Origin: a virus
Direction: 5' to 3' (one strand)
Length of the DNA: 64,000 bases
Virus record (IMG/VR): IMGVR_UViG_3300030118_001869
Span: 1 to 64,000 of that record
Shown: piece by piece, positions 1 through 64,000 of the stretch
How positions within the stretch are numbered: position 1 is the first letter of the stretch
Layout of the letters: every line of letters begins with the position of its first letter
The notes under the pieces: model-generated
Databases searched by the model: none
Seen by the model: only the letters and a program-made list of their open reading frames with translations
What the model was told of the DNA's origin: nothing
Program-made: the position numbers and the translations under genes

Positions 1-1
1 T

Positions 2-1243
2 ACAACAACAGTCAATCAAACAAACTTAGATGTATCAGATAATATCATAGGTTTAAATAGAGGTGCTTCATCTAATGCAAATGACTCAGGTTTAATTATA
101 GAAAGAGGAAGCACAGGAGACAATGCAGCATTCTTATGGGATGAGACAGCTGATAAGTTTATATTTGGTACAACTACAGCTACACCAGCAAGCACTGGTA
201 ATGTAAGTTTCACAGCAGCAGCTTTTGGTGGTAAAGGTCTATGGACTACAACATCAGCTGTAACACATTGGGGACCTGGAGTAGATGGAACTGCTTATGG
301 TACTCTAACTTGGGACACTGGTTATGCAGCAGTTCATGCCAATGGTTCAAATGTACTAAGACTAGGTAGTGGTAGTGATACAGATGCTGTTATAATTGAT
401 GGCAGTGACATGAGTGTTGCAGGTAGTGCAACTTTTGGAGGAGGAATAACTGCAAGTGGAAATACCGAAATTACTGGTGATACTTCATCACCACATACTG
501 ATAATGCTTTTGTTGTCAAGAGAGGTAGCAATGGTGATGTTGTTTTAAGAGTTCAGAATAGCGGTGAGGTTGTAGTACAAAATAATTATTTTTATGCTGC
601 TGGTTCAGGAGTGTCAATGTATGTACAAAACACAGCAGTATTTAGAGGTTCTATTATGAATGACAGTGCTGATGCTCCTGTAAGAATCAATGATACTTTA
701 AAGGTTGATGATGATGCAAATATTCATGGAAATCTTTATTTACATAATGTAGATACTAATACAAGCTCTGAAACATCAGCATTATTTGTAAACGGATCTA
801 CAAAGGAAGTTGAAAAAAGAGAACTTGGTACAGGTGCTTTTGCAGATGTTGATACTACATATAACTTTAACATGAGTACACAGTTATCTGCAAATACATG
901 GACAGATACAGGTATTGATAGTAGTGATATGGTAACAGGCACATATATAATGCAGGCTGAAGTTTCTGATTATAGTCTTGGTGGTGGACATTACAGTGAA
1001 TTTTATTCTGCTACAATGAGTTTTTATGGATCAGGTACAAACCAAACAGGTGATTCTGCTGCTGATGAGATTCCTATTCATAGAGCAGGTCATGCACCTA
1101 ATAATGGTGATATACAGTTTAGAACACTTAGAGGATCCTCTGCTAATTTAAAACTTCAAGTAAAACATAATTTAAGTTATAGTGCTGCACCAGATCAAAC
1201 TACAGGTAAAACATTTAAGTTTAAATTTAGAAAAATGATATAA
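2..1243 (+). CDS. Tail fibre protein, C-terminal part (5' end outside window)
   Basis: The reading frame is open from the first bases of the window to the stop at 1243, so the gene is cut by the window edge; the ATG at 410 is internal. The first part reads LNRGASSNANDSGLIIERG followed by GDNAAFLWDETADKF and FGTTTATPAST, a repeat style I know from fibres of marine cyanophages and pelagic phages. The last ~130 residues (from about STQLSANTWTDTG) are a Gly/Ser/Tyr-rich domain ending in KFKFRKMI, likely the receptor-binding tip. Inferred role: host recognition at the virion surface. The next fibre gene begins 2 bases after the stop, so the two are co-transcribed. Confident on fibre, unsure whether side fibre or central fibre. 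Confidence 0.8.
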   Translation, partial: TTTVNQTNLDVSDNIIGLNRGASSNANDSGLIIERGSTGDNAAFLWDETADKFIFGTTTATPASTGNVSFTAAAFGGKGLWTTTSAVTHWGPGVDGTAYGTLTWDTGYAAVHANGSNVLRLGSGSDTDAVIIDGSDMSVAGSATFGGGITASGNTEITGDTSSPHTDNAFVVKRGSNGDVVLRVQNSGEVVVQNNYFYAAGSGVSMYVQNTAVFRGSIMNDSADAPVRINDTLKVDDDANIHGNLYLHNVDTNTSSETSALFVNGSTKEVEKRELGTGAFADVDTTYNFNMSTQLSANTWTDTGIDSSDMVTGTYIMQAEVSDYSLGGGHYSEFYSATMSFYGSGTNQTGDSAADEIPIHRAGHAPNNGDIQFRTLRGSSANLKLQVKHNLSYSAAPDQTTGKTFKFKFRKMI

Positions 1244-1245
1244 TT

Positions 1246-4158
1246 ATGGCTATAAGATTTGATCAAATACAATTATCTGATGATGGAAATCATTTACGTC
1301 CTACCATAGACGGTGATAACGGATATCTAACTATTAGAACTACTGGTGGTAAATTACAAATTGGACCAGGCAATAGTACCTTTTCACATTTCTATACGGA
1401 TAGAGGTTCTTATTATTTTAATACTGCAACTGTTAATTTTGATGGTAATATACAAGGATATGGTGGTGATGAAACCATATCAAATTTTTATTCAATAACA
1501 ACAGGCATATTTTACGATAAAGATAATACTAACTATTTTGTAGATCCTAATAGTGTAAGTTATATGAATAGGTTACTACTAGAAAATGCTAGAATTAGTT
1601 CAAATGAGGAATGGCCTGTTGGACACTATACAGGTGGTAAAGAAATATGGTCACTTGATCCAACTTGGACAGATGACCAAATTCAACAATACTTTGGTAG
1701 TTCTAACGTGGAGTGGTTAGAAGATTCAAATGCTCCTGGTGGTTGGGCTATAAAAATTACTGGAGCTGTAAATGTTGGTGGATTATATGACTCTGGTTTT
1801 CCATATATACCAATAGAAGAAGATGCTATATACTATATGGAATGTTATATCAGAGGTTCTGATTCTTCCACACAAGTTAGACACTATATGGGTAGTCAAG
1901 ATTTTACGGAATCATTTGGAGCACCATCATCAGGATCAGGTAACCCAGGAAGTTTTGGATATTGGGTAATGTCTAACACAGCAACAAATGGTAGTAGTTA
2001 TGCAAAAGTTCATGGTATAATTAGAGGGCATCATGATAACACAACAGGACGTTTTGAGACAGGTGCAAAATATTGGACACCTCAAGCACTATTTAATTAT
2101 TCACATCAAGCTGGAACTAGAGCTTGTGTAATATCTGGATGGAAAGTAATTAAAATATCATCACAAGAATATTTTGCAGATGGAACTTCTTCTGTTCCAA
2201 GTATATCATTTGCAGAAGATAAAGATGTTGGTCTGTATAGACCAGGTAGTAATCAATTAGGTTTTGTTGTTGGCGGTGGTCAAAGATTGAGTATGAGTAC
2301 TACAAATGCATCTTTTTCTGTTAATGTAATGCCGTCAGCAGAAAATTCTTATAATATTGGTAGTTCATCTTTAAGATGGGAAGACTTATATGTAGATGAT
2401 GGGTATATTAGAGATGTCTATGTAGATAACTATGTACGTCACAATGGAGATCCAGATACTTATTTTGGGTTTAATGGACAAGATCAATGGAAATTACACT
2501 TAGGTGGTGGTGATAGACTTATAGTAACTACTAGTCAATTTGAAAGTAACTTAGGCATAAAAGCACCTGTTTATTATGATAATAATACAGCTTATTATGC
2601 AGATTTAGGTAGTAGTTCTATAGCATTAAATATAAATGGTATTATAGATCAAAACTTTGAACAATCTAACTTAAACACGGCATGGACAACACCAGGTAAT
2701 AGTTTTGCTGAAGGATTTATAGTTGGTAGATACCAATCAACTGCAAGTAATGTACCTAGTAATAATGATAATGCTAACTGGTTTATGAATATATATTCAC
2801 ATTCTACAGGAGGTACAGCATCATACGGTATACAGTTAGCTGGATCAAATGCAAATAGTGGAGAAAATGCTTTATCATTAAGAAACGTAAGTAATGGTAG
2901 CTTTGGGTCTTGGAGAAAAGTATATCACGAAGGACACAAACCAACTTATGCAGAGCTTGGTAGTATGGCTTATAGCAACCTTACAGGTACACCTACAATA
3001 CCTTCAAGTTCTTCTTTTGTGGATCTGTCATCAAATCAAACTGTAGGTGGAAATAAACTATTTACAGGAAATACTACTTTCCGTAAAGGTGCAAGTGATC
3101 AAAACAATACTTCTGATACAGGATCTATACCTAGTACAACTGGTGCAGAAATGCTTAGACTTGAAGGTGGATATACAAATGGTCAATATACACATGAAAT
3201 TGCTAAAATAGATAGAGGAGGTAACTTACCTTTATATATAAGAGAGTCAAAAAGTAGTGCAAATAGTTTTACAAACCTAGTAAGATTTGGTAACCATAGT
3301 AACTCTCAAAAAGAGTTTCAGGTATTTGGTGATGCCCAAGCAACTAGTTACTATTCAACCGGATCTATAACAGGAACAATCTTTTATGATACAGATAACA
3401 GTGGTAGATATGTAGATCCAGGTAGTACTGGTGACTCAACTTATCTTAGAGGTTATATAAGAAGTACTAAATACAAAAGATTTGCAAACACGTTTGATTC
3501 TGAACTTCCATCAGCAATGCCTATGATTGGTGGTAGTGATTCTTCAATAGGTAGAGGATATGCTACAGTTGGATTTGACACAAACGGTAGATTAGCAATT
3601 TATGAAAGAGTATATACTATCAAAATATCTGGTAGCGGTTGGTTAAATAGAAATACTAACCCAATACCTATATTCCCACCAAGCGGTAACCATTTTGTGG
3701 TTGTAGAAGATTTTGTTGTCTATATAGATTATGAAACAAGAACAGGAATTAGCACTAGTGGTATTGCTAGACTTAATGATACAAATGCATATACAGTTGG
3801 CTTTTATGAAAATGCACAATCTGGAAATAGTCCTGGTAGTGGGCAATTTTACACACTAGGTGTGATGCCTCAGCAGTTTGTTAGAAATGCTACAACAGAT
3901 CAAGGTTACTATAGAGATGTACCGGTTCATCAATCAAAATTACTACCTAATAGAGGATTATTTTTAAGAACAGCTAGAGATTGTACTAGTACAAGTAACG
4001 CTCCAGGTGGTACACATTACGTACAAATTAAATACAGAATTATAAATACTTCTTCAGAAATGGAAAGTGATGTTGATTATAATGTTAATTATGCAGGTAC
4101 AACCAGTAATAGAACAGCTCCTCTACATGATGTAGATGGTAGCTTTATATCTTATTAA
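1246..4158 (+). CDS. Tail fibre / receptor-binding protein, 970 aa
   Basis: A long repetitive beta-rich protein. Three copies of a motif of the form (I/V)(F/Y)YD-x-(D)-N-(T/S)-x-x-Y-x-D occur at about residues 88-102, 443-457 and 712-726, a spacer motif I associate with phage tail fibres. Around residues 500-570 there is a stretch ending GSWRKVYHEGHKPTYAELG that resembles the pyocin-knob domain of R-pyocin and phage fibres. Residues ~320-345 (GLYRPGSNQLGFVVGGGQRL) match common fibre repeats. No signal peptide. The start is ATG in an ATTATGGCT context, 2 bases after the upstream fibre stop. Role: adsorption to host surface glycan or protein; the actual ligand cannot be told from sequence. Confidence 0.82.
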   Translation: MAIRFDQIQLSDDGNHLRPTIDGDNGYLTIRTTGGKLQIGPGNSTFSHFYTDRGSYYFNTATVNFDGNIQGYGGDETISNFYSITTGIFYDKDNTNYFVDPNSVSYMNRLLLENARISSNEEWPVGHYTGGKEIWSLDPTWTDDQIQQYFGSSNVEWLEDSNAPGGWAIKITGAVNVGGLYDSGFPYIPIEEDAIYYMECYIRGSDSSTQVRHYMGSQDFTESFGAPSSGSGNPGSFGYWVMSNTATNGSSYAKVHGIIRGHHDNTTGRFETGAKYWTPQALFNYSHQAGTRACVISGWKVIKISSQEYFADGTSSVPSISFAEDKDVGLYRPGSNQLGFVVGGGQRLSMSTTNASFSVNVMPSAENSYNIGSSSLRWEDLYVDDGYIRDVYVDNYVRHNGDPDTYFGFNGQDQWKLHLGGGDRLIVTTSQFESNLGIKAPVYYDNNTAYYADLGSSSIALNINGIIDQNFEQSNLNTAWTTPGNSFAEGFIVGRYQSTASNVPSNNDNANWFMNIYSHSTGGTASYGIQLAGSNANSGENALSLRNVSNGSFGSWRKVYHEGHKPTYAELGSMAYSNLTGTPTIPSSSSFVDLSSNQTVGGNKLFTGNTTFRKGASDQNNTSDTGSIPSTTGAEMLRLEGGYTNGQYTHEIAKIDRGGNLPLYIRESKSSANSFTNLVRFGNHSNSQKEFQVFGDAQATSYYSTGSITGTIFYDTDNSGRYVDPGSTGDSTYLRGYIRSTKYKRFANTFDSELPSAMPMIGGSDSSIGRGYATVGFDTNGRLAIYERVYTIKISGSGWLNRNTNPIPIFPPSGNHFVVVEDFVVYIDYETRTGISTSGIARLNDTNAYTVGFYENAQSGNSPGSGQFYTLGVMPQQFVRNATTDQGYYRDVPVHQSKLLPNRGLFLRTARDCTSTSNAPGGTHYVQIKYRIINTSSEMESDVDYNVNYAGTTSNRTAPLHDVDGSFISY

Positions 4159-4159
4159 G

Positions 4160-4190
4160 TTTATTTTATAATTTATTTTTTGTATATTTA
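4160..4190 (+). promoter_or_regulatory. Putative promoter, TTTGTATATT element
   Basis: TTTGTATATTTA lies at 4179-4190 in the short AT-rich gap after the fibre gene, about 40 bases before the next ATG. A TTT at 4160 lies where other copies have TTG. It is one of five copies of TTTGTATATT found at gene-block starts in this window. Confidence 0.45.
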
Positions 4191-4223
4191 ATTATATATT
4201 AGTTAAACTTAAAAAAAAATATT

Positions 4224-4583
4224 ATGGCTATATCATATGAATGGAAGATCACGGCTTTGAAAAAAGCACCTTCACTAGACGGATTGTCAGATGTGATTAC
4301 ACACGTTAATTTTGAATACAAAGGCTCAGATGATTCTACTGATCCAGCAACAGAAGGAGTATTTTATGGTGCATGTCCTGTAGGACCAGCAGACAAAGAT
4401 AATTTTGTAGCTCTTGCTGACCTTAAAGAATCTGATGTTATTGAGTGGGCAAAAGCAAACCACCCTGTAGAACACATGCAAGATGTAATTCAAAAAGCAA
4501 TAGAAGAAAAATTGACACCTAAAAATGTTGAAGTAGAGGCTCTGCCTTGGGTAGAGGAAGAAGAAGAGTCCTCAGAAGAATAA
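4224..4583 (+). CDS. Small acidic fibre-associated protein (DUF7936-like), 119 aa
   Basis: The protein begins MAISYEWKITALKKAPSLDG and continues with an alternating beta-like pattern (DVITHVNFEYKG, EGVFYGACPVG), then FVALADLKESDVIEWAKAN and a Glu-rich tail. I have seen this layout (W-x-I-x-x-L, then a 'DVIxWxK' helix) in short proteins next to fibre genes of marine phages; I think it is the family called DUF7936, but this is from memory. It probably acts as a fibre-tip cap or fibre-assembly factor. It sits between the fibres and the coiled-coil gene and has its own promoter-like element upstream. Confidence 0.5.
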   Translation: MAISYEWKITALKKAPSLDGLSDVITHVNFEYKGSDDSTDPATEGVFYGACPVGPADKDNFVALADLKESDVIEWAKANHPVEHMQDVIQKAIEEKLTPKNVEVEALPWVEEEEESSEE

Positions 4584-4634
4584 TTTGTGAAATAAAAAAA
4601 TATCTAGTATATTTGAAAAATTAAATTTAATATT

Positions 4635-4928
4635 ATGGCAGAAGAAAAACCAATTGTAGAAACTGTACCTGTAACTGAAGAAACTAAAAAAGTATCTGAG
4701 GCAGAATTAAAAGAGATTCAGACTTTGAATCAAACAATGCAACAGATAACTATGGCTATAGGACAAACTTTTATATCAAGCTATAGAATGCTCAAAGACT
4801 TTGAGGGTGAGCAAACCAAACTAAATGATCTATCTAAGAAATTAGAAGACATCTATGGTAAGGTTAACATCAATATCAATGATGGTACTGTTACCCCTAT
4901 AAAAGAAGAAGAGCAACCTAAAGATTAA
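4635..4928 (+). CDS. Small coiled-coil protein, 97 aa
   Basis: Unrecognised. Residues ~20-78 form a predicted amphipathic helix (VSEAELKEIQTLNQTMQQI, then KLNDLSKKLEDIYGKV) typical of a coiled coil; both ends are charged and flexible. No membrane segment or signal peptide. It is preceded by an AT-rich leader with GTATATTTG at 4606-4614, a weak variant of the promoter-like element. The position between fibre and Cys-rich structural genes suggests a virion or assembly-chaperone role (inference). Confidence 0.6.
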   Translation: MAEEKPIVETVPVTEETKKVSEAELKEIQTLNQTMQQITMAIGQTFISSYRMLKDFEGEQTKLNDLSKKLEDIYGKVNININDGTVTPIKEEEQPKD

Positions 4929-4971
4929 GTATACATAGATATTTTAAAAAACTATAATAAATCAAATTGCT

Positions 4972-5003
4972 TGTTTGATTTAGCAAAGTTTTGTATATTA
5001 TAC
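4972..5003 (+). promoter_or_regulatory. Putative promoter, TTG-N15-TTTGTATATTA
   Basis: TTG at 4972 is followed 18 bases later by TTTGTATATTA (4990-5000), ending about 40 bases before the ATG at 5043. It matches the copies at 19518, 51905 and (reverse strand) 48886. The layout resembles a -33/extended -10 promoter. Confidence 0.5.
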
Positions 5004-5042
5004 ATATACATGTGATATAGTATACTGAAAAAAAAGATATCT

Positions 5043-7283
5043 ATGATTCCAACTAGTTCAAGCTCAGATTCAAACGGATGTAATAATATATCCTCTAACT
5101 GCGTTATTTGGCAAGGTCCAGACATTTCTTGTATTAACTTATGTAATGGTGATACAGTAAGTGACGTAGTAGCAGCATTAGCAGAAAAATTATGTGAACT
5201 TACTGCAGGTATAAGCAATGAGCCTGATCTTACAGGATTTGATTTAAAATGTGCTTTACCTTCAGGAGCAACTCCAACTACATTAGTAGAAAACTTACAA
5301 GCTATTATAACATATATATGTAGTCTACCTACAGATACAGGTACTCCATATACAGAACCTAATATAAATTTATGTGACGCATTACAGTATTCAGATGCTA
5401 ATGGTAATGTAGTAACATCACTACCATTAAGTCAATATGCAGAATTAGTTGGTGGCAAAGTATGTAATATAATTGCTACTATTACTACTATTCAAACTCA
5501 ATTATCATCTATAGATAGTAGAGTAACAGTACTAGAAAGCTTTTTTCCATTACCAACAGCTACTGAAGTACAGATTATACCTAAGTGTGTAACATCTACA
5601 GTTGGTCAACTAACTGATTTATCTATTGTTGTAGCAGCACTAGAAACTGCTTTTTGTGATTTACAAACGGCAACAGGTACTCCTACTATCATAGGTAATG
5701 CTGTTTCACAACAGGCTATTACAAATAATAATAATTTACTTAGTCAACCATCTCAAACCTATTCTGCACAAACAGGGTGGAAACCATCACCTGTTAATAT
5801 GGCTAACTCTTTACAAAATGCATGGATAGTAATTAAAGATCTTTATGATGCTGTAGCAACAATACAAACAAATTGTTGTCCTGGGGCTTGTGAAGATTTG
5901 AATTTCCAATTTTCTATTACACAACAGCTAGGACCAAACGGTATAGCTACTGCTTTAGTTCTTGATTTTTCAGGATCTACAATACCAGCAGGATTTGCAG
6001 ATACAGGAGGTAGTACAGTAATAACAGTTAATGATCAAGATTCAACAACAAACCCAGTAACAACAAGCTCCAACATAACTAGTGATATACAAAATGGTGC
6101 TAATGTAACTATTAATGTGACAAGTTTAAGTGCAGCACAGACTCTAACAGTTAGTATTCCTTCATCCTTTACTAATGCTACTAGTGGTGCAGTTTGTGAG
6201 CAAGTTGTAACACAAACAAGTAAAGGCAGTTTGCCTTGTCCATCAGATACTGCAGCAAGTAGTATTACATCATCAGGCTTTACTGTATCATTTACTAATG
6301 GATTAGGTTCAAGTGCAAGCTATCAAATTAAATTATATGAGATAGTAGGTGGTGTAACTCAGACGGCTGTAGCAGCTGACTCAGGTAACATAACTAGTCC
6401 AGGATCAACTGTTTCACATGCTTTTACAGGACTTACTGCAAATCAAAATTATGCTATTAGAGTATTTGTAACATTCCAAGGTGAAACAAAAGAATGTACT
6501 GATGTAGTTGGAAAAACAGAAGATGCAGCTCCACCGTGTAATGAAGGTATAGATATTGCATTCTTATTTGACTATACAAGTAGTATGCAGAGTTTTATCA
6601 GTACAGCTCAAACTAGTGTAGCAGGTATTATTAGTGATATAAAAACAGCATCAGGACATCCTACATATACATATAGATTGGCTTTAGCAACATTTGATGA
6701 ATATGTAGGTACAGGAACTGGTAATACTGGTCAAGCTTCAAATTATTCTACTAACTCAGAATATACAGGCTTACCTGCTGCACAAAAAGAAATTAATGTT
6801 AATACTGTAGCTAACAGAACGCAATATTATACATGTTGGGAAGATTTTGCTGATAATAATGAAACAGAATTTACTACTCAATTAAACAAATTAGCAAGCA
6901 GTTCTGGAGTACCAATTGGTAGCGGAGCAAGTTTTCCAGAACCTGGTGGAGAACTATTAAGTAGAGTTATTAATACTGGTTTTTGTGGAAACTTTAGACC
7001 TAGTGTAGCTAAAATTATGGTTATTATAACAGATGATAAACCAGGAGGAGATGATGATACTGCTAATGTTACTGATATTAACTTCTTCAATCAACTATCT
7101 CAACAATGTCAAAATGCAGGTATTAAAGTAATTGTATTAGGTTCTGGTGTAGATAAAAGTATTTCTAATGGTGGAGTTAATGTATTCCCATACAGAGATC
7201 TAGCTACACAAACAGGTGGTGCATACAACAATACATTTAATGCAGCTAATATAACAGCTGCTATAACTAACGCATGTGGATAA
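5043..7283 (+). CDS. Virion surface protein with N-terminal Cys-rich anchor, FN3 and von Willebrand A domain, 746 aa
   Basis: The N-terminus has CVIWQGPDISCINLCNGD followed by a helix ending in LAEKLCEL (residues ~20-56). I associate this with head- or tail-fibre proteins of crAss-like phages, and a related segment occurs in the next gene. Residues ~400-495 look like a fibronectin type III domain (SGFTVSFTNG ... FTGLTANQNYAIRVFV). From ~residue 500 there is a von Willebrand A domain with MIDAS residues D510-x-T512-x-S514 in FLFDYTSSM and a later IMVIITDDKPGGDDD strand. MIDAS domains bind ligands through a divalent metal, so adhesion to the host surface is likely (inference). It is followed 17 bases later by a small gene of the same style. 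Confidence 0.75.
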   Translation: MIPTSSSSDSNGCNNISSNCVIWQGPDISCINLCNGDTVSDVVAALAEKLCELTAGISNEPDLTGFDLKCALPSGATPTTLVENLQAIITYICSLPTDTGTPYTEPNINLCDALQYSDANGNVVTSLPLSQYAELVGGKVCNIIATITTIQTQLSSIDSRVTVLESFFPLPTATEVQIIPKCVTSTVGQLTDLSIVVAALETAFCDLQTATGTPTIIGNAVSQQAITNNNNLLSQPSQTYSAQTGWKPSPVNMANSLQNAWIVIKDLYDAVATIQTNCCPGACEDLNFQFSITQQLGPNGIATALVLDFSGSTIPAGFADTGGSTVITVNDQDSTTNPVTTSSNITSDIQNGANVTINVTSLSAAQTLTVSIPSSFTNATSGAVCEQVVTQTSKGSLPCPSDTAASSITSSGFTVSFTNGLGSSASYQIKLYEIVGGVTQTAVAADSGNITSPGSTVSHAFTGLTANQNYAIRVFVTFQGETKECTDVVGKTEDAAPPCNEGIDIAFLFDYTSSMQSFISTAQTSVAGIISDIKTASGHPTYTYRLALATFDEYVGTGTGNTGQASNYSTNSEYTGLPAAQKEINVNTVANRTQYYTCWEDFADNNETEFTTQLNKLASSSGVPIGSGASFPEPGGELLSRVINTGFCGNFRPSVAKIMVIITDDKPGGDDDTANVTDINFFNQLSQQCQNAGIKVIVLGSGVDKSISNGGVNVFPYRDLATQTGGAYNNTFNAANITAAITNACG

Positions 7284-7300
7284 AATAAAAATTAAAAACT

Positions 7301-7867
7301 ATGGCAAACTGTTCAAATTGTAATGATAATGTAAATAGATGCGGATGCGGAGATAAGGCTAAGTCTAATCCTTGCACATACACAAACTGTAGTGTAGGTA
7401 ATGAAAGATGTCATGAAGTCCAAGATGCTGCATGTGTTACATACGGTGGTCACAGCTTTACTATAGGTGATACAAATGCATTACTTGCTGTTGATCAAGG
7501 AGAAAGACTTGATTCTATAATACAGAAGTTTGCTAATATGATTACTAATGGGTTAGGTGCTTGTAATAGTGATGATGTAAATCACAATCCATTTAATGTA
7601 TATTTATCAGGAATTACAAAAGACGAAGTCACAGTTGTATGGAATGGTATATCAAATACAAGTAGTGGTACTAATGTATACTTTGATACACAAAGCTCAT
7701 CATCAGGATGGACATTAGTAAATGCTAGTCCAATACCTCTTACAACATTTACACAAAAGATAACAGGACTAGCTGCAAATACAGCATACAAAGTAAAAGT
7801 TGAAACTTCTTCAGCACCTTCAGGATGTAAGGTTATGGAAGTTTTATTTAAGACTCTTGCTTCATAA
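7301..7867 (+). CDS. Cys-rich N-terminus plus FN3-like structural protein, 188 aa
   Basis: The first 50 residues hold about ten cysteines (CSNCNDNVNRCGCG and further Cys), which could bind metal. A segment CVTYGGHSF...GERLDSIIQKFANMI follows and resembles the anchor segment of the upstream 746-residue protein, suggesting that both attach to the same site on the virion. Residues ~100-188 form an FN3-like beta sandwich (ITKDEVTVVWNGIS ... ITGLAANTAYKVKVE). There is no signal peptide. It is the last gene before a strong terminator. Probable role: virion decoration or fibre base (inference). Confidence 0.65.
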   Translation: MANCSNCNDNVNRCGCGDKAKSNPCTYTNCSVGNERCHEVQDAACVTYGGHSFTIGDTNALLAVDQGERLDSIIQKFANMITNGLGACNSDDVNHNPFNVYLSGITKDEVTVVWNGISNTSSGTNVYFDTQSSSSGWTLVNASPIPLTTFTQKITGLAANTAYKVKVETSSAPSGCKVMEVLFKTLAS

Positions 7868-7915
7868 AAATACAACATTGTGATGGTTTGTTGGTTTTCT
7901 ATTACAAACGTTGGA

Positions 7916-7947
7916 GGGGCCGCATACAAGCGGCCTCTTTTGTTTTC
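7916..7947 (+). terminator. Rho-independent terminator
   Basis: Stem 7916-7923 (GGGGCCGC) pairs with 7930-7937 (GCGGCCTC; one G-U pair) around the six-base loop ATACAA. It is followed by TTTTGTTTT. It lies between the stop at 7867 and the next ATG at 7986, and is one of the few GC-rich spots in the window. Confidence 0.85.
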
Positions 7948-7985
7948 TGAAATATTTTACATATATTTAACAAATTTAAAACAAC

Positions 7986-9212
7986 ATGTCTTACTTAAAA
8001 AATAAAATAAAAGAGACATTAAAATGGAAAAAGAATCCAAAATATGTCTCAGAGAAGTTAGGAATACCATTAAAAAAATACAAAGAACTCAAAAAAGAAA
8101 TACTTACTGAAAGAAAGAGAATAAAGAAGAAGGCAAAGTTTTTTGAAACAGCAGAAAAAAGCTCTCAACTTGTTGAGTCAATAGATTTAGAAAAAGGTGA
8201 GGGTAAAATATCAGGTACATTTAACTATGAACCTAAAACTCCAGAAGAGATTATTGAGCTACTGAAGATAGACACTAAGAAGTGGAAGCTGTCTCAGTAT
8301 TGGAATAAACAGATGGGTGATCACTGGAGGGTATCTGCTCTTGTAACCAAACTTAAAACACAAGAAGAAGATCTACTTGCAGATATTTTAAATAACTGGA
8401 AGCCAAAAAAATTCAAAGTTCCAAAGTCTAATCTACCTAAGTTAAAGAAAGATAAAGAAAAAGTTTGTGGCATCTTATCTTTACAAGATATACATTTTGG
8501 TAAAGAAGGTAATGAAACTATAGATAAAGACTTTGAAGATACTATGATAAATCTTTTATCTAGAGCAACTGCTAGTCACTACATAGAGAACTTATACTTT
8601 ATTGTTGGAGGAGATCTTTTGAATATGGATACGTTCTGGGGTCAGACTACTAAAGGAACGCACGTAGATAACTGTATAACAGCTACTAAGGCATATGAGC
8701 AAGCTTTTGATGCAATGCACTGGGCTATTAATTATTGTAAAGCTTTTTGTAAGACTCTTACTGTAGTTTATATTCCAGGTAATCATGATAGATTATCTTC
8801 ATTTCATTTAGCACATGCTTTAGGTAAATCTATTGAGTCAAAAGATATAGTGTGGGATCTAGACTATTTAGAAAGAAAAGTTCATGTATGGCATAACAAC
8901 TTTAATGCTTTTGAACATGGAGATAAATATTCTAAGAATACACCTTTGATCTATGCATCTGAATACCCAAGTGAATGGGGTGATACTAAAAACAGAACCT
9001 TATTTACAGGTCATTATCATCAGGAAAGGAAAGTAGAATATATAACAACTGCTGAGACAAGTGGGTTTGTACATAAGACATTACCAAGCCTTTGTAGATC
9101 AGATTATTGGCATTATTCTAAAAAGTTTACTGGCAACAGAAGATCCGGTAAAATAGAACTTCAGCATCCTGTTATGGGAAATATATGTGAATTAACTTAT
9201 CAAGCAATGTAA
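7986..9212 (+). CDS. Metallophosphoesterase with N-terminal HTH-like region, 408 aa
   Basis: The calcineurin-like metallophosphoesterase motifs are all visible: D168-x-H170 (SLQDIHFG), G-G-D210, G265-N-H-D268 and G342-H-Y-H345, with H311-G-D between. The family hydrolyses phosphodiesters or phosphomonoesters using two metals; SbcD/Mre11 nucleases are the best known DNA-acting relatives. The first ~160 residues are basic and include a predicted helix-turn-helix-like stretch (KNPKYVSEKLGIPLKKYKELK), which could touch nucleic acid. It lies alone between two terminators among virion genes. Whether it is a DNA nuclease, an RNA-processing enzyme or packaged in the virion cannot be told from the sequence. 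Confidence 0.85.
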   Translation: MSYLKNKIKETLKWKKNPKYVSEKLGIPLKKYKELKKEILTERKRIKKKAKFFETAEKSSQLVESIDLEKGEGKISGTFNYEPKTPEEIIELLKIDTKKWKLSQYWNKQMGDHWRVSALVTKLKTQEEDLLADILNNWKPKKFKVPKSNLPKLKKDKEKVCGILSLQDIHFGKEGNETIDKDFEDTMINLLSRATASHYIENLYFIVGGDLLNMDTFWGQTTKGTHVDNCITATKAYEQAFDAMHWAINYCKAFCKTLTVVYIPGNHDRLSSFHLAHALGKSIESKDIVWDLDYLERKVHVWHNNFNAFEHGDKYSKNTPLIYASEYPSEWGDTKNRTLFTGHYHQERKVEYITTAETSGFVHKTLPSLCRSDYWHYSKKFTGNRRSGKIELQHPVMGNICELTYQAM

Positions 9213-9216
9213 AGAG

Positions 9217-9250
9217 CACCTCTGAAACTTTTTTTAGTGGTGTTTTTTTT
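9217..9250 (+). terminator. Probable Rho-independent terminator
   Basis: CACCTCT (9217-9223) can pair imperfectly with AGTGGTG, followed by a run of eight T (9243-9250). The stem is weak (one mismatch, long T-rich loop). The T run merges into TTTGTAAATTA (9248-9258), a one-base variant of the promoter-like element, just before the ATG at 9269. Confidence 0.5.
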
Positions 9251-9268
9251 GTAAATTATAATTGTACT

Positions 9269-9814
9269 ATGATCAATAATTTTAAGAAACCTAATCTTAA
9301 AGGTCCTAGATATAGAGAAAAAAGATTAGGATTGTTAAATAAAAAGACTATATCAGAGTTTAAAGATAAAAAACCTTTATATTCTAGTATAGATGATTCA
9401 AAGTTCAAAAGAATAATTAAACTGTATAATAATAATCTGTGGAATGGAGTAATAGAAAATAGAGATGGTGTTGAACTTCCTGACTCACTTGGATTTTTAT
9501 TTATAGGAACTTGTCCAACATTGAAGACAGTAAATACAAATTATCAACTGTCAAGTCAATATGGTAAAGTCATCCAAAATAAAAACTGGGAGACAGATGG
9601 TAAGATTGCTAAAATATTCTATACAAACTATACAACAAAATACAGATTTAGAAACAGAGAATTATGGGGATTTGTAGCGTGTAGAGATTTTAAAAGAAGT
9701 GTAGCTCGTGAGTATCCAAAGAACTGGAACAAATATCCAGTGATGAAAAACAAATACAGAGTTGCTTTTCTATATAAAGAAGAACAAGGTACAGAAAACA
9801 AATTAGACGTATAA
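9269..9814 (+). CDS. Basic phage protein of unknown function, 181 aa
   Basis: Unrecognised. Strongly basic N-terminus (KKPNLKGPRYREKRLG, with further Lys/Arg), a central LGFLFIGTCPTLKTVN strand, and aromatic/basic residues throughout. No membrane segment, coiled coil or enzyme motif that I can name. It has its own possible promoter variant just upstream and directly precedes the connector genes, with 19 bases to the next ATG. Possible roles include head completion or DNA contact in the connector, but this is only a guess from position and charge. Confidence 0.6.
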   Translation: MINNFKKPNLKGPRYREKRLGLLNKKTISEFKDKKPLYSSIDDSKFKRIIKLYNNNLWNGVIENRDGVELPDSLGFLFIGTCPTLKTVNTNYQLSSQYGKVIQNKNWETDGKIAKIFYTNYTTKYRFRNRELWGFVACRDFKRSVAREYPKNWNKYPVMKNKYRVAFLYKEEQGTENKLDV

Positions 9815-9833
9815 CAATTATAATAAAACAATT

Positions 9834-10190
9834 ATGGCAACATTAAGCGCAAAATTAACTTTATCCAGTACTGATCTTACTTCTGATGCATTAAATATGA
9901 CAGTCTCAGATGCAATAACTATTAGCAAAGCTGTAGAATTAAAAAGAATTACATTAAGCACTACATCAGTTACTATTGTAGGAGCAGCTAGTTATACTAA
10001 AGCATTTGTATTTGTAAAAAATATGGACAGTGCTATTAGTATCAAATTAGTAAAAGATGAAGGAGGAGACGAATATATGGATTTAGGTCCAGGAGAGTTT
10101 GGATTTTTTCCTTGGTCAACTGCAGTAGATCTTAGAGCAGACGCAGCATCAGGCACACCAATATTAGAGGTGGGTATATTTGAAGTTTAA
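9834..10190 (+). CDS. Small structural protein, 118 aa
   Basis: A beta-rich protein with no Cys (MATLSAKLTLSSTDLTSDAL ... AFVFVKNMDSAISIKLVKDE ... DLGPGEFGFFPWS). The pattern of 'VKNxDxxxxIxL' followed by 'LxPGExxFxPW' is typical of small phage head- or tail-decoration proteins with a jelly-roll-like fold (from general knowledge of such proteins). It lies 11 bases before the tail-tubular gene, start context ATTATGGCA, so it is likely co-translated with the connector set. Exact location in the virion unknown. Confidence 0.65.
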   Translation: MATLSAKLTLSSTDLTSDALNMTVSDAITISKAVELKRITLSTTSVTIVGAASYTKAFVFVKNMDSAISIKLVKDEGGDEYMDLGPGEFGFFPWSTAVDLRADAASGTPILEVGIFEV

Positions 10191-10201
10191 AAAATATTAT
10201 T

Positions 10202-10873
10202 ATGGCAACAATAGCAGACGTGATATCTAGAATTAGAGGTCAGGCAAAAGCTGAAGTACAAGATGCTTTTGTTACAGATAGATATATCTATAGCCTTGTT
10301 ATCAAAAGTGCACAGCTGCTGATGAGAAGACAAGACCATGCTAATAAGTTAATGAAATTTAACTCAGTATGGAAAGCTCTACCTTTTGTAGAAATGATAG
10401 AGGTAGATAAGATTGAGGCAGGTTGTACAGGCATTCAAAGTGGTTGTACATTTATGCGTACTAAGAAAAAGTTACCTGAAATGATAGAAGGATATTGGGG
10501 TCCACTAATTAGAACAGTTAGTTCTATTGATGGCTCAATTGAATTACAACCTACATATCCAGGTACATATGTATCAATGACTAAAACAACGTCATTCAGA
10601 TACAATAAGAAAAAATACTTTTGGTATTTAGATGGTTATATATATTCCCCAAACATAGATTGGGAAGCAATTAAAGTAGAAGCTGTGTTCAATGATGACA
10701 TATCATCATACACATGTGAGAAAACAGATGATTGTGTACCAAGATATAAACAAGAAATATATATACCAGAATCATTATTTCCTGAAATAGAACAACAAGT
10801 TCTGATTTCAATGACAAACACAATGAAATTACCAGAAGATGTAAATGATGATAAACGTAATTTAAATAGATAA
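10202..10873 (+). CDS. crAss-like tail tubular / connector protein, 223 aa
   Basis: Begins MATIADVISRIRGQAKAEVQ, followed by FVTDRYIYSLVIKSAQLLMRR and later IEGYWGPLIRTVSSIDGSIE and SMTKTTSFRYNKKKYFWYLD. I recognise these segments as characteristic of the crAss-like tail tubular protein (P22 gp4 / T7 gp11-type role), which forms a ring under the portal. Length fits that family. It is followed 2 bases later by the next ring protein, the order seen in crAss-like genomes. Together these make the strongest sequence case that the phage is crAss-like. No enzyme motif is visible. Confidence 0.8.
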   Translation: MATIADVISRIRGQAKAEVQDAFVTDRYIYSLVIKSAQLLMRRQDHANKLMKFNSVWKALPFVEMIEVDKIEAGCTGIQSGCTFMRTKKKLPEMIEGYWGPLIRTVSSIDGSIELQPTYPGTYVSMTKTTSFRYNKKKYFWYLDGYIYSPNIDWEAIKVEAVFNDDISSYTCEKTDDCVPRYKQEIYIPESLFPEIEQQVLISMTNTMKLPEDVNDDKRNLNR

Positions 10874-10875
10874 TT

Positions 10876-11751
10876 ATGGCAGTATCACATAAATATAGAA
10901 CATTTGATCAGCTATTAGAAGATGTAATGGTTGATTTCCAAACATATGCTTTGGAAGGTATGATTGAGCCAGCACAGTTAATTAAGGTTGCTACTAGAGT
11001 TAACTATGATTTGGGTTTGAGAATACATAGAACTAAAGAAATAGTACTTGATATAGAACATGGTAAAGCAAAGTTACCAAATGATTTTGCTTACTTAAAT
11101 TATATATTCAAATGTGGTGAGTACAAACTAGGTGACAGAATGCCTGCAGGAACAACTGTAGAGACATTTAATGATGTTCCTTATGTACCAGCACCAAATG
11201 AAAAAGAACCATGCAGCAAAGATGATGATTGTAGTGAGACATGTGTAATACAAACTTGTGATAAAACTAAGAAGCATCAATTAGTTCAAATAATAGGTCC
11301 TAGTAAGTATAGGACTTTTACAGCATTTATGCCTCTTAGAATTAAAAATATAAATGATAAAGTTTGTTCAACATGTGTTGATGTAGGATTGCAAGCTTCT
11401 GATATAGCAGAAATAAAAGATGGTTTTGTTTTAACAACATTTGACACAGGTCATGTTTATATAAGTTATCAAGGAGCTATGGAAGATAATAATGGTAACT
11501 TACTAGTTCTTGATCAACCATATTGTAATGAATATTATGAGTATGCATTAAAACAAAGAATATTAGAGAACATGATTTTTGCTGGTGAAAATGTTGCACA
11601 GCAACTTGGTCTAATTGAAGGAAGGTTAAGAGCTGCTAGAAATAATGCATTAACTTTTGTCAATACGCCTAATTTTGCTGAAATGGAGAAAGTGTGGTGG
11701 CTTAATAGAAAAGCACAATACCATAACTACTACAATATGTTTAAATGCTAA
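10876..11751 (+). CDS. crAss-like ring / tail stabilisation protein, 291 aa
   Basis: Starts MAVSHKYRTFDQLLEDVMVD with an alpha-helical N-terminus (LIKVATRVNYDLGLRIHRTK). The middle holds a Cys-rich insertion (CSKDDDCSETCVIQTC, then VCSTCVDVG) that may bind metal or form disulphides. The C-terminus is helical (YYEYALKQRILENMIFAGEN). The position directly after the tail tubular gene and before the 2039-residue stabilisation protein matches the order of ring proteins in crAss-like phages. I cannot say which ring of the tail barrel it forms. Confidence 0.7.
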   Translation: MAVSHKYRTFDQLLEDVMVDFQTYALEGMIEPAQLIKVATRVNYDLGLRIHRTKEIVLDIEHGKAKLPNDFAYLNYIFKCGEYKLGDRMPAGTTVETFNDVPYVPAPNEKEPCSKDDDCSETCVIQTCDKTKKHQLVQIIGPSKYRTFTAFMPLRIKNINDKVCSTCVDVGLQASDIAEIKDGFVLTTFDTGHVYISYQGAMEDNNGNLLVLDQPYCNEYYEYALKQRILENMIFAGENVAQQLGLIEGRLRAARNNALTFVNTPNFAEMEKVWWLNRKAQYHNYYNMFKC

Positions 11752-11764
11752 ATAAGAGCTAACT

Positions 11765-14700
11765 ATGGCAAAGAAACAACCTGCAAGAAGACAGCCTGCA
11801 AGGAGCAGTAGAGTACCACAGGCAGGCACTCAGTCATTTAGTAAGGGGATGATTAAAGACATTCATGAGTCTATTCAGCCCACTACTAACTGGACGCATG
11901 CACGTAATGTTGCAAATCATTCTTCTGATGGTGATCTTGGTGTTATAGGTAATGAACCAGCAAATTTAAGATGTGCTGAGGTACCATACACAATAATAGG
12001 ATGTATTCATAAATATGGTGATGAGTGGATAATATACTCTACAGATAATAGTAATTCTGAAATAGGATTATTTGATGACAGCAAATGTGAATATACAACT
12101 TTAGTAAGTGCTCCGTGTTTAAACTTTAAGACTTCACATTTAATAACTGGTGCTTCAAAAGAAAACTATGACTGCTCTTGGCAAGTATACTGGGATGATG
12201 GTTTAAATCCTTCACGTACATTAAATTTAGATGATATACCAAGATTACAAGTAGAGACTACTGCGCCAGGTGATGATTGTGTTACATTTATTGATGATCC
12301 TTCAACATGTTTTAATCTAGATTGTGAAAGATTAAGATTAGCTCCTCTAGTTACTGTTCCGTGTTTAAAACTAAGTCAAGCTGAAGATGGTGGACAATTA
12401 AGAAATGGTACATATCAAGCATATGCTGCTTATGTAGTTAATGAACAAAGAGTCACTGACTACATGGGTATTTCTAATTTACAATCACTTTGGGATCATA
12501 AAGGTACAGGTGGTTCTTTAAATATAGAACTATCTAATCTAGACAGAGAAGAGTTTGAATATTTTGAATTAGTAATACTTAGTAACAATCAAAACAATCA
12601 GGTTGCAAAAAAAATAGGAATATATAGCACAGACACAAGTAGTATATCTATTGACTTTATAGATCAAGCATTACCAGTGGTACCATTAGAAATAATACCA
12701 CTTAGGAATCCTGCTTATGAAAAGTCAGATGCAATGTTTGTTGTTAATGATTATCTAATAAGAAAAGGACCTACAACGCAGTTTGATTTTAACTATCAAC
12801 CAAAAGCTAATAAAATTATATCTAAGTGGGTTGTAAAAGAATATCCTGCTAACTATTATCATAAAGGAGGTAATGCTGTAGGTTTTATGAGAGACGAACA
12901 ATATGCATTTTTTATAAGATGGATATATAACACAGGAGAAAAGTCAGCATCATACCATATACCAGGAAGAGCACCTTTAGTTAATGGAACTAATCAATTT
13001 GGTAATAGTATAGATGAGCTTGGTATATCTGCTGGAATAGATACTATAGCTAATGATGAATATAATTTTCAAACATATAATACAGCATTTGTCACGGAAC
13101 CAGCAGTAAATCAAGTTAGTGGTGATGGTGTAATACTATCAAAAGGTAGAATGGGTTATTGGCAGTCTACTGAACGATATGATACAAGAAGACCAGAAAT
13201 ATGGGCAGAATTATGTGGTAAACATATTAGACATCACAAAATGCCTACAGAAGAAATACATGAAACACTTAGGTTAACAAATAGTTCAGGTACAGCTATA
13301 AGAGTATTAGGTGTTGAATTTGATAATATTGAAAGACCTACTTTTAATGATGGAAGTTATATTCCAAATATAGTTGGTTATGAAATATTAAGAGGATCAA
13401 GAGAAGGTGCAAAATCTATTTTAGGTAAAGGTATATTTAAAAATATGCGTAAGTATGATGTACCTGATGCAGAAGACCTAACAAATTCTGGTGTTCAAGG
13501 TCTTTATCCTAACTATCCGTACAATGATTTAAGACCTGATGTATTTTTTGCAGAAAAAAGAACTGAAGATTGTAACACTTTTGTTGGTGGTTTAAGTGAG
13601 TATCCTCCATTATCAGGCTTTACCAAAGACGTATTTACTTTTCATTCTCCAGAGCTTATGTTTAGAAAACCTTTTTTAAACGCATATGAGACTAGATTAT
13701 ATGGTGAGCTAAGTGGTAAAGCATCAGGAAGTTTTTATGCCTCTGAAGAACATCCTCAGTTTAAATTATTAAGAAGTTCTGCTGCATTGATTGCAGGAAT
13801 AATTGGTCTTGGATATGCTATAGGTAGAGTAAGAGGTAATAAAACATTTGGTAGAAGAAGTCCTAGTACTGGTATTGCTGGTATTGGTGGACCTCATTGG
13901 GGATCTGTAGAAATATTAGGTGTAGGTGGAGAAGCTTCTATACCAGGATCTGCAGTAGGGGAAGCAGCATTAGCAGCAGCAGCTGCAGCAGGTGGTAGTG
14001 CTTTAACAGACTTGTTGGGTGCAGTACTTGGTGCTCTGATAGATGATGCAGCTTCTTTAGGTTCTTTATTTACAGGTAGTAGTACAATTATGGAAACTTA
14101 TTTAGCAGGTAAAGATTTATTAGGTGGTGTTAGTGCAGTTATACCTGGTATTGATTCAGGACACATGATAGAGTCATATACAAAAGATCATGCAACCGGT
14201 AATTTACCAAATGTAGTGGGTACATTTTTAGGAAACTCTATAGGTAGAACAAATATTGTAACTGGTGGTGATGAAATTATAGAACTATTTTACAATTTAG
14301 CAAAAGAACAAGATCATGCTTTAAAATACAACAGTTATGGTCAACTTAATAAATTTCAAAATTTAAGTAATGGTAGTGTATTTAGATCTAAAACTCTTGA
14401 CTCAAATTACATAGATTCTACATTTCAATTATTTGACAGCGGCAAGTACAAAGTAAATAATTTATTTAGACCATCAACTGTTATTATATCACAGGAAAAA
14501 GAATTTGCTGTACCACAAAATATAGATAATTCTAGATTTGCTTTAGGTGGTGATGTAGATCAAGATAGACCAGGTAGACTAAAAAGACCAGAAAAGGTAA
14601 GATCATCAAACATATCTAGTCTTTATGGTGCTTTAAAATTTAACTTTGAAAATCAATATGGTCAGCTAGATCAAATTAAGCAAGTTATAATGAGAGGTTG

Positions 14701-17700
14701 CACAGAAAATATTGATTTAGAATTACCTGCAGAAACAAGATATACATCACAACCAATATTTGATGGAGATACATACATAGGAAGATATACTGAAAAATGT
14801 ATAATGCCTATTTTTACAGACTTTTTATACGGTCAACCAAATGGTTTTACTTATGACTACAGAAATAAAGTAAATATACCATTTCCTAGATTTTGGATGG
14901 ATACGCAAAAGTTTGATCTTACAGACATGGCAGCTGAAATTATGTCTTTTGGTCTTGCAGATACTAGTGGTGGTTCTGTAGTACCAGCAGATTTATATTA
15001 TTTAGATAGAGGTTCATCATGTACAGGAACTGCACTAGGTGATTTATTTAGTGGTAGTAATACAAATCCAAAACAACCAAGACTATCATTAAAATATGCT
15101 TATATGTATACACACGTGAATGGTATACATGACTTTTTTGTTGAGTCTGAAATAAATTTAGCTCATAGAGATTGGGATGATAGAGCTGAAGAAAAAATAT
15201 ATTCTGCTTATTATAATAATAATGTAAAAGATTTATTACACGCTGCTATTATTAAAGAAGATAATTTTTATAAATATGATTACTCACTTAGTGCAAGTAG
15301 ATTTATAACAAACTTAGCATCTAATGGTAATATACAACCAAGAGACTATGATCCATTAGTAGCTGAAAAATGTCATGATTACTATCCAAAAAGATTAATC
15401 TACTCAAACAGAGCAATGAATGAGCAGAAGAAAGATTTTTGGAGAGTATTCTTACCTAATAACTATAAGGATTTTAAAAATAGAGTAACATCAATAAACT
15501 CTCTTAATAAGACAGGGGCTATGATGTTCTTCCCATATCAATCACCTGCAATATTCCAAGGTGTAGATACACTTAAATCTGATATGGGTACTGAGGTATA
15601 TCTTGGTGATGGAGGTTTGTTTGCTAGAGAACCACAGAATATAATGAACTCTGAAAAGTCAATAGAGTATGGATCTTGTGAGAGCTTAAGAAGTGTTGTT
15701 AACACTCCGTCAGGATTGTTTTGGATATCACAAGCACAGGGTAAGATATTTCAGTATGCTGGTAGAGGAGCACAGAATATTGCTAACCAAGGTATGAAGT
15801 GGTGGTTTAATAAATATCTACCATCACAACTTATTGCACAGTTACCAGAATTAGAAGAATACACATTAGGAGATAATCCTGTAGCTGGTGTTGGTTGTCA
15901 AACAGTTTATGATGCTAACGATGACATAGTATATTTCTGCAAAAAAGATTTTAGAATCAAAGATGAACATGTAGGTAAAATAATTTATGATACAACAGAC
16001 ACTAAATTTTATTACACTGATGGTCCTAGAATAGAAGTACAACTTGATGATAGTCTATACTTTGAAGATTGCTCATGGACTATATCATATGATCCTAAAG
16101 TAAAAGCATGGATATCATTCCATGACTGGCATCCAGAACTATCAGTGTCTAGCATTAATCACTTCTTAACTACAAAAAAGAACAAAAAGGTTACAGAAGG
16201 TTTGTGTCCTCCAGGTTTTACTTTTAATACTTCAACACAATTATGTGAGTGTGGAGGAACAGAAACAAATCCTGCACCTATTACTGTAGAAGAAGTTGCA
16301 GCTAATATTTCTGGTGGACCTGAGAATTGTTTAGTTGATATTGTTATTGGGATGGATATTTCAACTAGTACTAATACAGGTAATAGAAAACAAGCACAAG
16401 AAGATTTTGTACAAGCATTTATAAGTAATAGCACCATAACTAATGGTATATCTAATGGAAGTATACAGATTGGTTTTACTAGGTGGCATGGTGTTCATGT
16501 GGATAGTTTAAATCCAGGAGGATTTAGTATGAGTAATACGGCAGCAGATATAGCAGGTTCAGCAGCATACTATGGTCAGAATGCTGTAAATGGTACTAAC
16601 ATAACTAATGGAGTAAATGGTGCAGCTGGTGTTTTAGCACAGAAGAGTACATCAGAACTAGGAGACAGAAGTGCTGATCCTAATTTTAGAAACGTATTAA
16701 TAATTATTACAGATGGAACTGCATCTGTTGATAATCCACAAACAAGTGGCCCAGGCGGCACACAAGTTGGATGTCAATATCAGAATCAAGCAAACTATGA
16801 TGTTATAGCAGTGTTTTGTGATCCAACAAATCCAAACCCTCCAGGTGGTGGTCAAGCTATTTTAAATGCTATTACATGTAATGTTGCAGCAAATCAATTT
16901 ACAATAGCAGCTAATCAAACAACTGGACCTAATGCTCCAAGTGCTGTTGCTAATGCTGTAACTGGTGTAGCTTGTGGTACAGACTATCAATGTGAGTGTC
17001 CACCAGGATTTACTTTAGTTTATCCAGATGCAAATGGTAACCATACACAGGCTAGTGGTACTTGCACACCAAGTATACCACCTGATATAGCTCCTATATG
17101 TAGAAGAGTTATTTGTGAGTGTCCTCCACCTGTTGGTTTATTTGGTACTGTAACTGAGACAGGGGTTTGTGATGATTTCTTTTTGTTAGGTGATCCTACG
17201 TATGTTAATCCAACACCTAAAATGTGTACAGTAAATACACTAACTACAACTGAAGCAGCTGAATTCAGCACAAGTTTCTGGAGACACAACTATAGATGTG
17301 ATGAATATGCAAACTTCTATGGAGAAGATTATCCATGGGAAGTAGAGGTAGTTAATCACACAGGTCAACTTGTTACTACATTACGTAGTATAGAGTATCA
17401 TTTAGAAAGCTTTATCTATAAAGGGGATATGCATAACGGATGTAATGATGATAAGTGGCATGATCTTGACTATAACTTTGATGAGGTTATAATACATAAC
17501 ACAGAACAAGTATCTGGTAAATTAGTATTATCACTTACACCAAAAGAACAACCTATACAAGCTTTAGCATATCCTATAATAAATGCTACAGACATAAATA
17601 TATTATATTCTAAAGAAGAACAAAAGTATAGATTTAATCAGTTCTGGGATATAACAAATGATAGAGGTGAGTTTAGTATAGCACAACAAACTATATTTAA

Positions 17701-17884
17701 TACTCAACCTAATGGATATATTAGAGATTTAAATATTAATAATTTAAACTATGATAAATCAGAAACACAACGCAAAAAGTTTAGACATTACTACAATAAG
17801 ATGCTTTTAAGAAAGACTAAATCAGAAGGTAGAAAGATGATACTTAGACTTAACAACTTTAAATTTCAAACATCACAAAGATAA
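11765..17884 (+). CDS. crAss-like stabilisation protein with internal von Willebrand A domain, 2039 aa
   Basis: After a basic Arg/Pro-rich start, residues ~25-60 read SFSKGMIKDIHESIQPTTNW and GDLGVIGNEPANLR, the signature I know from the crAss-like stabilisation protein. A hydrophobic Ala/Gly-rich region follows at about residues 670-800, which may contact membrane or lumen. From ~residue 1520 there is a von Willebrand A domain with a perfect MIDAS D1531-I-S-T-S1535, flanked by short Cys-rich CECPPG segments (LCECGG, CECPPGFTL, CECPPPVG). The C-terminus (~1850-2039) returns to virion-protein style. The vWA/Cys block looks like an insertion into the tail protein and probably protrudes as an adhesin (inference). 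The stop overlaps the next ATG by one base (TAATG). Confidence 0.75.
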   Translation: MAKKQPARRQPARSSRVPQAGTQSFSKGMIKDIHESIQPTTNWTHARNVANHSSDGDLGVIGNEPANLRCAEVPYTIIGCIHKYGDEWIIYSTDNSNSEIGLFDDSKCEYTTLVSAPCLNFKTSHLITGASKENYDCSWQVYWDDGLNPSRTLNLDDIPRLQVETTAPGDDCVTFIDDPSTCFNLDCERLRLAPLVTVPCLKLSQAEDGGQLRNGTYQAYAAYVVNEQRVTDYMGISNLQSLWDHKGTGGSLNIELSNLDREEFEYFELVILSNNQNNQVAKKIGIYSTDTSSISIDFIDQALPVVPLEIIPLRNPAYEKSDAMFVVNDYLIRKGPTTQFDFNYQPKANKIISKWVVKEYPANYYHKGGNAVGFMRDEQYAFFIRWIYNTGEKSASYHIPGRAPLVNGTNQFGNSIDELGISAGIDTIANDEYNFQTYNTAFVTEPAVNQVSGDGVILSKGRMGYWQSTERYDTRRPEIWAELCGKHIRHHKMPTEEIHETLRLTNSSGTAIRVLGVEFDNIERPTFNDGSYIPNIVGYEILRGSREGAKSILGKGIFKNMRKYDVPDAEDLTNSGVQGLYPNYPYNDLRPDVFFAEKRTEDCNTFVGGLSEYPPLSGFTKDVFTFHSPELMFRKPFLNAYETRLYGELSGKASGSFYASEEHPQFKLLRSSAALIAGIIGLGYAIGRVRGNKTFGRRSPSTGIAGIGGPHWGSVEILGVGGEASIPGSAVGEAALAAAAAAGGSALTDLLGAVLGALIDDAASLGSLFTGSSTIMETYLAGKDLLGGVSAVIPGIDSGHMIESYTKDHATGNLPNVVGTFLGNSIGRTNIVTGGDEIIELFYNLAKEQDHALKYNSYGQLNKFQNLSNGSVFRSKTLDSNYIDSTFQLFDSGKYKVNNLFRPSTVIISQEKEFAVPQNIDNSRFALGGDVDQDRPGRLKRPEKVRSSNISSLYGALKFNFENQYGQLDQIKQVIMRGCTENIDLELPAETRYTSQPIFDGDTYIGRYTEKCIMPIFTDFLYGQPNGFTYDYRNKVNIPFPRFWMDTQKFDLTDMAAEIMSFGLADTSGGSVVPADLYYLDRGSSCTGTALGDLFSGSNTNPKQPRLSLKYAYMYTHVNGIHDFFVESEINLAHRDWDDRAEEKIYSAYYNNNVKDLLHAAIIKEDNFYKYDYSLSASRFITNLASNGNIQPRDYDPLVAEKCHDYYPKRLIYSNRAMNEQKKDFWRVFLPNNYKDFKNRVTSINSLNKTGAMMFFPYQSPAIFQGVDTLKSDMGTEVYLGDGGLFAREPQNIMNSEKSIEYGSCESLRSVVNTPSGLFWISQAQGKIFQYAGRGAQNIANQGMKWWFNKYLPSQLIAQLPELEEYTLGDNPVAGVGCQTVYDANDDIVYFCKKDFRIKDEHVGKIIYDTTDTKFYYTDGPRIEVQLDDSLYFEDCSWTISYDPKVKAWISFHDWHPELSVSSINHFLTTKKNKKVTEGLCPPGFTFNTSTQLCECGGTETNPAPITVEEVAANISGGPENCLVDIVIGMDISTSTNTGNRKQAQEDFVQAFISNSTITNGISNGSIQIGFTRWHGVHVDSLNPGGFSMSNTAADIAGSAAYYGQNAVNGTNITNGVNGAAGVLAQKSTSELGDRSADPNFRNVLIIITDGTASVDNPQTSGPGGTQVGCQYQNQANYDVIAVFCDPTNPNPPGGGQAILNAITCNVAANQFTIAANQTTGPNAPSAVANAVTGVACGTDYQCECPPGFTLVYPDANGNHTQASGTCTPSIPPDIAPICRRVICECPPPVGLFGTVTETGVCDDFFLLGDPTYVNPTPKMCTVNTLTTTEAAEFSTSFWRHNYRCDEYANFYGEDYPWEVEVVNHTGQLVTTLRSIEYHLESFIYKGDMHNGCNDDKWHDLDYNFDEVIIHNTEQVSGKLVLSLTPKEQPIQALAYPIINATDINILYSKEEQKYRFNQFWDITNDRGEFSIAQQTIFNTQPNGYIRDLNINNLNYDKSETQRKKFRHYYNKMLLRKTKSEGRKMILRLNNFKFQTSQR

Positions 17885-19494
17885 TGCATAGTAAAAAGTT
17901 TACAAAGACTGAAAGAAGAGGATTACCAGGTGGACCTAATGAAGTGTTTACCTACGTAACAGGTGTGTTCTCTACTGAAGGATATAAAAATGATAGTCCA
18001 GACAAAGACAATCCTTTTAATATTATTCCGTCAGGTAATATTACTATGAAAGATGTAGACTTTCCTGTTATGGGTATAGATAACTTAGGTAATAGCAAAA
18101 TGATGATGCCAGGTGGAGAGTATGAGTTTCCTGGTGATATGGTATTTGAAATGCCTATGGGTAAGTCAGGTATAGAAATAAAGCCTGAGAATAGAGGTAA
18201 GTTTACAAGATGGGCTAAGAAGCGTGGTATGACTGTTAAACAAGCATATGCAAAGGTTTTAGCAAATAAAGATAAGTACCCTCCATCAATAGTAAAGATG
18301 GCTAATTTTGCACGTAATGCAGCAGGATGGAAAAAGCAAGACGGTGGTCCTATTGAGCCTCTAACATTTTTTAAAACTCTAGTAAATCCCGTAGCACCTC
18401 TTATAACTGGTCTTATACAAAAAGGTAAAGAAAATATATCAGAAAATATTTTGCCAGTAGGATACATGGATGATAGATCATTATCTGGACAACCTGATGG
18501 GCAATTTATACAATCAGGAAGTAAGCTAGTTAATAAATTTTCTAATCAATCAACTATACCGAAAGAACGTGGTTTAGTAAATGATGCATCAATTCCACAG
18601 ATAAGCAAAGTTTTACGTGCTCTTACTAATATGCCAAAGTCTGAAGGTCAAATAAGAAGAGAAGAAAGATTAGCTGAGAATCCAGCTAACAATCTTGCAC
18701 TTGCAGAAAGAGAAGATCTTTTAAATATTCTTTTAGGTTTAGATCAAAAGCATAATAGTATACCTATACAAGATCAATATAAACCTTCTAAATCTAAAGA
18801 TCCTGACTCAGTATATTACAGATCTCCAGCTACAGAAAAATTTATACAAAATCAGTTAGAGGAAAATCCTGAAGAGTTTATAAGAGAAATTTATAGACAT
18901 AAAGGTGGTATTGACTACTGGGCAGAAGATTATCAACAGATAAATTCACTAGGTCAATTTACTTTAAATGTAGGAGAAGATGAAAAAGGTAAATATATAT
19001 CTTATTATGATGTATGGGATTTACAACCATTTAAAAATAAAACTGCAACTGCTATTTCAGATGCAGCTCAATCTTTGGTAGGAATAAAACCACCAGAAAT
19101 ATATGGTAGAGTATATTTACCTGAATTAAATGTGCGCTCTAGTGCAACTTCTACAAAAAAAAGAAATATACAAGATGAAATAAAACGTGGTGGTCAAGTA
19201 AGTTGGAACTTTAAAGGTAAAACTTATTCTGGTACACTTATACCTAGTATGGAAGATGCTAACAATAGATATGCTAGAACTCACAATGGTAAAATTAAAA
19301 CATTACCTAAAAAGAAAATGGGTGGTAAACTTAGAATATATAAGGACTTTGTAAATGGTGTATATGATAATAGTTCAAACATAGATTTTGTGCAAAGCGT
19401 GTTTGATAAAGTAAATAGAATCTATCATAGTCAAGCAAAAGAAGCAAATATGAGTACACCAAACTATGTAATGTCATTTTTAGTAGATGGTTAA
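17884..19494 (+). CDS. crAss-like structural / cargo protein, 536 aa
   Basis: Begins MHSKKFTKTERRGLPGG, with a segment GIEIKPENRGKFTRWAKKRG followed by YPPSIVKMANFARNAAGWKK near residues 97-155. This 'NRGKFT ... KMANFAxNA' element recurs in proteins of crAss-like and related Bacteroidota phages downstream of the stabilisation gene. The remainder is polar with no recognised enzyme motif; the C-terminal part contains MGGKLRIYK. Translationally coupled to the upstream gene (TAATG). Likely a tail-barrel or ejected cargo protein; the exact role is unknown. Confidence 0.6.
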   Translation: MHSKKFTKTERRGLPGGPNEVFTYVTGVFSTEGYKNDSPDKDNPFNIIPSGNITMKDVDFPVMGIDNLGNSKMMMPGGEYEFPGDMVFEMPMGKSGIEIKPENRGKFTRWAKKRGMTVKQAYAKVLANKDKYPPSIVKMANFARNAAGWKKQDGGPIEPLTFFKTLVNPVAPLITGLIQKGKENISENILPVGYMDDRSLSGQPDGQFIQSGSKLVNKFSNQSTIPKERGLVNDASIPQISKVLRALTNMPKSEGQIRREERLAENPANNLALAEREDLLNILLGLDQKHNSIPIQDQYKPSKSKDPDSVYYRSPATEKFIQNQLEENPEEFIREIYRHKGGIDYWAEDYQQINSLGQFTLNVGEDEKGKYISYYDVWDLQPFKNKTATAISDAAQSLVGIKPPEIYGRVYLPELNVRSSATSTKKRNIQDEIKRGGQVSWNFKGKTYSGTLIPSMEDANNRYARTHNGKIKTLPKKKMGGKLRIYKDFVNGVYDNSSNIDFVQSVFDKVNRIYHSQAKEANMSTPNYVMSFLVDG

Positions 19495-19498
19495 ACAT

Positions 19499-19530
19499 TA
19501 GATATTGTCCTTATTAATTTGTATATTATA
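19499..19530 (+). promoter_or_regulatory. Putative promoter, TTTGTATATTATA close to the start codon
   Basis: TTTGTATATTATA is at 19518-19530, only 9-20 bases before the ATG at 19539, so the transcript would have a very short leader. TTG lies at 19505 (13 bases upstream), not at the 18-19 base spacing of other copies. Confidence 0.45.
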
Positions 19531-19538
19531 GATATAGT

Positions 19539-21854
19539 ATGAGTATTAGAAAGTTACATAAAAAAAGTTTAAACAAAGCAGTGGAAGGCAGAGACTTCAG
19601 GTATCGTCCTAGATACATGCCATTGAACTATGGTATGGAGGCTGGGAACTTTAATATTGGAGATGCATTCAATGTTTTAAAAAGTGGCTTCCAAGACTTT
19701 TTTGGTGGTAAAGATACTGACGGAGATGGATTCAAAGATGGTATCTTCAGAGATATGAAAGATAAAAGAGAGTTCCGTAAGAATGTAGTAGTACCTAGAA
19801 TGTATGATTACAAGGTTATGTATGATGATGATACTACACCAGGACTGTATGAATATGATGCAAAAGATTTGTTTGAGGCATCAAAGTTTGGTAAAAGATT
19901 ACTTGGTAATAATACAATAGATCCTACAGGGCAACTAAACTATAGTAATGATCCTAATGATCCTACTAATACTTTCTATACAGATCCTACTATAACTTTT
20001 AAAAATAGAGATAGTATTAATGCACCTGATGGTCTCACTACTCTGAGACCTAGTATGCTTAAAACAATAAGAGATGCATCATCAACTATAATGGGAATGC
20101 CTCCTGTACAGGAAGAAGTTAAAGATAACAAGATCAATGATGCATTAGAAGGAGTAGGTAATGCAATAAAAGATGCAGGCAGTAAGTTAACAGATTTTAC
20201 TAATGATTTATTAGAAAAAGGAGAACTAACACTTGATGATATTAAAAATAATACTCAAAATTTTATTGACAAAACTAAAGGTTTTATTCAATCTGATATT
20301 GCGCCTTTATTGAATCCTAGACTTAATAAATTTCAAAAGAAAGGTGAAGTAAATGAAACTAATACTAGATCATATGATCAACGTAGACTATTGGAGATAC
20401 AAGAAGAGATAAACAAAGGAAATCTTTCAGATGAACAAAAAAGTAATCTTTTTGCAGAACTTACTAATTATGGTATTGCAGAAGAAAACTTTTTAAAAAA
20501 CTTTAGATTAGGTATTTCACAACTAGATGAAAGACTTGAAGAAGGTACTTTACCAAATAGAGAATCTAGCTTATACACAGATGCAGAAGGCAACCCTGAC
20601 ATAATTCCAGGAGCTGGATTTTTAAGTAAACCAATGTTCAACTATTTAGAAAAAGAAGGATTTGCATGTAATACATACGCTTGTTCTATTCTAAGAGATG
20701 CTAATGTAACATACCCTATAAATATGAAACCTATGGTTATTAATAATAGAACATACTACGGAGGAGACAAAGTAGCAGTTATTCCTGGTAATTTGCAACA
20801 AGATGGTATTTATAACTATGTAACAGGTGACCAAGGTTTTAAATTTGTTGACGTTGCTACAGGTGAGGAAATGCCTGGAGACTATGCAAGAGTAGGTTAT
20901 CCAAAAACAAATCATGCAGTAATATATACAGGTGATGAAAACAACCCAGGAGAATCTATTTATAATCCAGGTAGTGTAACAACTGGTTTAAAAACTAGCA
21001 CTGCATTTAGTCCAGGCGAAGATGATATGATTAAAGTAGTAAGATACACAGGAAATCAAGATTTTATAAATAGTTTAATAGATCAAGTTAGTGATGGACA
21101 AACAAAAGTAGCAGGTACAAATGATGATGCTGGTATACCAAAAGGACAATATGGGTTTAATTTTCAAGGTACACCTCTACCAGTTATGCAAACATTCCCT
21201 ATAATGGAGGAACAAACTACTATGGTACCAAACCCAGATTTTAACTTTATGAGTTTGCTAAGTCCACAAACAGATTTAGCAAGCAGTATGCAGAATATGC
21301 AAGACTTAGAGTTACAGCAAAGATTCCCTGATTTAGGACCTACACCTGCACAGCAACAACAGTCCAATCAACCATTTATAGAAAATACAGAAATGGTACA
21401 AGTAGGAGAAGAAGAGAGACAAGTAGGTATAGAAAACCCTGCAGCACCTGAAGTTCAAGGAGCTACAGTAAAAAGAGATTTTGGAAAAGGTTTAGAAGGA
21501 TTGGGGAACAGAGCATTAACAGCACTTAATAGACTAGAGAGTAGTGTACCATTTCAAATATATCTAAAAGGTTCTGACTTTGCAGTAGGTGCAGCATCTG
21601 TAATAAATGATTATTTTCAAGATAGAAAAGTTGCTGAAGCAAAAGAAGAAATGAGAAGACTTAACATGGCAGATAATATGTTTGGTACATCAGAAAGAAC
21701 AGATAGAGGTTTATATGATACTAATACTGGACTACTTATGCCTGACATGTCTGTAACAACATCATATGGAGAGCATGGTGGTGAAGTAGAAGTAGACGAT
21801 ACAACATTAAAACAACTTATGGCAGCAGGTGCTGACATAGAAATAATAGAATAA
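19539..21854 (+). CDS. Virion protein with Cys/His peptidase-like (NlpC/P60 or CHAP type) domain, 771 aa
   Basis: Residues ~370-500 show the order expected for a papain-like NlpC/P60 or CHAP hydrolase: a Cys-bearing helix FACNTYACSILRD (C377, C382), a Gly-Asp turn MPGDYARVGYP, then TNHAVIYTGD with H459 on a beta strand, then an SIYNPGS loop. This fold cleaves peptidoglycan peptides or amide bonds, so the protein is a candidate virion-carried lysin for entry, or a processing protease. N-terminal residues 1-330 are polar, with a helical region around 200-260; the C-terminal part is Gln/Pro-rich and ends with a short YGEHGGEVEVDD tail. A promoter-like element lies just upstream. The domain call rests on pattern, not on an alignment. 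Confidence 0.6.
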   Translation: MSIRKLHKKSLNKAVEGRDFRYRPRYMPLNYGMEAGNFNIGDAFNVLKSGFQDFFGGKDTDGDGFKDGIFRDMKDKREFRKNVVVPRMYDYKVMYDDDTTPGLYEYDAKDLFEASKFGKRLLGNNTIDPTGQLNYSNDPNDPTNTFYTDPTITFKNRDSINAPDGLTTLRPSMLKTIRDASSTIMGMPPVQEEVKDNKINDALEGVGNAIKDAGSKLTDFTNDLLEKGELTLDDIKNNTQNFIDKTKGFIQSDIAPLLNPRLNKFQKKGEVNETNTRSYDQRRLLEIQEEINKGNLSDEQKSNLFAELTNYGIAEENFLKNFRLGISQLDERLEEGTLPNRESSLYTDAEGNPDIIPGAGFLSKPMFNYLEKEGFACNTYACSILRDANVTYPINMKPMVINNRTYYGGDKVAVIPGNLQQDGIYNYVTGDQGFKFVDVATGEEMPGDYARVGYPKTNHAVIYTGDENNPGESIYNPGSVTTGLKTSTAFSPGEDDMIKVVRYTGNQDFINSLIDQVSDGQTKVAGTNDDAGIPKGQYGFNFQGTPLPVMQTFPIMEEQTTMVPNPDFNFMSLLSPQTDLASSMQNMQDLELQQRFPDLGPTPAQQQQSNQPFIENTEMVQVGEEERQVGIENPAAPEVQGATVKRDFGKGLEGLGNRALTALNRLESSVPFQIYLKGSDFAVGAASVINDYFQDRKVAEAKEEMRRLNMADNMFGTSERTDRGLYDTNTGLLMPDMSVTTSYGEHGGEVEVDDTTLKQLMAAGADIEIIE

Positions 21855-21856
21855 TT

Positions 21857-24529
21857 ATGGCACATCACGGTAAAAAGAAAAAGAAAAAGGTTAAAATCAA
21901 AATCAAAAAAGTTCCACAAGGCTTTGAGATTAGGAATGGTAAGATTATGGCAAAAGCTTCCTATGGTGGTGGCTTTGTAACTGGTGATCAAATGGATTAC
22001 GGTCTAGTTACAACTTATGCTAATAACGGTAATGGTGAAAAGAAAGATGATGTAAGATATTCACTCTCTTCTGTGCCGAGAGAGTTTGCTAATATTGAAG
22101 CAGAAGGTGGTGAGACAGTATTATCTGATTTAAATAATAATGGAACGTTTGGATTATACAATATAACAGGACCAAGACATAGTCAAGGTGGTGTACCTAT
22201 GTTTTTACCAGATCAATCTTTTATTTTTTCTGACACACCAAAGATGAGAATGAAACCAGATGAGATAGCTGGCTTTGGAATAGAAACTAAAAAACGTATG
22301 ACACCTGCAGAATTATCTAAAAAGTTTCCATTGAATGAATTTATAGCAGCTGCTGGTAGTCCTGACTCAGATAATATAACTGAGAGAAGTGCAGAGTTAA
22401 TGTTGGATAAGAATATGATGAGTTTATCTAAACTTGCATTTGGTCAAGAAATGAAAAAAGGATTTGAAGATGGTGTGCCTACTGCAGCGTTTCCTTTTAT
22501 ACAATCACAGGGACAAGATCCTGTAAACTTTGCTGCTATGATGGATGCACAGATAGCACAGAATAGAGCAAAAGCATCTTACGGTATGCAGATAGTAGAA
22601 GATGAACAACCTGTTTTACCAAAAGGACAAGATGGTGTAGATGTTGAGACATCAAGAATATCTCCTGATGGAAAAAGTGTTCAACTTTTTTTGAATGATA
22701 GTTTAGCTAATGAAATACCAAATCCATATAGCAAAGATGTGTTCAGACAAATGCATGAGATGCAAATGCAAAAATATAAGGAAAATTTGCAGAGGCAAAG
22801 ATTGATGTATGATTTGGAAATGCAGAAAAGATTAGAAGAGTTACGAAAAGAAAGAGAATCAGGTAGGGGTATGACTTTAGAAATACCTAAAGCACAAACT
22901 GGTGGTGATAGAACAGACTTTTCTGATTTACCTAAAGCTATAGAGAATACTATACAGTCTATTCTTGAAGCTGCACCAGACCCACGAGCACCAGAAGTGC
23001 AACAACAAATAAAAGCAATTATTGATAAGGTTAATCAAGTATCACAAAACACAGATATATCTAATGAAGAGCAAGAAGAAACAGTTAATGAGATAGTTAA
23101 AATTGTAGCTGACAATATTGAAGATCTTGGTGAAGGAAGAAGTCCTCTTATTACTGCAGCTTTAGCAAAAATTGATAATATGCTGCAAGATAAAGGTATA
23201 GAGATAAGACCTACTATGGATGTTGGTGATCAAGGAATAGAAGACACTCAACAGAAACAAGAGTCAGGTTTATATGGTGATGTGACTGAAGAAAACTTAA
23301 AACAGTGGTTTGACAATAATAAAGAAACCATGAAAGTCATGGGTTATGATAACTATGACGCTCTTGTAGAAGATAAAGGAAAAGATTGGTTTGATAATGA
23401 TGCCTTTGTACTAGAGTATCAAAAAAATGTAAATAGTGCACTAGAAGCAAAGTATGAAGAAGACCCTGAGCTTAGAGCACAACTTGAAGAACTAGATATA
23501 AGCAAAGAAGAGTTTATTAAAACATATGGGTTTGACCCAAACGCTACTGGTAAAAATAAAAAAGCAGCTCTTGATGGTAAGTTTGGTGAGTATACACTAA
23601 ATAGAAGAGACTTTACAGGATTACCTGAGAAAGAAGAACCAGAAGAAGAAGATCCACAAGAAGATCCACTGCCACCAGGTAAAGTACCACCAATTCCTGA
23701 TTTCTACAGACAGGATATGGTCAAGATGGACGCACTATCCAAAAGAGATAGAGATTTGCTTACACCAAGTAGAATGGCAGTAGAACAGATAGAATTAGAT
23801 CCAGTATTGTTAGATCCAACTAGAGCTATAGCTGCTATAAATGAACAAGCAGCTATTGGTGCTGACGCAGCAGGTATGTTTGGTCCGCAAACACTTAGTG
23901 CTAATATAGCTAGAAATACAGGTACAGCATTTAAAAATATTGCTAATACTTTAGGTAAGTATGATGCAGCTAACGTAGGTATACTTAACAAAGCAGATGC
24001 TCTACAAGCCCAAATTGATATGAGAACGGATGCTGCAGAGCGTGCTAATTATGCAGATGTTTTTGACGGAACTAATTTAGCTATACAAAACTACATGGAT
24101 GAAAGAAATCTTGACAGAGAACAGTTTGCTGATTTATATGCTAATGCTTTAACTAATAGAGCTAATACATATAACTTAAATACATTAACACCTTACTTTG
24201 ATATTGATCCTAGATCAGGAGGTATGGTTATGAACGTAGATACTGCAGGATTATTTAAGCCTAGTCAGCCAGCAGATCCATATGCACAGTTAGAAAAATT
24301 AATGGACTTATCTAAACTTGCAAATGCAGCAGGATTAGAAACAAAACCAATAGACATTAATCAACTTTTTGGTCAAAGCTCAGGTGTAACACCAGCAGAT
24401 CAATTACGTGGATCTATAGTAAGTATGAATCAAGGTAATCAAGGAACACCTGTTAGTAAATTTGGTACAGGAATTAAAGCACCAGTAGTACCATTTTATA
24501 TAGGAACAACAGACGGAAGAAGAAAGTAA
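21857..24529 (+). CDS. crAss-like structural / cargo protein, 890 aa
   Basis: Starts with a poly-Lys stretch (HHGKKKKKKVKIKIKK), then residues ~70-140 contain NIEAEGGETVLSDLNNNGTF and GPRHSQGGVPMFLPDQSFIF, which I recognise from large structural proteins of crAss-like phages. Residues ~290-330 form a long charged helix (QMHEMQMQKYKENLQRQR, then LEMQKRLEELRKERE), a likely coiled coil. A Glu/Pro-rich linker (PEEEDPQEDPLPP) separates a helical Ala-rich C-terminal half. No enzymatic motif seen. It starts 2 bases after the upstream stop. Probably ejected cargo or tail muzzle component (inference). Confidence 0.6.
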   Translation: MAHHGKKKKKKVKIKIKKVPQGFEIRNGKIMAKASYGGGFVTGDQMDYGLVTTYANNGNGEKKDDVRYSLSSVPREFANIEAEGGETVLSDLNNNGTFGLYNITGPRHSQGGVPMFLPDQSFIFSDTPKMRMKPDEIAGFGIETKKRMTPAELSKKFPLNEFIAAAGSPDSDNITERSAELMLDKNMMSLSKLAFGQEMKKGFEDGVPTAAFPFIQSQGQDPVNFAAMMDAQIAQNRAKASYGMQIVEDEQPVLPKGQDGVDVETSRISPDGKSVQLFLNDSLANEIPNPYSKDVFRQMHEMQMQKYKENLQRQRLMYDLEMQKRLEELRKERESGRGMTLEIPKAQTGGDRTDFSDLPKAIENTIQSILEAAPDPRAPEVQQQIKAIIDKVNQVSQNTDISNEEQEETVNEIVKIVADNIEDLGEGRSPLITAALAKIDNMLQDKGIEIRPTMDVGDQGIEDTQQKQESGLYGDVTEENLKQWFDNNKETMKVMGYDNYDALVEDKGKDWFDNDAFVLEYQKNVNSALEAKYEEDPELRAQLEELDISKEEFIKTYGFDPNATGKNKKAALDGKFGEYTLNRRDFTGLPEKEEPEEEDPQEDPLPPGKVPPIPDFYRQDMVKMDALSKRDRDLLTPSRMAVEQIELDPVLLDPTRAIAAINEQAAIGADAAGMFGPQTLSANIARNTGTAFKNIANTLGKYDAANVGILNKADALQAQIDMRTDAAERANYADVFDGTNLAIQNYMDERNLDREQFADLYANALTNRANTYNLNTLTPYFDIDPRSGGMVMNVDTAGLFKPSQPADPYAQLEKLMDLSKLANAAGLETKPIDINQLFGQSSGVTPADQLRGSIVSMNQGNQGTPVSKFGTGIKAPVVPFYIGTTDGRRK

Positions 24530-24587
24530 ACAATAAAAGTGTATAGATTTAATTTCTTACACATTAAAAATTTTAGTAATTTAGATT

Positions 24588-27500
24588 ATGGCAACATATG
24601 TACAAGGTTATAAGATGTATGATAGGGAAGCAACTCCCTTTGTACCTGATTATAAGTTTTTGTCTAATGTATTAAGTACAAGGCAAACAAGATATGATCA
24701 GAACTATAAAGCTATCAATGATGCTTATAGTAGAGTTGTATTTGCTGATTTAAGTAAAGAAGAAAACAAAGAGAAAAGAGATCAGTTTGCACAACAGATA
24801 GCACCTAAAATGGCACAAATATCAGGGTATGACTTGTCACTACGTCAAAATGCAGATATGGCTGCAGGTGTATTTGCACCTTTCTATGAAGATGATAATA
24901 TAGTTAGAGACTTAACTAACACAGCTAATTACAAATTTGGAACTAGATATGCTGATGCTTTATCTCGTTCACCTGACAAATCACAAAGAGATTTATGGTG
25001 GCAACCGGGTGTAGATCATTTAAATATGCAAATGGAAAAATATTTAGCAGCATCTCCAGAGGAAGCTCTTAATATGACTATAGGTAAGTATACACCTAAT
25101 CCAAATCTATATGAATACTCACTAGCTTTACTTGATGAACAAGGTTTTTCTGTAGAGAAAGATATACTTACTGAGGATGGTAGATGGATTGTAAAACAAA
25201 AAAATGGTGATTTAGTTACAGACCAAGCATATGCCTATTTAAATAGAGCATTGATGGATGATCCTAGAGTAATAAATGGTTACCGTGTAAAGTCTGAAGT
25301 AGATGCGTACAACTTTGCTAAAAATGCAGTGCAGAACGGAGAGTTTGCAAATTTTGCACAAGCAGAAGAGTTTTGGGCTAGAGATACTATAGACAAGATA
25401 TCAACACAAGCTGCATTAGAATTAGGTGAAGATAAAAAGAAAGCTGAAGAAATGGGTGACATGGCAGCTAGATGGGAAGAGTACAATGCAAAATATGATT
25501 TTCCTGAAGGACACTCATCTGAAAAGATTGCAAATGATTTTAAATCTAGATATAAAGCATTGATTTTAGGTGTAGAAGATAAAAGAAATATAATTAATAT
25601 GGGTATAAATGCTGAGTCAACTAACAAGGACTTAATGAATCAAGCATTTATGATGTATATGGGTGTTAACATACAAAAGGATCTAGCAGCAGCTGCTAAG
25701 TCATATAGTATGAAAGACTTTAAAATGGAGATTGATACTAATCCATATGGTTTAGCTAAATATAATGCAGAACTAAAATCTATACTTCAAAGAGAAAAAG
25801 CAGAACTAGATAAAAGAAATATTGACTATGAAAATGCATTGATTCAACAAAGAAATAATTCATTGTTAATAAATGAAAGTGGTGCTGGTGGTATAGATAT
25901 TTCTAATATTTCAGATGATGGTAAGGTAGTTACTACTTCACCTAACCTACAAATGGATGCAGAGGCTATGAAACGTTATCTTGAACAGATGAAAAGTGAT
26001 CAGGTTGACTTTGTATTAAAATATCACCAACTAAGTGAGGGTTTAAAAGATGGTGGAGATGCAGCTAACATAGTTATAAATGGTAATACAATGAGTATGG
26101 ACCAAGCTAAAACTTTTTTATCTCAACCTGGAAACTCAAGATTTTTAAAAGAGCTTTATGAGTCAGCAGCTACTACAGTAAAAACAGAAAATTCTTTTCC
26201 TGAAGCAGATTTAAGTAATGCTAATAAAGATTTATTAAGACAGCTAAGACTTGTTCCTGGTGATTTAAATAAAAGAGAGGCACGTTATGTTGCATTAAAA
26301 GAAATGCAGTTTGATGCAGCTTTTAATAACTATAATGCATTATTACAAATACCAAAAGGTTATGGCAAAGACCTAGTAAATCTTAAAAACAAAGGTATTC
26401 CTAATATATTTAATAATGAGATACTTCTACCACCTGGGGTAGATGCTGTAAGTGGTGCTGATACTCCAGCCCCAACTTCTATACTATCAGAAGAAGAATA
26501 TATTACAAAATATGTTAATTGGGCACGAGGTAGAAATATACATACTAAAAGAGTAGCAGATGGTACAACTACTTCATTTAGTTCACCAACAACAGGTATA
26601 GGTACTACTTCAACAAATTATAAAACAGTATTTAGCCCAGAAAAAGCAGAAAAGAAAGCTAAAGAATATTATCAAGAGCAAGTAAAATATATTAATGCTA
26701 CTTTAAATGGTGCTATAGATATACACCGTAATGATAAAGGTGATGAAAATTTTGTATCACCATTCAAAAGATTTTCTTTTGTTGAAGGTAGTATTGGTAT
26801 TAGCTCAGACCAAATGACTGGTGCTTCTGCAAATATGGTAAGTGGTCAAAAGAATCAATTTAATCCTCAAGTTACAAGAGAAGGAGATGAGGCATACTAT
26901 GATTTCAAAACTTTAGTAGCTGAACTAAATCAAGGTACAAACATTATATCTATAGAAAGAGGTAGTGTCCTTAATAAAGATAATATGAGTGGTGAGATTG
27001 ATCAGATGAGTAAAAATTTACTTATAGCTTTATCATCAGAGGTTACACAATGGTTAAATGCACCAAGAGATACTAATGGTAATATAAAGACCACTGGTCT
27101 AGGCAAGAATCCTACTTTTGATATACAATACATGGGTATATTAGGAGGTGCAAGAGATGAAAATAAACAAGCAGGTTACATAGTTAATATGAATAATGAC
27201 TTTATTAGTGAAACTTTAACTAGTTATGGATATGAAAAGGATGAGATAAGAACCTTTTTAGAAGAGCAAGATGGAACTAAAGTATCTGTAATAGTAGATA
27301 AAAGATTTGATATGAACAGTAGAAGTCTAAATAATGTACAAGACGCTGTATCTGATGTAAACGCAAGTATTAATTTATCAGGAAATAATTCTTATATATT
27401 TGATGACTATTCAAGATCTGGTGGTTATCTTAAAGTGTATAGTCAAGGAGCACAATTCTTTTATGAGTTTCAAACTAAAACATTTAACTCAGACACAGGA

Positions 27501-27677
27501 GAGTTTGAGGTAGATCAAAGAGGAGCGGGTGTACCACTAGTAGATGGTAATAATGTACCTATACCTCTGACACAACTAGATGCAGTTATAAACGCTTTAG
27601 AAATTGATTTCTATAATATTAGTCAAAGAAATGAAAAAGCAGAAGAAGCTTATTTAAAAAGCAAAAAAAATAAATAA
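24588..27677 (+). CDS. Large helical virion protein, 1029 aa
   Basis: Begins MATYVQGYKMYDREATPFVP, then a helix-rich, polar sequence (LSTRQTRYDQNYKAINDAYS ... KRDQFAQQIAPKMAQISGYD). I recognise the start as similar to a protein placed just before the giant RNA-polymerase gene in crAss-like phages. Central region has long helices (YNAELKSILQREKAELDKRN). No Cys-based or metal-binding motifs are seen. It ends 6 bases before the 4283-residue gene, so both are probably made together. Likely an ejected internal protein or muzzle protein; function otherwise unknown. Confidence 0.55.
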   Translation: MATYVQGYKMYDREATPFVPDYKFLSNVLSTRQTRYDQNYKAINDAYSRVVFADLSKEENKEKRDQFAQQIAPKMAQISGYDLSLRQNADMAAGVFAPFYEDDNIVRDLTNTANYKFGTRYADALSRSPDKSQRDLWWQPGVDHLNMQMEKYLAASPEEALNMTIGKYTPNPNLYEYSLALLDEQGFSVEKDILTEDGRWIVKQKNGDLVTDQAYAYLNRALMDDPRVINGYRVKSEVDAYNFAKNAVQNGEFANFAQAEEFWARDTIDKISTQAALELGEDKKKAEEMGDMAARWEEYNAKYDFPEGHSSEKIANDFKSRYKALILGVEDKRNIINMGINAESTNKDLMNQAFMMYMGVNIQKDLAAAAKSYSMKDFKMEIDTNPYGLAKYNAELKSILQREKAELDKRNIDYENALIQQRNNSLLINESGAGGIDISNISDDGKVVTTSPNLQMDAEAMKRYLEQMKSDQVDFVLKYHQLSEGLKDGGDAANIVINGNTMSMDQAKTFLSQPGNSRFLKELYESAATTVKTENSFPEADLSNANKDLLRQLRLVPGDLNKREARYVALKEMQFDAAFNNYNALLQIPKGYGKDLVNLKNKGIPNIFNNEILLPPGVDAVSGADTPAPTSILSEEEYITKYVNWARGRNIHTKRVADGTTTSFSSPTTGIGTTSTNYKTVFSPEKAEKKAKEYYQEQVKYINATLNGAIDIHRNDKGDENFVSPFKRFSFVEGSIGISSDQMTGASANMVSGQKNQFNPQVTREGDEAYYDFKTLVAELNQGTNIISIERGSVLNKDNMSGEIDQMSKNLLIALSSEVTQWLNAPRDTNGNIKTTGLGKNPTFDIQYMGILGGARDENKQAGYIVNMNNDFISETLTSYGYEKDEIRTFLEEQDGTKVSVIVDKRFDMNSRSLNNVQDAVSDVNASINLSGNNSYIFDDYSRSGGYLKVYSQGAQFFYEFQTKTFNSDTGEFEVDQRGAGVPLVDGNNVPIPLTQLDAVINALEIDFYNISQRNEKAEEAYLKSKKNK

Positions 27678-27683
27678 CATAAG

Positions 27684-30600
27684 ATGGCAGAAGAAAGACC
27701 AAACATTAGACCATCTGATCAACTTTTACCAGGTGCGTTAGGAAGTACGACACAAGATCCATTAGTAAATGAAAGAATGGATTCATTACCTATATCAGAT
27801 GTATTTTCAATACCATTAACTGATATACCTGTAGATGGTATGCAAAACCCAGTAAATGAACAAATGTTTGATGCAGCTAGAAGAGCTAATCAATTTATTA
27901 TACCTCAAACATTTACAAGCGGTACAAGAGATGATTCTACAACAGGATTTGATATGTCAGACCCTATGGCTTCTGTTAGAAGAAATAATGTTTCTCTTCA
28001 ACCAGACAAACCTTTACCTGAAATACCTAGATATTTTAGTGCTGCTGATACAGGATTTGATAGATATTTTGCACACAACAAATTTACTGAGTTAGGTTTT
28101 ACACCATATAATCCAAACACAGAGGCAATTTACAATAGCAATTCTGGATTAACTGATGATATGGAAAGGATGCGTGGTGAGTTTTCTGGTTTGTTTGGTA
28201 ATGCTTTTATGAGTGGTTATAGAGCTATAGGTGATCTATTTACAGGTGAGTATGGAGATCCTGACTTTGAAGGAGCAATGGCTTTTGAAAATGCTATGCG
28301 AGTTGGTAACACAACCAGAGATGGTGTAGGTGCTTTTACTAACAACTTTCTTTTAAATAGTGCTTATACAATGGGTATTATAGGTTCTATTGCAGTAGAA
28401 GAATTAGCTCTTGCTATGGGATCCGCTGCTATGACATCAACTGGTGTAGGTGCGCCAACTGGTATAGGTGCTTTTGTTGCAGGTACTTTTAGAAATCTAA
28501 AAAGAACAGGTAAGGCTATTAAAGACACATTTGCTATTGGTAGAATGGCATCAGCTACCTATGATATGATTAGAGGATTTAATAGTGTAGATAGAGCAAG
28601 AAACTTTTATCAAGCTGTAAAATTAGGTAAGCAACCTGTTGTTAAATTTTTATTGCCTGGTACTATGCGTGCTATAAGAGATCTTAATAGTAGTAAGAAA
28701 TCTATACAGTCATTGGGTAATATTGGTAAAGGAGCAATTGCATTTGGAGGATTTTATAGGGATTTAAGAGCATTGAACTTAGCTATAGCAGAAAGTAAAA
28801 TGGAATCTGGTATAACATATAATGAACAATATGCTAATGCAGTAAATATAGCACAGAAAAAATTAGGAAGAGAACTTACATTTGCAGAATTAAGTAAAGC
28901 AAATGATAATGCAGCACAGGCAGCATTTAGAACATTGCAATGGAATGCACCTGCTATATTTCTTACAAATCAGATTGTACTAAGAAGATCACTAGCAGGA
29001 TTTGGTGGCAGACTTGGTAGAATATTTGATGAGTCACTAACTAATCTTGGTAGAAGAATTGTAAGAACTAAGCCAGTTAGAGACGCTGCAGGTAAAGCAA
29101 GTAAAGATGTATTTGAAGACGCAGGTGAAGGTTTCTTAGGGTTGCCTTCTCTGAAGAGAATAAAGTCTTGGACAGTTGGTGGTACAGCTAGATTAGGTGC
29201 TCATGGTGCATTAAGATATTTTGCTGCTAATATATCAGAAGGTTTACAAGAAGTATATCAAGAAGCTGTTAATGTTGGAACACAAGATTATTTTTCAGAG
29301 TTGTTAGAAAGCAATTCAGCTCAAGATATTAATGCTATGTGGGGTGGTATTAATCAAAGCTTTTTTGGAGGACTTGGTCAAATAAACTTAGGTAAAGGTA
29401 TAGGAGAGCAAATGTCTGCACAAGGTTTTGAAACATTTATGTCAGGTTTTTTGATGGGTGGTTTAGTACAAGGACCTCAAAGGTTTGTATTTGGGTTTGT
29501 ACCAAATCAATTTAACAGATTTACTAATCCAGAACAGTATAAAGAATACCAGAAACAAAAAGAAGAATATATAAAAAATCTTGTAAAAACCTATAATGAT
29601 GCATACAATGAAAGTTTAGACAATCCTGATTTTCAATGGAATGATAAAAAATTAAACTTTGCTGCAATTCATGACGCAGCAAAAGAAATGGATTCCTATA
29701 ATTATGAAGGTGATCCATTAGGTTTCTATGACGCTAAAGATTTTATAAAGTTTCAAAACTACCAGCGTCTATTTGACAATGGTGCACACATAGAGTTTAC
29801 TAGAGGACTAAGAGATCTTACAAACCTAAGCGATGAAGAACTAGCACAAGCATTTCCTGAACAAAAAGAAGATGCTTTAAGTGGTAAGTTAAGAACTAGC
29901 TTAGAAAATCAGATAAAAGAAATAAATGATAAGGCTGATAGATATAAACAATTTAAGTCTAAGTACGAAAACAAGTATGATCCAAATAGATATGAAAAAG
30001 ATACAAGAGAATATTTTCAAGAGCTTGTAAAGTATAGAGCATTTGAGCATGCTAAATATCTATATCTATTTACAGAAAATGGTTTTGAAAGAGCACTAGA
30101 AAGAAGTAATAAAATATATAGTGAGCTAGCATCAGATCCATTATTATCTAAGATAGAAGCAAATGATTTACAACTTCTTGCTGATGCACCATCTATTCAA
30201 AATGAAATAAACCTGTTATTACAAGAAATAGATACATTAAAGAATACTCCAGGTAATAAAAGATCAGAGATAGCAGCAAAGAAAAGAAAGATAAAAGCTT
30301 TACAAAACTACTTGGGTGTATTTACAGCTAAAGAGAATCAAATTAAAGATGGTAGTAGATATAGTAGAACACCAGCTAATATTAAAAAATTAAGAGCTGC
30401 TTTATTAAACTATGTAAATACTATTGCAGAAGAAAGAGGTGACTTTGTAAATATACAAAACATAGATAGTGCACTTAGAAAGTTAATTGATTATGGTGAG
30501 TTAAAAGGAAGAACACGTACTTATGATAAAGCTATACAAATATTAGCAGATCCTAAAGCATTAGATAAACTTGCAGAAAGGATTGAGCCTATAATGGAAA

Positions 30601-33600
30601 ACTTATTTAATAATAATAAGAAAATATTTAGGAAGTTAATTAGACAAAAAATAGCAAAGACTGAAAGAACAGAAACATTAAAGGCTTTAGATAAACTTGG
30701 TATATTAGTGCCACCAGGAGAGGCAATGGAGTTTATAATGACTGGTGATGTAACTAAACTAAAAACTTTTGAAAATAGAAAAGGTAGAGTTACAGAAGAA
30801 GGTAGTCCAGAATTATTTCAAGCAGTACAAGAAATTTTATTAAAGTATGAAAAGCTTGTTACACCTGAAGAAGTAAAAAAAGAAGAAGAAGCACAAGATA
30901 CTCAAGACTTTGAGAATGCTAAAGCTACACAGGAGCAAGACTTTAATGATGCAGCAGAATCAGGTAGCCCTTTACCTGCAATAAATACTGATTTAATTAC
31001 TGATAGAGAGTCTAAAGTATTAAATAAACTATATGAAAAATATAAAAAGTCTGTTGCTGCTGATGGTAATATACTTACAGAAGATCAATGGTTAGAACTT
31101 AACAGTACCAAGAGACAGTATAATGGTATGCAAAAACTGTTTAAGTTATATGATGATGCTGCTAGTAAGATGCAGCCATCTGGGGTATCAACAGCAGAGG
31201 GGCAGGAAATAGGTGGTCCAGCACTAACATTTGATGAGTGGTATAAAGATAATAGAAACAGTAAGAATGTTAGATTAATCTTATTAACTAATGGATTAGC
31301 TGCTTCAGACTTTGTAGAAGGAGAAAAAGCTGCACAACCACCAAAGTTACCTCCAAATCAAAAGTTTATAAAGAAGGGTAAAGGGATAAACATACTAGAG
31401 ATTACACTGGTAGATCCACAAGGAGCTACTAGAAAAATTTATAGAATAGTAGATAATGATATACAACCAGTATCTCCTTCTTTATATCAAAGAGCTAATC
31501 TAGATAATGTTGATGCACATGCTAATATACAGTCAGCTGATAAGGTGTTTAATATGCTAAACAAGTTTGTTGCTGAAGACACTAAATATAACTTTGACGG
31601 TATAGAACTTGGATACGGAGATACAATAATAGATGACAAAGGCCAAAAGTATTTTGTTATTGGTACGCCAAATAATGTTGTTGATGGTTCTAAACTAAGA
31701 GTAAGAAAGTTATCAGATAGTACAGAAATACTACTTGATGAGGTAGGGTTTGCAGAAACATACAAGAAGGATGACAGATCATTTAAGGAGAAGATTGATA
31801 GACCAGAAAAGACTAAGATTACTAGAATTAAAACAGGTGAGCTAAATAGCATTTATCCTGATAGAACAAAGCCTAGTGCTATATATGATTTGATTGATGA
31901 CGCTGACTTTGATATCAACAATATAAGCTTTAGTGTATTTATTAATCCTGAGAGAGCAGAGGCACCATTTACAATCCCTGGATCTACTTTACAAGCTAAC
32001 CCATTTATTAAAAAACTAGGTGACAAATATACTGTAGCAGTTAAATACAAAGGTGAGACAGTAGGATTTGTAGCAAATGGACAGTATAAATTTGAGTTTG
32101 AAGGCAAACCTTTGAACTTAAACTCTAGTCAAGATAGCCTGCAGTTCTTATTTGATATGAATAAAGCTGACATTGTTGAACAAGTTTTAGCAGCACAACA
32201 TTTAGAAGCTACTCTAGACAAGCTGTATAAAGGAAAGACAGGAACAATAGATTTAAGTGTAGAAGATTTAAAGAAAGAAGGTATTAACTTTAATCTTAGA
32301 GGTGAAATATTTAACTATGAAGGAACACCTAAAGCATTAGATACTTATGAAAATAATACATTTGAAGGTGGTCAACTAATAATTATTAGGAGAAAAACTG
32401 CAGATGAGTTTGGTAATTTAGTAATTACTACAGATTATGTTTCTGGATTAGAAGAAGGAGCACAAGAGCAATTTGAAAAAGCAATCAAAGAAATAGATCA
32501 AGATAAAAAGCTTAAAGAACAGCTATTAAGAAAAGGTTATACAGCTGTTTCAAGAAGACTTAATGGAAAAATACTTTTAATACCTCTTGATGTAGACTCT
32601 GACGCACAAGAATTCCAAGACTTATTAGGAGAAATATCTGAAAAATCTAAAACTTTAAGTACAACTAATATAGATGATAAGGGTAAAGTAAAAGATGCTG
32701 CTGCGTCAAAAGAAATAAATGCGGATATAAAAAGCAAAGTGTTTATTTCTGGCAAACCTGGTGATAAACTAACACTATCAATCAATGCAAAAGGTGATGT
32801 TATACTGCAAGGTAAACAAGGTGGTAAAAGTGTCAATGCAAGCCTAACAGCAGAAGAGTATTCTATTAAAGGATTCAAAGGCTTGATAGATAAGTTTAAT
32901 GAAAAGGGCAATATATCAACTAATAACTTTAGAGTTAATATACCTAAAGAAGCAACATTACAACAAATAAAAGACTCTACTACCTCTACTCTGCAAAGAA
33001 TCAGACCTGCAACAAATAGAGTAATATATTTTAGTGTAGACTCTGAAAGAAAAGAATCATCTAAGATTATTGAGAATCCACAACCTAAAGATCAAAATAC
33101 TAAAACAAATGACAAAGTAGACTTAGGTAAGGTATCAGAGATGTCTAAGAACTCTGATACAGTTGCACCAACTGACCAAATAGCTGAAGAGGTTAATGCT
33201 GCTATAGCTGCTAGAGATGCACTTAAGAAAAAAATATACAAAGAAGCAAAAGCTCAAGGATTAAATAGAGGTAAAGCACTAAAAGAAAGTAAAGAGTATA
33301 AAGCTGCTGTAGAAAAAGTAAATGAAGCAAAGAAAAAATTAAATGGTGAAGCATATAAAATATTACCTGAGAACTTTAATGGAGTTGAAACAGAGAAAGT
33401 AGATGCTTTTATAACTTGGGCTAATGAAAACTTACCAGAGTTTATTACTGTTGGTAATGTAAATGAAATAGGTAACAGGCTAAAGAACAATGGTATAACT
33501 GCTGGTGCATTTATTATGGCACTCAATGATATAGCAGGTAAAGTAAATATTAATGGTACCATATATGTAGGCACACATGGTTTCAGATACCATGAAGCAT

Positions 33601-36600
33601 TCCATTCTGTATTTAGAATGCTATTGACACCTGAAGAACAAAAGCAATACTTAGCTATTGCAAACAAAGAGTTGAGAGCTAAGCTAAGAAGAGAGGGTAA
33701 AAACTTTGAGGTTGAGTTACAAAACTTTAGAAATCTATCTGCACTATATAAAGGATTTAGTAGAGCAAGACTAGAGCAAGAGTTTTTAGAAGAATATATG
33801 GCAGATGAATTTGAGAAGTTCAAACAAGGACCTAAAAATTCTACTGCTGGCGGATTTATTAAATCTTTATTTACAAGAATACTTAACTGGATTAAGACTG
33901 TACTAGGAGGATTTAGTAAGAATCAACTAAAAACTCTGTTTGAAAACATAGATGCAGGTAAGTATAAGTCTAGGGGTATTGCTAATAATATGTTTACTAA
34001 TGCTTTGACACAAGGTATTACAGTTGATGCATATAAACTTCTACCTACTAAAGAGATAGCAGGAGACAGAAGAATAACATATGAATACCTAGATCCTAAT
34101 ACTGCAACGTTTTTAGTAAATAGTTTTGTATCAAGATTAATACAATTGAATGATAAGCCTGGGAGTAGATCATTAACTGAGATAGAAGATCAAGTATTTG
34201 ATGAGTTTGCTGACTTATATGACTCAACTAATTCTAGGTATGATAATATAACAGATGAGCAATATGACAGACTATTAGAGATAGAAGAAGCAATCAACTA
34301 CATGTCTGATACATCTTCTGCAGACTCACGTCCTCAGCTGATGTTAGCTGCTAGAGAAATGATAGATACATTCCAGCTTAAGTTAGATAATAATGCTGAT
34401 ATAAATGAAGTCTTTGAAAATAATCTAGGCCTTAGAACTACAGATCAGTTTGATACTGATGCTAGTATGAAAGGTGGTGTAACAGCTTTACCATTAAAGT
34501 TAAGACTATATATTGCTACAACAACCTTAGAAGATACAGACTACTTTGGTAATCAATTCTTAATTGATCCCGTTACTGATGAAAAAGGTAATATAACTAC
34601 AGAGGGAGAAAAACTAATTGTTCCAGTTGATATAGATGCTGTATATAATGGTATACTAAAAGCAGTGAAAAACAAAACAGATGCTTTTGACATATTATCT
34701 AGCTTATACGTATTTGGTAGAACAAATAAACACACTAAAGCATTTGTTGACAGATTGTTCAATGATATGGGTATAAATGGTGAAGAAATGATTGAGTCAG
34801 GTCAGTTACCAGAACTTGTAGGAAGACCTGGATTTGTAATGCAAGTAATTAAGTCATTCCAGAATGCAAGAGTAAATTATTTATTTATTCAAACTGACAC
34901 AGCAACAGGTAAAAACTTTTATTATGATGCTGCAACAAGAGATGCTGCTAAAACTCAGCTAGGTGCTTGGCAACAAATGTATGATCAAAAACTTAGTATA
35001 ATAAAGTCAGATCCTAGATTTAAAGGTAGAGTTCAAGCTACACTAAAAAGAGCAATAGGTAGACTTCAAGCAACTAGAGGAAGAATAGATAATACTAAGT
35101 TTGAGCTAGAGGCTATGAGATTATCTCAAGATATATTTGACGCTATAGGTATAAGATTTTCTCCAGCTTATTTGCAATTGAGTATGTTAAAAGCAAGTCC
35201 AGAAAACATAGCTAAAAAAACAAAAGCACAGCAGATATTATTAGATAACAATATTAATGTAAGATCTTTGAGTGTAGAGGATTTGTCTGCAATAAAGGAT
35301 ATTGTATTAGCAGGAGGTAATATATACGCAGAAAGTAGTGGTGCTGCATCAAGACTAACTGCACTAGCAATAGGTAATCAAAAACTAGATGAACAAGTAG
35401 GAGCAACAACATTTACAAATGCAGATGGTAATTTAGTTTATGCACATCAAATGCCTACATTCCATACAAGAATAATAGCAAAATTAAATGATGAAGACTT
35501 TATTGAAGAGTTGATAGAAAGATTCCCAAACAATCCTTTGATACAAAGTGAAGCATTTAGAACACTGTCAGCTGATAATAAAATAGAGCTTATAAGACTT
35601 GCAGGATTTAGAAAAGGTAGAATATCATTATCAGAACAAAATGAGATTATAAGTGATGGTACTAAAAGTGTTGCATATGCTAAAACCTACGGTAAGCAAT
35701 CACCTCAAGAATTTATTATAAACTTAGTAAAAGCATATACATTTAATTTCAATACAAATACTTTACAGAATAAACTAAGTAATGGACAGGCGCTGGTACC
35801 AACATTGATAAGAGTAATGGAAGCAAGTAATACAGGTGATATGATTAATCTACCTGTTATAAAAGCAGCGGAGTTACAAAACAAAACTTTGAGCATACCT
35901 AAAGAGGCACTAGATATATTTGTAACACAGATACAAAATGAATATGCAAGAATAGTTAGAGAAGTGCAGACTCCAACTCAGGATCTAATAGTAGGCTATA
36001 ATGCTGATAACAATGGTGTTTCTACACTAGATACAAAAGATGGTAGAGCATATAAATTGTTTAATACTAGGTATTTACTACCTGCAGATTCTGTAAAAAT
36101 ATTAGAAGAAGAAGCATATAAAGGTACACCATTTGCTGACGCAGCAAAGTTAGCAGTAGAGGGTGGATTTTATAATGCAGTTAAAAAGAGCTTACTAGAT
36201 GAATTTAATAAATTCTTTGACTTGGTAGGTAGTGATATAGCTAATGACGCAGGTTTTATAGCAGGAGTACAAAATGCTGATGGTAGTGTACAAGGAGAAG
36301 ATATAGCTATAGCTAATCAACAACTTAACTTAGTTCCAGGACAGTTTAAATTAAATCTAGCACAGATATATTTTAATGATAAAATTAATACCACTGCAAT
36401 AAATGAACTTATATTAGGTGATGAAGCAGTAACATTAAAAGATTCAATTGATAAAATCAAAAGAGCAAAAGGTCAAAATGGTGCTATACGTTCAATAGAC
36501 TTTGGCTTTACAGCACCAGAGTTAGGTATTAGACACAAATTAGAAAACATAGAAATATATCCTTTTACTGATCCTACATTTGAAAAGCAATCTGGAGAAG

Positions 36601-39600
36601 GAATGCAAGAACAAACTGATGGTCAAATATATAATACTGTAAAAGGATTCAGATATTCACAGTTTGGTATGGGTAATCTTACTGAGTCAATGGCAGATAT
36701 TCTTGATGATGTTCAGTTTGGTGACAATGTTCCTTCTGTAAGAATTAATAGTTATGTTAGTAAACAAAATGCTTTAAATTCTAAAAAGTTTGTATACTTT
36801 GATGGTCAAACATATATGAAGATGTCTAGTATTACTCTTTCTCCTGAGTTTACATCTCTTAAAGATGAGAACGGACTTTATACTATACCTAAACCAAATA
36901 AAGTAGAGCTACATAATCTTAGAGTTAAGATGGAGGCTTATGAAGAAACTAATGATGCTGTTGTCTTTGGTGCGCCTACTAGTGCATTAAAGATGTTAAA
37001 AAAGAATATAGATACATCTGATCAAGCATTTAGTGAAACTGCTTTAACCAAAGGTGATCTAACAACAGTTAAAGCAGAATTTATGGGCTTACAAATGGTA
37101 AATCCATCAAACAAGATTGAGATTACTTCTGGTACACAGATGAGAGTATTGCTTACAAGTGAACAGAATAATGTTGAAGAAGTAACAATAGATGGAGTAA
37201 AACTAAAGGTAAGAGATTTAAGAAATCTTTACAATGATAATATAGCAGGTAAAGTAGGATTAGCATATGGTCTAAAGAAAAAATTATTAATAGATGAACA
37301 AGGTAATATAGATTTATTTACCTTTTTAAAGTATGCAATCAGAAACTTAAAGTCTGCTAAAACAACAAGTAATATCATAGAACAATTTGAGATTGATGAG
37401 AACGGGCAAATGAAGTATGGTCTTAACTCACCACATATGGTAGAAAAAGCAGAGCAGCTATTCTTATCATATTTTAGTACTGCATTAAAAGATAAACAAC
37501 CAGGTATGAGTTTGGCTCTTATGTCAGATGCTGGTGTTAAGATATATAGAAGGGTATTTGAAGTAGATGAGAACGGAGTACCAACTAGATTTGAAGTAAT
37601 TAGAGAGAATGCATTCCATACATCTGGTTTAGCTGCAGACATAAATATATCCACAGATAATTTTACAGACTTACAAAATGCTCTTAAAAATACTGATGCA
37701 GGTGTTATTGTAGTTGATAGACTTAGATCTGATTTAGTAGATTCAGACGGATCAAAATACTCTGAGTTTATTATGCCAGCTCATTTCCAGTCTGTACATG
37801 ATGCTTTTTACAATAATGATCAGCCTTTACCAGATGTATTACAAAAGCATTTTGGTTTACGTATTCCATCTCAGGATAAACATTCCTCTATAAATTTAAG
37901 ACTTGTAGATTTCATGCCACATTATATGGGCTCTACCGGTGTATTTGCTAGAGAAATACTAGAGAGATCTGGGGCTGACTTTGATATTGATAAGCTATAC
38001 ACACATATGAAAGAGTTCTATGCAGAAGATGGAAAATTCTTTGAGTATGGTAAAAATGGATACAAGGATTATATGACTTATGTAGATAAAATGCTTTTAT
38101 CTGGTAAACCTAATATATTCAAAGACGCTTATGAAAAGTACAGTCAAGGTGTAGATAATGTAAAACCAGAGGATGTGAAAGCTGAAGTTCTCAACACATT
38201 AGGATTACCTATGACAGAGGAAGCTTATGATGCATATGTAAAAGAAAAGGGTGAACCATACGCTGCAGCTTACTCAAATAAAGACTTAGATTATAAGTAT
38301 GCTCTTTTAGGTAGTAAAGCAATGACAGAAGCAGCACCCGGTGAGACACCAATAGTTGCACAAGAAGCTGCATTGTCAAGATTACAAGCAGCTAGAACAT
38401 ATATGGAAAAAGAGGTTCCTGAGTGGGCTGCAGAAAATGCTGACGTAGATGTAGATGTTAATGGACTATTAGGTAAGTTTTTATCATATAAGAATAACAA
38501 AGAAGGAGCAGCAAACATTGGATTAGCTGTTAAACCTAATCTTGTATATAGTATAATGAGAGAATATAATGTTACTAATGATTTTAGAAAATCATTTACT
38601 ATAAATAAAAATAAAGCAGGAAATTTTGTAAGTAAAACTGAAAAAGAAAGAACAGCAATATTATTTGATGAGCTTATAACTGCAATGGTAGATAACGCAA
38701 AAGAAAGAATGGCAGTTAAGTTAGGTCTTAATAAAGAAAATTTACCTTTAGTATCTGCTGCAGTTGCAGTAGGTATACCATTGAATGACATAATATTATT
38801 TTTGAATGCTCCACTATTTAAACAAGATCCTAGACTACCAGCTATTGATGGTAAAGCTGTTTCTATAACTACAACAGAGATATTAAAAGATTATAAAGGC
38901 AAATCCTCTAGGGAGATACAACGCAAAATGAAGCAAATAAAATCAAGGTTAACTTCCATAGCTGCTGAAGCAAGAACTATGGGCTCTGTTATGAACTTAG
39001 ATAAAGGATTAGGAAAAGATTTTTCTAGTGTTTTGCAAACATCAAATGAAATAGCAAGATTAACAGATGATGGAACAGATGTGATATACAAAACATACTT
39101 TAATCAATACATAGAAATATTTGAAGATATTACTGATAATGTATTACCAAAAGTATTTTTTAGAGCTAATCCTAGATTTGTAGCTGCATTATCTAATATT
39201 TTAAAAGAGCAGGTATCAAGAACATTATTTGACACAACTAATCAAATCAATCTACAAAAGGTAAATAAAATATCATTAGACTTTTTGTCTTTCTTATTAA
39301 TTAAAAAATATCAAGATAAACTTTTAGAAAGCAATAGTAAAAGCGTAGGTTCTTTAAGTAATGAATTTATATATGAAACTGGTAAAGGAGAGTCTGTTAT
39401 TGATGTTGTAAAAAAATTAAGAAAGCTTTCAAAACAAGATAATTATTTCTTAAATAATTTCTTACAAACAGTAGAAGCAACAGATCCTAATAGCAAAGAT
39501 GGTTTAAATAAAGTAGTATCTAACACCTTTGCTAGATTAAGTGATAATCAAAAAGTCAAAATACAGAATGGTTTTGCAGCATTGTATGGAGATGCACTTA

Positions 39601-40535
39601 CAAGACCAGATGCAATAAAATTATTACACTACATTATAATCAAAGATGGCTTACAATTTAATACGGGATCTATAATGGAAGCATTATCACCATTTGTACT
39701 AGAACACTTTTTAGATAAAACACAAGATGGCATAGAGGTTACAGATGAACTAAGAGATGAGTTTATTAATGGGTATTTTGCAAGTCCAACATCACAAGGA
39801 TATTTGACAACAATACTTCCTAAAGATGTAAGCGACAGTAAAAAAATAGTAGATAAAAAAGAAACCTATAGTTTTGACCCTGAACAAGCTTTTGAAACAG
39901 GGATAGAAGGTCAAGAATATATAATGATTGGCAACGGGTTATTCAAAAAACAACCAGCAACTAGTAAAAATATTGATTATGCTAGAGTTGAGTTTATGGG
40001 TAGTGTAGGTCAAAATGGTATTGGTTTTATGTTTAATACTCCAGGATTTCAAAGACCTAGTACTAGAAGCATACAGAATAAACAAGACAACAAATCATCA
40101 AAAAATCTAAAAGAAACATTAGCTGATCAAGCTGAACTAAATAGATTAGATGCATTAGGTTTTGATCCTGGTGCAGATATCACAGCTAATGAAAAAATGA
40201 TAGAAGTTGGCAAGCAAAAAATTAGTAACTTAGTAAAAGAAAGAACTGAGGCAGTAGAAGTACCTGAAGAACAAGCAGATCAATTTGATTCTGTTGAGGG
40301 AGAAGTTTTACCTCAAACAACTAGTAAGATAAGAGATTTACTGAAAAGTAAAACAGGTATTAATGAACAAGTACTAGGAGACTTTTGGAACAGTGAGATA
40401 AATGATAACCAAGAAAGAAAACAAAAGCTTGGATATGACACATATGGTAATATGCTAGCTGCATACAGAAGTGTGAATAATGTGTTTCCATTAACAGAAG
40501 AAGAGTTTATAGAACAAACAAGATGTAAATTTTAA
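27684..40535 (+). CDS. Giant polyvalent protein: zincin metallopeptidase plus virion RNA polymerase, 4283 aa
   Basis: One uninterrupted frame of 12.85 kb. Residues ~170-340 are hydrophobic/Gly-Ala-rich (GIIGSIAVEELALAMGSAAM and TSTGVGAPTGIGAFVAGTF), possibly membrane-active during ejection. Residues 1970-1974 form a HEAFH zinc site, with a likely Glu ligand in EEYMADEF near residue 2036, a layout known from peptidase domains of phage polyvalent proteins. Residues 3432-3436 are D-F-D-I-D in the context RSGADFDIDKLY, the metal-binding catalytic motif of the crAss-like virion RNA polymerase (phi14:2 type). About 850 residues follow it, close to the ~820 I recall in that enzyme, so residues ~2050-4283 would be the polymerase and the first ~2050 an extra peptidase/cargo part. 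Role: ejected with DNA to transcribe early genes (established for the phi14:2 enzyme, inferred here). Confidence 0.8.
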   Translation: MAEERPNIRPSDQLLPGALGSTTQDPLVNERMDSLPISDVFSIPLTDIPVDGMQNPVNEQMFDAARRANQFIIPQTFTSGTRDDSTTGFDMSDPMASVRRNNVSLQPDKPLPEIPRYFSAADTGFDRYFAHNKFTELGFTPYNPNTEAIYNSNSGLTDDMERMRGEFSGLFGNAFMSGYRAIGDLFTGEYGDPDFEGAMAFENAMRVGNTTRDGVGAFTNNFLLNSAYTMGIIGSIAVEELALAMGSAAMTSTGVGAPTGIGAFVAGTFRNLKRTGKAIKDTFAIGRMASATYDMIRGFNSVDRARNFYQAVKLGKQPVVKFLLPGTMRAIRDLNSSKKSIQSLGNIGKGAIAFGGFYRDLRALNLAIAESKMESGITYNEQYANAVNIAQKKLGRELTFAELSKANDNAAQAAFRTLQWNAPAIFLTNQIVLRRSLAGFGGRLGRIFDESLTNLGRRIVRTKPVRDAAGKASKDVFEDAGEGFLGLPSLKRIKSWTVGGTARLGAHGALRYFAANISEGLQEVYQEAVNVGTQDYFSELLESNSAQDINAMWGGINQSFFGGLGQINLGKGIGEQMSAQGFETFMSGFLMGGLVQGPQRFVFGFVPNQFNRFTNPEQYKEYQKQKEEYIKNLVKTYNDAYNESLDNPDFQWNDKKLNFAAIHDAAKEMDSYNYEGDPLGFYDAKDFIKFQNYQRLFDNGAHIEFTRGLRDLTNLSDEELAQAFPEQKEDALSGKLRTSLENQIKEINDKADRYKQFKSKYENKYDPNRYEKDTREYFQELVKYRAFEHAKYLYLFTENGFERALERSNKIYSELASDPLLSKIEANDLQLLADAPSIQNEINLLLQEIDTLKNTPGNKRSEIAAKKRKIKALQNYLGVFTAKENQIKDGSRYSRTPANIKKLRAALLNYVNTIAEERGDFVNIQNIDSALRKLIDYGELKGRTRTYDKAIQILADPKALDKLAERIEPIMENLFNNNKKIFRKLIRQKIAKTERTETLKALDKLGILVPPGEAMEFIMTGDVTKLKTFENRKGRVTEEGSPELFQAVQEILLKYEKLVTPEEVKKEEEAQDTQDFENAKATQEQDFNDAAESGSPLPAINTDLITDRESKVLNKLYEKYKKSVAADGNILTEDQWLELNSTKRQYNGMQKLFKLYDDAASKMQPSGVSTAEGQEIGGPALTFDEWYKDNRNSKNVRLILLTNGLAASDFVEGEKAAQPPKLPPNQKFIKKGKGINILEITLVDPQGATRKIYRIVDNDIQPVSPSLYQRANLDNVDAHANIQSADKVFNMLNKFVAEDTKYNFDGIELGYGDTIIDDKGQKYFVIGTPNNVVDGSKLRVRKLSDSTEILLDEVGFAETYKKDDRSFKEKIDRPEKTKITRIKTGELNSIYPDRTKPSAIYDLIDDADFDINNISFSVFINPERAEAPFTIPGSTLQANPFIKKLGDKYTVAVKYKGETVGFVANGQYKFEFEGKPLNLNSSQDSLQFLFDMNKADIVEQVLAAQHLEATLDKLYKGKTGTIDLSVEDLKKEGINFNLRGEIFNYEGTPKALDTYENNTFEGGQLIIIRRKTADEFGNLVITTDYVSGLEEGAQEQFEKAIKEIDQDKKLKEQLLRKGYTAVSRRLNGKILLIPLDVDSDAQEFQDLLGEISEKSKTLSTTNIDDKGKVKDAAASKEINADIKSKVFISGKPGDKLTLSINAKGDVILQGKQGGKSVNASLTAEEYSIKGFKGLIDKFNEKGNISTNNFRVNIPKEATLQQIKDSTTSTLQRIRPATNRVIYFSVDSERKESSKIIENPQPKDQNTKTNDKVDLGKVSEMSKNSDTVAPTDQIAEEVNAAIAARDALKKKIYKEAKAQGLNRGKALKESKEYKAAVEKVNEAKKKLNGEAYKILPENFNGVETEKVDAFITWANENLPEFITVGNVNEIGNRLKNNGITAGAFIMALNDIAGKVNINGTIYVGTHGFRYHEAFHSVFRMLLTPEEQKQYLAIANKELRAKLRREGKNFEVELQNFRNLSALYKGFSRARLEQEFLEEYMADEFEKFKQGPKNSTAGGFIKSLFTRILNWIKTVLGGFSKNQLKTLFENIDAGKYKSRGIANNMFTNALTQGITVDAYKLLPTKEIAGDRRITYEYLDPNTATFLVNSFVSRLIQLNDKPGSRSLTEIEDQVFDEFADLYDSTNSRYDNITDEQYDRLLEIEEAINYMSDTSSADSRPQLMLAAREMIDTFQLKLDNNADINEVFENNLGLRTTDQFDTDASMKGGVTALPLKLRLYIATTTLEDTDYFGNQFLIDPVTDEKGNITTEGEKLIVPVDIDAVYNGILKAVKNKTDAFDILSSLYVFGRTNKHTKAFVDRLFNDMGINGEEMIESGQLPELVGRPGFVMQVIKSFQNARVNYLFIQTDTATGKNFYYDAATRDAAKTQLGAWQQMYDQKLSIIKSDPRFKGRVQATLKRAIGRLQATRGRIDNTKFELEAMRLSQDIFDAIGIRFSPAYLQLSMLKASPENIAKKTKAQQILLDNNINVRSLSVEDLSAIKDIVLAGGNIYAESSGAASRLTALAIGNQKLDEQVGATTFTNADGNLVYAHQMPTFHTRIIAKLNDEDFIEELIERFPNNPLIQSEAFRTLSADNKIELIRLAGFRKGRISLSEQNEIISDGTKSVAYAKTYGKQSPQEFIINLVKAYTFNFNTNTLQNKLSNGQALVPTLIRVMEASNTGDMINLPVIKAAELQNKTLSIPKEALDIFVTQIQNEYARIVREVQTPTQDLIVGYNADNNGVSTLDTKDGRAYKLFNTRYLLPADSVKILEEEAYKGTPFADAAKLAVEGGFYNAVKKSLLDEFNKFFDLVGSDIANDAGFIAGVQNADGSVQGEDIAIANQQLNLVPGQFKLNLAQIYFNDKINTTAINELILGDEAVTLKDSIDKIKRAKGQNGAIRSIDFGFTAPELGIRHKLENIEIYPFTDPTFEKQSGEGMQEQTDGQIYNTVKGFRYSQFGMGNLTESMADILDDVQFGDNVPSVRINSYVSKQNALNSKKFVYFDGQTYMKMSSITLSPEFTSLKDENGLYTIPKPNKVELHNLRVKMEAYEETNDAVVFGAPTSALKMLKKNIDTSDQAFSETALTKGDLTTVKAEFMGLQMVNPSNKIEITSGTQMRVLLTSEQNNVEEVTIDGVKLKVRDLRNLYNDNIAGKVGLAYGLKKKLLIDEQGNIDLFTFLKYAIRNLKSAKTTSNIIEQFEIDENGQMKYGLNSPHMVEKAEQLFLSYFSTALKDKQPGMSLALMSDAGVKIYRRVFEVDENGVPTRFEVIRENAFHTSGLAADINISTDNFTDLQNALKNTDAGVIVVDRLRSDLVDSDGSKYSEFIMPAHFQSVHDAFYNNDQPLPDVLQKHFGLRIPSQDKHSSINLRLVDFMPHYMGSTGVFAREILERSGADFDIDKLYTHMKEFYAEDGKFFEYGKNGYKDYMTYVDKMLLSGKPNIFKDAYEKYSQGVDNVKPEDVKAEVLNTLGLPMTEEAYDAYVKEKGEPYAAAYSNKDLDYKYALLGSKAMTEAAPGETPIVAQEAALSRLQAARTYMEKEVPEWAAENADVDVDVNGLLGKFLSYKNNKEGAANIGLAVKPNLVYSIMREYNVTNDFRKSFTINKNKAGNFVSKTEKERTAILFDELITAMVDNAKERMAVKLGLNKENLPLVSAAVAVGIPLNDIILFLNAPLFKQDPRLPAIDGKAVSITTTEILKDYKGKSSREIQRKMKQIKSRLTSIAAEARTMGSVMNLDKGLGKDFSSVLQTSNEIARLTDDGTDVIYKTYFNQYIEIFEDITDNVLPKVFFRANPRFVAALSNILKEQVSRTLFDTTNQINLQKVNKISLDFLSFLLIKKYQDKLLESNSKSVGSLSNEFIYETGKGESVIDVVKKLRKLSKQDNYFLNNFLQTVEATDPNSKDGLNKVVSNTFARLSDNQKVKIQNGFAALYGDALTRPDAIKLLHYIIIKDGLQFNTGSIMEALSPFVLEHFLDKTQDGIEVTDELRDEFINGYFASPTSQGYLTTILPKDVSDSKKIVDKKETYSFDPEQAFETGIEGQEYIMIGNGLFKKQPATSKNIDYARVEFMGSVGQNGIGFMFNTPGFQRPSTRSIQNKQDNKSSKNLKETLADQAELNRLDALGFDPGADITANEKMIEVGKQKISNLVKERTEAVEVPEEQADQFDSVEGEVLPQTTSKIRDLLKSKTGINEQVLGDFWNSEINDNQERKQKLGYDTYGNMLAAYRSVNNVFPLTEEEFIEQTRCKF

Positions 40536-40537
40536 TT

Positions 40538-43500
40538 ATGGCATGTTTTAATAAAAATACAGCAGAGTACAAAGAACTAAAAGCAGAGTTTGGTCAGGAT
40601 ATAATTGTTGACGCAGCAATTATCAATTACCAAAGAACTACTAATAGTACTATTATACCTAATCTTGTTCAGGTACAGCAAATGGAATCTGATATGAAGG
40701 TAATGTACTCAACTATGAAGAGGGAGTTTGGTCAAGCTTTAGTAAGAAACCTAATTGAAAAAAAGCTAGCCACTAAAAAATACAAAGGATACCATTATGT
40801 AAATGCTACTGACGGCCTAAGCTTTGTTGCTAATCAAAGTATACTGAATAAAAATATTGAAAAGATATATAAATATTTGGATGCTAATAATATTCCTGCG
40901 GATACAGTTAGTATAGAGAGAACTAAGAGATCAGCACGTATAACAGTTAATGATGGTCTCTTTAAGATAAATGATATAGTTCCTGAGAACAGACCTGCGG
41001 ATACTACAAGGACTCTTGCAATAGTAGAACATCTAGGAAGAATGTTTCCACAAGTTCAGATAGATGTTGTATCTGTAGCACAAGCTAGAGAATACTATAA
41101 CTCTTTAGACCCAAGACAAAAGGCTAGAGTAAAGTTTGATGATATAAAATCATATTATGTAAATGGTAGAGCTGTCCTAATTCAAGGTAGAGTAAACTCT
41201 AATACTGCAATAGAAGAAATACTACATCCATTTGTAGATGCAATAAAAGTAGAGAACTCTGAGTTGTTTGATAACCTATTAGAAGAATCCAAAGAAACCT
41301 TTGCAGAACTAAAACAACAGATAGATGATACGTATAGTAACAAAAATGGATTTAATCAATTACATAGAGATCTAGAACTAGTTACACAATCATTAACTAG
41401 ACACTTTGCATTAGAGTATGAGACTACACCTTCTCAATCATTCTTACAAAGAGTAAAGGATTTCCTTGCATGGTTTGCAGGAGTTTTAAACAACTTACAT
41501 AAGTACATTACGGGTGATGCTACGCCTGTATTTAAGGTGAGTCAGATTCAAGCAAGAACAAATCTTTCTGACATAGCAAAGATACTTAACACAACTGATG
41601 TAAGTTTTCAGCTGGAAATGAAAGCAGATGGAAAGGTTAGATATGCTTTATCACCTGAAAAGCAGAAGATAGTAAATCATATTAAAACTCAAGCAAATGA
41701 TACTCAAAAGCAGATAATAGATAGACTTTTTAGTATTGCACAAAAACAATCAGATAGTATTGACTCACTATCAGCAGGGTCAGTAGTAGGTGAAAGCATT
41801 GTAATACTAAATGAGGAAAACCACACTTATTATGATATCACAACAGGTGAAGCATTTACATCCGCCACAAGAGCTATTTATGGTAAGTTAGAAAATGAAG
41901 CAGAGCTACAGGAAAACTTAGCAGTAGGTAATGACTTTGATGCAGTTGTAAATGCTATTTTATCAGATATAACTGCAGACCAGTTATTTGAAGATTTACA
42001 ACAAGTAGAAAACAGTAAGTTTAAGAATGACAAAGCACTAGTAGATAAAGTCTATACTGATATAAGTACATTTTTATTAGGTTTAAGAGCAGATGGTACT
42101 GTTTTCATACCCCAGGTAGTTGTATTTGATAAGAACGCTAAAATAGCAGGAACTGCAGATATTGTAGGAATTACACCAAAAGGCACAATAAAGATTATAG
42201 ATCTTAAGACTAGCAAAACACCGTATGCTAGCACTGCAAGAGAACAGTACAAAAGACAATGGGCTGTACAAAATGATAGTTTTCTAAAACCAAAAGGTGT
42301 AGAAATGTTATCTACTAGAGCTAGACATGGTATGCAAGTAAATATGTATAGAAGAATGTTTGAGAATATGGGCTATGAAGTTGAGACAGGTCCTTTTTCT
42401 GCACAGACATTCCATATTCATGTAGATATCTCAGGCAAAGGTGTAAATCAAAAATTCTTAGGTACATATAGAATGGATGGTATGGTAGTGCATCCTCCAT
42501 CTTTAAATCAAGATTATATTGATATGCTGATACCTGAAGATCCAGATATTATAGCACAAGATAAAATAAAGGAGATAAGAAAACAAGGTAGAATGTATGA
42601 TCCAGTAAATGATCCTGATTTTATAGAAGATGATTTAGAGTATCCAACAAGCCCACAGTTTGACCAAACGAGATATCAAAGTATTAATAGTAGTATAAAA
42701 AATTATCAGAAACATTTACAAGAACGTAAGCAAGCCCTAGAAAATTATAAGAAAAGATTATTTGTAGATAAGACGAATGAACAGGCATTACAGTATACGA
42801 ACAATGCATTAGCCACTATAATGCTTGCGTTGGATACGACTAACCCTGATCAAGTTGCACTACAAAGTAATGTTTTTGTTCAGCTTATACGTGATGCAAT
42901 AAAGGAGATGGACACATTTCTTAACTTTATAAAAGATGAAAAGAACTTTAATGATCCTAACTTTATTACATATTTATTGAATATTAAAAAGTTTACTAAC
43001 TCTTACCTTGCTTTAAGAAGTATTTCTGAGTCAGGTATTCTCAATAAGACAGAGGGACAACTATTAAATACACTTACTACTAAAGTACAAAGCTTGGACG
43101 GCACTGATTATGATCAAGGCTTGATAAGACAAGCAATGTTAGACTGGGCCGAGAACTATGTAAAGAATAACTCTAACAGAGATTTTACTAAAGAACAGCT
43201 AAAAGATCTTGTGAGACAAGCAGAAGATATTAGTTTTCTAGATTTAAATACCAGAGACTTAGCTACTTTGCCTGACACACTACTTGCTCTTATTGCAAAA
43301 GAATTTAGTAGAGCCAGATTAAGAGGACAGGCTAGAGCAGAAGAGGCAAATACAAAGACAAGAGCTTTGGGTAATACATTATATAGACTTAGTGATAGTA
43401 AAAAACCAGAAGAAGTTTTTGAGTTTATGGCTGAAATGGATAATGGTAAGTTTACAGGAAGATTTGTACAAAAACTAGGTGATAAATATTATGGTAAGTT

Positions 43501-46228
43501 AGAAGAGCTAAGATCTAAACTTGTTCATGAAAATGGAGATTGGAAAGAGTATAGAGAAATCAAAAATTTAGAAGAGGATGTAGAAGATATAAAATATAAT
43601 TTAGAGTTGTATGCAGATAGACAAGCACATGCAGCATTTTGGAGAGCAGAAACTAAAGATGAAAACGGTAACCCTGTAGCAGGAGAGTTTCATGAGTATA
43701 CACAAGAGTGGAAAGATATTAGATCTAAGTATATGAGTTTTATTCCACAAGGTGAGAATGGTTATTGGATATTCAAGGCGGGTATAAAACCTGAGCAACA
43801 AGAAGAATTTTACTTAAAACACTATGATGTAGTAGAGGATGGGCAAATTATGGAAAAGAAAAATGGTGTGCCTACAGGTAGAATGATACCTGCTAAACTA
43901 CAGTTTCCAAAAAGAAAATACAGACAAGCTAGAGCTGACAGAACAGATTTACAAAGTGATAAGTATAATAAACTTATGTCTGACAATACTGCTTTAGGTG
44001 TAGCAAGAAGAGATTTTTATAATCACTTTATGCAAGAGTATAACAGACAACTAAAGAAGTTACCTATGTCTGTCAGAGATCAAATGTTAGGATATGCTCC
44101 TATTGTACAGGGTCAAATATTATCAGAAGCACGTAAAAAAGGTATTCTACCAGCGTTCCTTAGAACCATGGGTAGACAAATAAAAGATACATTTACATCT
44201 AGCATGTCATTTAGAAGGGTAGCAACAGATGAAAATGGTAATTTAATTGATTCAATACCTATAATGTTTGTGGGTAGACCTAGAACAGATAAACAATTAC
44301 AAGTCATAGATGATAAGATAGCAGAAGTAGAACAAGCTAGAAAGGATGGAACTCTTTCAGGAGAAAAATATCAAGCAGAGATTTCACGGCTAACTAGTCA
44401 AAGAAAAGCTGTCCTTGGAAAACCTAGAGCAGATGAAGTAAGTATGGACTTTGCTGATTCCTTGATCAAATTTACTGGTATGTCATCTATGTATGAAGCT
44501 ATGGATGACATAGAAGATACACTTCTTGGTATTAAAGAAATAGTAGATAAGAGAACTTATAGAGAAAATGAGTCAAAAGGTGTTATTAGATATGTAAAAG
44601 GAACAAGAGATTTCTTTGCTGGTAAACGAGGTAACAAATCCAAAGAACAAGAAAATACAAAGAAAAGACTAGCCGCATGGTTTTCAATGGTATTTTATAA
44701 TAGTGATGAAATGTCAAGAACAAGGTTAGATAAACTTACAAATGCTGCCATATCATATTCTTCTTTATCATACGTTGCATTTAACGCAATAGGTAACTTA
44801 AACAACTTAGCTATTGCATCTGCTAACAACTCTATAGAAGCTCTAGGTCAAAGATTCTTTTCAAGAAAGAATTATGCTAGAGCAAACGCTGAGTTTTATG
44901 GATTGAATGTAGCACAAGGTTTAATTAAGAGATTAGGTATGTCATCAATAAAAGGTGGTGGAGATAGATATGATCCTAAAAAACCTATGAACAAATGGGA
45001 GGCAATGGCATTAGATAATCAAATGATGGATGCTTATGCAGATATACGTGAATCTATTCAAGGTCAAGGAGCACTAAATGATGATTTCTTTACATACTCT
45101 GGCTTTATGGACAGACTTAAAACTTTTGGTTATTCTTTACAGGATGCTGCTGAGTACAAGGTACAAACAACTGTAGGTACTGCACTACTTATGGATTTAA
45201 CAATGATGAACAGTACAACAGGTGAAAGAATGAGTTACTATGATGCGCATGATTTTGACTCTAAAACTCAAACAGTAAAATTAAAAGAAGGTTTTGATAC
45301 TGTTGTTGAGAAAAGCTTAACAGGTGAAGAAACTCTAGTTCCCTTCACTGAGAATTATAAGTTTGATTTAAGAATGAAGATCCGTGAAGTTAATAAACAG
45401 ATTCATGGTAACTATGCAAGAGAAGATAGAACAGTATTACAAAGACATAATATTGGCCAGTTAATATTTCAGTTTAAAAAATGGTTGGCCCCTGCTATTA
45501 GAGCTAGATGGCAAAGAGAATACTATGATGAAAATCTAGGATGGATGGAAGGTAGATACAGGTCTGCCTTAAGATTCTTTGCATACTTTATGAAACAGGT
45601 TGGGCAAGCTAACTTTAGAGCTGCTAACTTTAGAGATTATATGAAGTCACAATATGGTAAAGAAGGTACAGGAGCTCAAGAACAAGAAAGATTACAGAAT
45701 CAAGTAAAGGGTATTCAAAGAACAGTTGCTGACATATCTATGATAGCAGCTGCTCTTTTAACTCATTCATTACTCATGGCTCTATTTGAAGATGATGATG
45801 ATGATATGGATCCAACTCTTAGAAGATTAAGGAACCTTGCTATTTATCAAGCTGATAGAACATACAAAGAACTTGTAATGTTTATACCTGTAACAGGTAC
45901 AGCAATAAATCAAGCAGGTGATTTTATTAGTGATCCTATAGCATCTACTAGAAACTTAGGTGCAATAGGTGAAGCACTTAGTTCATCTATGTATTTTGGT
46001 TACAGAAAACTTAAAATGGCATCACCTGTTGGTGGACTAGATGGTGAGTGGGGTATATCAAGAAGAGAGCATAGAGCTTTACTTGAAGACTCTGACTTAT
46101 ACTATCAGTATAAACCTAGAAAGGGAGATCTCAAAGCATGGAAGGAAATTAGAGATGCCGTACCTGCATTATATACTATACAAAAGTGGGAAGGGTTCCT
46201 CAAACGTCAAGACTTCTATATTGATTAA
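40538..46228 (+). CDS. Giant polyvalent cargo protein with PD-(D/E)XK nuclease domain, 1896 aa
   Basis: Residues ~535-560 read AGTADIVGITPKG then IKIIDLKTSKTPY, i.e. D541 ... D555-x-K557, the core of RecB/Cas4-like PD-(D/E)XK nucleases. Earlier, EEILHPFVDAI at 226-236 looks like a degenerate peptidase helix (EExLH instead of HExxH). The central third is helical and Lys/Glu-rich; the C-terminal ~500 residues include hydrophobic stretches (LSYVAFNAIGNLNNLAIASA, then MIAAALLTHSLLMALFEDD) as in large polyvalent proteins that pass through membranes. It begins 2 bases after the RNA-polymerase gene and is probably co-packaged. A nuclease ejected early could degrade host DNA or process phage ends (inference). 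Confidence 0.7.
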   Translation: MACFNKNTAEYKELKAEFGQDIIVDAAIINYQRTTNSTIIPNLVQVQQMESDMKVMYSTMKREFGQALVRNLIEKKLATKKYKGYHYVNATDGLSFVANQSILNKNIEKIYKYLDANNIPADTVSIERTKRSARITVNDGLFKINDIVPENRPADTTRTLAIVEHLGRMFPQVQIDVVSVAQAREYYNSLDPRQKARVKFDDIKSYYVNGRAVLIQGRVNSNTAIEEILHPFVDAIKVENSELFDNLLEESKETFAELKQQIDDTYSNKNGFNQLHRDLELVTQSLTRHFALEYETTPSQSFLQRVKDFLAWFAGVLNNLHKYITGDATPVFKVSQIQARTNLSDIAKILNTTDVSFQLEMKADGKVRYALSPEKQKIVNHIKTQANDTQKQIIDRLFSIAQKQSDSIDSLSAGSVVGESIVILNEENHTYYDITTGEAFTSATRAIYGKLENEAELQENLAVGNDFDAVVNAILSDITADQLFEDLQQVENSKFKNDKALVDKVYTDISTFLLGLRADGTVFIPQVVVFDKNAKIAGTADIVGITPKGTIKIIDLKTSKTPYASTAREQYKRQWAVQNDSFLKPKGVEMLSTRARHGMQVNMYRRMFENMGYEVETGPFSAQTFHIHVDISGKGVNQKFLGTYRMDGMVVHPPSLNQDYIDMLIPEDPDIIAQDKIKEIRKQGRMYDPVNDPDFIEDDLEYPTSPQFDQTRYQSINSSIKNYQKHLQERKQALENYKKRLFVDKTNEQALQYTNNALATIMLALDTTNPDQVALQSNVFVQLIRDAIKEMDTFLNFIKDEKNFNDPNFITYLLNIKKFTNSYLALRSISESGILNKTEGQLLNTLTTKVQSLDGTDYDQGLIRQAMLDWAENYVKNNSNRDFTKEQLKDLVRQAEDISFLDLNTRDLATLPDTLLALIAKEFSRARLRGQARAEEANTKTRALGNTLYRLSDSKKPEEVFEFMAEMDNGKFTGRFVQKLGDKYYGKLEELRSKLVHENGDWKEYREIKNLEEDVEDIKYNLELYADRQAHAAFWRAETKDENGNPVAGEFHEYTQEWKDIRSKYMSFIPQGENGYWIFKAGIKPEQQEEFYLKHYDVVEDGQIMEKKNGVPTGRMIPAKLQFPKRKYRQARADRTDLQSDKYNKLMSDNTALGVARRDFYNHFMQEYNRQLKKLPMSVRDQMLGYAPIVQGQILSEARKKGILPAFLRTMGRQIKDTFTSSMSFRRVATDENGNLIDSIPIMFVGRPRTDKQLQVIDDKIAEVEQARKDGTLSGEKYQAEISRLTSQRKAVLGKPRADEVSMDFADSLIKFTGMSSMYEAMDDIEDTLLGIKEIVDKRTYRENESKGVIRYVKGTRDFFAGKRGNKSKEQENTKKRLAAWFSMVFYNSDEMSRTRLDKLTNAAISYSSLSYVAFNAIGNLNNLAIASANNSIEALGQRFFSRKNYARANAEFYGLNVAQGLIKRLGMSSIKGGGDRYDPKKPMNKWEAMALDNQMMDAYADIRESIQGQGALNDDFFTYSGFMDRLKTFGYSLQDAAEYKVQTTVGTALLMDLTMMNSTTGERMSYYDAHDFDSKTQTVKLKEGFDTVVEKSLTGEETLVPFTENYKFDLRMKIREVNKQIHGNYAREDRTVLQRHNIGQLIFQFKKWLAPAIRARWQREYYDENLGWMEGRYRSALRFFAYFMKQVGQANFRAANFRDYMKSQYGKEGTGAQEQERLQNQVKGIQRTVADISMIAAALLTHSLLMALFEDDDDDMDPTLRRLRNLAIYQADRTYKELVMFIPVTGTAINQAGDFISDPIASTRNLGAIGEALSSSMYFGYRKLKMASPVGGLDGEWGISRREHRALLEDSDLYYQYKPRKGDLKAWKEIRDAVPALYTIQKWEGFLKRQDFYID

Positions 46229-46390
46229 ATGAAAGCTATTTTAGAACTGATATTAATTGCAGTGTTATTCCTTATAGGAACTGTAATTATAAGTATACTC
46301 AGTTTACTATATAGTCTAAAGAATACAGTTAAAAGATTGATTAGTTTATTAAGTAACCGTAAGGGGTTGACTCTACATCTGTACCTATAA
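46229..46390 (+). CDS. Small single-pass membrane protein, 53 aa
   Basis: The ATG directly follows the stop of the giant cargo gene (TAAATG), so it is translationally coupled. The product starts MKAILELILIAVLFLIGTVI and continues ISILSLLYSLKNTVKRLISL: one long hydrophobic helix and then a Lys/Arg-rich tail, positive side inside. It resembles phage small holin-like or anti-host membrane peptides by layout only. Its 3' end overlaps the end of the convergent lipoprotein gene by 50 bases, which leaves no room for a terminator between the two units. No named family. Confidence 0.6.
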   Translation: MKAILELILIAVLFLIGTVIISILSLLYSLKNTVKRLISLLSNRKGLTLHLYL

Positions 46391-46886
46391 GCATATTTTC
46401 TATTTTGAATTCTGCTACTTGTACTGCATCTATATATGGGTTATAGAACTCACCACTACCTTCTAGACTTATTCTATCTCCTACAACTGACTGTACATCA
46501 ACATATGCCCAGTTAACATAGTCATTTTCTCCTATGATTTCTAGACCTGCTAGTTTATCATCAGTTCCTAGATGATCATAGATTCCAGTATCTAGTAAGT
46601 CATCATCCATGTCTCCTTCTAAGTCATAGGTAAATAAAGCAAAGTGTTGTCTATCTAATCTGGGTTGTCCATCATCTACTTGTAGATAAAGTACAAAGAT
46701 TTTTCTTCTGAAGCCGTCTACATCTTTGACTGCTCCATATGTATTGATAACAGAGTATCTTTCATATGGGTCAAATGCAACGCCATCTAATGATATTTCA
46801 AAAACAACTTCTGGTTCAGATATGACTTCTTCCTTTTCACATCCTAGTAATAGAAGTAAAGTAAGTAATAATAATAATTTTTTCAT
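46341..46886 (-). CDS. Surface-targeted lipoprotein, 181 aa
   Basis: The start is placed at 46886, eleven bases after the upstream stop, because it yields a textbook lipoprotein signal: MKKLLLLLTLLLLLGC with the lipid-modified Cys at position 16; a longer reading to 46928 would bury it. After the Cys come E-K-E-E, matching the X-K-(D/E)2 lipoprotein export signal known to place Bacteroidota lipoproteins on the cell surface. The mature part is beta-rich and acidic (VFEISLDGVAFDPYERYSVI ... FALFTYDLEGDMDDDLL), with no named domain. It is the last gene of a four-gene envelope set on this strand. A structural homology search would be needed to say what it binds. Confidence 0.7.
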   Translation of the reverse strand: MKKLLLLLTLLLLLGCEKEEVISEPEVVFEISLDGVAFDPYERYSVINTYGAVKDVDGFRRKIFVLYLQVDDGQPRLDRQHFALFTYDLEGDMDDDLLDTGIYDHLGTDDKLAGLEIIGENDYVNWAYVDVQSVVGDRISLEGSGEFYNPYIDAVQVAEFKIENMLIGTDVESTPYGYLIN

Positions 46887-46896
46887 GATTGTAAAT

Positions 46897-47295
46897 TTAA
46901 AACTGTGATGCTTGATTTGCTTGTTCAATTGCTTCCTCTATTTCTTGCAATGTAACTGGACATTCTAAGTCCAATCCTGCTTTCCACACTTCTTCTTTGA
47001 AACCTTCTTTAAATAAGATTATTGTTGGTGCCATACGCACTTTGTACTTCTTTTTTGCTTGGGGTGCTTTACCTATATCAACACGCACATAAGGGATATC
47101 TATTTTACTCCAGTCAGCAAATGCATTGGCCTCATTGAACTTAGCCCAAAACTCTACTATTACTAAAGGCTCATCCTCACCATAGGCACTCTTACCACTG
47201 ATAACATCTTCTATATTTGAGTCATCTGCCCATTGCTGTGAAAAACTTAATAAGGGCAGAAGTAATAGTATTACTATTATGAATTTTTTTAACAT
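46897..47295 (-). CDS. Exported thioredoxin-fold protein lacking the CxxC site, 132 aa
   Basis: A signal peptide (MLKKFIIVILLLLPLLSFSQ) precedes a thioredoxin-like fold: PLVIVEFWAKFNEANAF where thioredoxins have FWAxWCGPC, then RVDIGKAPQAKKKYKVRMAP with the cis-proline P90, then TIILFKEG. The two catalytic cysteines are replaced (KFNEAN), so it cannot do thiol-disulphide exchange by the usual route; the mature protein has one Cys only (ECPVT). Likely a periplasmic binding or scaffolding protein (inference). It lies 2 bases after the coiled-coil membrane gene. Confidence 0.7.
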   Translation of the reverse strand: MLKKFIIVILLLLPLLSFSQQWADDSNIEDVISGKSAYGEDEPLVIVEFWAKFNEANAFADWSKIDIPYVRVDIGKAPQAKKKYKVRMAPTIILFKEGFKEEVWKAGLDLECPVTLQEIEEAIEQANQASQF

Positions 47296-47297
47296 TA

Positions 47298-47582
47298 CTA
47301 TCTTCTTTGTTGTAATTCATACAATCTTTCATCAATTTTATCAAGTTGCTCTTTCATTGATTCTACATCTTCTTGTGTATCTAAAATTGTTTGACGAATT
47401 AATTCATCTTTAAGATCATACTCTATTCTGTCTATAACAGGAGCAGGTAATTCTTTTGCCTCAGCAATGTCTGCTTGGAGTGCAAACCACATACCTACTA
47501 ATGCTGCTATACCTGTACCAATCATTCCTAATGTTTTTAAATCTAAAGTTACTTTAGTATCTTCACCTATTTGCTTTGCCAT
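47298..47582 (-). CDS. Membrane-anchored coiled-coil protein, 94 aa
   Basis: A short basic/polar start, one transmembrane helix at residues ~15-37 (LKTLGMIGTGIAALVGMWFA), then a charged helix to the end (RQTILDTQEDVESMKEQLDK, IDERLYELQQRR) that should form a coiled coil. The layout is that of an inner-membrane spanin-like or tethering protein, but such small proteins are also common in marine phages as holin-adjacent unknowns. It sits between the outer-membrane barrel gene and the thioredoxin-like gene, so it may connect inner and outer membrane parts of the same complex (inference). Confidence 0.6.
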   Translation of the reverse strand: MAKQIGEDTKVTLDLKTLGMIGTGIAALVGMWFALQADIAEAKELPAPVIDRIEYDLKDELIRQTILDTQEDVESMKEQLDKIDERLYELQQRR

Positions 47583-47591
47583 TTTATTTTA

Positions 47592-48830
47592 TTATTTAAA
47601 TGAAAAGTTCAGACCTACACTGCTCTGAAATAATTCACTGTCCCAAAATTTTGCGTACTCTCCTTCAATAAATATTCCCAATGTTTTGCTCAGCCTCCAG
47701 CCAAAGTTAACTCCTGCTGAATAATCATCCCATTGCTCTGGCTCAGCATCTTGTCTTAATCCTCCTTTACCCCAGTTATTTCTATTTAGATAACTAAAGT
47801 TTTCATCTCCTGCAATGTACTTGTGATAAGGAAGAATCCAGTTAGCATATGCATGTAACCAGAAGTTAGGCTTATAGTGATAAAAATCAAATCCTACAAT
47901 TGGTGCTACTTCTCCAAATGGGTCTATTAGATCCCACTGCTCATTATTAAATCTGTTAATTAAATCTCTGAATACTGTATTACGGAAGTCTAAGTCTGAG
48001 TATGCTACAATTCTATCTTCTGAATCTCTCCATATCCAGTCAAATGTTGTATCACCTGTTTGCTCATCAGTGTAAGTTGTAGCATGGTCCGTATATCCAT
48101 ACTCATAACCTAAGCTATACCATGGATTAGCAGGATACTCTATAACTTCTCCTGTCTGAGGATTTGTCCATGTCTCAGTTTCATTTAACCATATTTCAAT
48201 TGGATTGTATCCATAAGCACGTTCATGCGTACGGTAGATTGCACCGGCTGATATACTAAACTTTTTACCAATTGGTAGTCTAGCTCTGACCTCAGCTGAC
48301 TGATAGTCTAAGTTAATCTTTCCTACAGCTCTTGACTCAGCTTTTATAATGTGATATTTTCCTGTCCACTTAACAAAGAATCTGTGATTATCAAATACTT
48401 CTCCCCTGTTTCTTTCTTTACCTACATCAAACTGATATTCTAATCCTGTTAATGCTGAGCTAGGTGCAGTAAATGCTAACTGCTGCTCTGTACCATCATA
48501 CCAGTTTCTTGGCTTTCTTTCATAATTAAAACGTGCAAGCTTTCTAATACCAAAGCTCCATCTGTAGTCAAATTCAAAGTATTCAGTTACGTCTATTACA
48601 CGTGGAATACCGTAGAGATCACCATCTGCAGGTCTCTCTACAAAGAAGTCTTGTCTGCTTGATTCATAAGAACTACGTGCATCACCGGCTGCATACACAG
48701 TACCGTACTGTAGAAAGTCTTTGTATAAGGCTTTGAAGAATTTACCTTTTTCCTTTTCTTCTTGACCATGAGAAAGGTTTGGTAAGCACAATAAGAGCAT
48801 AAAAACCAACAGACCTAAATATTTTTTCAT
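47592..48830 (-). CDS. Outer-membrane beta-barrel-like protein, 412 aa
   Basis: Signal peptide MKKYLGLLVFMLLLCLPNLSHG, then alternating hydrophobic/aromatic strands with polar turns (FEFDYRWSFGIRKLARFNYE; HRFFVKWTGKYHIIKAESRA; KKFSISAGAIYRTHERAYGY), finishing in ECTYAK-free barrel strands LGIFIEGEYAKFWD and SSVGLNFSFK, i.e. aromatic residues near the C-terminus as expected for outer-membrane barrels. I do not recognise a named family. A phage-encoded outer-membrane barrel is unusual; possible roles are receptor masking, superinfection exclusion or nutrient uptake (inference). It is first in the envelope set, with a TTTGTATATTA promoter-like element about 50 bases upstream. Confidence 0.7.
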   Translation of the reverse strand: MKKYLGLLVFMLLLCLPNLSHGQEEKEKGKFFKALYKDFLQYGTVYAAGDARSSYESSRQDFFVERPADGDLYGIPRVIDVTEYFEFDYRWSFGIRKLARFNYERKPRNWYDGTEQQLAFTAPSSALTGLEYQFDVGKERNRGEVFDNHRFFVKWTGKYHIIKAESRAVGKINLDYQSAEVRARLPIGKKFSISAGAIYRTHERAYGYNPIEIWLNETETWTNPQTGEVIEYPANPWYSLGYEYGYTDHATTYTDEQTGDTTFDWIWRDSEDRIVAYSDLDFRNTVFRDLINRFNNEQWDLIDPFGEVAPIVGFDFYHYKPNFWLHAYANWILPYHKYIAGDENFSYLNRNNWGKGGLRQDAEPEQWDDYSAGVNFGWRLSKTLGIFIEGEYAKFWDSELFQSSVGLNFSFK

Positions 48831-48875
48831 ATTTAAAGTTTAATATTAATCTATGTTTGTGTTGGTTATATAATA

Positions 48876-48905
48876 TAATATACAAATAAGAGTTTAAATA
48901 AACAA
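48876..48905 (-). promoter_or_regulatory. Putative promoter for the envelope gene set
   Basis: On the minus strand TTG at 48905 is followed 19 bases later by TTTGTATATTA (48886-48876), 46-56 bases before the barrel start at 48830. Spacing and sequence match the plus-strand copies at 4972-5000 and 51886-51915. Its occurrence in the right orientation on this strand supports a real promoter. Confidence 0.6.
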
Positions 48906-48908
48906 TAT

Positions 48909-50534
48909 TTATCCCTCACAACTTGCACATTCAAGTATATTTCTGGAAAAAGCTTGTGCTGAGCTTTGGCTGAACTGATAGTATAATGTCTTTACACCTA
49001 ACTCCCAAGCACTTAGATATAGTTGATTTATATCTTTTGCAGGCACACTAGGATGTATCATTAAATTTAAACTTTGAGATTGATCAATATACTTCTGTCT
49101 TTGTGCAGCTTGTATAATTAATTCTTTAGGTGATATCTCAATAAAAGATTTAAACACAGCTTTTGTAGGAAAGTCTAGATGCTGGACAGACCCATCTTTC
49201 TTTAAAATGTCTTCCCAGGTTTCTTCATTATCTAAACCGTACTTGTTTAACTCTTGTTTTAAGAAAGGGTTTTTGTATATGGTTTTAGTCTTAGCTAAGT
49301 CTTTTATAAAATAGTTAGATTTGATTGGCTCAATACCCATAGAAACAGCACCATGTATGAAACTACTTGATTTAGTGGGTGCTATAGCCATTAGAGTAGT
49401 GTTTGCGTACCCCTCCCTTATACACTCATAACCTTTCTCATTAGCTAAGTATCTTGATGCAACTTCTGATTCTTCTTTTAAATGTTTAAATATCTGATTG
49501 TTTAAACTTTTAGCTTCCATTGACTCAAACTCAATAAGTTTAGATTGTAGTAAACTATGATAGCCTAGCACACCTAAACCTATAGCTCTATGCTTCTTAG
49601 CAAATGTATAAGCTCTTTTTAGGCCAGCCTTTACTTCTGCTTTTGCAATGAACTCATTCATTACAGCATTCAAGAAGAATACATATGTACCTATTGCATC
49701 AGTTTGGATAATATCATCCCAGTGTAATAAGTTTATAGAACCTAAACAACATACAAAAGAGTTGTAACTATCTGTTGGAAGTTGTATTTCTGAACATAAA
49801 TTAGATGCGGTTATCTCTAAACCTAGATCTTTATAAGGAGAATTGTTATTACTATTATCTTTGAACATTATATAAGGGAAGCCAAACTCATTCCTTCTTT
49901 GAATTACTTTGGCCCACAATGCACGCTTCTCTTGATCACCTTCTTTCATTTCATTGAGCCACTGATCACTAACTGTGACACCATACTGTAAATTTTGTAT
50001 TGGGTTTCCCTCAGTTCCAATATCTAGAAAGTCTGCAGCGTCTGGATGTTCAAGTGGTAAATACACTGCACATGCACCTCTTCTTGCCTCAGACTGTTTA
50101 CAAACATCTACAACAGTATCATAGATCTTTGCGTAATGCACAGGGCCATCTGCTAAACCTCCAGTAGAAATTACTGATCCTCTAGGTCTAATGTTACCTA
50201 AGTATGCACTGGTTCCTCCACCATACTTTGACATCATACCTATTTCTCTCCCTGCATTTAGTATACTATCTAAATTGTCATCAACGTTACTACCATAACA
50301 ACTAATAGGTAATCCTTTTTGTTTACCAAAGTTAATCCATACAGGTGTAGATAAACTATAGTAACCCAAAGACATATAGTGCTCAAACTTTTGTGCAAAG
50401 CCTGGCATCTGCAAATACTTTTCTGCTGTATTTGCTATATCTTTTATTCTTTGTTCTGGTGATTCTGATATATATCCTCTTGATAAAAATTTACGGCTAT
50501 CTTCATTTAGCCAATAGTACTTACTAAATTCCAT
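48909..50534 (-). CDS. nrdA: Class I ribonucleoside-diphosphate reductase, large (alpha) subunit
   Basis: Reduces ribonucleotides to deoxyribonucleotides together with NrdB. Visible catalytic residues: C79 in GLPISCYGS, N245-L-C247-S-E249 in ASNLCSEIQLP, C262 in SFVCCLGSINLL (disulphide partner of C79), the Tyr pair Y518-Y519 in TLYYQF for radical transfer, and the C-terminal swinging C536-x-x-C539 (ECASCEG). At 541 residues it is shorter than cellular enzymes because the N-terminal ATP-cone is absent, so it should lack the usual dATP overall-activity inhibition (established logic for cone-less enzymes, inferred here). Its start overlaps the end of nrdB by one base. No active thioredoxin or glutaredoxin gene is seen nearby, so host reductant is probably used. 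Confidence 0.95.
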   Translation of the reverse strand: MEFSKYYWLNEDSRKFLSRGYISESPEQRIKDIANTAEKYLQMPGFAQKFEHYMSLGYYSLSTPVWINFGKQKGLPISCYGSNVDDNLDSILNAGREIGMMSKYGGGTSAYLGNIRPRGSVISTGGLADGPVHYAKIYDTVVDVCKQSEARRGACAVYLPLEHPDAADFLDIGTEGNPIQNLQYGVTVSDQWLNEMKEGDQEKRALWAKVIQRRNEFGFPYIMFKDNSNNNSPYKDLGLEITASNLCSEIQLPTDSYNSFVCCLGSINLLHWDDIIQTDAIGTYVFFLNAVMNEFIAKAEVKAGLKRAYTFAKKHRAIGLGVLGYHSLLQSKLIEFESMEAKSLNNQIFKHLKEESEVASRYLANEKGYECIREGYANTTLMAIAPTKSSSFIHGAVSMGIEPIKSNYFIKDLAKTKTIYKNPFLKQELNKYGLDNEETWEDILKKDGSVQHLDFPTKAVFKSFIEISPKELIIQAAQRQKYIDQSQSLNLMIHPSVPAKDINQLYLSAWELGVKTLYYQFSQSSAQAFSRNILECASCEG

Positions 50535-51514
50535 TAAAATAAATCATTTACTGTTATACTTTTACTTTTCTTATTATAATCTATTTGCTTTTTATAGAAG
50601 AAGTCACCTTCTTTTGTAGACTTCATTTCAACTTCAAACCACTTAGTAGCTTCAAGCATATTCTTATCTACATCAAACAAAGGTAACATATCTATCTTTT
50701 TTAGGGAATTATTAAATCTATTTTTGATAAAGTTCTTTATTGTTTCTTTGGGTAGGAAACTTAACTCACCTGTTTCAAAGATCCAGTCAAGTATATCACA
50801 CTCAGCTATATAAGCTTTTTTACATGCAGAGTGTATTAAGTTATGAAACTCTTCATCAAACCACTCAGGGTTTTCTTTTCTGATTATATTTATAATCTCT
50901 GCTCCAAAGTTACCGTGAATGTCCTCTTCTTTGGATGTTGCCTCAACTACATTAGATATACCTTTTAATATACTTCTATCTTTATTAAAAGACATCATAA
51001 TTAAAAACTGGCTAAATAAACTTACATGCTCAATAAATAAAGAAAACAATAGTACAGACTTAGTGTACATCTTATTGTCTCTACTTCTAGAACCATCTAA
51101 GTACTTTTTTAAGTATTTAATTCTACCTGCTATAGCTGGTATCTCAACCACACTTTTAAATTCATCTTCTAGGCCTAATATTCTAATTAGTCTAGCATAG
51201 GCATCTTTATGTCTAACTTCTGATTCAGCAAATGTAAATCCTACATCTCCTATTTCTGTTATAGGCATACGCTTATATAGATCACCCCAAAATGTTTTTA
51301 CATTGACTTCTATCTGTGCTATAGCTAACATAGTCTTCTTGATAACATCACGTTCTTGATTTGTAATATTTACTTTGAAGTCTTGTATGTCTTCTGTAAA
51401 GTTAAACTCTGTATCAATCCAATAAGAGTGTCTTATAGCATCTTTATATGCTAGTAGTTGGGGATATTCATATGGTAATATGTTAGTTCTGGGCATAAAA
51501 ATGTTCTTGTTCAT
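50534..51514 (-). CDS. nrdB: Class I ribonucleoside-diphosphate reductase, small (beta) subunit
   Basis: A 326-residue ferritin-like radical-generating subunit. Metal ligands by pattern: E69 (AQIEVNV), E99-V-R-H102, E162 (FIEHVSLF), E197-D-I-H200. The radical tyrosine is Y106, four residues after H102 as in E. coli NrdB. The first ligand appears to be Glu, where classic class Ia has Asp. The C-terminal tail ends VNDLF, suitable for docking into NrdA. It lies directly upstream of nrdA (TAATG-type overlap), so the two are co-translated. No clear promoter was found in the ~115 bases upstream; a hairpin with a T run lies there instead. Confidence 0.95.
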   Translation of the reverse strand: MNKNIFMPRTNILPYEYPQLLAYKDAIRHSYWIDTEFNFTEDIQDFKVNITNQERDVIKKTMLAIAQIEVNVKTFWGDLYKRMPITEIGDVGFTFAESEVRHKDAYARLIRILGLEDEFKSVVEIPAIAGRIKYLKKYLDGSRSRDNKMYTKSVLLFSLFIEHVSLFSQFLIMMSFNKDRSILKGISNVVEATSKEEDIHGNFGAEIINIIRKENPEWFDEEFHNLIHSACKKAYIAECDILDWIFETGELSFLPKETIKNFIKNRFNNSLKKIDMLPLFDVDKNMLEATKWFEVEMKSTKEGDFFYKKQIDYNKKSKSITVNDLF

Positions 51515-51539
51515 AATTTAAAATTTAAGGGTTGAAGAC

Positions 51540-51574
51540 AAAAAGAAGCATATAGCTAGAATACTATATGCTTC
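51540..51574 (-). terminator. AT-rich hairpin with T run between the 64-aa gene and nrdB
   Basis: Perfect 11-base inverted repeat GAAGCATATAG (51545-51555) / CTATATGCTTC (51564-51574), eight-base loop; on the minus strand it is followed by TTTTT (51544-51540). Good terminator or attenuator layout for transcription entering nrdB. The stem is AT-rich, so readthrough is likely. Confidence 0.6.
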
Positions 51575-51629
51575 AGGACTATTCACTATAATAATCTATA
51601 AAAATAAATTATCCCTTACAAGTTTTTTT

Positions 51630-51824
51630 TTATATTTTCCAATCAACGTACGTAATCTGGATTGTCAAGAATAAAAATCCTAATTCTAAACCATAAAAAG
51701 GTCTGAATTTTTCATCTTCACATTTCACTGTACAGTTGATAGTTTTGAACCCTAACAGGGTTTCATTAGGTAGAACATTAAAGTATACTCCTAATCTATT
51801 TTGATTTTTAGAAATTGTATTCAT
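51630..51824 (-). CDS. Small protein of unknown function, 64 aa
   Basis: Reads MNTISKNQNRLGVYFNVLPN, then ...KFRPFYGLELGFLFLTIQIT and ends YVDWKI. It has the composition of a folded beta-type protein and a hydrophobic C-terminal stretch (GLELGFLFLTIQI). No family recognised. A TAnnTTTG element (51878-51871, minus strand) and a palindrome lie upstream, and an AT-rich hairpin lies downstream, which supports a real short transcription unit before nrdB. Confidence 0.5.
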   Translation of the reverse strand: MNTISKNQNRLGVYFNVLPNETLLGFKTINCTVKCEDEKFRPFYGLELGFLFLTIQITYVDWKI

Positions 51825-51854
51825 ATAAAATTTGGTTTTTGAATATTAAAAATA

Positions 51855-51878
51855 GGACAGTGTCCGTAAACAAATATA
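51855..51878 (-). promoter_or_regulatory. TAnnTTTG promoter-like box with adjacent palindrome
   Basis: TATATTTG on the minus strand (51878-51871) fits the Bacteroidota -7 consensus TAnnTTTG. Right after it, near the expected start of transcription, lies GGACAGTGTCC (51855-51865), a palindrome with five-base arms that could be an operator. No clear -33 TTG was seen at the right distance. Confidence 0.4.
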
Positions 51879-51885
51879 ATGTTAA

Positions 51886-51920
51886 TTGTATTAACCACAT
51901 AATTTTTGTATATTAAATAT
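51886..51920 (+). promoter_or_regulatory. Putative promoter for the small-protein array
   Basis: TTG at 51886 is followed 19 bases later by TTTGTATATTA (51905-51915), 27 bases before the ATG at 51942. Together with the minus-strand box at 51871-51878 it forms a divergent promoter region. It also argues that translation starts at 51942 rather than at the in-frame ATG at 51906, which lies inside the promoter. Confidence 0.55.
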
Positions 51921-51941
51921 ATAACCAATAAACGAAGAATT

Positions 51942-52193
51942 ATGTTTAAGAATATTTTAGATGGCATCTGGAACTTCTCTTTAAAAAAAGGGTGGAACTG
52001 GATATGGTCAAAAACGGATATAGATGAAAAGGCAGTAGCTACAGTTAAAGAGATTAAGAAAAGATATAAGCTTACTGCACAAGAATTAGCTGATGTAGCT
52101 GATGCTATTAAAGAAGTAGGAAACCAGATAGGGGATCTTGATGATGCTGTATCAGGTGGCAAACGTAGAGGTAGACCAAAAAAGAATGGCTAG
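51942..52193 (+). CDS. Small helical protein with basic tail, 83 aa
   Basis: The start at 51942 (MFKNILDGIWNFSLKKGWNW) is preferred over the ATG at 51906, which falls within the promoter-like element. The product has an amphipathic aromatic N-terminus, a helical middle (TVKEIKKRYKLTAQELADVA, DAIKEVGNQIGDLDDA) and ends in GGKRRGRPKKNG, an AT-hook-like GRP motif with basic flanks. A minor-groove DNA-binding role is possible (inference). It is the first gene of the small-protein array; its stop overlaps the next start by 8 bases. Confidence 0.6.
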   Translation: MFKNILDGIWNFSLKKGWNWIWSKTDIDEKAVATVKEIKKRYKLTAQELADVADAIKEVGNQIGDLDDAVSGGKRRGRPKKNG

Positions 52194-52320
52194 AGTAATA
52201 CTCAGACCCTACGTTAAGCCTAGTAAAAAGAAAAGACCAGGCATCCATTCTAAGACTAAACAGTCTAATCAGAAAGGAAGCAAACTATATTTTAAAAAGT
52301 ATAGAGGTCAAGGTAGATAA
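52186..52320 (+). CDS. Very small basic protein, 44 aa
   Basis: The start is taken as the ATGGCT at 52186, which overlaps the upstream stop; the longer frame from 52138 lies within the previous gene. The product reads MARVILRPYVKPSKKKRPGI then HSKTKQSNQKGSKLYFKKYR and ends GQGR, with about 16 Lys/Arg/His of 44. I have seen short 'LYFKKYRGQG' proteins in marine phages but know of no function. Nucleic-acid contact is likely from the charge. Confidence 0.55.
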   Translation: MARVILRPYVKPSKKKRPGIHSKTKQSNQKGSKLYFKKYRGQGR

Positions 52321-52346
52321 ATGTTTAACAATTAAAAATTAGAATC

Positions 52347-52592
52347 ATGGCTGAAAAATTATTTAAAGCTTTAGCTAAAAAAATGGGCAAAGACAAATCT
52401 ATGAGCATCTTACAAAAGATGGCTAATGGAGGAGGCAATATGCCTAAAGACGTAACAGAACTTATGCAAGCTAGAAATGGAATGGGATCAATGATAAACC
52501 CAGAACTAAGTAAGGCAGAAATGGGCACAGAATATGAGTATGGTTACGGAGGTATGGTTAAAAAGAAGAAGAAGTCTAAAAAAAAAAAGTAA
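52347..52592 (+). CDS. Small protein with poly-Lys tail, 81 aa
   Basis: N-terminal half is helical (MAEKLFKALAKKMGKDKSM), followed by a Gly/Met-rich middle (MQARNGMGSMINPELSKAEM, YEYGYGGMV) and a C-terminal run of lysines (KKKKKSKKKK). No named family. Start is ATG in an ATCATGGCT context. The Lys tail and the basic neighbours suggest binding to DNA or to acidic partners inside the virion (inference). Confidence 0.55.
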   Translation: MAEKLFKALAKKMGKDKSMSILQKMANGGGNMPKDVTELMQARNGMGSMINPELSKAEMGTEYEYGYGGMVKKKKKSKKKK

Positions 52593-52657
52593 AAAATAAA
52601 TATCAGATAGGAGGGCAGCACTCAACTGCAGCCACTTACTCTGGAAAATAATTTACT

Positions 52658-53263
52658 ATGAATATTTTAACTGATATACTTAGTTTAATTAAGCAGGACA
52701 AATACGCAAGTTCCGCAGCAGACAATGATGTTATAGCAATAGGTGTACACGAACCACCAGACATGTTAGGCATAGCATCTCCCGTTCCCTATAAGTCTGT
52801 TAAAGTAATCAAACTCAAGGACTTACAAATACCTGCACAGATTTGTACCTATGTAAATGTTCCTGAGACAATACTTGGCAATACTGCTGGAGTATACAAG
52901 GAGACCGTTACAACAACAAATCCGCAAACTTGCACAGTCAAGTTGCGTAAACTCAAGTCCCTATCAGTTAACACTACAATCCAGGAAAACGGTGATTATA
53001 TTGACATAACCACTACTGGGGAGCCTAACAAGGCCGAGAATCTATCTACTACAACTGGCTTAGGTGTATTTGCACAGAAGAATGGGGAAACGCTACAGTT
53101 TAAGTCTATTAAGGCAGATGGAGCAGGAGGTAAGTTTAGTGCTAACTCAGAGCTTATAGAGTTAGCCTATGCTAAAGATATCAGATTAACGTCACCTAAC
53201 GGTAAAGTTTGGAAGATTAATGTAAGTGATGAAGGTACGTTGTCAGCAGTAGAAGTAACATAA
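52658..53263 (+). CDS. Beta-rich phage structural-type protein, 201 aa
   Basis: Reads MNILTDILSLIKQDKYASSA, then beta-strand-rich segments (YKSVKVIKLKDLQIPAQICT ... LKSLSVNTTIQENGDYIDIT) and ends with LTSPNGKVWKINVSDEGTLS, similar in style to small fibre or capsid-decoration proteins. No enzyme motif or signal. GC content in the sampled line (52921-52980, 25 of 60) is higher than that of most flanking sequence, suggesting a separate origin. It interrupts the array of basic proteins. Confidence 0.55.
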   Translation: MNILTDILSLIKQDKYASSAADNDVIAIGVHEPPDMLGIASPVPYKSVKVIKLKDLQIPAQICTYVNVPETILGNTAGVYKETVTTTNPQTCTVKLRKLKSLSVNTTIQENGDYIDITTTGEPNKAENLSTTTGLGVFAQKNGETLQFKSIKADGAGGKFSANSELIELAYAKDIRLTSPNGKVWKINVSDEGTLSAVEVT

Positions 53264-53274
53264 AATTTAAAGTA

Positions 53275-53475
53275 ATGCCAGCAAAGAAAAAGAAAAAGAG
53301 TACAGTAAACGCATCAGGTAATTACACAAAGCCAACTATGCGTAAAAGATTGTTTAACCAAATCAAAGCCGGTAGCAAAGGTGGTAGACCAGGACAGTGG
53401 TCAGCACGTAAAGCTCAAATGCTAGCTAAAAGATATAAAGCTGCAGGTGGAGGTTATAGAGGAAAAAAGAAATAA
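53275..53475 (+). CDS. Basic protein with PGQWSARKAQ motif (DUF5872-like), 66 aa
   Basis: About a third of residues are Lys/Arg. The C-terminal half KGGRPGQWSARKAQMLAKRY then KAAGGGYRGKKK is a short motif I have seen in phage and giant-virus proteins (I think called DUF5872; unverified). It is followed by the holin-like gene with a TAATG overlap. Function unknown; DNA or RNA binding likely from charge. Confidence 0.6.
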   Translation: MPAKKKKKSTVNASGNYTKPTMRKRLFNQIKAGSKGGRPGQWSARKAQMLAKRYKAAGGGYRGKKK

Positions 53476-53942
53476 TGTCAAAACCTAAGAAAAAATTTAA
53501 GGATACTAAAGTAGGCCAGTTTCTTACAGATAAAGTACCAGGTATACTTGGTGTAGTAGGAGATGTTTTGCCTGACGCAGGTGTATTAGGTGTAGTAAAA
53601 GGATTAATTGAAAAAGAAGATCCTGTAGTACTACCACCAGAGGATAAAGAGAAAGCAATGAAGCTGCTTGAACTTGATATGATAGAGATGCAAGAAATTA
53701 GTAAAAGATGGGATAGTGATATGAAGTCAGATTCCTGGCTCAGTAAGAATACTAGACCTATGAGTCTAATTTTTTTGACATTATCTATGGTTTTATTAAT
53801 TTTACTAGATAGCTTTGAGTGGAGCTTCAATGTATCAACCGGTTGGGTAGATCTTTTGCAGACACTTTTAGTTACAGTCTATGTAGCTTATTTTGGTTCA
53901 AGAGGGGCAGAGAAGTTTCAATCAATAACTAAAAATAAATAA
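53475..53942 (+). CDS. Holin-like protein with two membrane segments, 155 aa
   Basis: Cytoplasmic amphipathic N-terminus (~residues 1-90; KVGQFLTDKVPGILGVVGDV), then two transmembrane helices at ~96-112 (MSLIFLTLSMVLLILLD) and ~124-142 (VDLLQTLLVTVYVAYFG), and a short basic tail (SRGAEKFQS). The segment WLSKNTRPMSLIFLT plus 'VxVAYFGSRGxEK' is typical of holins of the GTA/3TM type in Bacteroidota phages, which open the inner membrane for lysis. Starts within the stop of the upstream gene (TAATG). The endolysin partner is not obvious in the window apart from the 771-residue Cys/His protein. Confidence 0.65.
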   Translation: MSKPKKKFKDTKVGQFLTDKVPGILGVVGDVLPDAGVLGVVKGLIEKEDPVVLPPEDKEKAMKLLELDMIEMQEISKRWDSDMKSDSWLSKNTRPMSLIFLTLSMVLLILLDSFEWSFNVSTGWVDLLQTLLVTVYVAYFGSRGAEKFQSITKNK

Positions 53943-53944
53943 AA

Positions 53945-54169
53945 TTGAATATATCTAAAGAAGTATATAAGTATTTAAAAACCAAAGCTGAGGCTGATAA
54001 GGCTAAGGCTCTTTTAAGTTTAGAACTACTAGGTAATAATGCAGTTGGTATTGGAGATCACTCTACTGGTGATTTCTATAAGAATGTAGATGAAGCATTT
54101 GAAGGACTGTGTGATGCACTTGATAGATTAGACGTATTAGATAAAAATTTTGAAGTAGAATGGGACTAA
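53945..54169 (+). CDS. Small acidic protein with TTG start, 74 aa
   Basis: No ATG exists in this frame; the first usable start is TTG at 53945, three bases after the holin-like gene's stop. The product is helical and acidic (EVYKYLKTKAEADKAKALLS then LELLGNN ... DEAFEGLCDALDRLDVLDKN). No family known. It overlaps the next gene's ATG by ten bases, an arrangement that suggests coupled translation. It is the only clearly acidic member between basic neighbours and could be a partner of one of them (inference). Confidence 0.5.
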   Translation: MNISKEVYKYLKTKAEADKAKALLSLELLGNNAVGIGDHSTGDFYKNVDEAFEGLCDALDRLDVLDKNFEVEWD

Positions 54170-54402
54170 CAAAAAGACAAAAGAGTCTTAAGAGATGGAC
54201 AAAACAGAAGTGGAGAACACCTTCAGGGAAAAAAAGTTCAGAGACTGGAGAAGTTTATGCTCCGTCAAGAACAATAAAGAAACTTAAGTCTACTAAAAAG
54301 GGTAGAGCTAAGTTAGCAGCTGCTAATAAAAAGAAAAGGGCTGCAACTAAGAAAGGTAAACAACACGCAAGACATGGATTGCACAAAGGTAAAAAAAGAT
54401 AA
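54160..54402 (+). CDS. Highly basic small protein, 80 aa
   Basis: Reads MGLTKRQKSLKRWTKQKWRT, PSGKKSSETGEVYAPSRTIK, then a Lys-rich tail (KKKRAATKKGKQHARHGLHK). More than 40 percent of residues are Lys, Arg or His. The segment KWRTPSGKKSSETG resembles short basic proteins in other marine phages. No recognised domain. Probably nucleic-acid binding; a virion core or host-chromatin role is possible but unsupported. Confidence 0.6.
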   Translation: MGLTKRQKSLKRWTKQKWRTPSGKKSSETGEVYAPSRTIKKLKSTKKGRAKLAAANKKKRAATKKGKQHARHGLHKGKKR

Positions 54403-54404
54403 CT

Positions 54405-54680
54405 ATGGCAAAGCATAAAAAACAACAAGCAGCAATTGCAATAAGTATGAAAAAGAAAGGTAAGAAGCCTAAAGGAGCAAAGCCTATGGCTAAGTCACTT
54501 GTAAAGAAGAAAGCTGGTGGTTCAGTTTCTTCTAAAGGTGTCAAAGCTCCAGCAGGTTTTCACTGGATGAAAGCAGGATCAGGATTTAAGTTAATGAAGA
54601 ATCCACCAAGTGGATATAAAAAACATCCTGGCTCATCACTTGTTGCTAAGTTTAAGATACAAAAGGTACATAAGAAGTAA
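54405..54680 (+). CDS. Highly basic small protein, 91 aa
   Basis: N-terminal half is Lys-rich (KHKKQQAAIAISMKKKGKKP), and the C-terminal half is a compact motif APAGFHWMKAGSGFKLMKNP then PSGYKKHPGSSLVAKFKIQK that recurs in marine phage proteins from memory. No family name known. Start is ATGGCA 2 bases after the upstream stop; its stop overlaps the next start (TAATG). Confidence 0.6.
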   Translation: MAKHKKQQAAIAISMKKKGKKPKGAKPMAKSLVKKKAGGSVSSKGVKAPAGFHWMKAGSGFKLMKNPPSGYKKHPGSSLVAKFKIQKVHKK

Positions 54681-54991
54681 TGCCTAGAAAGAAAAAAGAC
54701 CCTAAAGTAGGGACTGGTAAAAAACCAAAAGGTAGTGGTAGAAGGCTATATACAGATGAGAATCCTAAAGATACCGTACGTATAAAGTTTGCTACACCTG
54801 CAGATGCTAGAGCAACTGTAGCTAAGGTTAAAAAAATAAATAAACCTTTTGCTAGAAAGATACAGATATTAACTGTAGGGGAACAAAGAGCAAAGGTTAT
54901 GAAAAAGACACAAGTTGCTTCAATATTTAAAAAAGGTAAAGAAGCTATAAGAAAGAAACATGGCAAAAAAAAGAGATCCAAGACTAGCTAG
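54680..54991 (+). CDS. Highly basic small protein, 103 aa
   Basis: Begins MPRKKKDPKVGTGKKPKGSG and includes a short folded-looking part (DTVRIKFATPADARATVAKV, then ARKIQILTVGEQRAKVMKKT) and a basic tail (AIRKKHGKKKRSKTS). The 3' 32 bases also encode the first residues of the next gene in another frame, and both readings are basic. Function unknown. Confidence 0.55.
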   Translation: MPRKKKDPKVGTGKKPKGSGRRLYTDENPKDTVRIKFATPADARATVAKVKKINKPFARKIQILTVGEQRAKVMKKTQVASIFKKGKEAIRKKHGKKKRSKTS

Positions 54992-55250
54992 AGCAGGAGT
55001 ATCAGGTTTTAATAAACCTAAAAGAACTCCTAACCATCCTAAGAAATCACATATTGTGGTAGCTAAGGAAGGTAATAAGATTAAAACCATACGCTTTGGT
55101 CAGCAAGGAGCAAAGACAGCAGGTAAACCTAAAGCAGGTGAGTCAAGTAGAATGACTAAAAAGAGAAAGTCTTTCAAAGCTAGACACGCTAAAAATATTG
55201 CTAAGGGTAAAATGTCTGCTGCTTATTGGGCTAATAGAGTAAAATGGTAA
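54960..55250 (+). CDS. Basic conserved phage protein (DUF6321-like), 96 aa
   Basis: Contains VSGFNKPKRTPNHPKKSHIV, VAKEGNKIKTIRFGQQGAKT and KSFKARHAKNIAKGKMSAAY ending WANRVKW. I know this from many phage and cyanophage genomes (I believe DUF6321; from memory). The 'KSFKARHAKNIAKGKMSAAYWAN' type ending is its hallmark. Function is not established; the basic charge and conserved SHxVVxKEG part suggest a virion or nucleic-acid role. Overlaps the upstream gene by 32 bases. Confidence 0.7.
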   Translation: MAKKRDPRLARAGVSGFNKPKRTPNHPKKSHIVVAKEGNKIKTIRFGQQGAKTAGKPKAGESSRMTKKRKSFKARHAKNIAKGKMSAAYWANRVKW

Positions 55251-55254
55251 AGAT

Positions 55255-55527
55255 ATGTGGGAGTTATTCAAAGATCATAATGACATTAATGAGAAATCCA
55301 TTATTGGGTTTATCTCATTCTTTGTTATGGTGGTTTTTGCATGCGCAGATCTTCTAACAGGATACTTTGGAAAAGATTTAGTGATAAATGAGTTTATATA
55401 CAATTCATTTGTATGGGTAACATTAGGTTGCTTTGGAATTGCAGAGGTAGGTGCAGTACTAAATGGTAAAAAGAAAAATCCTCCAAAGAAAGAGGATGCA
55501 GATATTAATATAAATATAAGTAAGTAA
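55255..55527 (+). CDS. Second small membrane (holin-like) protein, 90 aa
   Basis: Two transmembrane helices at about 17-36 (IIGFISFFVMVVFACADLLT) and 48-69 (IYNSFVWVTLGCFGIAEVGA), short N-terminus (MWELFKDHNDINEKS), basic and then acidic tail (KKKNPPKKEDADINI). This layout fits a class II holin or antiholin; it may work with the holin-like protein encoded at 53475 (inference). It is located 2 bases upstream of the fibre pair. Confidence 0.55.
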   Translation: MWELFKDHNDINEKSIIGFISFFVMVVFACADLLTGYFGKDLVINEFIYNSFVWVTLGCFGIAEVGAVLNGKKKNPPKKEDADININISK

Positions 55528-55529
55528 TA

Positions 55530-57686
55530 ATGAATTTATTTCAGGAACTAACTAGTATGTTTTCAAGGAACCAGTTTGTGGTCAAGCCTCCTAAAGGCAC
55601 TGACTACTTTCCTTTGGGTATACATAAAGGTAATAGAAGGGGTTCTATAACAAAATACCCGGAAGTAAAGTTAGTTACTCTTAAAGAGGTTGCAGACTAT
55701 ATAGCAACTGTCAATGATCAGAGACTTGATGAAGTACTAATTGTAGGTAATTATACTGGTGGTAGAGATATATTTGTTACTGCAGGTGACAGTGTTAGAT
55801 TTACATCTACTTCTAAAATTACTATGGGAGATGATACTAATGATAATATTAATGACTCAAAGTTTGATATATTTCACAATGGTACTAATGCTGTAATCAA
55901 CAATAAAAAAGGTAAACTTGCTTTAATTAATGAAGAAGAAGATGCTATAATGCCTTTTCAACTAAATGAAGGCTCTGGAGTTACAACATACTTTGAAGCA
56001 GATCCTAGTGGAGCTGCTAGGTTAGTTAGATATTATAAAGATATATTACTTAAAGATAATGTATTACTAAATGCAGGTGATGGAAAAGACTTTAGGTTTT
56101 ATCATACTGGTTCACATTCTTATTTAGAAGTAGGCCCTAGTGCACCAGGTAATCTATATATTAGAAATAGAAATGAAACTGGTGATATTTTATTTGCTGC
56201 AGACACGGATGGAATGGGTACTACAGATACCTACTTTATGATAGATTCTTCTGCACTACAAACTCAATTTTTTTATAATGTAGAGCTTCAAGATCATGTA
56301 AGACTTGGTTTAGGAGACACAATGGATATGTCTTTGTATCACACAGGAAGTCAAGCTTACATAAGTAATACTACAGGTATACTAGATATCAAAAGTACAA
56401 ATGGTAATCTGCAACTTTCTTCTGGAACACAAATAGATATTGGTAATAACTCCGGTGTTCTATATACATTACCGCTTGCAGATGGTACTGCAGGTCAAAG
56501 TGTAATAACTGATGGCTCAGGTGCATTATCTTTTGGTAATGCTGGTCTTGCTAACGGAGTTGTAGTTAATGACTCAAATGCAAACACAGACTTTCCAGTT
56601 GTATTCCATGATGAAAATAATAATTTATTAGATGATACGGGAACATTTACATATAGTCCTGGTAATAGTAGATTAAAAATAGATGCATTAACAATAGATA
56701 GCACAAAACTATCAGGAGTAAACATAGTTATAAACTCAGATCTATTAAGATTAGGTGAAGAAGGTACTAGTAAAAATTATTTGCAAGGTAGTGCAGGCGG
56801 TCCAGTTATAATATCTTATGATGGTGATAATAGATTCTCTACACAACCAGATGGTATTAAATCTATAGGTGTAGTAAAAGTAGCTAATACAAGCAATCAA
56901 TTACAATTTACAATACCAGCAGCTCAAGGTACCGCAGGTCAGGTTCTAAAGTATCCTTCTTCTGGATCCACATTAGAATGGGGTAGTGTAGGAAACCAAA
57001 ATCTATATGAAACAATTGCAATTCAAAATGCTAATGGTACTACTAATATACCAGCAACTACTACAACAGATACATTTACTATTAAAGAAGGAGCAGGTAT
57101 AATACTTGATGAAGATGCAAGTAATCAACTAGTAGCTATTAAGCAATCTTCTGAAAGTCTACATACTAAAGGTAGTTGGCTTCCAACACTTAATGCAAGA
57201 ATTGGTGTAACCCAACAAGCAGGATTTGAGGTAACTAATTATGCTATACAACAAGGTAGATGGCATAGACATGGTAACTTAGTAACTGCAATGTTCAAAC
57301 TTAGAATAAATACTGATCAAATAACTCTATCTAGTAATACTAAGGGTGTATTATACATAGAAACTTTTCCATATGATTTGGCATCAGGTAATGCTTTTCA
57401 TAGTGTTGCAATGCAAAGAGTTGAAGGTTTGCTACCCCTTTCTTCTGGAAGTGGTCATGGTCAATGGATGCTAACCAGTGTATTTGGGACACACTTTAAT
57501 AGTGATGGTGCAATAGAAATTAGAAGATTAAATTATAATAATAATACTATTCCAGGTATTACAGAGTTAATGCTAGAAGAAGATATTCCTACAGGCTCTA
57601 GTGTCTACAGTATCTATTTAGAAGGTGTTATTACATATGAAACAAACGATGCAACTATACATAGTACTGCGTCAGTAGATAGTTAA
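55530..57686 (+). CDS. Tail fibre with short N-terminal anchor, 718 aa
   Basis: N-terminus MNLFQELTSMFSRNQFVVK is shared with the next gene, and so is the following G-I-x-K-G-N-R-x-G segment, suggesting that both fibres attach to the same virion site. Residues ~90-330 carry fibre repeats (DDTNDNINDSKFDIFHNG, FRFYHTGSHSYLEVGPSA, MSLYHTGSQAYISNTTG) widespread in marine phages. C-terminal ~170 residues (from about KGSWLPTLNARIG) form a separate domain, likely the receptor-binding head. No signal peptide. A second fibre set outside the first structural block suggests multiple host-recognition proteins. Confidence 0.8.
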   Translation: MNLFQELTSMFSRNQFVVKPPKGTDYFPLGIHKGNRRGSITKYPEVKLVTLKEVADYIATVNDQRLDEVLIVGNYTGGRDIFVTAGDSVRFTSTSKITMGDDTNDNINDSKFDIFHNGTNAVINNKKGKLALINEEEDAIMPFQLNEGSGVTTYFEADPSGAARLVRYYKDILLKDNVLLNAGDGKDFRFYHTGSHSYLEVGPSAPGNLYIRNRNETGDILFAADTDGMGTTDTYFMIDSSALQTQFFYNVELQDHVRLGLGDTMDMSLYHTGSQAYISNTTGILDIKSTNGNLQLSSGTQIDIGNNSGVLYTLPLADGTAGQSVITDGSGALSFGNAGLANGVVVNDSNANTDFPVVFHDENNNLLDDTGTFTYSPGNSRLKIDALTIDSTKLSGVNIVINSDLLRLGEEGTSKNYLQGSAGGPVIISYDGDNRFSTQPDGIKSIGVVKVANTSNQLQFTIPAAQGTAGQVLKYPSSGSTLEWGSVGNQNLYETIAIQNANGTTNIPATTTTDTFTIKEGAGIILDEDASNQLVAIKQSSESLHTKGSWLPTLNARIGVTQQAGFEVTNYAIQQGRWHRHGNLVTAMFKLRINTDQITLSSNTKGVLYIETFPYDLASGNAFHSVAMQRVEGLLPLSSGSGHGQWMLTSVFGTHFNSDGAIEIRRLNYNNNTIPGITELMLEEDIPTGSSVYSIYLEGVITYETNDATIHSTASVDS

Positions 57687-57705
57687 ACTTAAAAATTATA
57701 AAACA

Positions 57706-58713
57706 ATGAATATATTTCAAGACTTAGCAAGCATGTTTAACAAGAATCAATTTGTTATAGGCGGTGTGCCTAAAGCAAAGGATTACATTCCTATTGGTAT
57801 AGATAAGGGTAATAGACCTGGTACACCAGTACATAATCCAGAAGCCAAGCTAGTTACTGTTAGTAACTTGGCCAGTGCTGTAGCAAATGTTCTTGAGACA
57901 GCCTCAGATTTTAATAGACTTAGAGTATTAAATTCTTCAGAGGCACAATTTAACCCAGTAGAAAATACATCTTTAGTTACATTTGCGAAGAGAAGCAATG
58001 ACAATGGATTATCAATAGCATTTAACGAGAAGGTTCAGTTCCACGGTTCTCAAGCGAGTGGCACAAACCAATACGGTAGAATGCTTGGATTAGAGATTGA
58101 AACTGCATACACTGGTGGATTCCCACAACTTGTTGCACAACAGGTTAAGAGTGAGTTCAAGGGAACTGGCAATGCCTACTTCGTTATAGGGCAGATCAAT
58201 ATTGCAGAGATGGATGGTGCTAATAATAAACAAGTAAATAGTGTATATGGTCACAGTAATCAAGTGAGACTCAAGGGATCAGGTACAGATACAACTGAGT
58301 TTGTTATTGCTCACCACAATACAATTGATGTAGACAATGCAACACAAGATATCAATAATATCTATTCAGGATACTATGAAATGGATATCAATGCAGGTGC
58401 TACAATAAATGATGCATACCAGATATACCTTAACTACAAGAAGTCATCAGAGACATTAGTAAATTATAAAGGTCTATATCATAAGTATGATGGATCTGCA
58501 ACAGGAACTGCACAGTTTATACATAATGAAGCAGACTTGCCTCTAGATACTGCAGGAGCTGTTAATGCTAAAGAGTTTAATCTTAATGCACTTAACGCAG
58601 GCCCAGCAGCTAATGCTACAGGAACTCCTGGACAGATCAGAATAGATGCTGATTATATCTATGTATGTGTTTCAGATAACACTTGGAAAAGAGCCGCATT
58701 ATCAACCTTTTAA
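57706..58713 (+). CDS. Tail fibre paralogue sharing the N-terminal anchor, 335 aa
   Basis: N-terminus MNIFQDLASMFNKNQFVIGG then DYIPIGIDKGNRPGTP parallels the previous gene, but the rest differs: QFHGSQASGTNQYGRMLGLE ... YQIYLNYKKSSETLV, ending GQIRIDADYIYVCVSDNTWK and RAALSTF, a C-terminal ending common to fibre proteins of many marine phages. The base composition of the body is higher in GC (28 of 60 at 58021-58080; 27 of 60 at 58141-58200) than the preceding fibre, suggesting that the variable part was acquired from another phage while the anchor was kept (inference). Confidence 0.75.
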   Translation: MNIFQDLASMFNKNQFVIGGVPKAKDYIPIGIDKGNRPGTPVHNPEAKLVTVSNLASAVANVLETASDFNRLRVLNSSEAQFNPVENTSLVTFAKRSNDNGLSIAFNEKVQFHGSQASGTNQYGRMLGLEIETAYTGGFPQLVAQQVKSEFKGTGNAYFVIGQINIAEMDGANNKQVNSVYGHSNQVRLKGSGTDTTEFVIAHHNTIDVDNATQDINNIYSGYYEMDINAGATINDAYQIYLNYKKSSETLVNYKGLYHKYDGSATGTAQFIHNEADLPLDTAGAVNAKEFNLNALNAGPAANATGTPGQIRIDADYIYVCVSDNTWKRAALSTF

Positions 58714-58723
58714 TTAAATAGAC

Positions 58724-58786
58724 ATGAACAATAGATTATCAAGAAAAGATGGAGAGCCAGCACCGGTACCTCCATTATGGGATTAG
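58724..58786 (+). CDS. Possible 20-residue peptide gene
   Basis: MNNRLSRKDGEPAPVPPLWD followed by TAG, located 10 bases after the fibre stop and before the terminator. Short, Pro-rich and polar. It could be a real minigene or chance; the only support is its position and a full-length start/stop pair in an otherwise empty interval. Confidence 0.3.
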   Translation: MNNRLSRKDGEPAPVPPLWD

Positions 58787-58828
58787 AGTAGTTAAATTTA
58801 AGGAATAACTATACTACTCTAAAGAAGA

Positions 58829-58852
58829 AGGGCCCTAACCGGCCCTTTTTTT
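58829..58852. terminator. Strong terminator, likely bidirectional
   Basis: GGGCC (58830-58834) / GGCCC (58841-58845) with the loop CTAACC, followed on the plus strand by seven T (58846-58852). On the minus strand the continuation reads TTCTTCTTT, weaker but T-rich. It ends the plus-strand fibre block and the convergent minus-strand replication block; the minus-strand 54-aa gene's stop codon lies inside the loop. Confidence 0.85.
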
Positions 58853-58999
58853 ATCTTCTTTATCATAGCTCATCACTGATGGTAAACCAGAGTAATGGCA
58901 TATATCAGGATATTTCTCTTCTTCCTTCTGCTCTTTACGTATATCCCATACTAAACAACATGCATAAGTTATAAATATAAATGCCCCTATAATAAACAT
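58835..58999 (-). CDS. Small membrane protein, 54 aa
   Basis: MFIIGAFIFITYACCLVWDI followed by RKEQKEEEKYPDICHYSGLP and SVMSYDKEDKKRAG: one N-terminal transmembrane helix and a charged tail. An alternative GTG at 59011 overlaps the upstream stop (GTGA) and would add four residues, which is attractive for coupled translation. The stop codon sits in the loop of the terminator hairpin at 58829-58852. No family recognised; perhaps the inner-membrane partner of the lipoprotein encoded two genes upstream (inference). Confidence 0.6.
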   Translation of the reverse strand: MFIIGAFIFITYACCLVWDIRKEQKEEEKYPDICHYSGLPSVMSYDKEDKKRAG

Positions 59000-59007
59000 T
59001 ATAACAT

Positions 59008-59364
59008 TCACAACAAATATGCAGCTTCAGTTCCAGCATCTCCCGGCTGGATTTTATAATCTTTAGCTTTCTTTGTTATCTTTCTCTCAGCCTCTATTTC
59101 TTTTTGTAAGTTAGCTAAAGCTCTCCAGGCAACCTTGGCAGAGTGACGTTGTCCATCATCATCCAATTTACCTGCATCTATAAGGTGGCGAGCTAGTGCA
59201 TCAAGTTCATCTGTGCTCTTTGCTCTATCCCAATGCAAAGGTTTATCTGGATGGTGCTGTTGATTTCCAGCTAAGGAAACTTTAGCAACCTCCATTATTG
59301 CATCAGGAAAATACTTTAACACTCCTGTGTATACAGGGCGTTCCTTTCTTTGTTTTGCATCCAT
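59008..59364 (-). CDS. dATP/dGTP diphosphohydrolase N-terminal-domain-like protein (DUF5664), 118 aa
   Basis: The start is taken at 59364 (MDAKQRKERPVY), one base after the lipoprotein's stop; the longer frame to 59463 would lie inside that gene. The sequence YTGVLKYFPDAIMEVAKVSL, NQQHHPDKPLHWDRAKSTDE, LDALARHLIDAG and GQRHSAKVAWRALANLQKEI matches the phage family known as DUF5664 / dATP-dGTP diphosphohydrolase N-terminal domain (from memory). Members in diaminopurine phages act on dGTP or dATP; wider phage members are uncharacterised. It likely serves nucleotide-pool control along with RNR (inference). Confidence 0.75.
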   Translation of the reverse strand: MDAKQRKERPVYTGVLKYFPDAIMEVAKVSLAGNQQHHPDKPLHWDRAKSTDELDALARHLIDAGKLDDDGQRHSAKVAWRALANLQKEIEAERKITKKAKDYKIQPGDAGTEAAYLL

Positions 59365-59365
59365 A

Positions 59366-59596
59366 TTATTCCCATAAACTATCATGTGCAAGACTTCTAT
59401 GATACTCCCATCTTTTGCGGGCGTCCATAATAGAGTCTTGTTTCTTATATATAATGGTATCATTATTATCTATATACCAATCTAACACCTCTGGATCTTT
59501 ATCCGGGTTATATACATTTTGCTTACATCCTAAGAAGTGAAACAAAACCAACATATATAACAATGTCAATAGTATAAAATAAAGTCTTTCTTTCAT
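59366..59596 (-). CDS. Small lipoprotein, 76 aa
   Basis: Signal sequence MKERLYFILLTLLYMLVLFH then FLGC, a lipobox with Cys24; the mature part is short and charged (KQNVYNPDKDPEVLDWYIDN ... DARKRWEYHRSLAHDSLWE). The residues after Cys (K-Q-N) do not match the surface-export signal seen in the other lipoprotein, so an inner-facing outer-membrane location is more likely. Size and type fit an outer-membrane spanin, but no partner is proven. Ends one base before the diphosphohydrolase-like gene starts. Confidence 0.6.
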   Translation of the reverse strand: MKERLYFILLTLLYMLVLFHFLGCKQNVYNPDKDPEVLDWYIDNNDTIIYKKQDSIMDARKRWEYHRSLAHDSLWE

Positions 59597-59617
59597 AAAT
59601 CATATTTTAAGAGTAAG

Positions 59618-59669
59618 ATGGGCTGCTGGCTTAATTTAATCAATTATGTTCCAGTTGGTTGCAGCCCAT
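59618..59669. repeat. 9-base inverted repeat in the gap before the lipoprotein gene
   Basis: ATGGGCTGC (59618-59626) and GCAGCCCAT (59661-59669) are perfect inverted copies around a 34-base AT-rich loop, in a 165-base gap (59597-59761) with no gene. GC-rich arms stand out in this AT-rich region. No T run follows, so it is more likely a structured leader, processing site or protein-binding site than a terminator. Confidence 0.5.
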
Positions 59670-59761
59670 TCAAACTCAAGTTTAATCATGCCATGAGTCA
59701 GAGAAAACTATATACCTTAACAATACATATATTAATAAGATACTAAAAGCAAACTTCCAGA

Positions 59762-60661
59762 TCACCTTACTAAGTTCTCTACTCTGTTTTGGACAATGTC
59801 TACATCTACTGTATTAGGTACTTCTAACCAATCAGTATCATCTATCTTTGTTTCTGATACCTTAGTGTTAGGGTCATACATAGTAGTAACAACAGTTTTT
59901 GTCTCACTATTAATATTAGTACCATTTAGTTGTGCAGTAATGTAATCATGAAACTTCTGCATGTCTCTCAACCATGTACGTGGATGAGATTTTTTAAGTG
60001 CATGTGTTACATGATTATAAAATGACCAAGCCTTATCACTGCTACAATTGTAGTTATATGATGGCTTATTCATTTCTGCTTTGACAATACTCATTTGTGT
60101 ATTATCTAGGATATCAAGATCACAATATAACATTCCAAGCATCTTAGCTTGCTCTTCTTTTGTAAGATTTGTATTTCTTAAGAAGTCTCTGTCATCAATA
60201 ATCTTTCTAAATGTTAGCTCAGCTCTTTTTATTTGACTTGATATCTGCGCTGAGATATCTGCATCAGCTGAACCAGTGTGCTTACGTGCAAAGTTCATAA
60301 GATCTCCACTACATGTACCATTGTAGCATACCATAACGTATCCTCCAATAGAACATTGAAATCTAGTGGACTTATCATATGAGTTTGTCCAGGCAAACAT
60401 CATTCCAAGTTCAGTCTCTGTGCTGACCTTTTCATCTGTAGTTGTAAGTGGACTAATATGATATATCCCCTGTGCTACATTGGCATTCATATTAGCTCTA
60501 TACATCTCTTTTGTTACACTAAATCCGCTATCATTTAGCATCTTTAATGTTGTGTCTATTACCCTAGCATGGGGTATGACTGTATAGCTTTTACCATGTG
60601 TTGGTAAAGGTTGCGACTCAAGATATGTTCTTGTAGTCTCTGTTGGTTTTGTGTATCCCAT
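59762..60661 (-). CDS. DUF932-like phage/plasmid protein, 299 aa
   Basis: The first part (YTVIPHARVIDTTLKMLNDS then GFSVTKEMYRAN) and the Cys-Asn-Gly segment GGYVMVCYNGTCSGDLMNFA followed by RKHTG resemble DUF932 proteins, widespread in phages and plasmids of many hosts. Helical C-terminus (AWSFYNHVTHALKKSHPRTW). The family's role is not established; some members lie near recombination or replication genes, as here. No signal or membrane segment. It is separated from the polymerase operon by one small gene. Confidence 0.6.
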   Translation of the reverse strand: MGYTKPTETTRTYLESQPLPTHGKSYTVIPHARVIDTTLKMLNDSGFSVTKEMYRANMNANVAQGIYHISPLTTTDEKVSTETELGMMFAWTNSYDKSTRFQCSIGGYVMVCYNGTCSGDLMNFARKHTGSADADISAQISSQIKRAELTFRKIIDDRDFLRNTNLTKEEQAKMLGMLYCDLDILDNTQMSIVKAEMNKPSYNYNCSSDKAWSFYNHVTHALKKSHPRTWLRDMQKFHDYITAQLNGTNINSETKTVVTTMYDPNTKVSETKIDDTDWLEVPNTVDVDIVQNRVENLVR

Positions 60662-60696
60662 AATATATAAACTTTAAAAGTGTAAATATAAGTAAA

Positions 60697-60897
60697 TCAT
60701 TTTGATATAGCAAGTTTTTCTTCCTCAATCCACTTGATAAATCCGTCTTCTTCTGCTATTTTCTTAGCATGTTTTTCTGACAGAGCCCAAACACCCATCC
60801 ATTTTTTGTGAACATCAGGGTTTGGTGCACTCCACATTTTTTCATGTGGAATGTACCATACATTGAAGAACTTTTGCCCTTTAAATTTATTTTTCAT
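60697..60897 (-). CDS. Small basic/aromatic protein, 66 aa
   Basis: MKNKFKGQKFFNVWYIPHEK, MWSAPNPDVHKKWMGVWALS, then EKHAKKIAEEDGFIKWIEEE and a short end. The aromatic 'WYIPHEKMWSAP' part and the helix at the end give it a folded look, but no family is recognised. The start is 3 bases after the polymerase stop, so it is probably translated from the same message. Confidence 0.6.
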   Translation of the reverse strand: MKNKFKGQKFFNVWYIPHEKMWSAPNPDVHKKWMGVWALSEKHAKKIAEEDGFIKWIEEEKLAISK

Positions 60898-60899
60898 AA

Positions 60900-62891
60900 T
60901 TAAAATAATTCTAGTTGACTTGTAGAAACTTTAAGTATATTATTTATCTCTTGTTCTATTGCAGATATATAATATGCCTTATCAATATTATATGCTTCCC
61001 ATTGTGGTTCTACTTTCATTTTATTGAATATAGTTTGTAACCACTTACCAGATTCTAATTGTATCTCTCTATGATCATTCTTATTGACTTTAATAATCTT
61101 GACACCAGTTTTGGAAATATAATATCTATTAATCTTTTGTAACTTATTCTCAATAAACTCTCCTCCATCAATAGTTCTAGAAACTTGTTGCCAATCACCT
61201 TTAGACTTACCACCTATGCAGTAATCTAAAATGTTTTTGTTTTGTTCTAAATAATCTTGAGGAAGCATATCATGAATAAAATAATAAAAGATAGCTTTTG
61301 GTATAATAAGTTTAGATTTGTTCTTATGTAACATTAAGTTATGGAAGTCAAACCTACCCTTGAGCTTTGTTGGAGCACAATAGAACTTATCTTTATCTAC
61401 TTTGTATAGATAATGAGGATTCTTTTGCTTCAACGTTCTGAACTCTTCTATTGATACTTGTCTAAATTTGTTTAACCCTATGTAATTATTTACATCACCA
61501 AGTATTAACTTCTGATATTCATCATGCTCAAGTTGTAGATTTGTTATATCTTCCCATTCCTTACATACCTCTAGATACTTATCTTTCTGATCCCTAGGTA
61601 TTCTAATCTCTATACCATCTGTATTCTGTAGTAATGATACTGAACCAGGTATAGCTTCCATAATCATTTCATACAGCATCATCAACGTTAGTTGACCGTT
61701 TACTGTAATCTTCATACAGAGCTCTGGATCATAGAAGAAACTATTCACATCATTACTCAAGCCAAATGTTGAGTTTAATATAATCTTATAAACATAGTTC
61801 ATAGGATTACTTTTAGGTATCTTCTTTCTTTCTTTGAAGAACCATTCATACTGATCACAAAACATATCCGCAGGGAAATGTCCTGGTGACCATCTGTTCT
61901 TGATAACAAGATTTGGATAGAATGAAGTAACATCTGAAGACATTATAATATTATCTTCATCTGATTCATAAACTCCAGGTTGACGTGCACCATGTGCACC
62001 ACCTAAACCAAAGTGTGTAGTTACACCTTTATAACTAACATTGTATTTAAATCCACGTCTTGAGTTAGATGGATCTAGCTCAACATGCTTAAATCTATCT
62101 AATAATACATTAAACTCTGGAGACTTAAAATTTATATAAGGCAGTATTATATCTTTGAACTTTATAGTTTCTCTATAAGTTCTCATTCTTTTTAATTCTG
62201 CCTTTGGTATATTTAAAAGGTTAGATAAGTAATAACCAAATAGTTCTTTACTTATCCTTGGTTCAGATGCACTAAACAAGTTGATACCATACTCCTTAGT
62301 CAATGCTTTACGTAAACTAACTAAAGACTTTGACCTATTAAATATTTCTTTTGTTGATTCAACATCATTAATACAATATTCAATTACAGTATCTATTTGT
62401 TCTTGTGTCTCAATTCTTGTCTCATGAGACAATGGCATGTCTAATATATTTTGCCAATCCATACTGTACTGAATCCACTTCAAGCTTGAACGCTTTGCTG
62501 GATTATCCCAGTGATGCATTTTAAATATATCTATCTGCCCAATAACCATCTTCCAAAGAGGATACTCTGAAAACTTTTTATTGTTTGCATCTGATATTGT
62601 CTTTTGTGCATACCTATAAATAGCCCTGGCTACCTCATCAGCTGTTCCTTCAGTCCAGTCCTGATAGTTATCTATAATATAATGAGTGACTTGTGCATCA
62701 AAGGCTAAGCCGTTGAATGATATGTGCCACTCTCTGTTATTTACATTTTGTTTTAGGAACTCTATGAATTTATCTCTGTCATCTCTAAGCTCATGTATTA
62801 CAAATACTTTCTGCTCTTCTCCTTTGTAGTGTTTGAATACTGCCACAAAGCAATTAGACAAAGTCTCATAGTCCATTATCCAATGAGTCAT
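60900..62891 (-). CDS. Family B DNA polymerase with 3'-5' exonuclease, 663 aa
   Basis: Replicative polymerase. Exonuclease motifs: Exo I D7-x-E9 (MDYETL), Exo II N60...D65 (FNGLAFD), Exo III Y172...D176 (YCINDV). Polymerase motifs: A D320 (SSDVTSFYPN), B K369...G377 (KIILNSTFG), C T424-D425 (LLQNTDGIEI). In motif C the first Asp of the usual DTD is Asn423, leaving the second Asp; this form (NTDG) occurs in some phage enzymes. Length of 663 fits compact phage B-type polymerases, and crAss-like phages use either A- or B-type. Nothing indicates protein priming with certainty. Encoded downstream of the two conserved unknown genes at 62966-63966, with a terminator between. Confidence 0.92.
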   Translation of the reverse strand: MTHWIMDYETLSNCFVAVFKHYKGEEQKVFVIHELRDDRDKFIEFLKQNVNNREWHISFNGLAFDAQVTHYIIDNYQDWTEGTADEVARAIYRYAQKTISDANNKKFSEYPLWKMVIGQIDIFKMHHWDNPAKRSSLKWIQYSMDWQNILDMPLSHETRIETQEQIDTVIEYCINDVESTKEIFNRSKSLVSLRKALTKEYGINLFSASEPRISKELFGYYLSNLLNIPKAELKRMRTYRETIKFKDIILPYINFKSPEFNVLLDRFKHVELDPSNSRRGFKYNVSYKGVTTHFGLGGAHGARQPGVYESDEDNIIMSSDVTSFYPNLVIKNRWSPGHFPADMFCDQYEWFFKERKKIPKSNPMNYVYKIILNSTFGLSNDVNSFFYDPELCMKITVNGQLTLMMLYEMIMEAIPGSVSLLQNTDGIEIRIPRDQKDKYLEVCKEWEDITNLQLEHDEYQKLILGDVNNYIGLNKFRQVSIEEFRTLKQKNPHYLYKVDKDKFYCAPTKLKGRFDFHNLMLHKNKSKLIIPKAIFYYFIHDMLPQDYLEQNKNILDYCIGGKSKGDWQQVSRTIDGGEFIENKLQKINRYYISKTGVKIIKVNKNDHREIQLESGKWLQTIFNKMKVEPQWEAYNIDKAYYISAIEQEINNILKVSTSQLELF

Positions 62892-62910
62892 ATGCTAAAT
62901 ATTATTAGTT

Positions 62911-62936
62911 AAAAAAAGGGCCACAATGTAGCCCTT
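62911..62936 (-). terminator. Rho-independent terminator
   Basis: On the minus strand GGGCTAC pairs with GTGGCCC (62918-62924 and 62928-62934 on the plus strand, one mismatch, three-base loop), then seven T (62917-62911). It lies between the stop at 62966 and the polymerase start at 62891, which would therefore need its own promoter or readthrough. Confidence 0.75.
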
Positions 62937-62965
62937 CATTTAAAATCAAAAAAACAAAAACAAAA

Positions 62966-63379
62966 TTACAGTTCTGTGATGATCTTAGATACTTTAGTAT
63001 CTTTGATTTCTACATCCGTGAACTGTTTATAATCAAACGTATCTGCATTAATTGCAAATATGTTTATGAAATTATCTATATCATTTTTCTCAGCAATATA
63101 GTATTCTGAATAAGTTTGTTGACTTACTCTTTGTTCTTTTACAGTTTTACCGGTTGTCTTATTAGGAACCTTAAGCCTCATTGGTTGACCTTCATCATTT
63201 AATCTTGGTACCATATGAAATGATTGTTTACTATTCACTCCAATACATGCTAAGATACCTGATGATGGATCAAACATGGCTTCAATATACGGAGCATCTT
63301 TGCTCACAGGAATTAAATTAAAACTCTTAGCTCCTCTAAAAGAAGAGTTAACAAGCATCATGTTTTTACCTATACTCAT
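62966..63379 (-). CDS. Conserved phage protein of unknown function, 137 aa
   Basis: MSIGKNMMLVNSSFRGAKSF then NLIPVSKDAPYIEAMFDPSS, followed by ILACIGVNSKQSFHMVPRLN. The alternation and the 'DPxSGxLxxI...K.SFHMxP' pattern give the look of a beta-barrel nucleic-acid-binding or replication-associated protein found in crAss-like genomes (memory only). No named family. It overlaps the upstream gene by four bases (ATGA), so the two are translationally coupled; a terminator follows it. Confidence 0.55.
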   Translation of the reverse strand: MSIGKNMMLVNSSFRGAKSFNLIPVSKDAPYIEAMFDPSSGILACIGVNSKQSFHMVPRLNDEGQPMRLKVPNKTTGKTVKEQRVSQQTYSEYYIAEKNDIDNFINIFAINADTFDYKQFTDVEIKDTKVSKIITEL

Positions 63380-63966
63380 ATTTGATTTTTATCCAAAGAT
63401 AATGAATTTTTGAAATTATGCAAATCTATTTTCATAGGATATGAATAAAATAATGTTTCTTTTATCTCATCAGGCGGACTACAAACTTCATATACATCCT
63501 GTATAAGTTCAAGATCAACATCAAAGTAATTTGCATACAATTTATGTATCTCTTCTTCTGGTGTAAGAAAAGACTTCACATATGATGATATCCTACCTTG
63601 TCCTCCAAAGAACTCCAAGATAGCTATCTTACTGTTTATGCTAAATGCAGAATATCTTCCCTCAATAAATTTATCATAGTCATGCCTATAATCTTTCATG
63701 TCAAAGATTATAAGTTGTTCATCACCTAGATCATAGTGTTCCATTTGATTTTGTAATAACGGTAAATGGTCTAGCTGAAACTTAATAAATGCCTCATTAC
63801 ACTTAGTTTTGTATACACAAATAAATTTATAATCAAGATGGTCATAGATTTCATCCCAAAAACAATAAGTTTCTGATGGGACAAAGTCTATTCCCTTCTT
63901 TAATCTTAGTAAAGGATATAAAAATACTTTACTTTTTTGAAAATATTCTGTATATACACCTCTCAT
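63376..63966 (-). CDS. Unknown phage protein, 196 aa
   Basis: MRGVYTEYFQKSKVFLYPLL, with aromatic strands (YKFICVYKTKCNEAFIKFQL; QMEHYDLGDEQLIIFDMKDY) and a helical end (EEEIHKLYANYFDVDLELIQ). No enzyme motif or membrane helix. Its layout suggests a replication- or host-takeover-associated protein because of its neighbours, but nothing specific supports this. It is the first gene of this operon in view; the 34 bases beyond it to the window edge hold no further gene. Confidence 0.55.
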   Translation of the reverse strand: MRGVYTEYFQKSKVFLYPLLRLKKGIDFVPSETYCFWDEIYDHLDYKFICVYKTKCNEAFIKFQLDHLPLLQNQMEHYDLGDEQLIIFDMKDYRHDYDKFIEGRYSAFSINSKIAILEFFGGQGRISSYVKSFLTPEEEIHKLYANYFDVDLELIQDVYEVCSPPDEIKETLFYSYPMKIDLHNFKNSLSLDKNQI

Positions 63967-64000
63967 ACTTATAAATTAACCCTTCTTACTAAGAATTCAT

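Follow-up and report, generated by a model that had tools for sequence, protein, structure and literature searches.

A giant open reading frame with two enzyme motifs

Does a single viral gene encode both a peptidase and a virion RNA polymerase, and if so, does the one enzyme serve the other? The question is raised by a 64,000-nucleotide stretch of viral DNA (positions 1 to 64,000 of IMG/VR record IMGVR_UViG_3300030118_001869; hereafter, the window), in which one open frame of 4283 codons (27684..40535, plus strand, as are all features of the protein described below; ATG start, stop codon at 40533-40535) runs without an internal stop. The positions were re-derived and agreed with those originally predicted from the sequence: the motif HEAFH occupies residues 1970-1974 and DFDID residues 3432-3436, with 847 residues C-terminal to the latter. 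The figures given in that prediction for the phage phi14:2 polymerase were also right (gp077 comprises 2180 aa, with DFDID at 1361, ~820 residues from the end). Misassembly can be dismissed as its source, given that dozens of contigs from different metagenomes contain this long ORF too. When the 4283-aa protein was shuffled 2000 times with its composition preserved, 1.05% of the shuffled sequences contained HExxH, 6.3% contained DFDxD and 0.1% contained the two together, so that each motif alone is weak evidence and conservation is what counts. Pfam, PHROG and PDB sequence searches with the whole protein gave no match.

Both motifs were found in one ORF in 51 of the 54 sequences of the IMG/VR clade to which the window belongs (31 distinct sequences at 95% in the peptidase region). 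Two of the three exceptions are ORFs that end with the contig; the third (L033) stops early. A gene boundary in L033 was considered and rejected, since its ORF ends inside the polymerase part and shows a 79-column gap against the intact L062, indicative of a local deletion. No close relative of the clade was present in the searched phage collection, and a search of genome contigs confirmed no relatives. The adjacent TerL and portal genes of the same contig matched those of crAss001 (E 1.6e-18 and 1.9e-20, respectively), which places the virus in the order Crassvirales; the crAss001 MCP had no match on the contig at E 0.001 in a single-sequence search, possibly too weak a method.

A predicted crAss-like virion RNA polymerase

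Sequence profiles and the modelled fold identify the C-terminal ~2150 residues (residues 2131-4283; 34074..40532) as a predicted crAss-like two-barrel virion RNA polymerase, bearing out the original assignment of this half. A tblastn search with residues 3001-4283 against 50,697 phage records returned 88 records, nearly all crAss-like, with alignments that cover DFDID and with many of the matched genes named putative RNA polymerase. In HHalign comparisons, a 24-relative profile of residues 2131-4283 matched phi14:2 gp077 (98.8%, E 6.7e-17) and crAss001 gp50 (99.7%, 2.6e-25), and a profile over residues 2900-4283 matched a Suoliviridae profile (99.8%, 1.4e-29); non-polymerase neighbours remained below 3% against the polymerase profile. 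Within the matched region, DFDID (37977..37991), the putative catalytic metal-binding loop of a beta'-type double-psi beta-barrel, is part of a G-x-D-F-D-I-D signature invariant in 21 of 21 aligned sequences. The alignment to phi14:2 begins ~853 profile columns into the 2131-4283 region and, in gp077, at residue 873; similar lengths thus precede it on both sides, which puts the start of the polymerase module near residue 2131.

The structural comparison with the phi14:2 enzyme proposed in the original prediction revealed a polymerase fold around DFDID: the AlphaFold model of residues 2985-4080 (pLDDT 79, pTM 0.78) had a sole significant Foldseek match in the PDB, 6VR4 of phi14:2 (E 2.1e-20, probability 1.00, query TM 0.63), followed by QDE-1 and cellular RNAPs, which were not significant. 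Searched against PDB sequences, the family profile missed 6VR4, although this entry was among them. The frequency of DFDxD in shuffled sequences and the empty Pfam and PHROG searches with the whole protein could be taken to mean that the motifs arose by chance in an unrelated tail or tape-measure protein; this reading has a negligible probability, being already refuted by the structural match to 6VR4 and contradicted by the profile matches.

The N-terminal part of the polymerase contains an insertion hot spot at residue ~2799 (nt ~36080), where relatives carry 140-360 extra residues (L013, L017, L019, L020, L023, L025, L026, L037, L056 and L058). The L037 insert includes an ART-PolyVal ADP-ribosyltransferase domain (E 1.5e-7, above the Pfam cut-off), and that of L056 (IMGVR_UViG_3300030098_004828) a second HExxH (HEQFH). 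The fused protein of L056, 5459 aa, is encoded on a viral contig of 245,646 bases, more than twice the size of the examined crassvirus genomes with the same gene block (90-103 kb).

A zincin-like domain and an N-terminal module

The region around HEAFH (33591..33605), residues 1881-2130 (33324..34073), is homologous to the C-terminal end of crAss001 gp47 (HHalign to gp47 residues 2154-2298, 97.2%, E 3.6e-11) and matched a four-sequence Steigviridae gp47 profile (98.2%, 2.9e-14) and the fused proteins of Suoliviridae (98.0%, 1.5e-13). Across 41 divergent sequences, the predicted zinc ligands H1970 and H1974, the putative general base E1971 and F1973 were invariant, as were Y2038 and E2037, the candidate third zinc ligand, in the downstream EEYMADEF (residues 2036-2043; 33789..33812). 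HExxH...E is the gluzincin pattern. Both motifs fall within modelled helices, confidently so for that of E2037; the general layout of MPTases is given in PMC5512222.

Taken with RefSeq precedent, this makes the predicted zincin identity of residues 1881-2130 well supported by sequence, though not by structure. The peptidase of the original prediction thus stands as a conserved domain with zincin-type ligands and homology to gp47, but neither PDB structure searches nor Pfam nor the MPTase-PolyVal family places it among zincins. The best sequence match was to the Pro-Pro endopeptidase 6FPC (E 0.03), the curated MPTase-PolyVal (PF18818) gave no match even at E 10, and Pfam does not place the domain among known zincins. 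The structure prediction proposed for the surroundings of H1970, E1971 and H1974 yielded the ligand helices in a partly confident model (mean pLDDT 57.7; ~67-95 in the core around the two helices, poor in the rest), for which Foldseek found no significant match in the PDB; among predicted viral proteins, crAss-like proteins ranked top (best E 2.6e-4). HHalign detected no homology of the HEAFH domain to the N4 zincin, the Intestiviridae zincin or phi14:2 gp076. Phage phi17:2, a weak match in the structure search, was rejected as a relative, as its five large structural proteins tested contained no HExxH and gave no match.

The extra N-terminal residues had been proposed to form a second module, and ~2100 residues are indeed best read in this way, the HEAFH domain being homologous to the end of gp47. 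Residues 1-1880 (27684..33323), compared in slices by profile, showed no similarity to gp47 or anything else, and have no detectable homologue outside the clade. Judging from order and length, this region would occupy the position of the N-terminal part of crAss001 gp47, and it is the zincin part, together with order and length, that justifies the label gp47-like. A hydrophobic Gly/Ala-rich segment (residues 201-290; 28284..28553) includes one of the best conserved blocks of the module (~201-250, conservation 0.68), reaches a hydropathy of 1.7 at 226-259 in several relatives, and is a possible membrane-active segment. The junction between the modules can be placed by alignment at residues ~2100-2154 (33981..34145), where crAss001 gp47, which ends 184 residues past the start of HEAFH, would end and the polymerase begin.

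The same cargo proteins are joined differently in different families

The next gene (40538..46228, plus strand) encodes 1896 aa, the C-terminal part of which is homologous to the crAss001 cargo protein gp49 (HHalign 97.1%, 5.6e-11; tblastn E 6e-15). The zincin-like domain, the polymerase and the next gene each have a counterpart in crAss001 (Steigviridae): gp47 ends in a homologous HEAFH domain, gp50 is a homologous polymerase and gp49 matches the next gene. In crAss001, however, these are three separate genes. Separate genes are the rule in Steigviridae, and in both crAss001 and cr85_1, gp47 lies on the other strand. Of four Steigviridae checked that have separate zincin and polymerase genes, three (crAss001, cr85_1 and cr112_1) retain HEAFH, in each case near the C-terminus of the zincin protein. 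The motif was not found in cr116_1 gp47 or phi14:2 gp078, indicating that some crassviruses can do without the peptidase. The phi14:2 polymerase (GenBank gp077, PDB 6VR4, gp66 in PMC10770324) resembles that of the window in fold, catalytic motif and length (2180 versus ~2150 aa) but is a stand-alone gene, and its upstream neighbour gp078 contains no HExxH.

The fusion is not unique to this phage: it is already present in public, annotated crAss-like genomes of Suoliviridae, namely in cr4_1 (KNV51_gp26, 4491 aa), cr118_1 (KNV30_gp14, 4946 aa) and cr130_1 (KNV59_gp79, 5801 aa). As in the window, homologous zincin and polymerase parts form one polypeptide in which HEAFH precedes DFDID at a spacing of 1431, 1475 and 1587 residues, respectively (1462 in the window), and a third large cargo gene follows, of the gp49 type in the window clade, cr4_1 and cr118_1. 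The N-terminal modules of the two groups, in contrast, are not alignable. TAG is read as sense in the fused ORFs of cr4_1 (38 in-frame TAG) and cr130_1 (74); cr118_1 gp14 has no internal stops. The two fused groups were not joined in the polymerase tree (unrooted, with long branches), suggesting that the fusion is either ancestral and was lost, or arose twice. Crassvirus polymerase genes are known to reach ~6000 aa (reviewed in PMC10136315), and fusions of crAss-like vRNAPs with large, functionally uncharacterized proteins have been noted (PMC10770324); in the open-access literature, we found no text on a crassvirus zincin or on the zincin-polymerase fusion itself.

Intestiviridae display another arrangement, with a HExxH-containing protein encoded ahead of a polymerase fused to the gp49 type. 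In cr110_1, KNV37_gp39, annotated in RefSeq as 'putative RNAP associated protein fused to zincin protease', is a zincin-type protein encoded immediately before the polymerase; unlike the window protein, it bears HENLH and is not detectably homologous, and it is the C-terminus of the polymerase that is fused, to the gp49 type. Outside crassviruses, an RNA polymerase and a metallopeptidase domain share one giant virion protein in Thermus phage P23-45 (gp96; PMC10770324), likened here by description rather than sequence, but there the polymerase is N-terminal and fused to the tail tape-measure protein. The injected N4 virion RNA polymerase likewise contains a zincin (HExxH) in the same chain (PMC5512222, PMC12633501), but that polymerase is of the T7 type and its zincin is C-terminal and not detectably homologous. 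The family-specific ways in which crassviruses link these cargo proteins suggest that all three act together in a single entry complex.

Proposed role of the fused protein

The analysis shows that the C-terminal part has the homology and fold of a polymerase, that the zincin-like domain is homologous to gp47, that HExxH...E is conserved, and how the genes are ordered; virion location, ejection and early transcription we infer. In crAss001 virions, gp47, gp49 and gp50 were found by mass spectrometry as cargo (PMC10172136), phi14:2 gp076-gp078 are annotated as structural by MS/MS (GenBank), and the phi14:2 polymerase transcribes early genes (PMC10136315). The window chain is thus very probably a gp47-type zincin-bearing protein and a gp50-type virion RNA polymerase in one polypeptide, with its gp49-type partner encoded next; the fused polypeptide would serve as virion cargo, be ejected and transcribe early genes. 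The fused chain would be packaged in the capsid and ejected through the tail, partly unfolded, after which its C-terminal ~2150 residues would transcribe the early genes; the predicted peptidase would most likely act during entry on an envelope or host protein, or process cargo. This would amount to the likely entry and early-transcription machinery of the window clade.

The different gene arrangements amount to a natural experiment on whether the peptidase works for the polymerase: it is retained where no cut is required. Release of the polymerase after ejection, as originally suggested, is not supported as its main role and is not its conserved function, because crAss001, cr85_1 and cr112_1 keep HEAFH with a polymerase that is a separate gene product. 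For the fused forms, cleavage by the zincin-like domain near residues ~2100-2154, after ejection or at packaging, would free the polymerase at a junction just past the peptidase, a point that coincides with a protein's own C-terminus in crassviruses with separate genes; zincins of polyvalent proteins, that of N4 vRNAP included, have been proposed to act autoproteolytically, and cleavage of P1 DdrB precedes its packaging (PMC5512222). Retention of HEAFH in the three Steigviridae speaks against such self-processing, as do the packaging of the zincin-bearing N4 vRNAP in unprocessed form (PMC5512222) and the junction alignment, in which no conserved cleavage-like motif stands out. We regard self-processing as unlikely, and give a similarly low, slightly smaller probability to the polyprotein reading, in which such a cut by the protein's own zincin would release an active polymerase and transcription would be switched on by proteolysis.

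Tentatively, the peptidase of the fused forms is likelier to act, at entry, on a protein of the host or of the envelope than on its own chain. The zincin would then be an injected effector, a plausible option at somewhat less than even probability, with linkage to the polymerase only a convenience of delivery. Retention of the zincin with or without polymerase fusion fits this role, as do other effector-type insertions in the same protein of relatives, such as the ART-PolyVal domain of L037, and the option is listed by Iyer et al. (PMC5512222); on the other side, there is no known substrate and no likeness was found to a zincin of known target. It is improbable that the HEAFH domain lacks peptidase activity and serves as a packaging signal or survives as a structural relic: the zincin-containing region of N4 is needed for encapsidation (PMC5512222) and some crassviruses have dispensed with the motif, but relic status would not maintain H1970, E1971, H1974 and E2037 invariant in 41 divergent sequences.

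Other features of the cargo block

The 1896-aa gp49-type protein of the window contains a weak PD-(D/E)XK nuclease signal at residues 457-613 (PHROG exonuclease, 2.8e-6). Part of this region (residues 511-611) had a weak HHalign match to residues 1779-1878 of crAss001-type gp47 (42%, E 2.6e-4), and the fused protein of cr118_1 carries the annotation 'exonuclease V'; from one family to another, the nuclease domain may be housed in a different cargo chain. The same 1896-aa protein contains no HExxH, unlike the large proteins encoded downstream of the polymerase in phi14:2 (gp076, HEIMH; L006 498-4763), cr4_1 (gp27, HEILH; L009 22511-27922) and cr130_1 (gp80, HELLH; L066 19493-25717). A 2748-aa protein of Leptolyngbya phage Lbo-JY46 (PP438436, L065 16776-25022) matched the gp49-type C-terminal part (HHalign 93.7%, E 1.8e-7) and contains two HExxH motifs, so that cargo of the crAss type also occurs in a phage whose host is a cyanobacterium rather than a member of Bacteroidetes. 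Right after the cargo block of the window, genes for the large and small subunits of ribonucleotide reductase lie on the opposite strand (48909-51514, minus strand).
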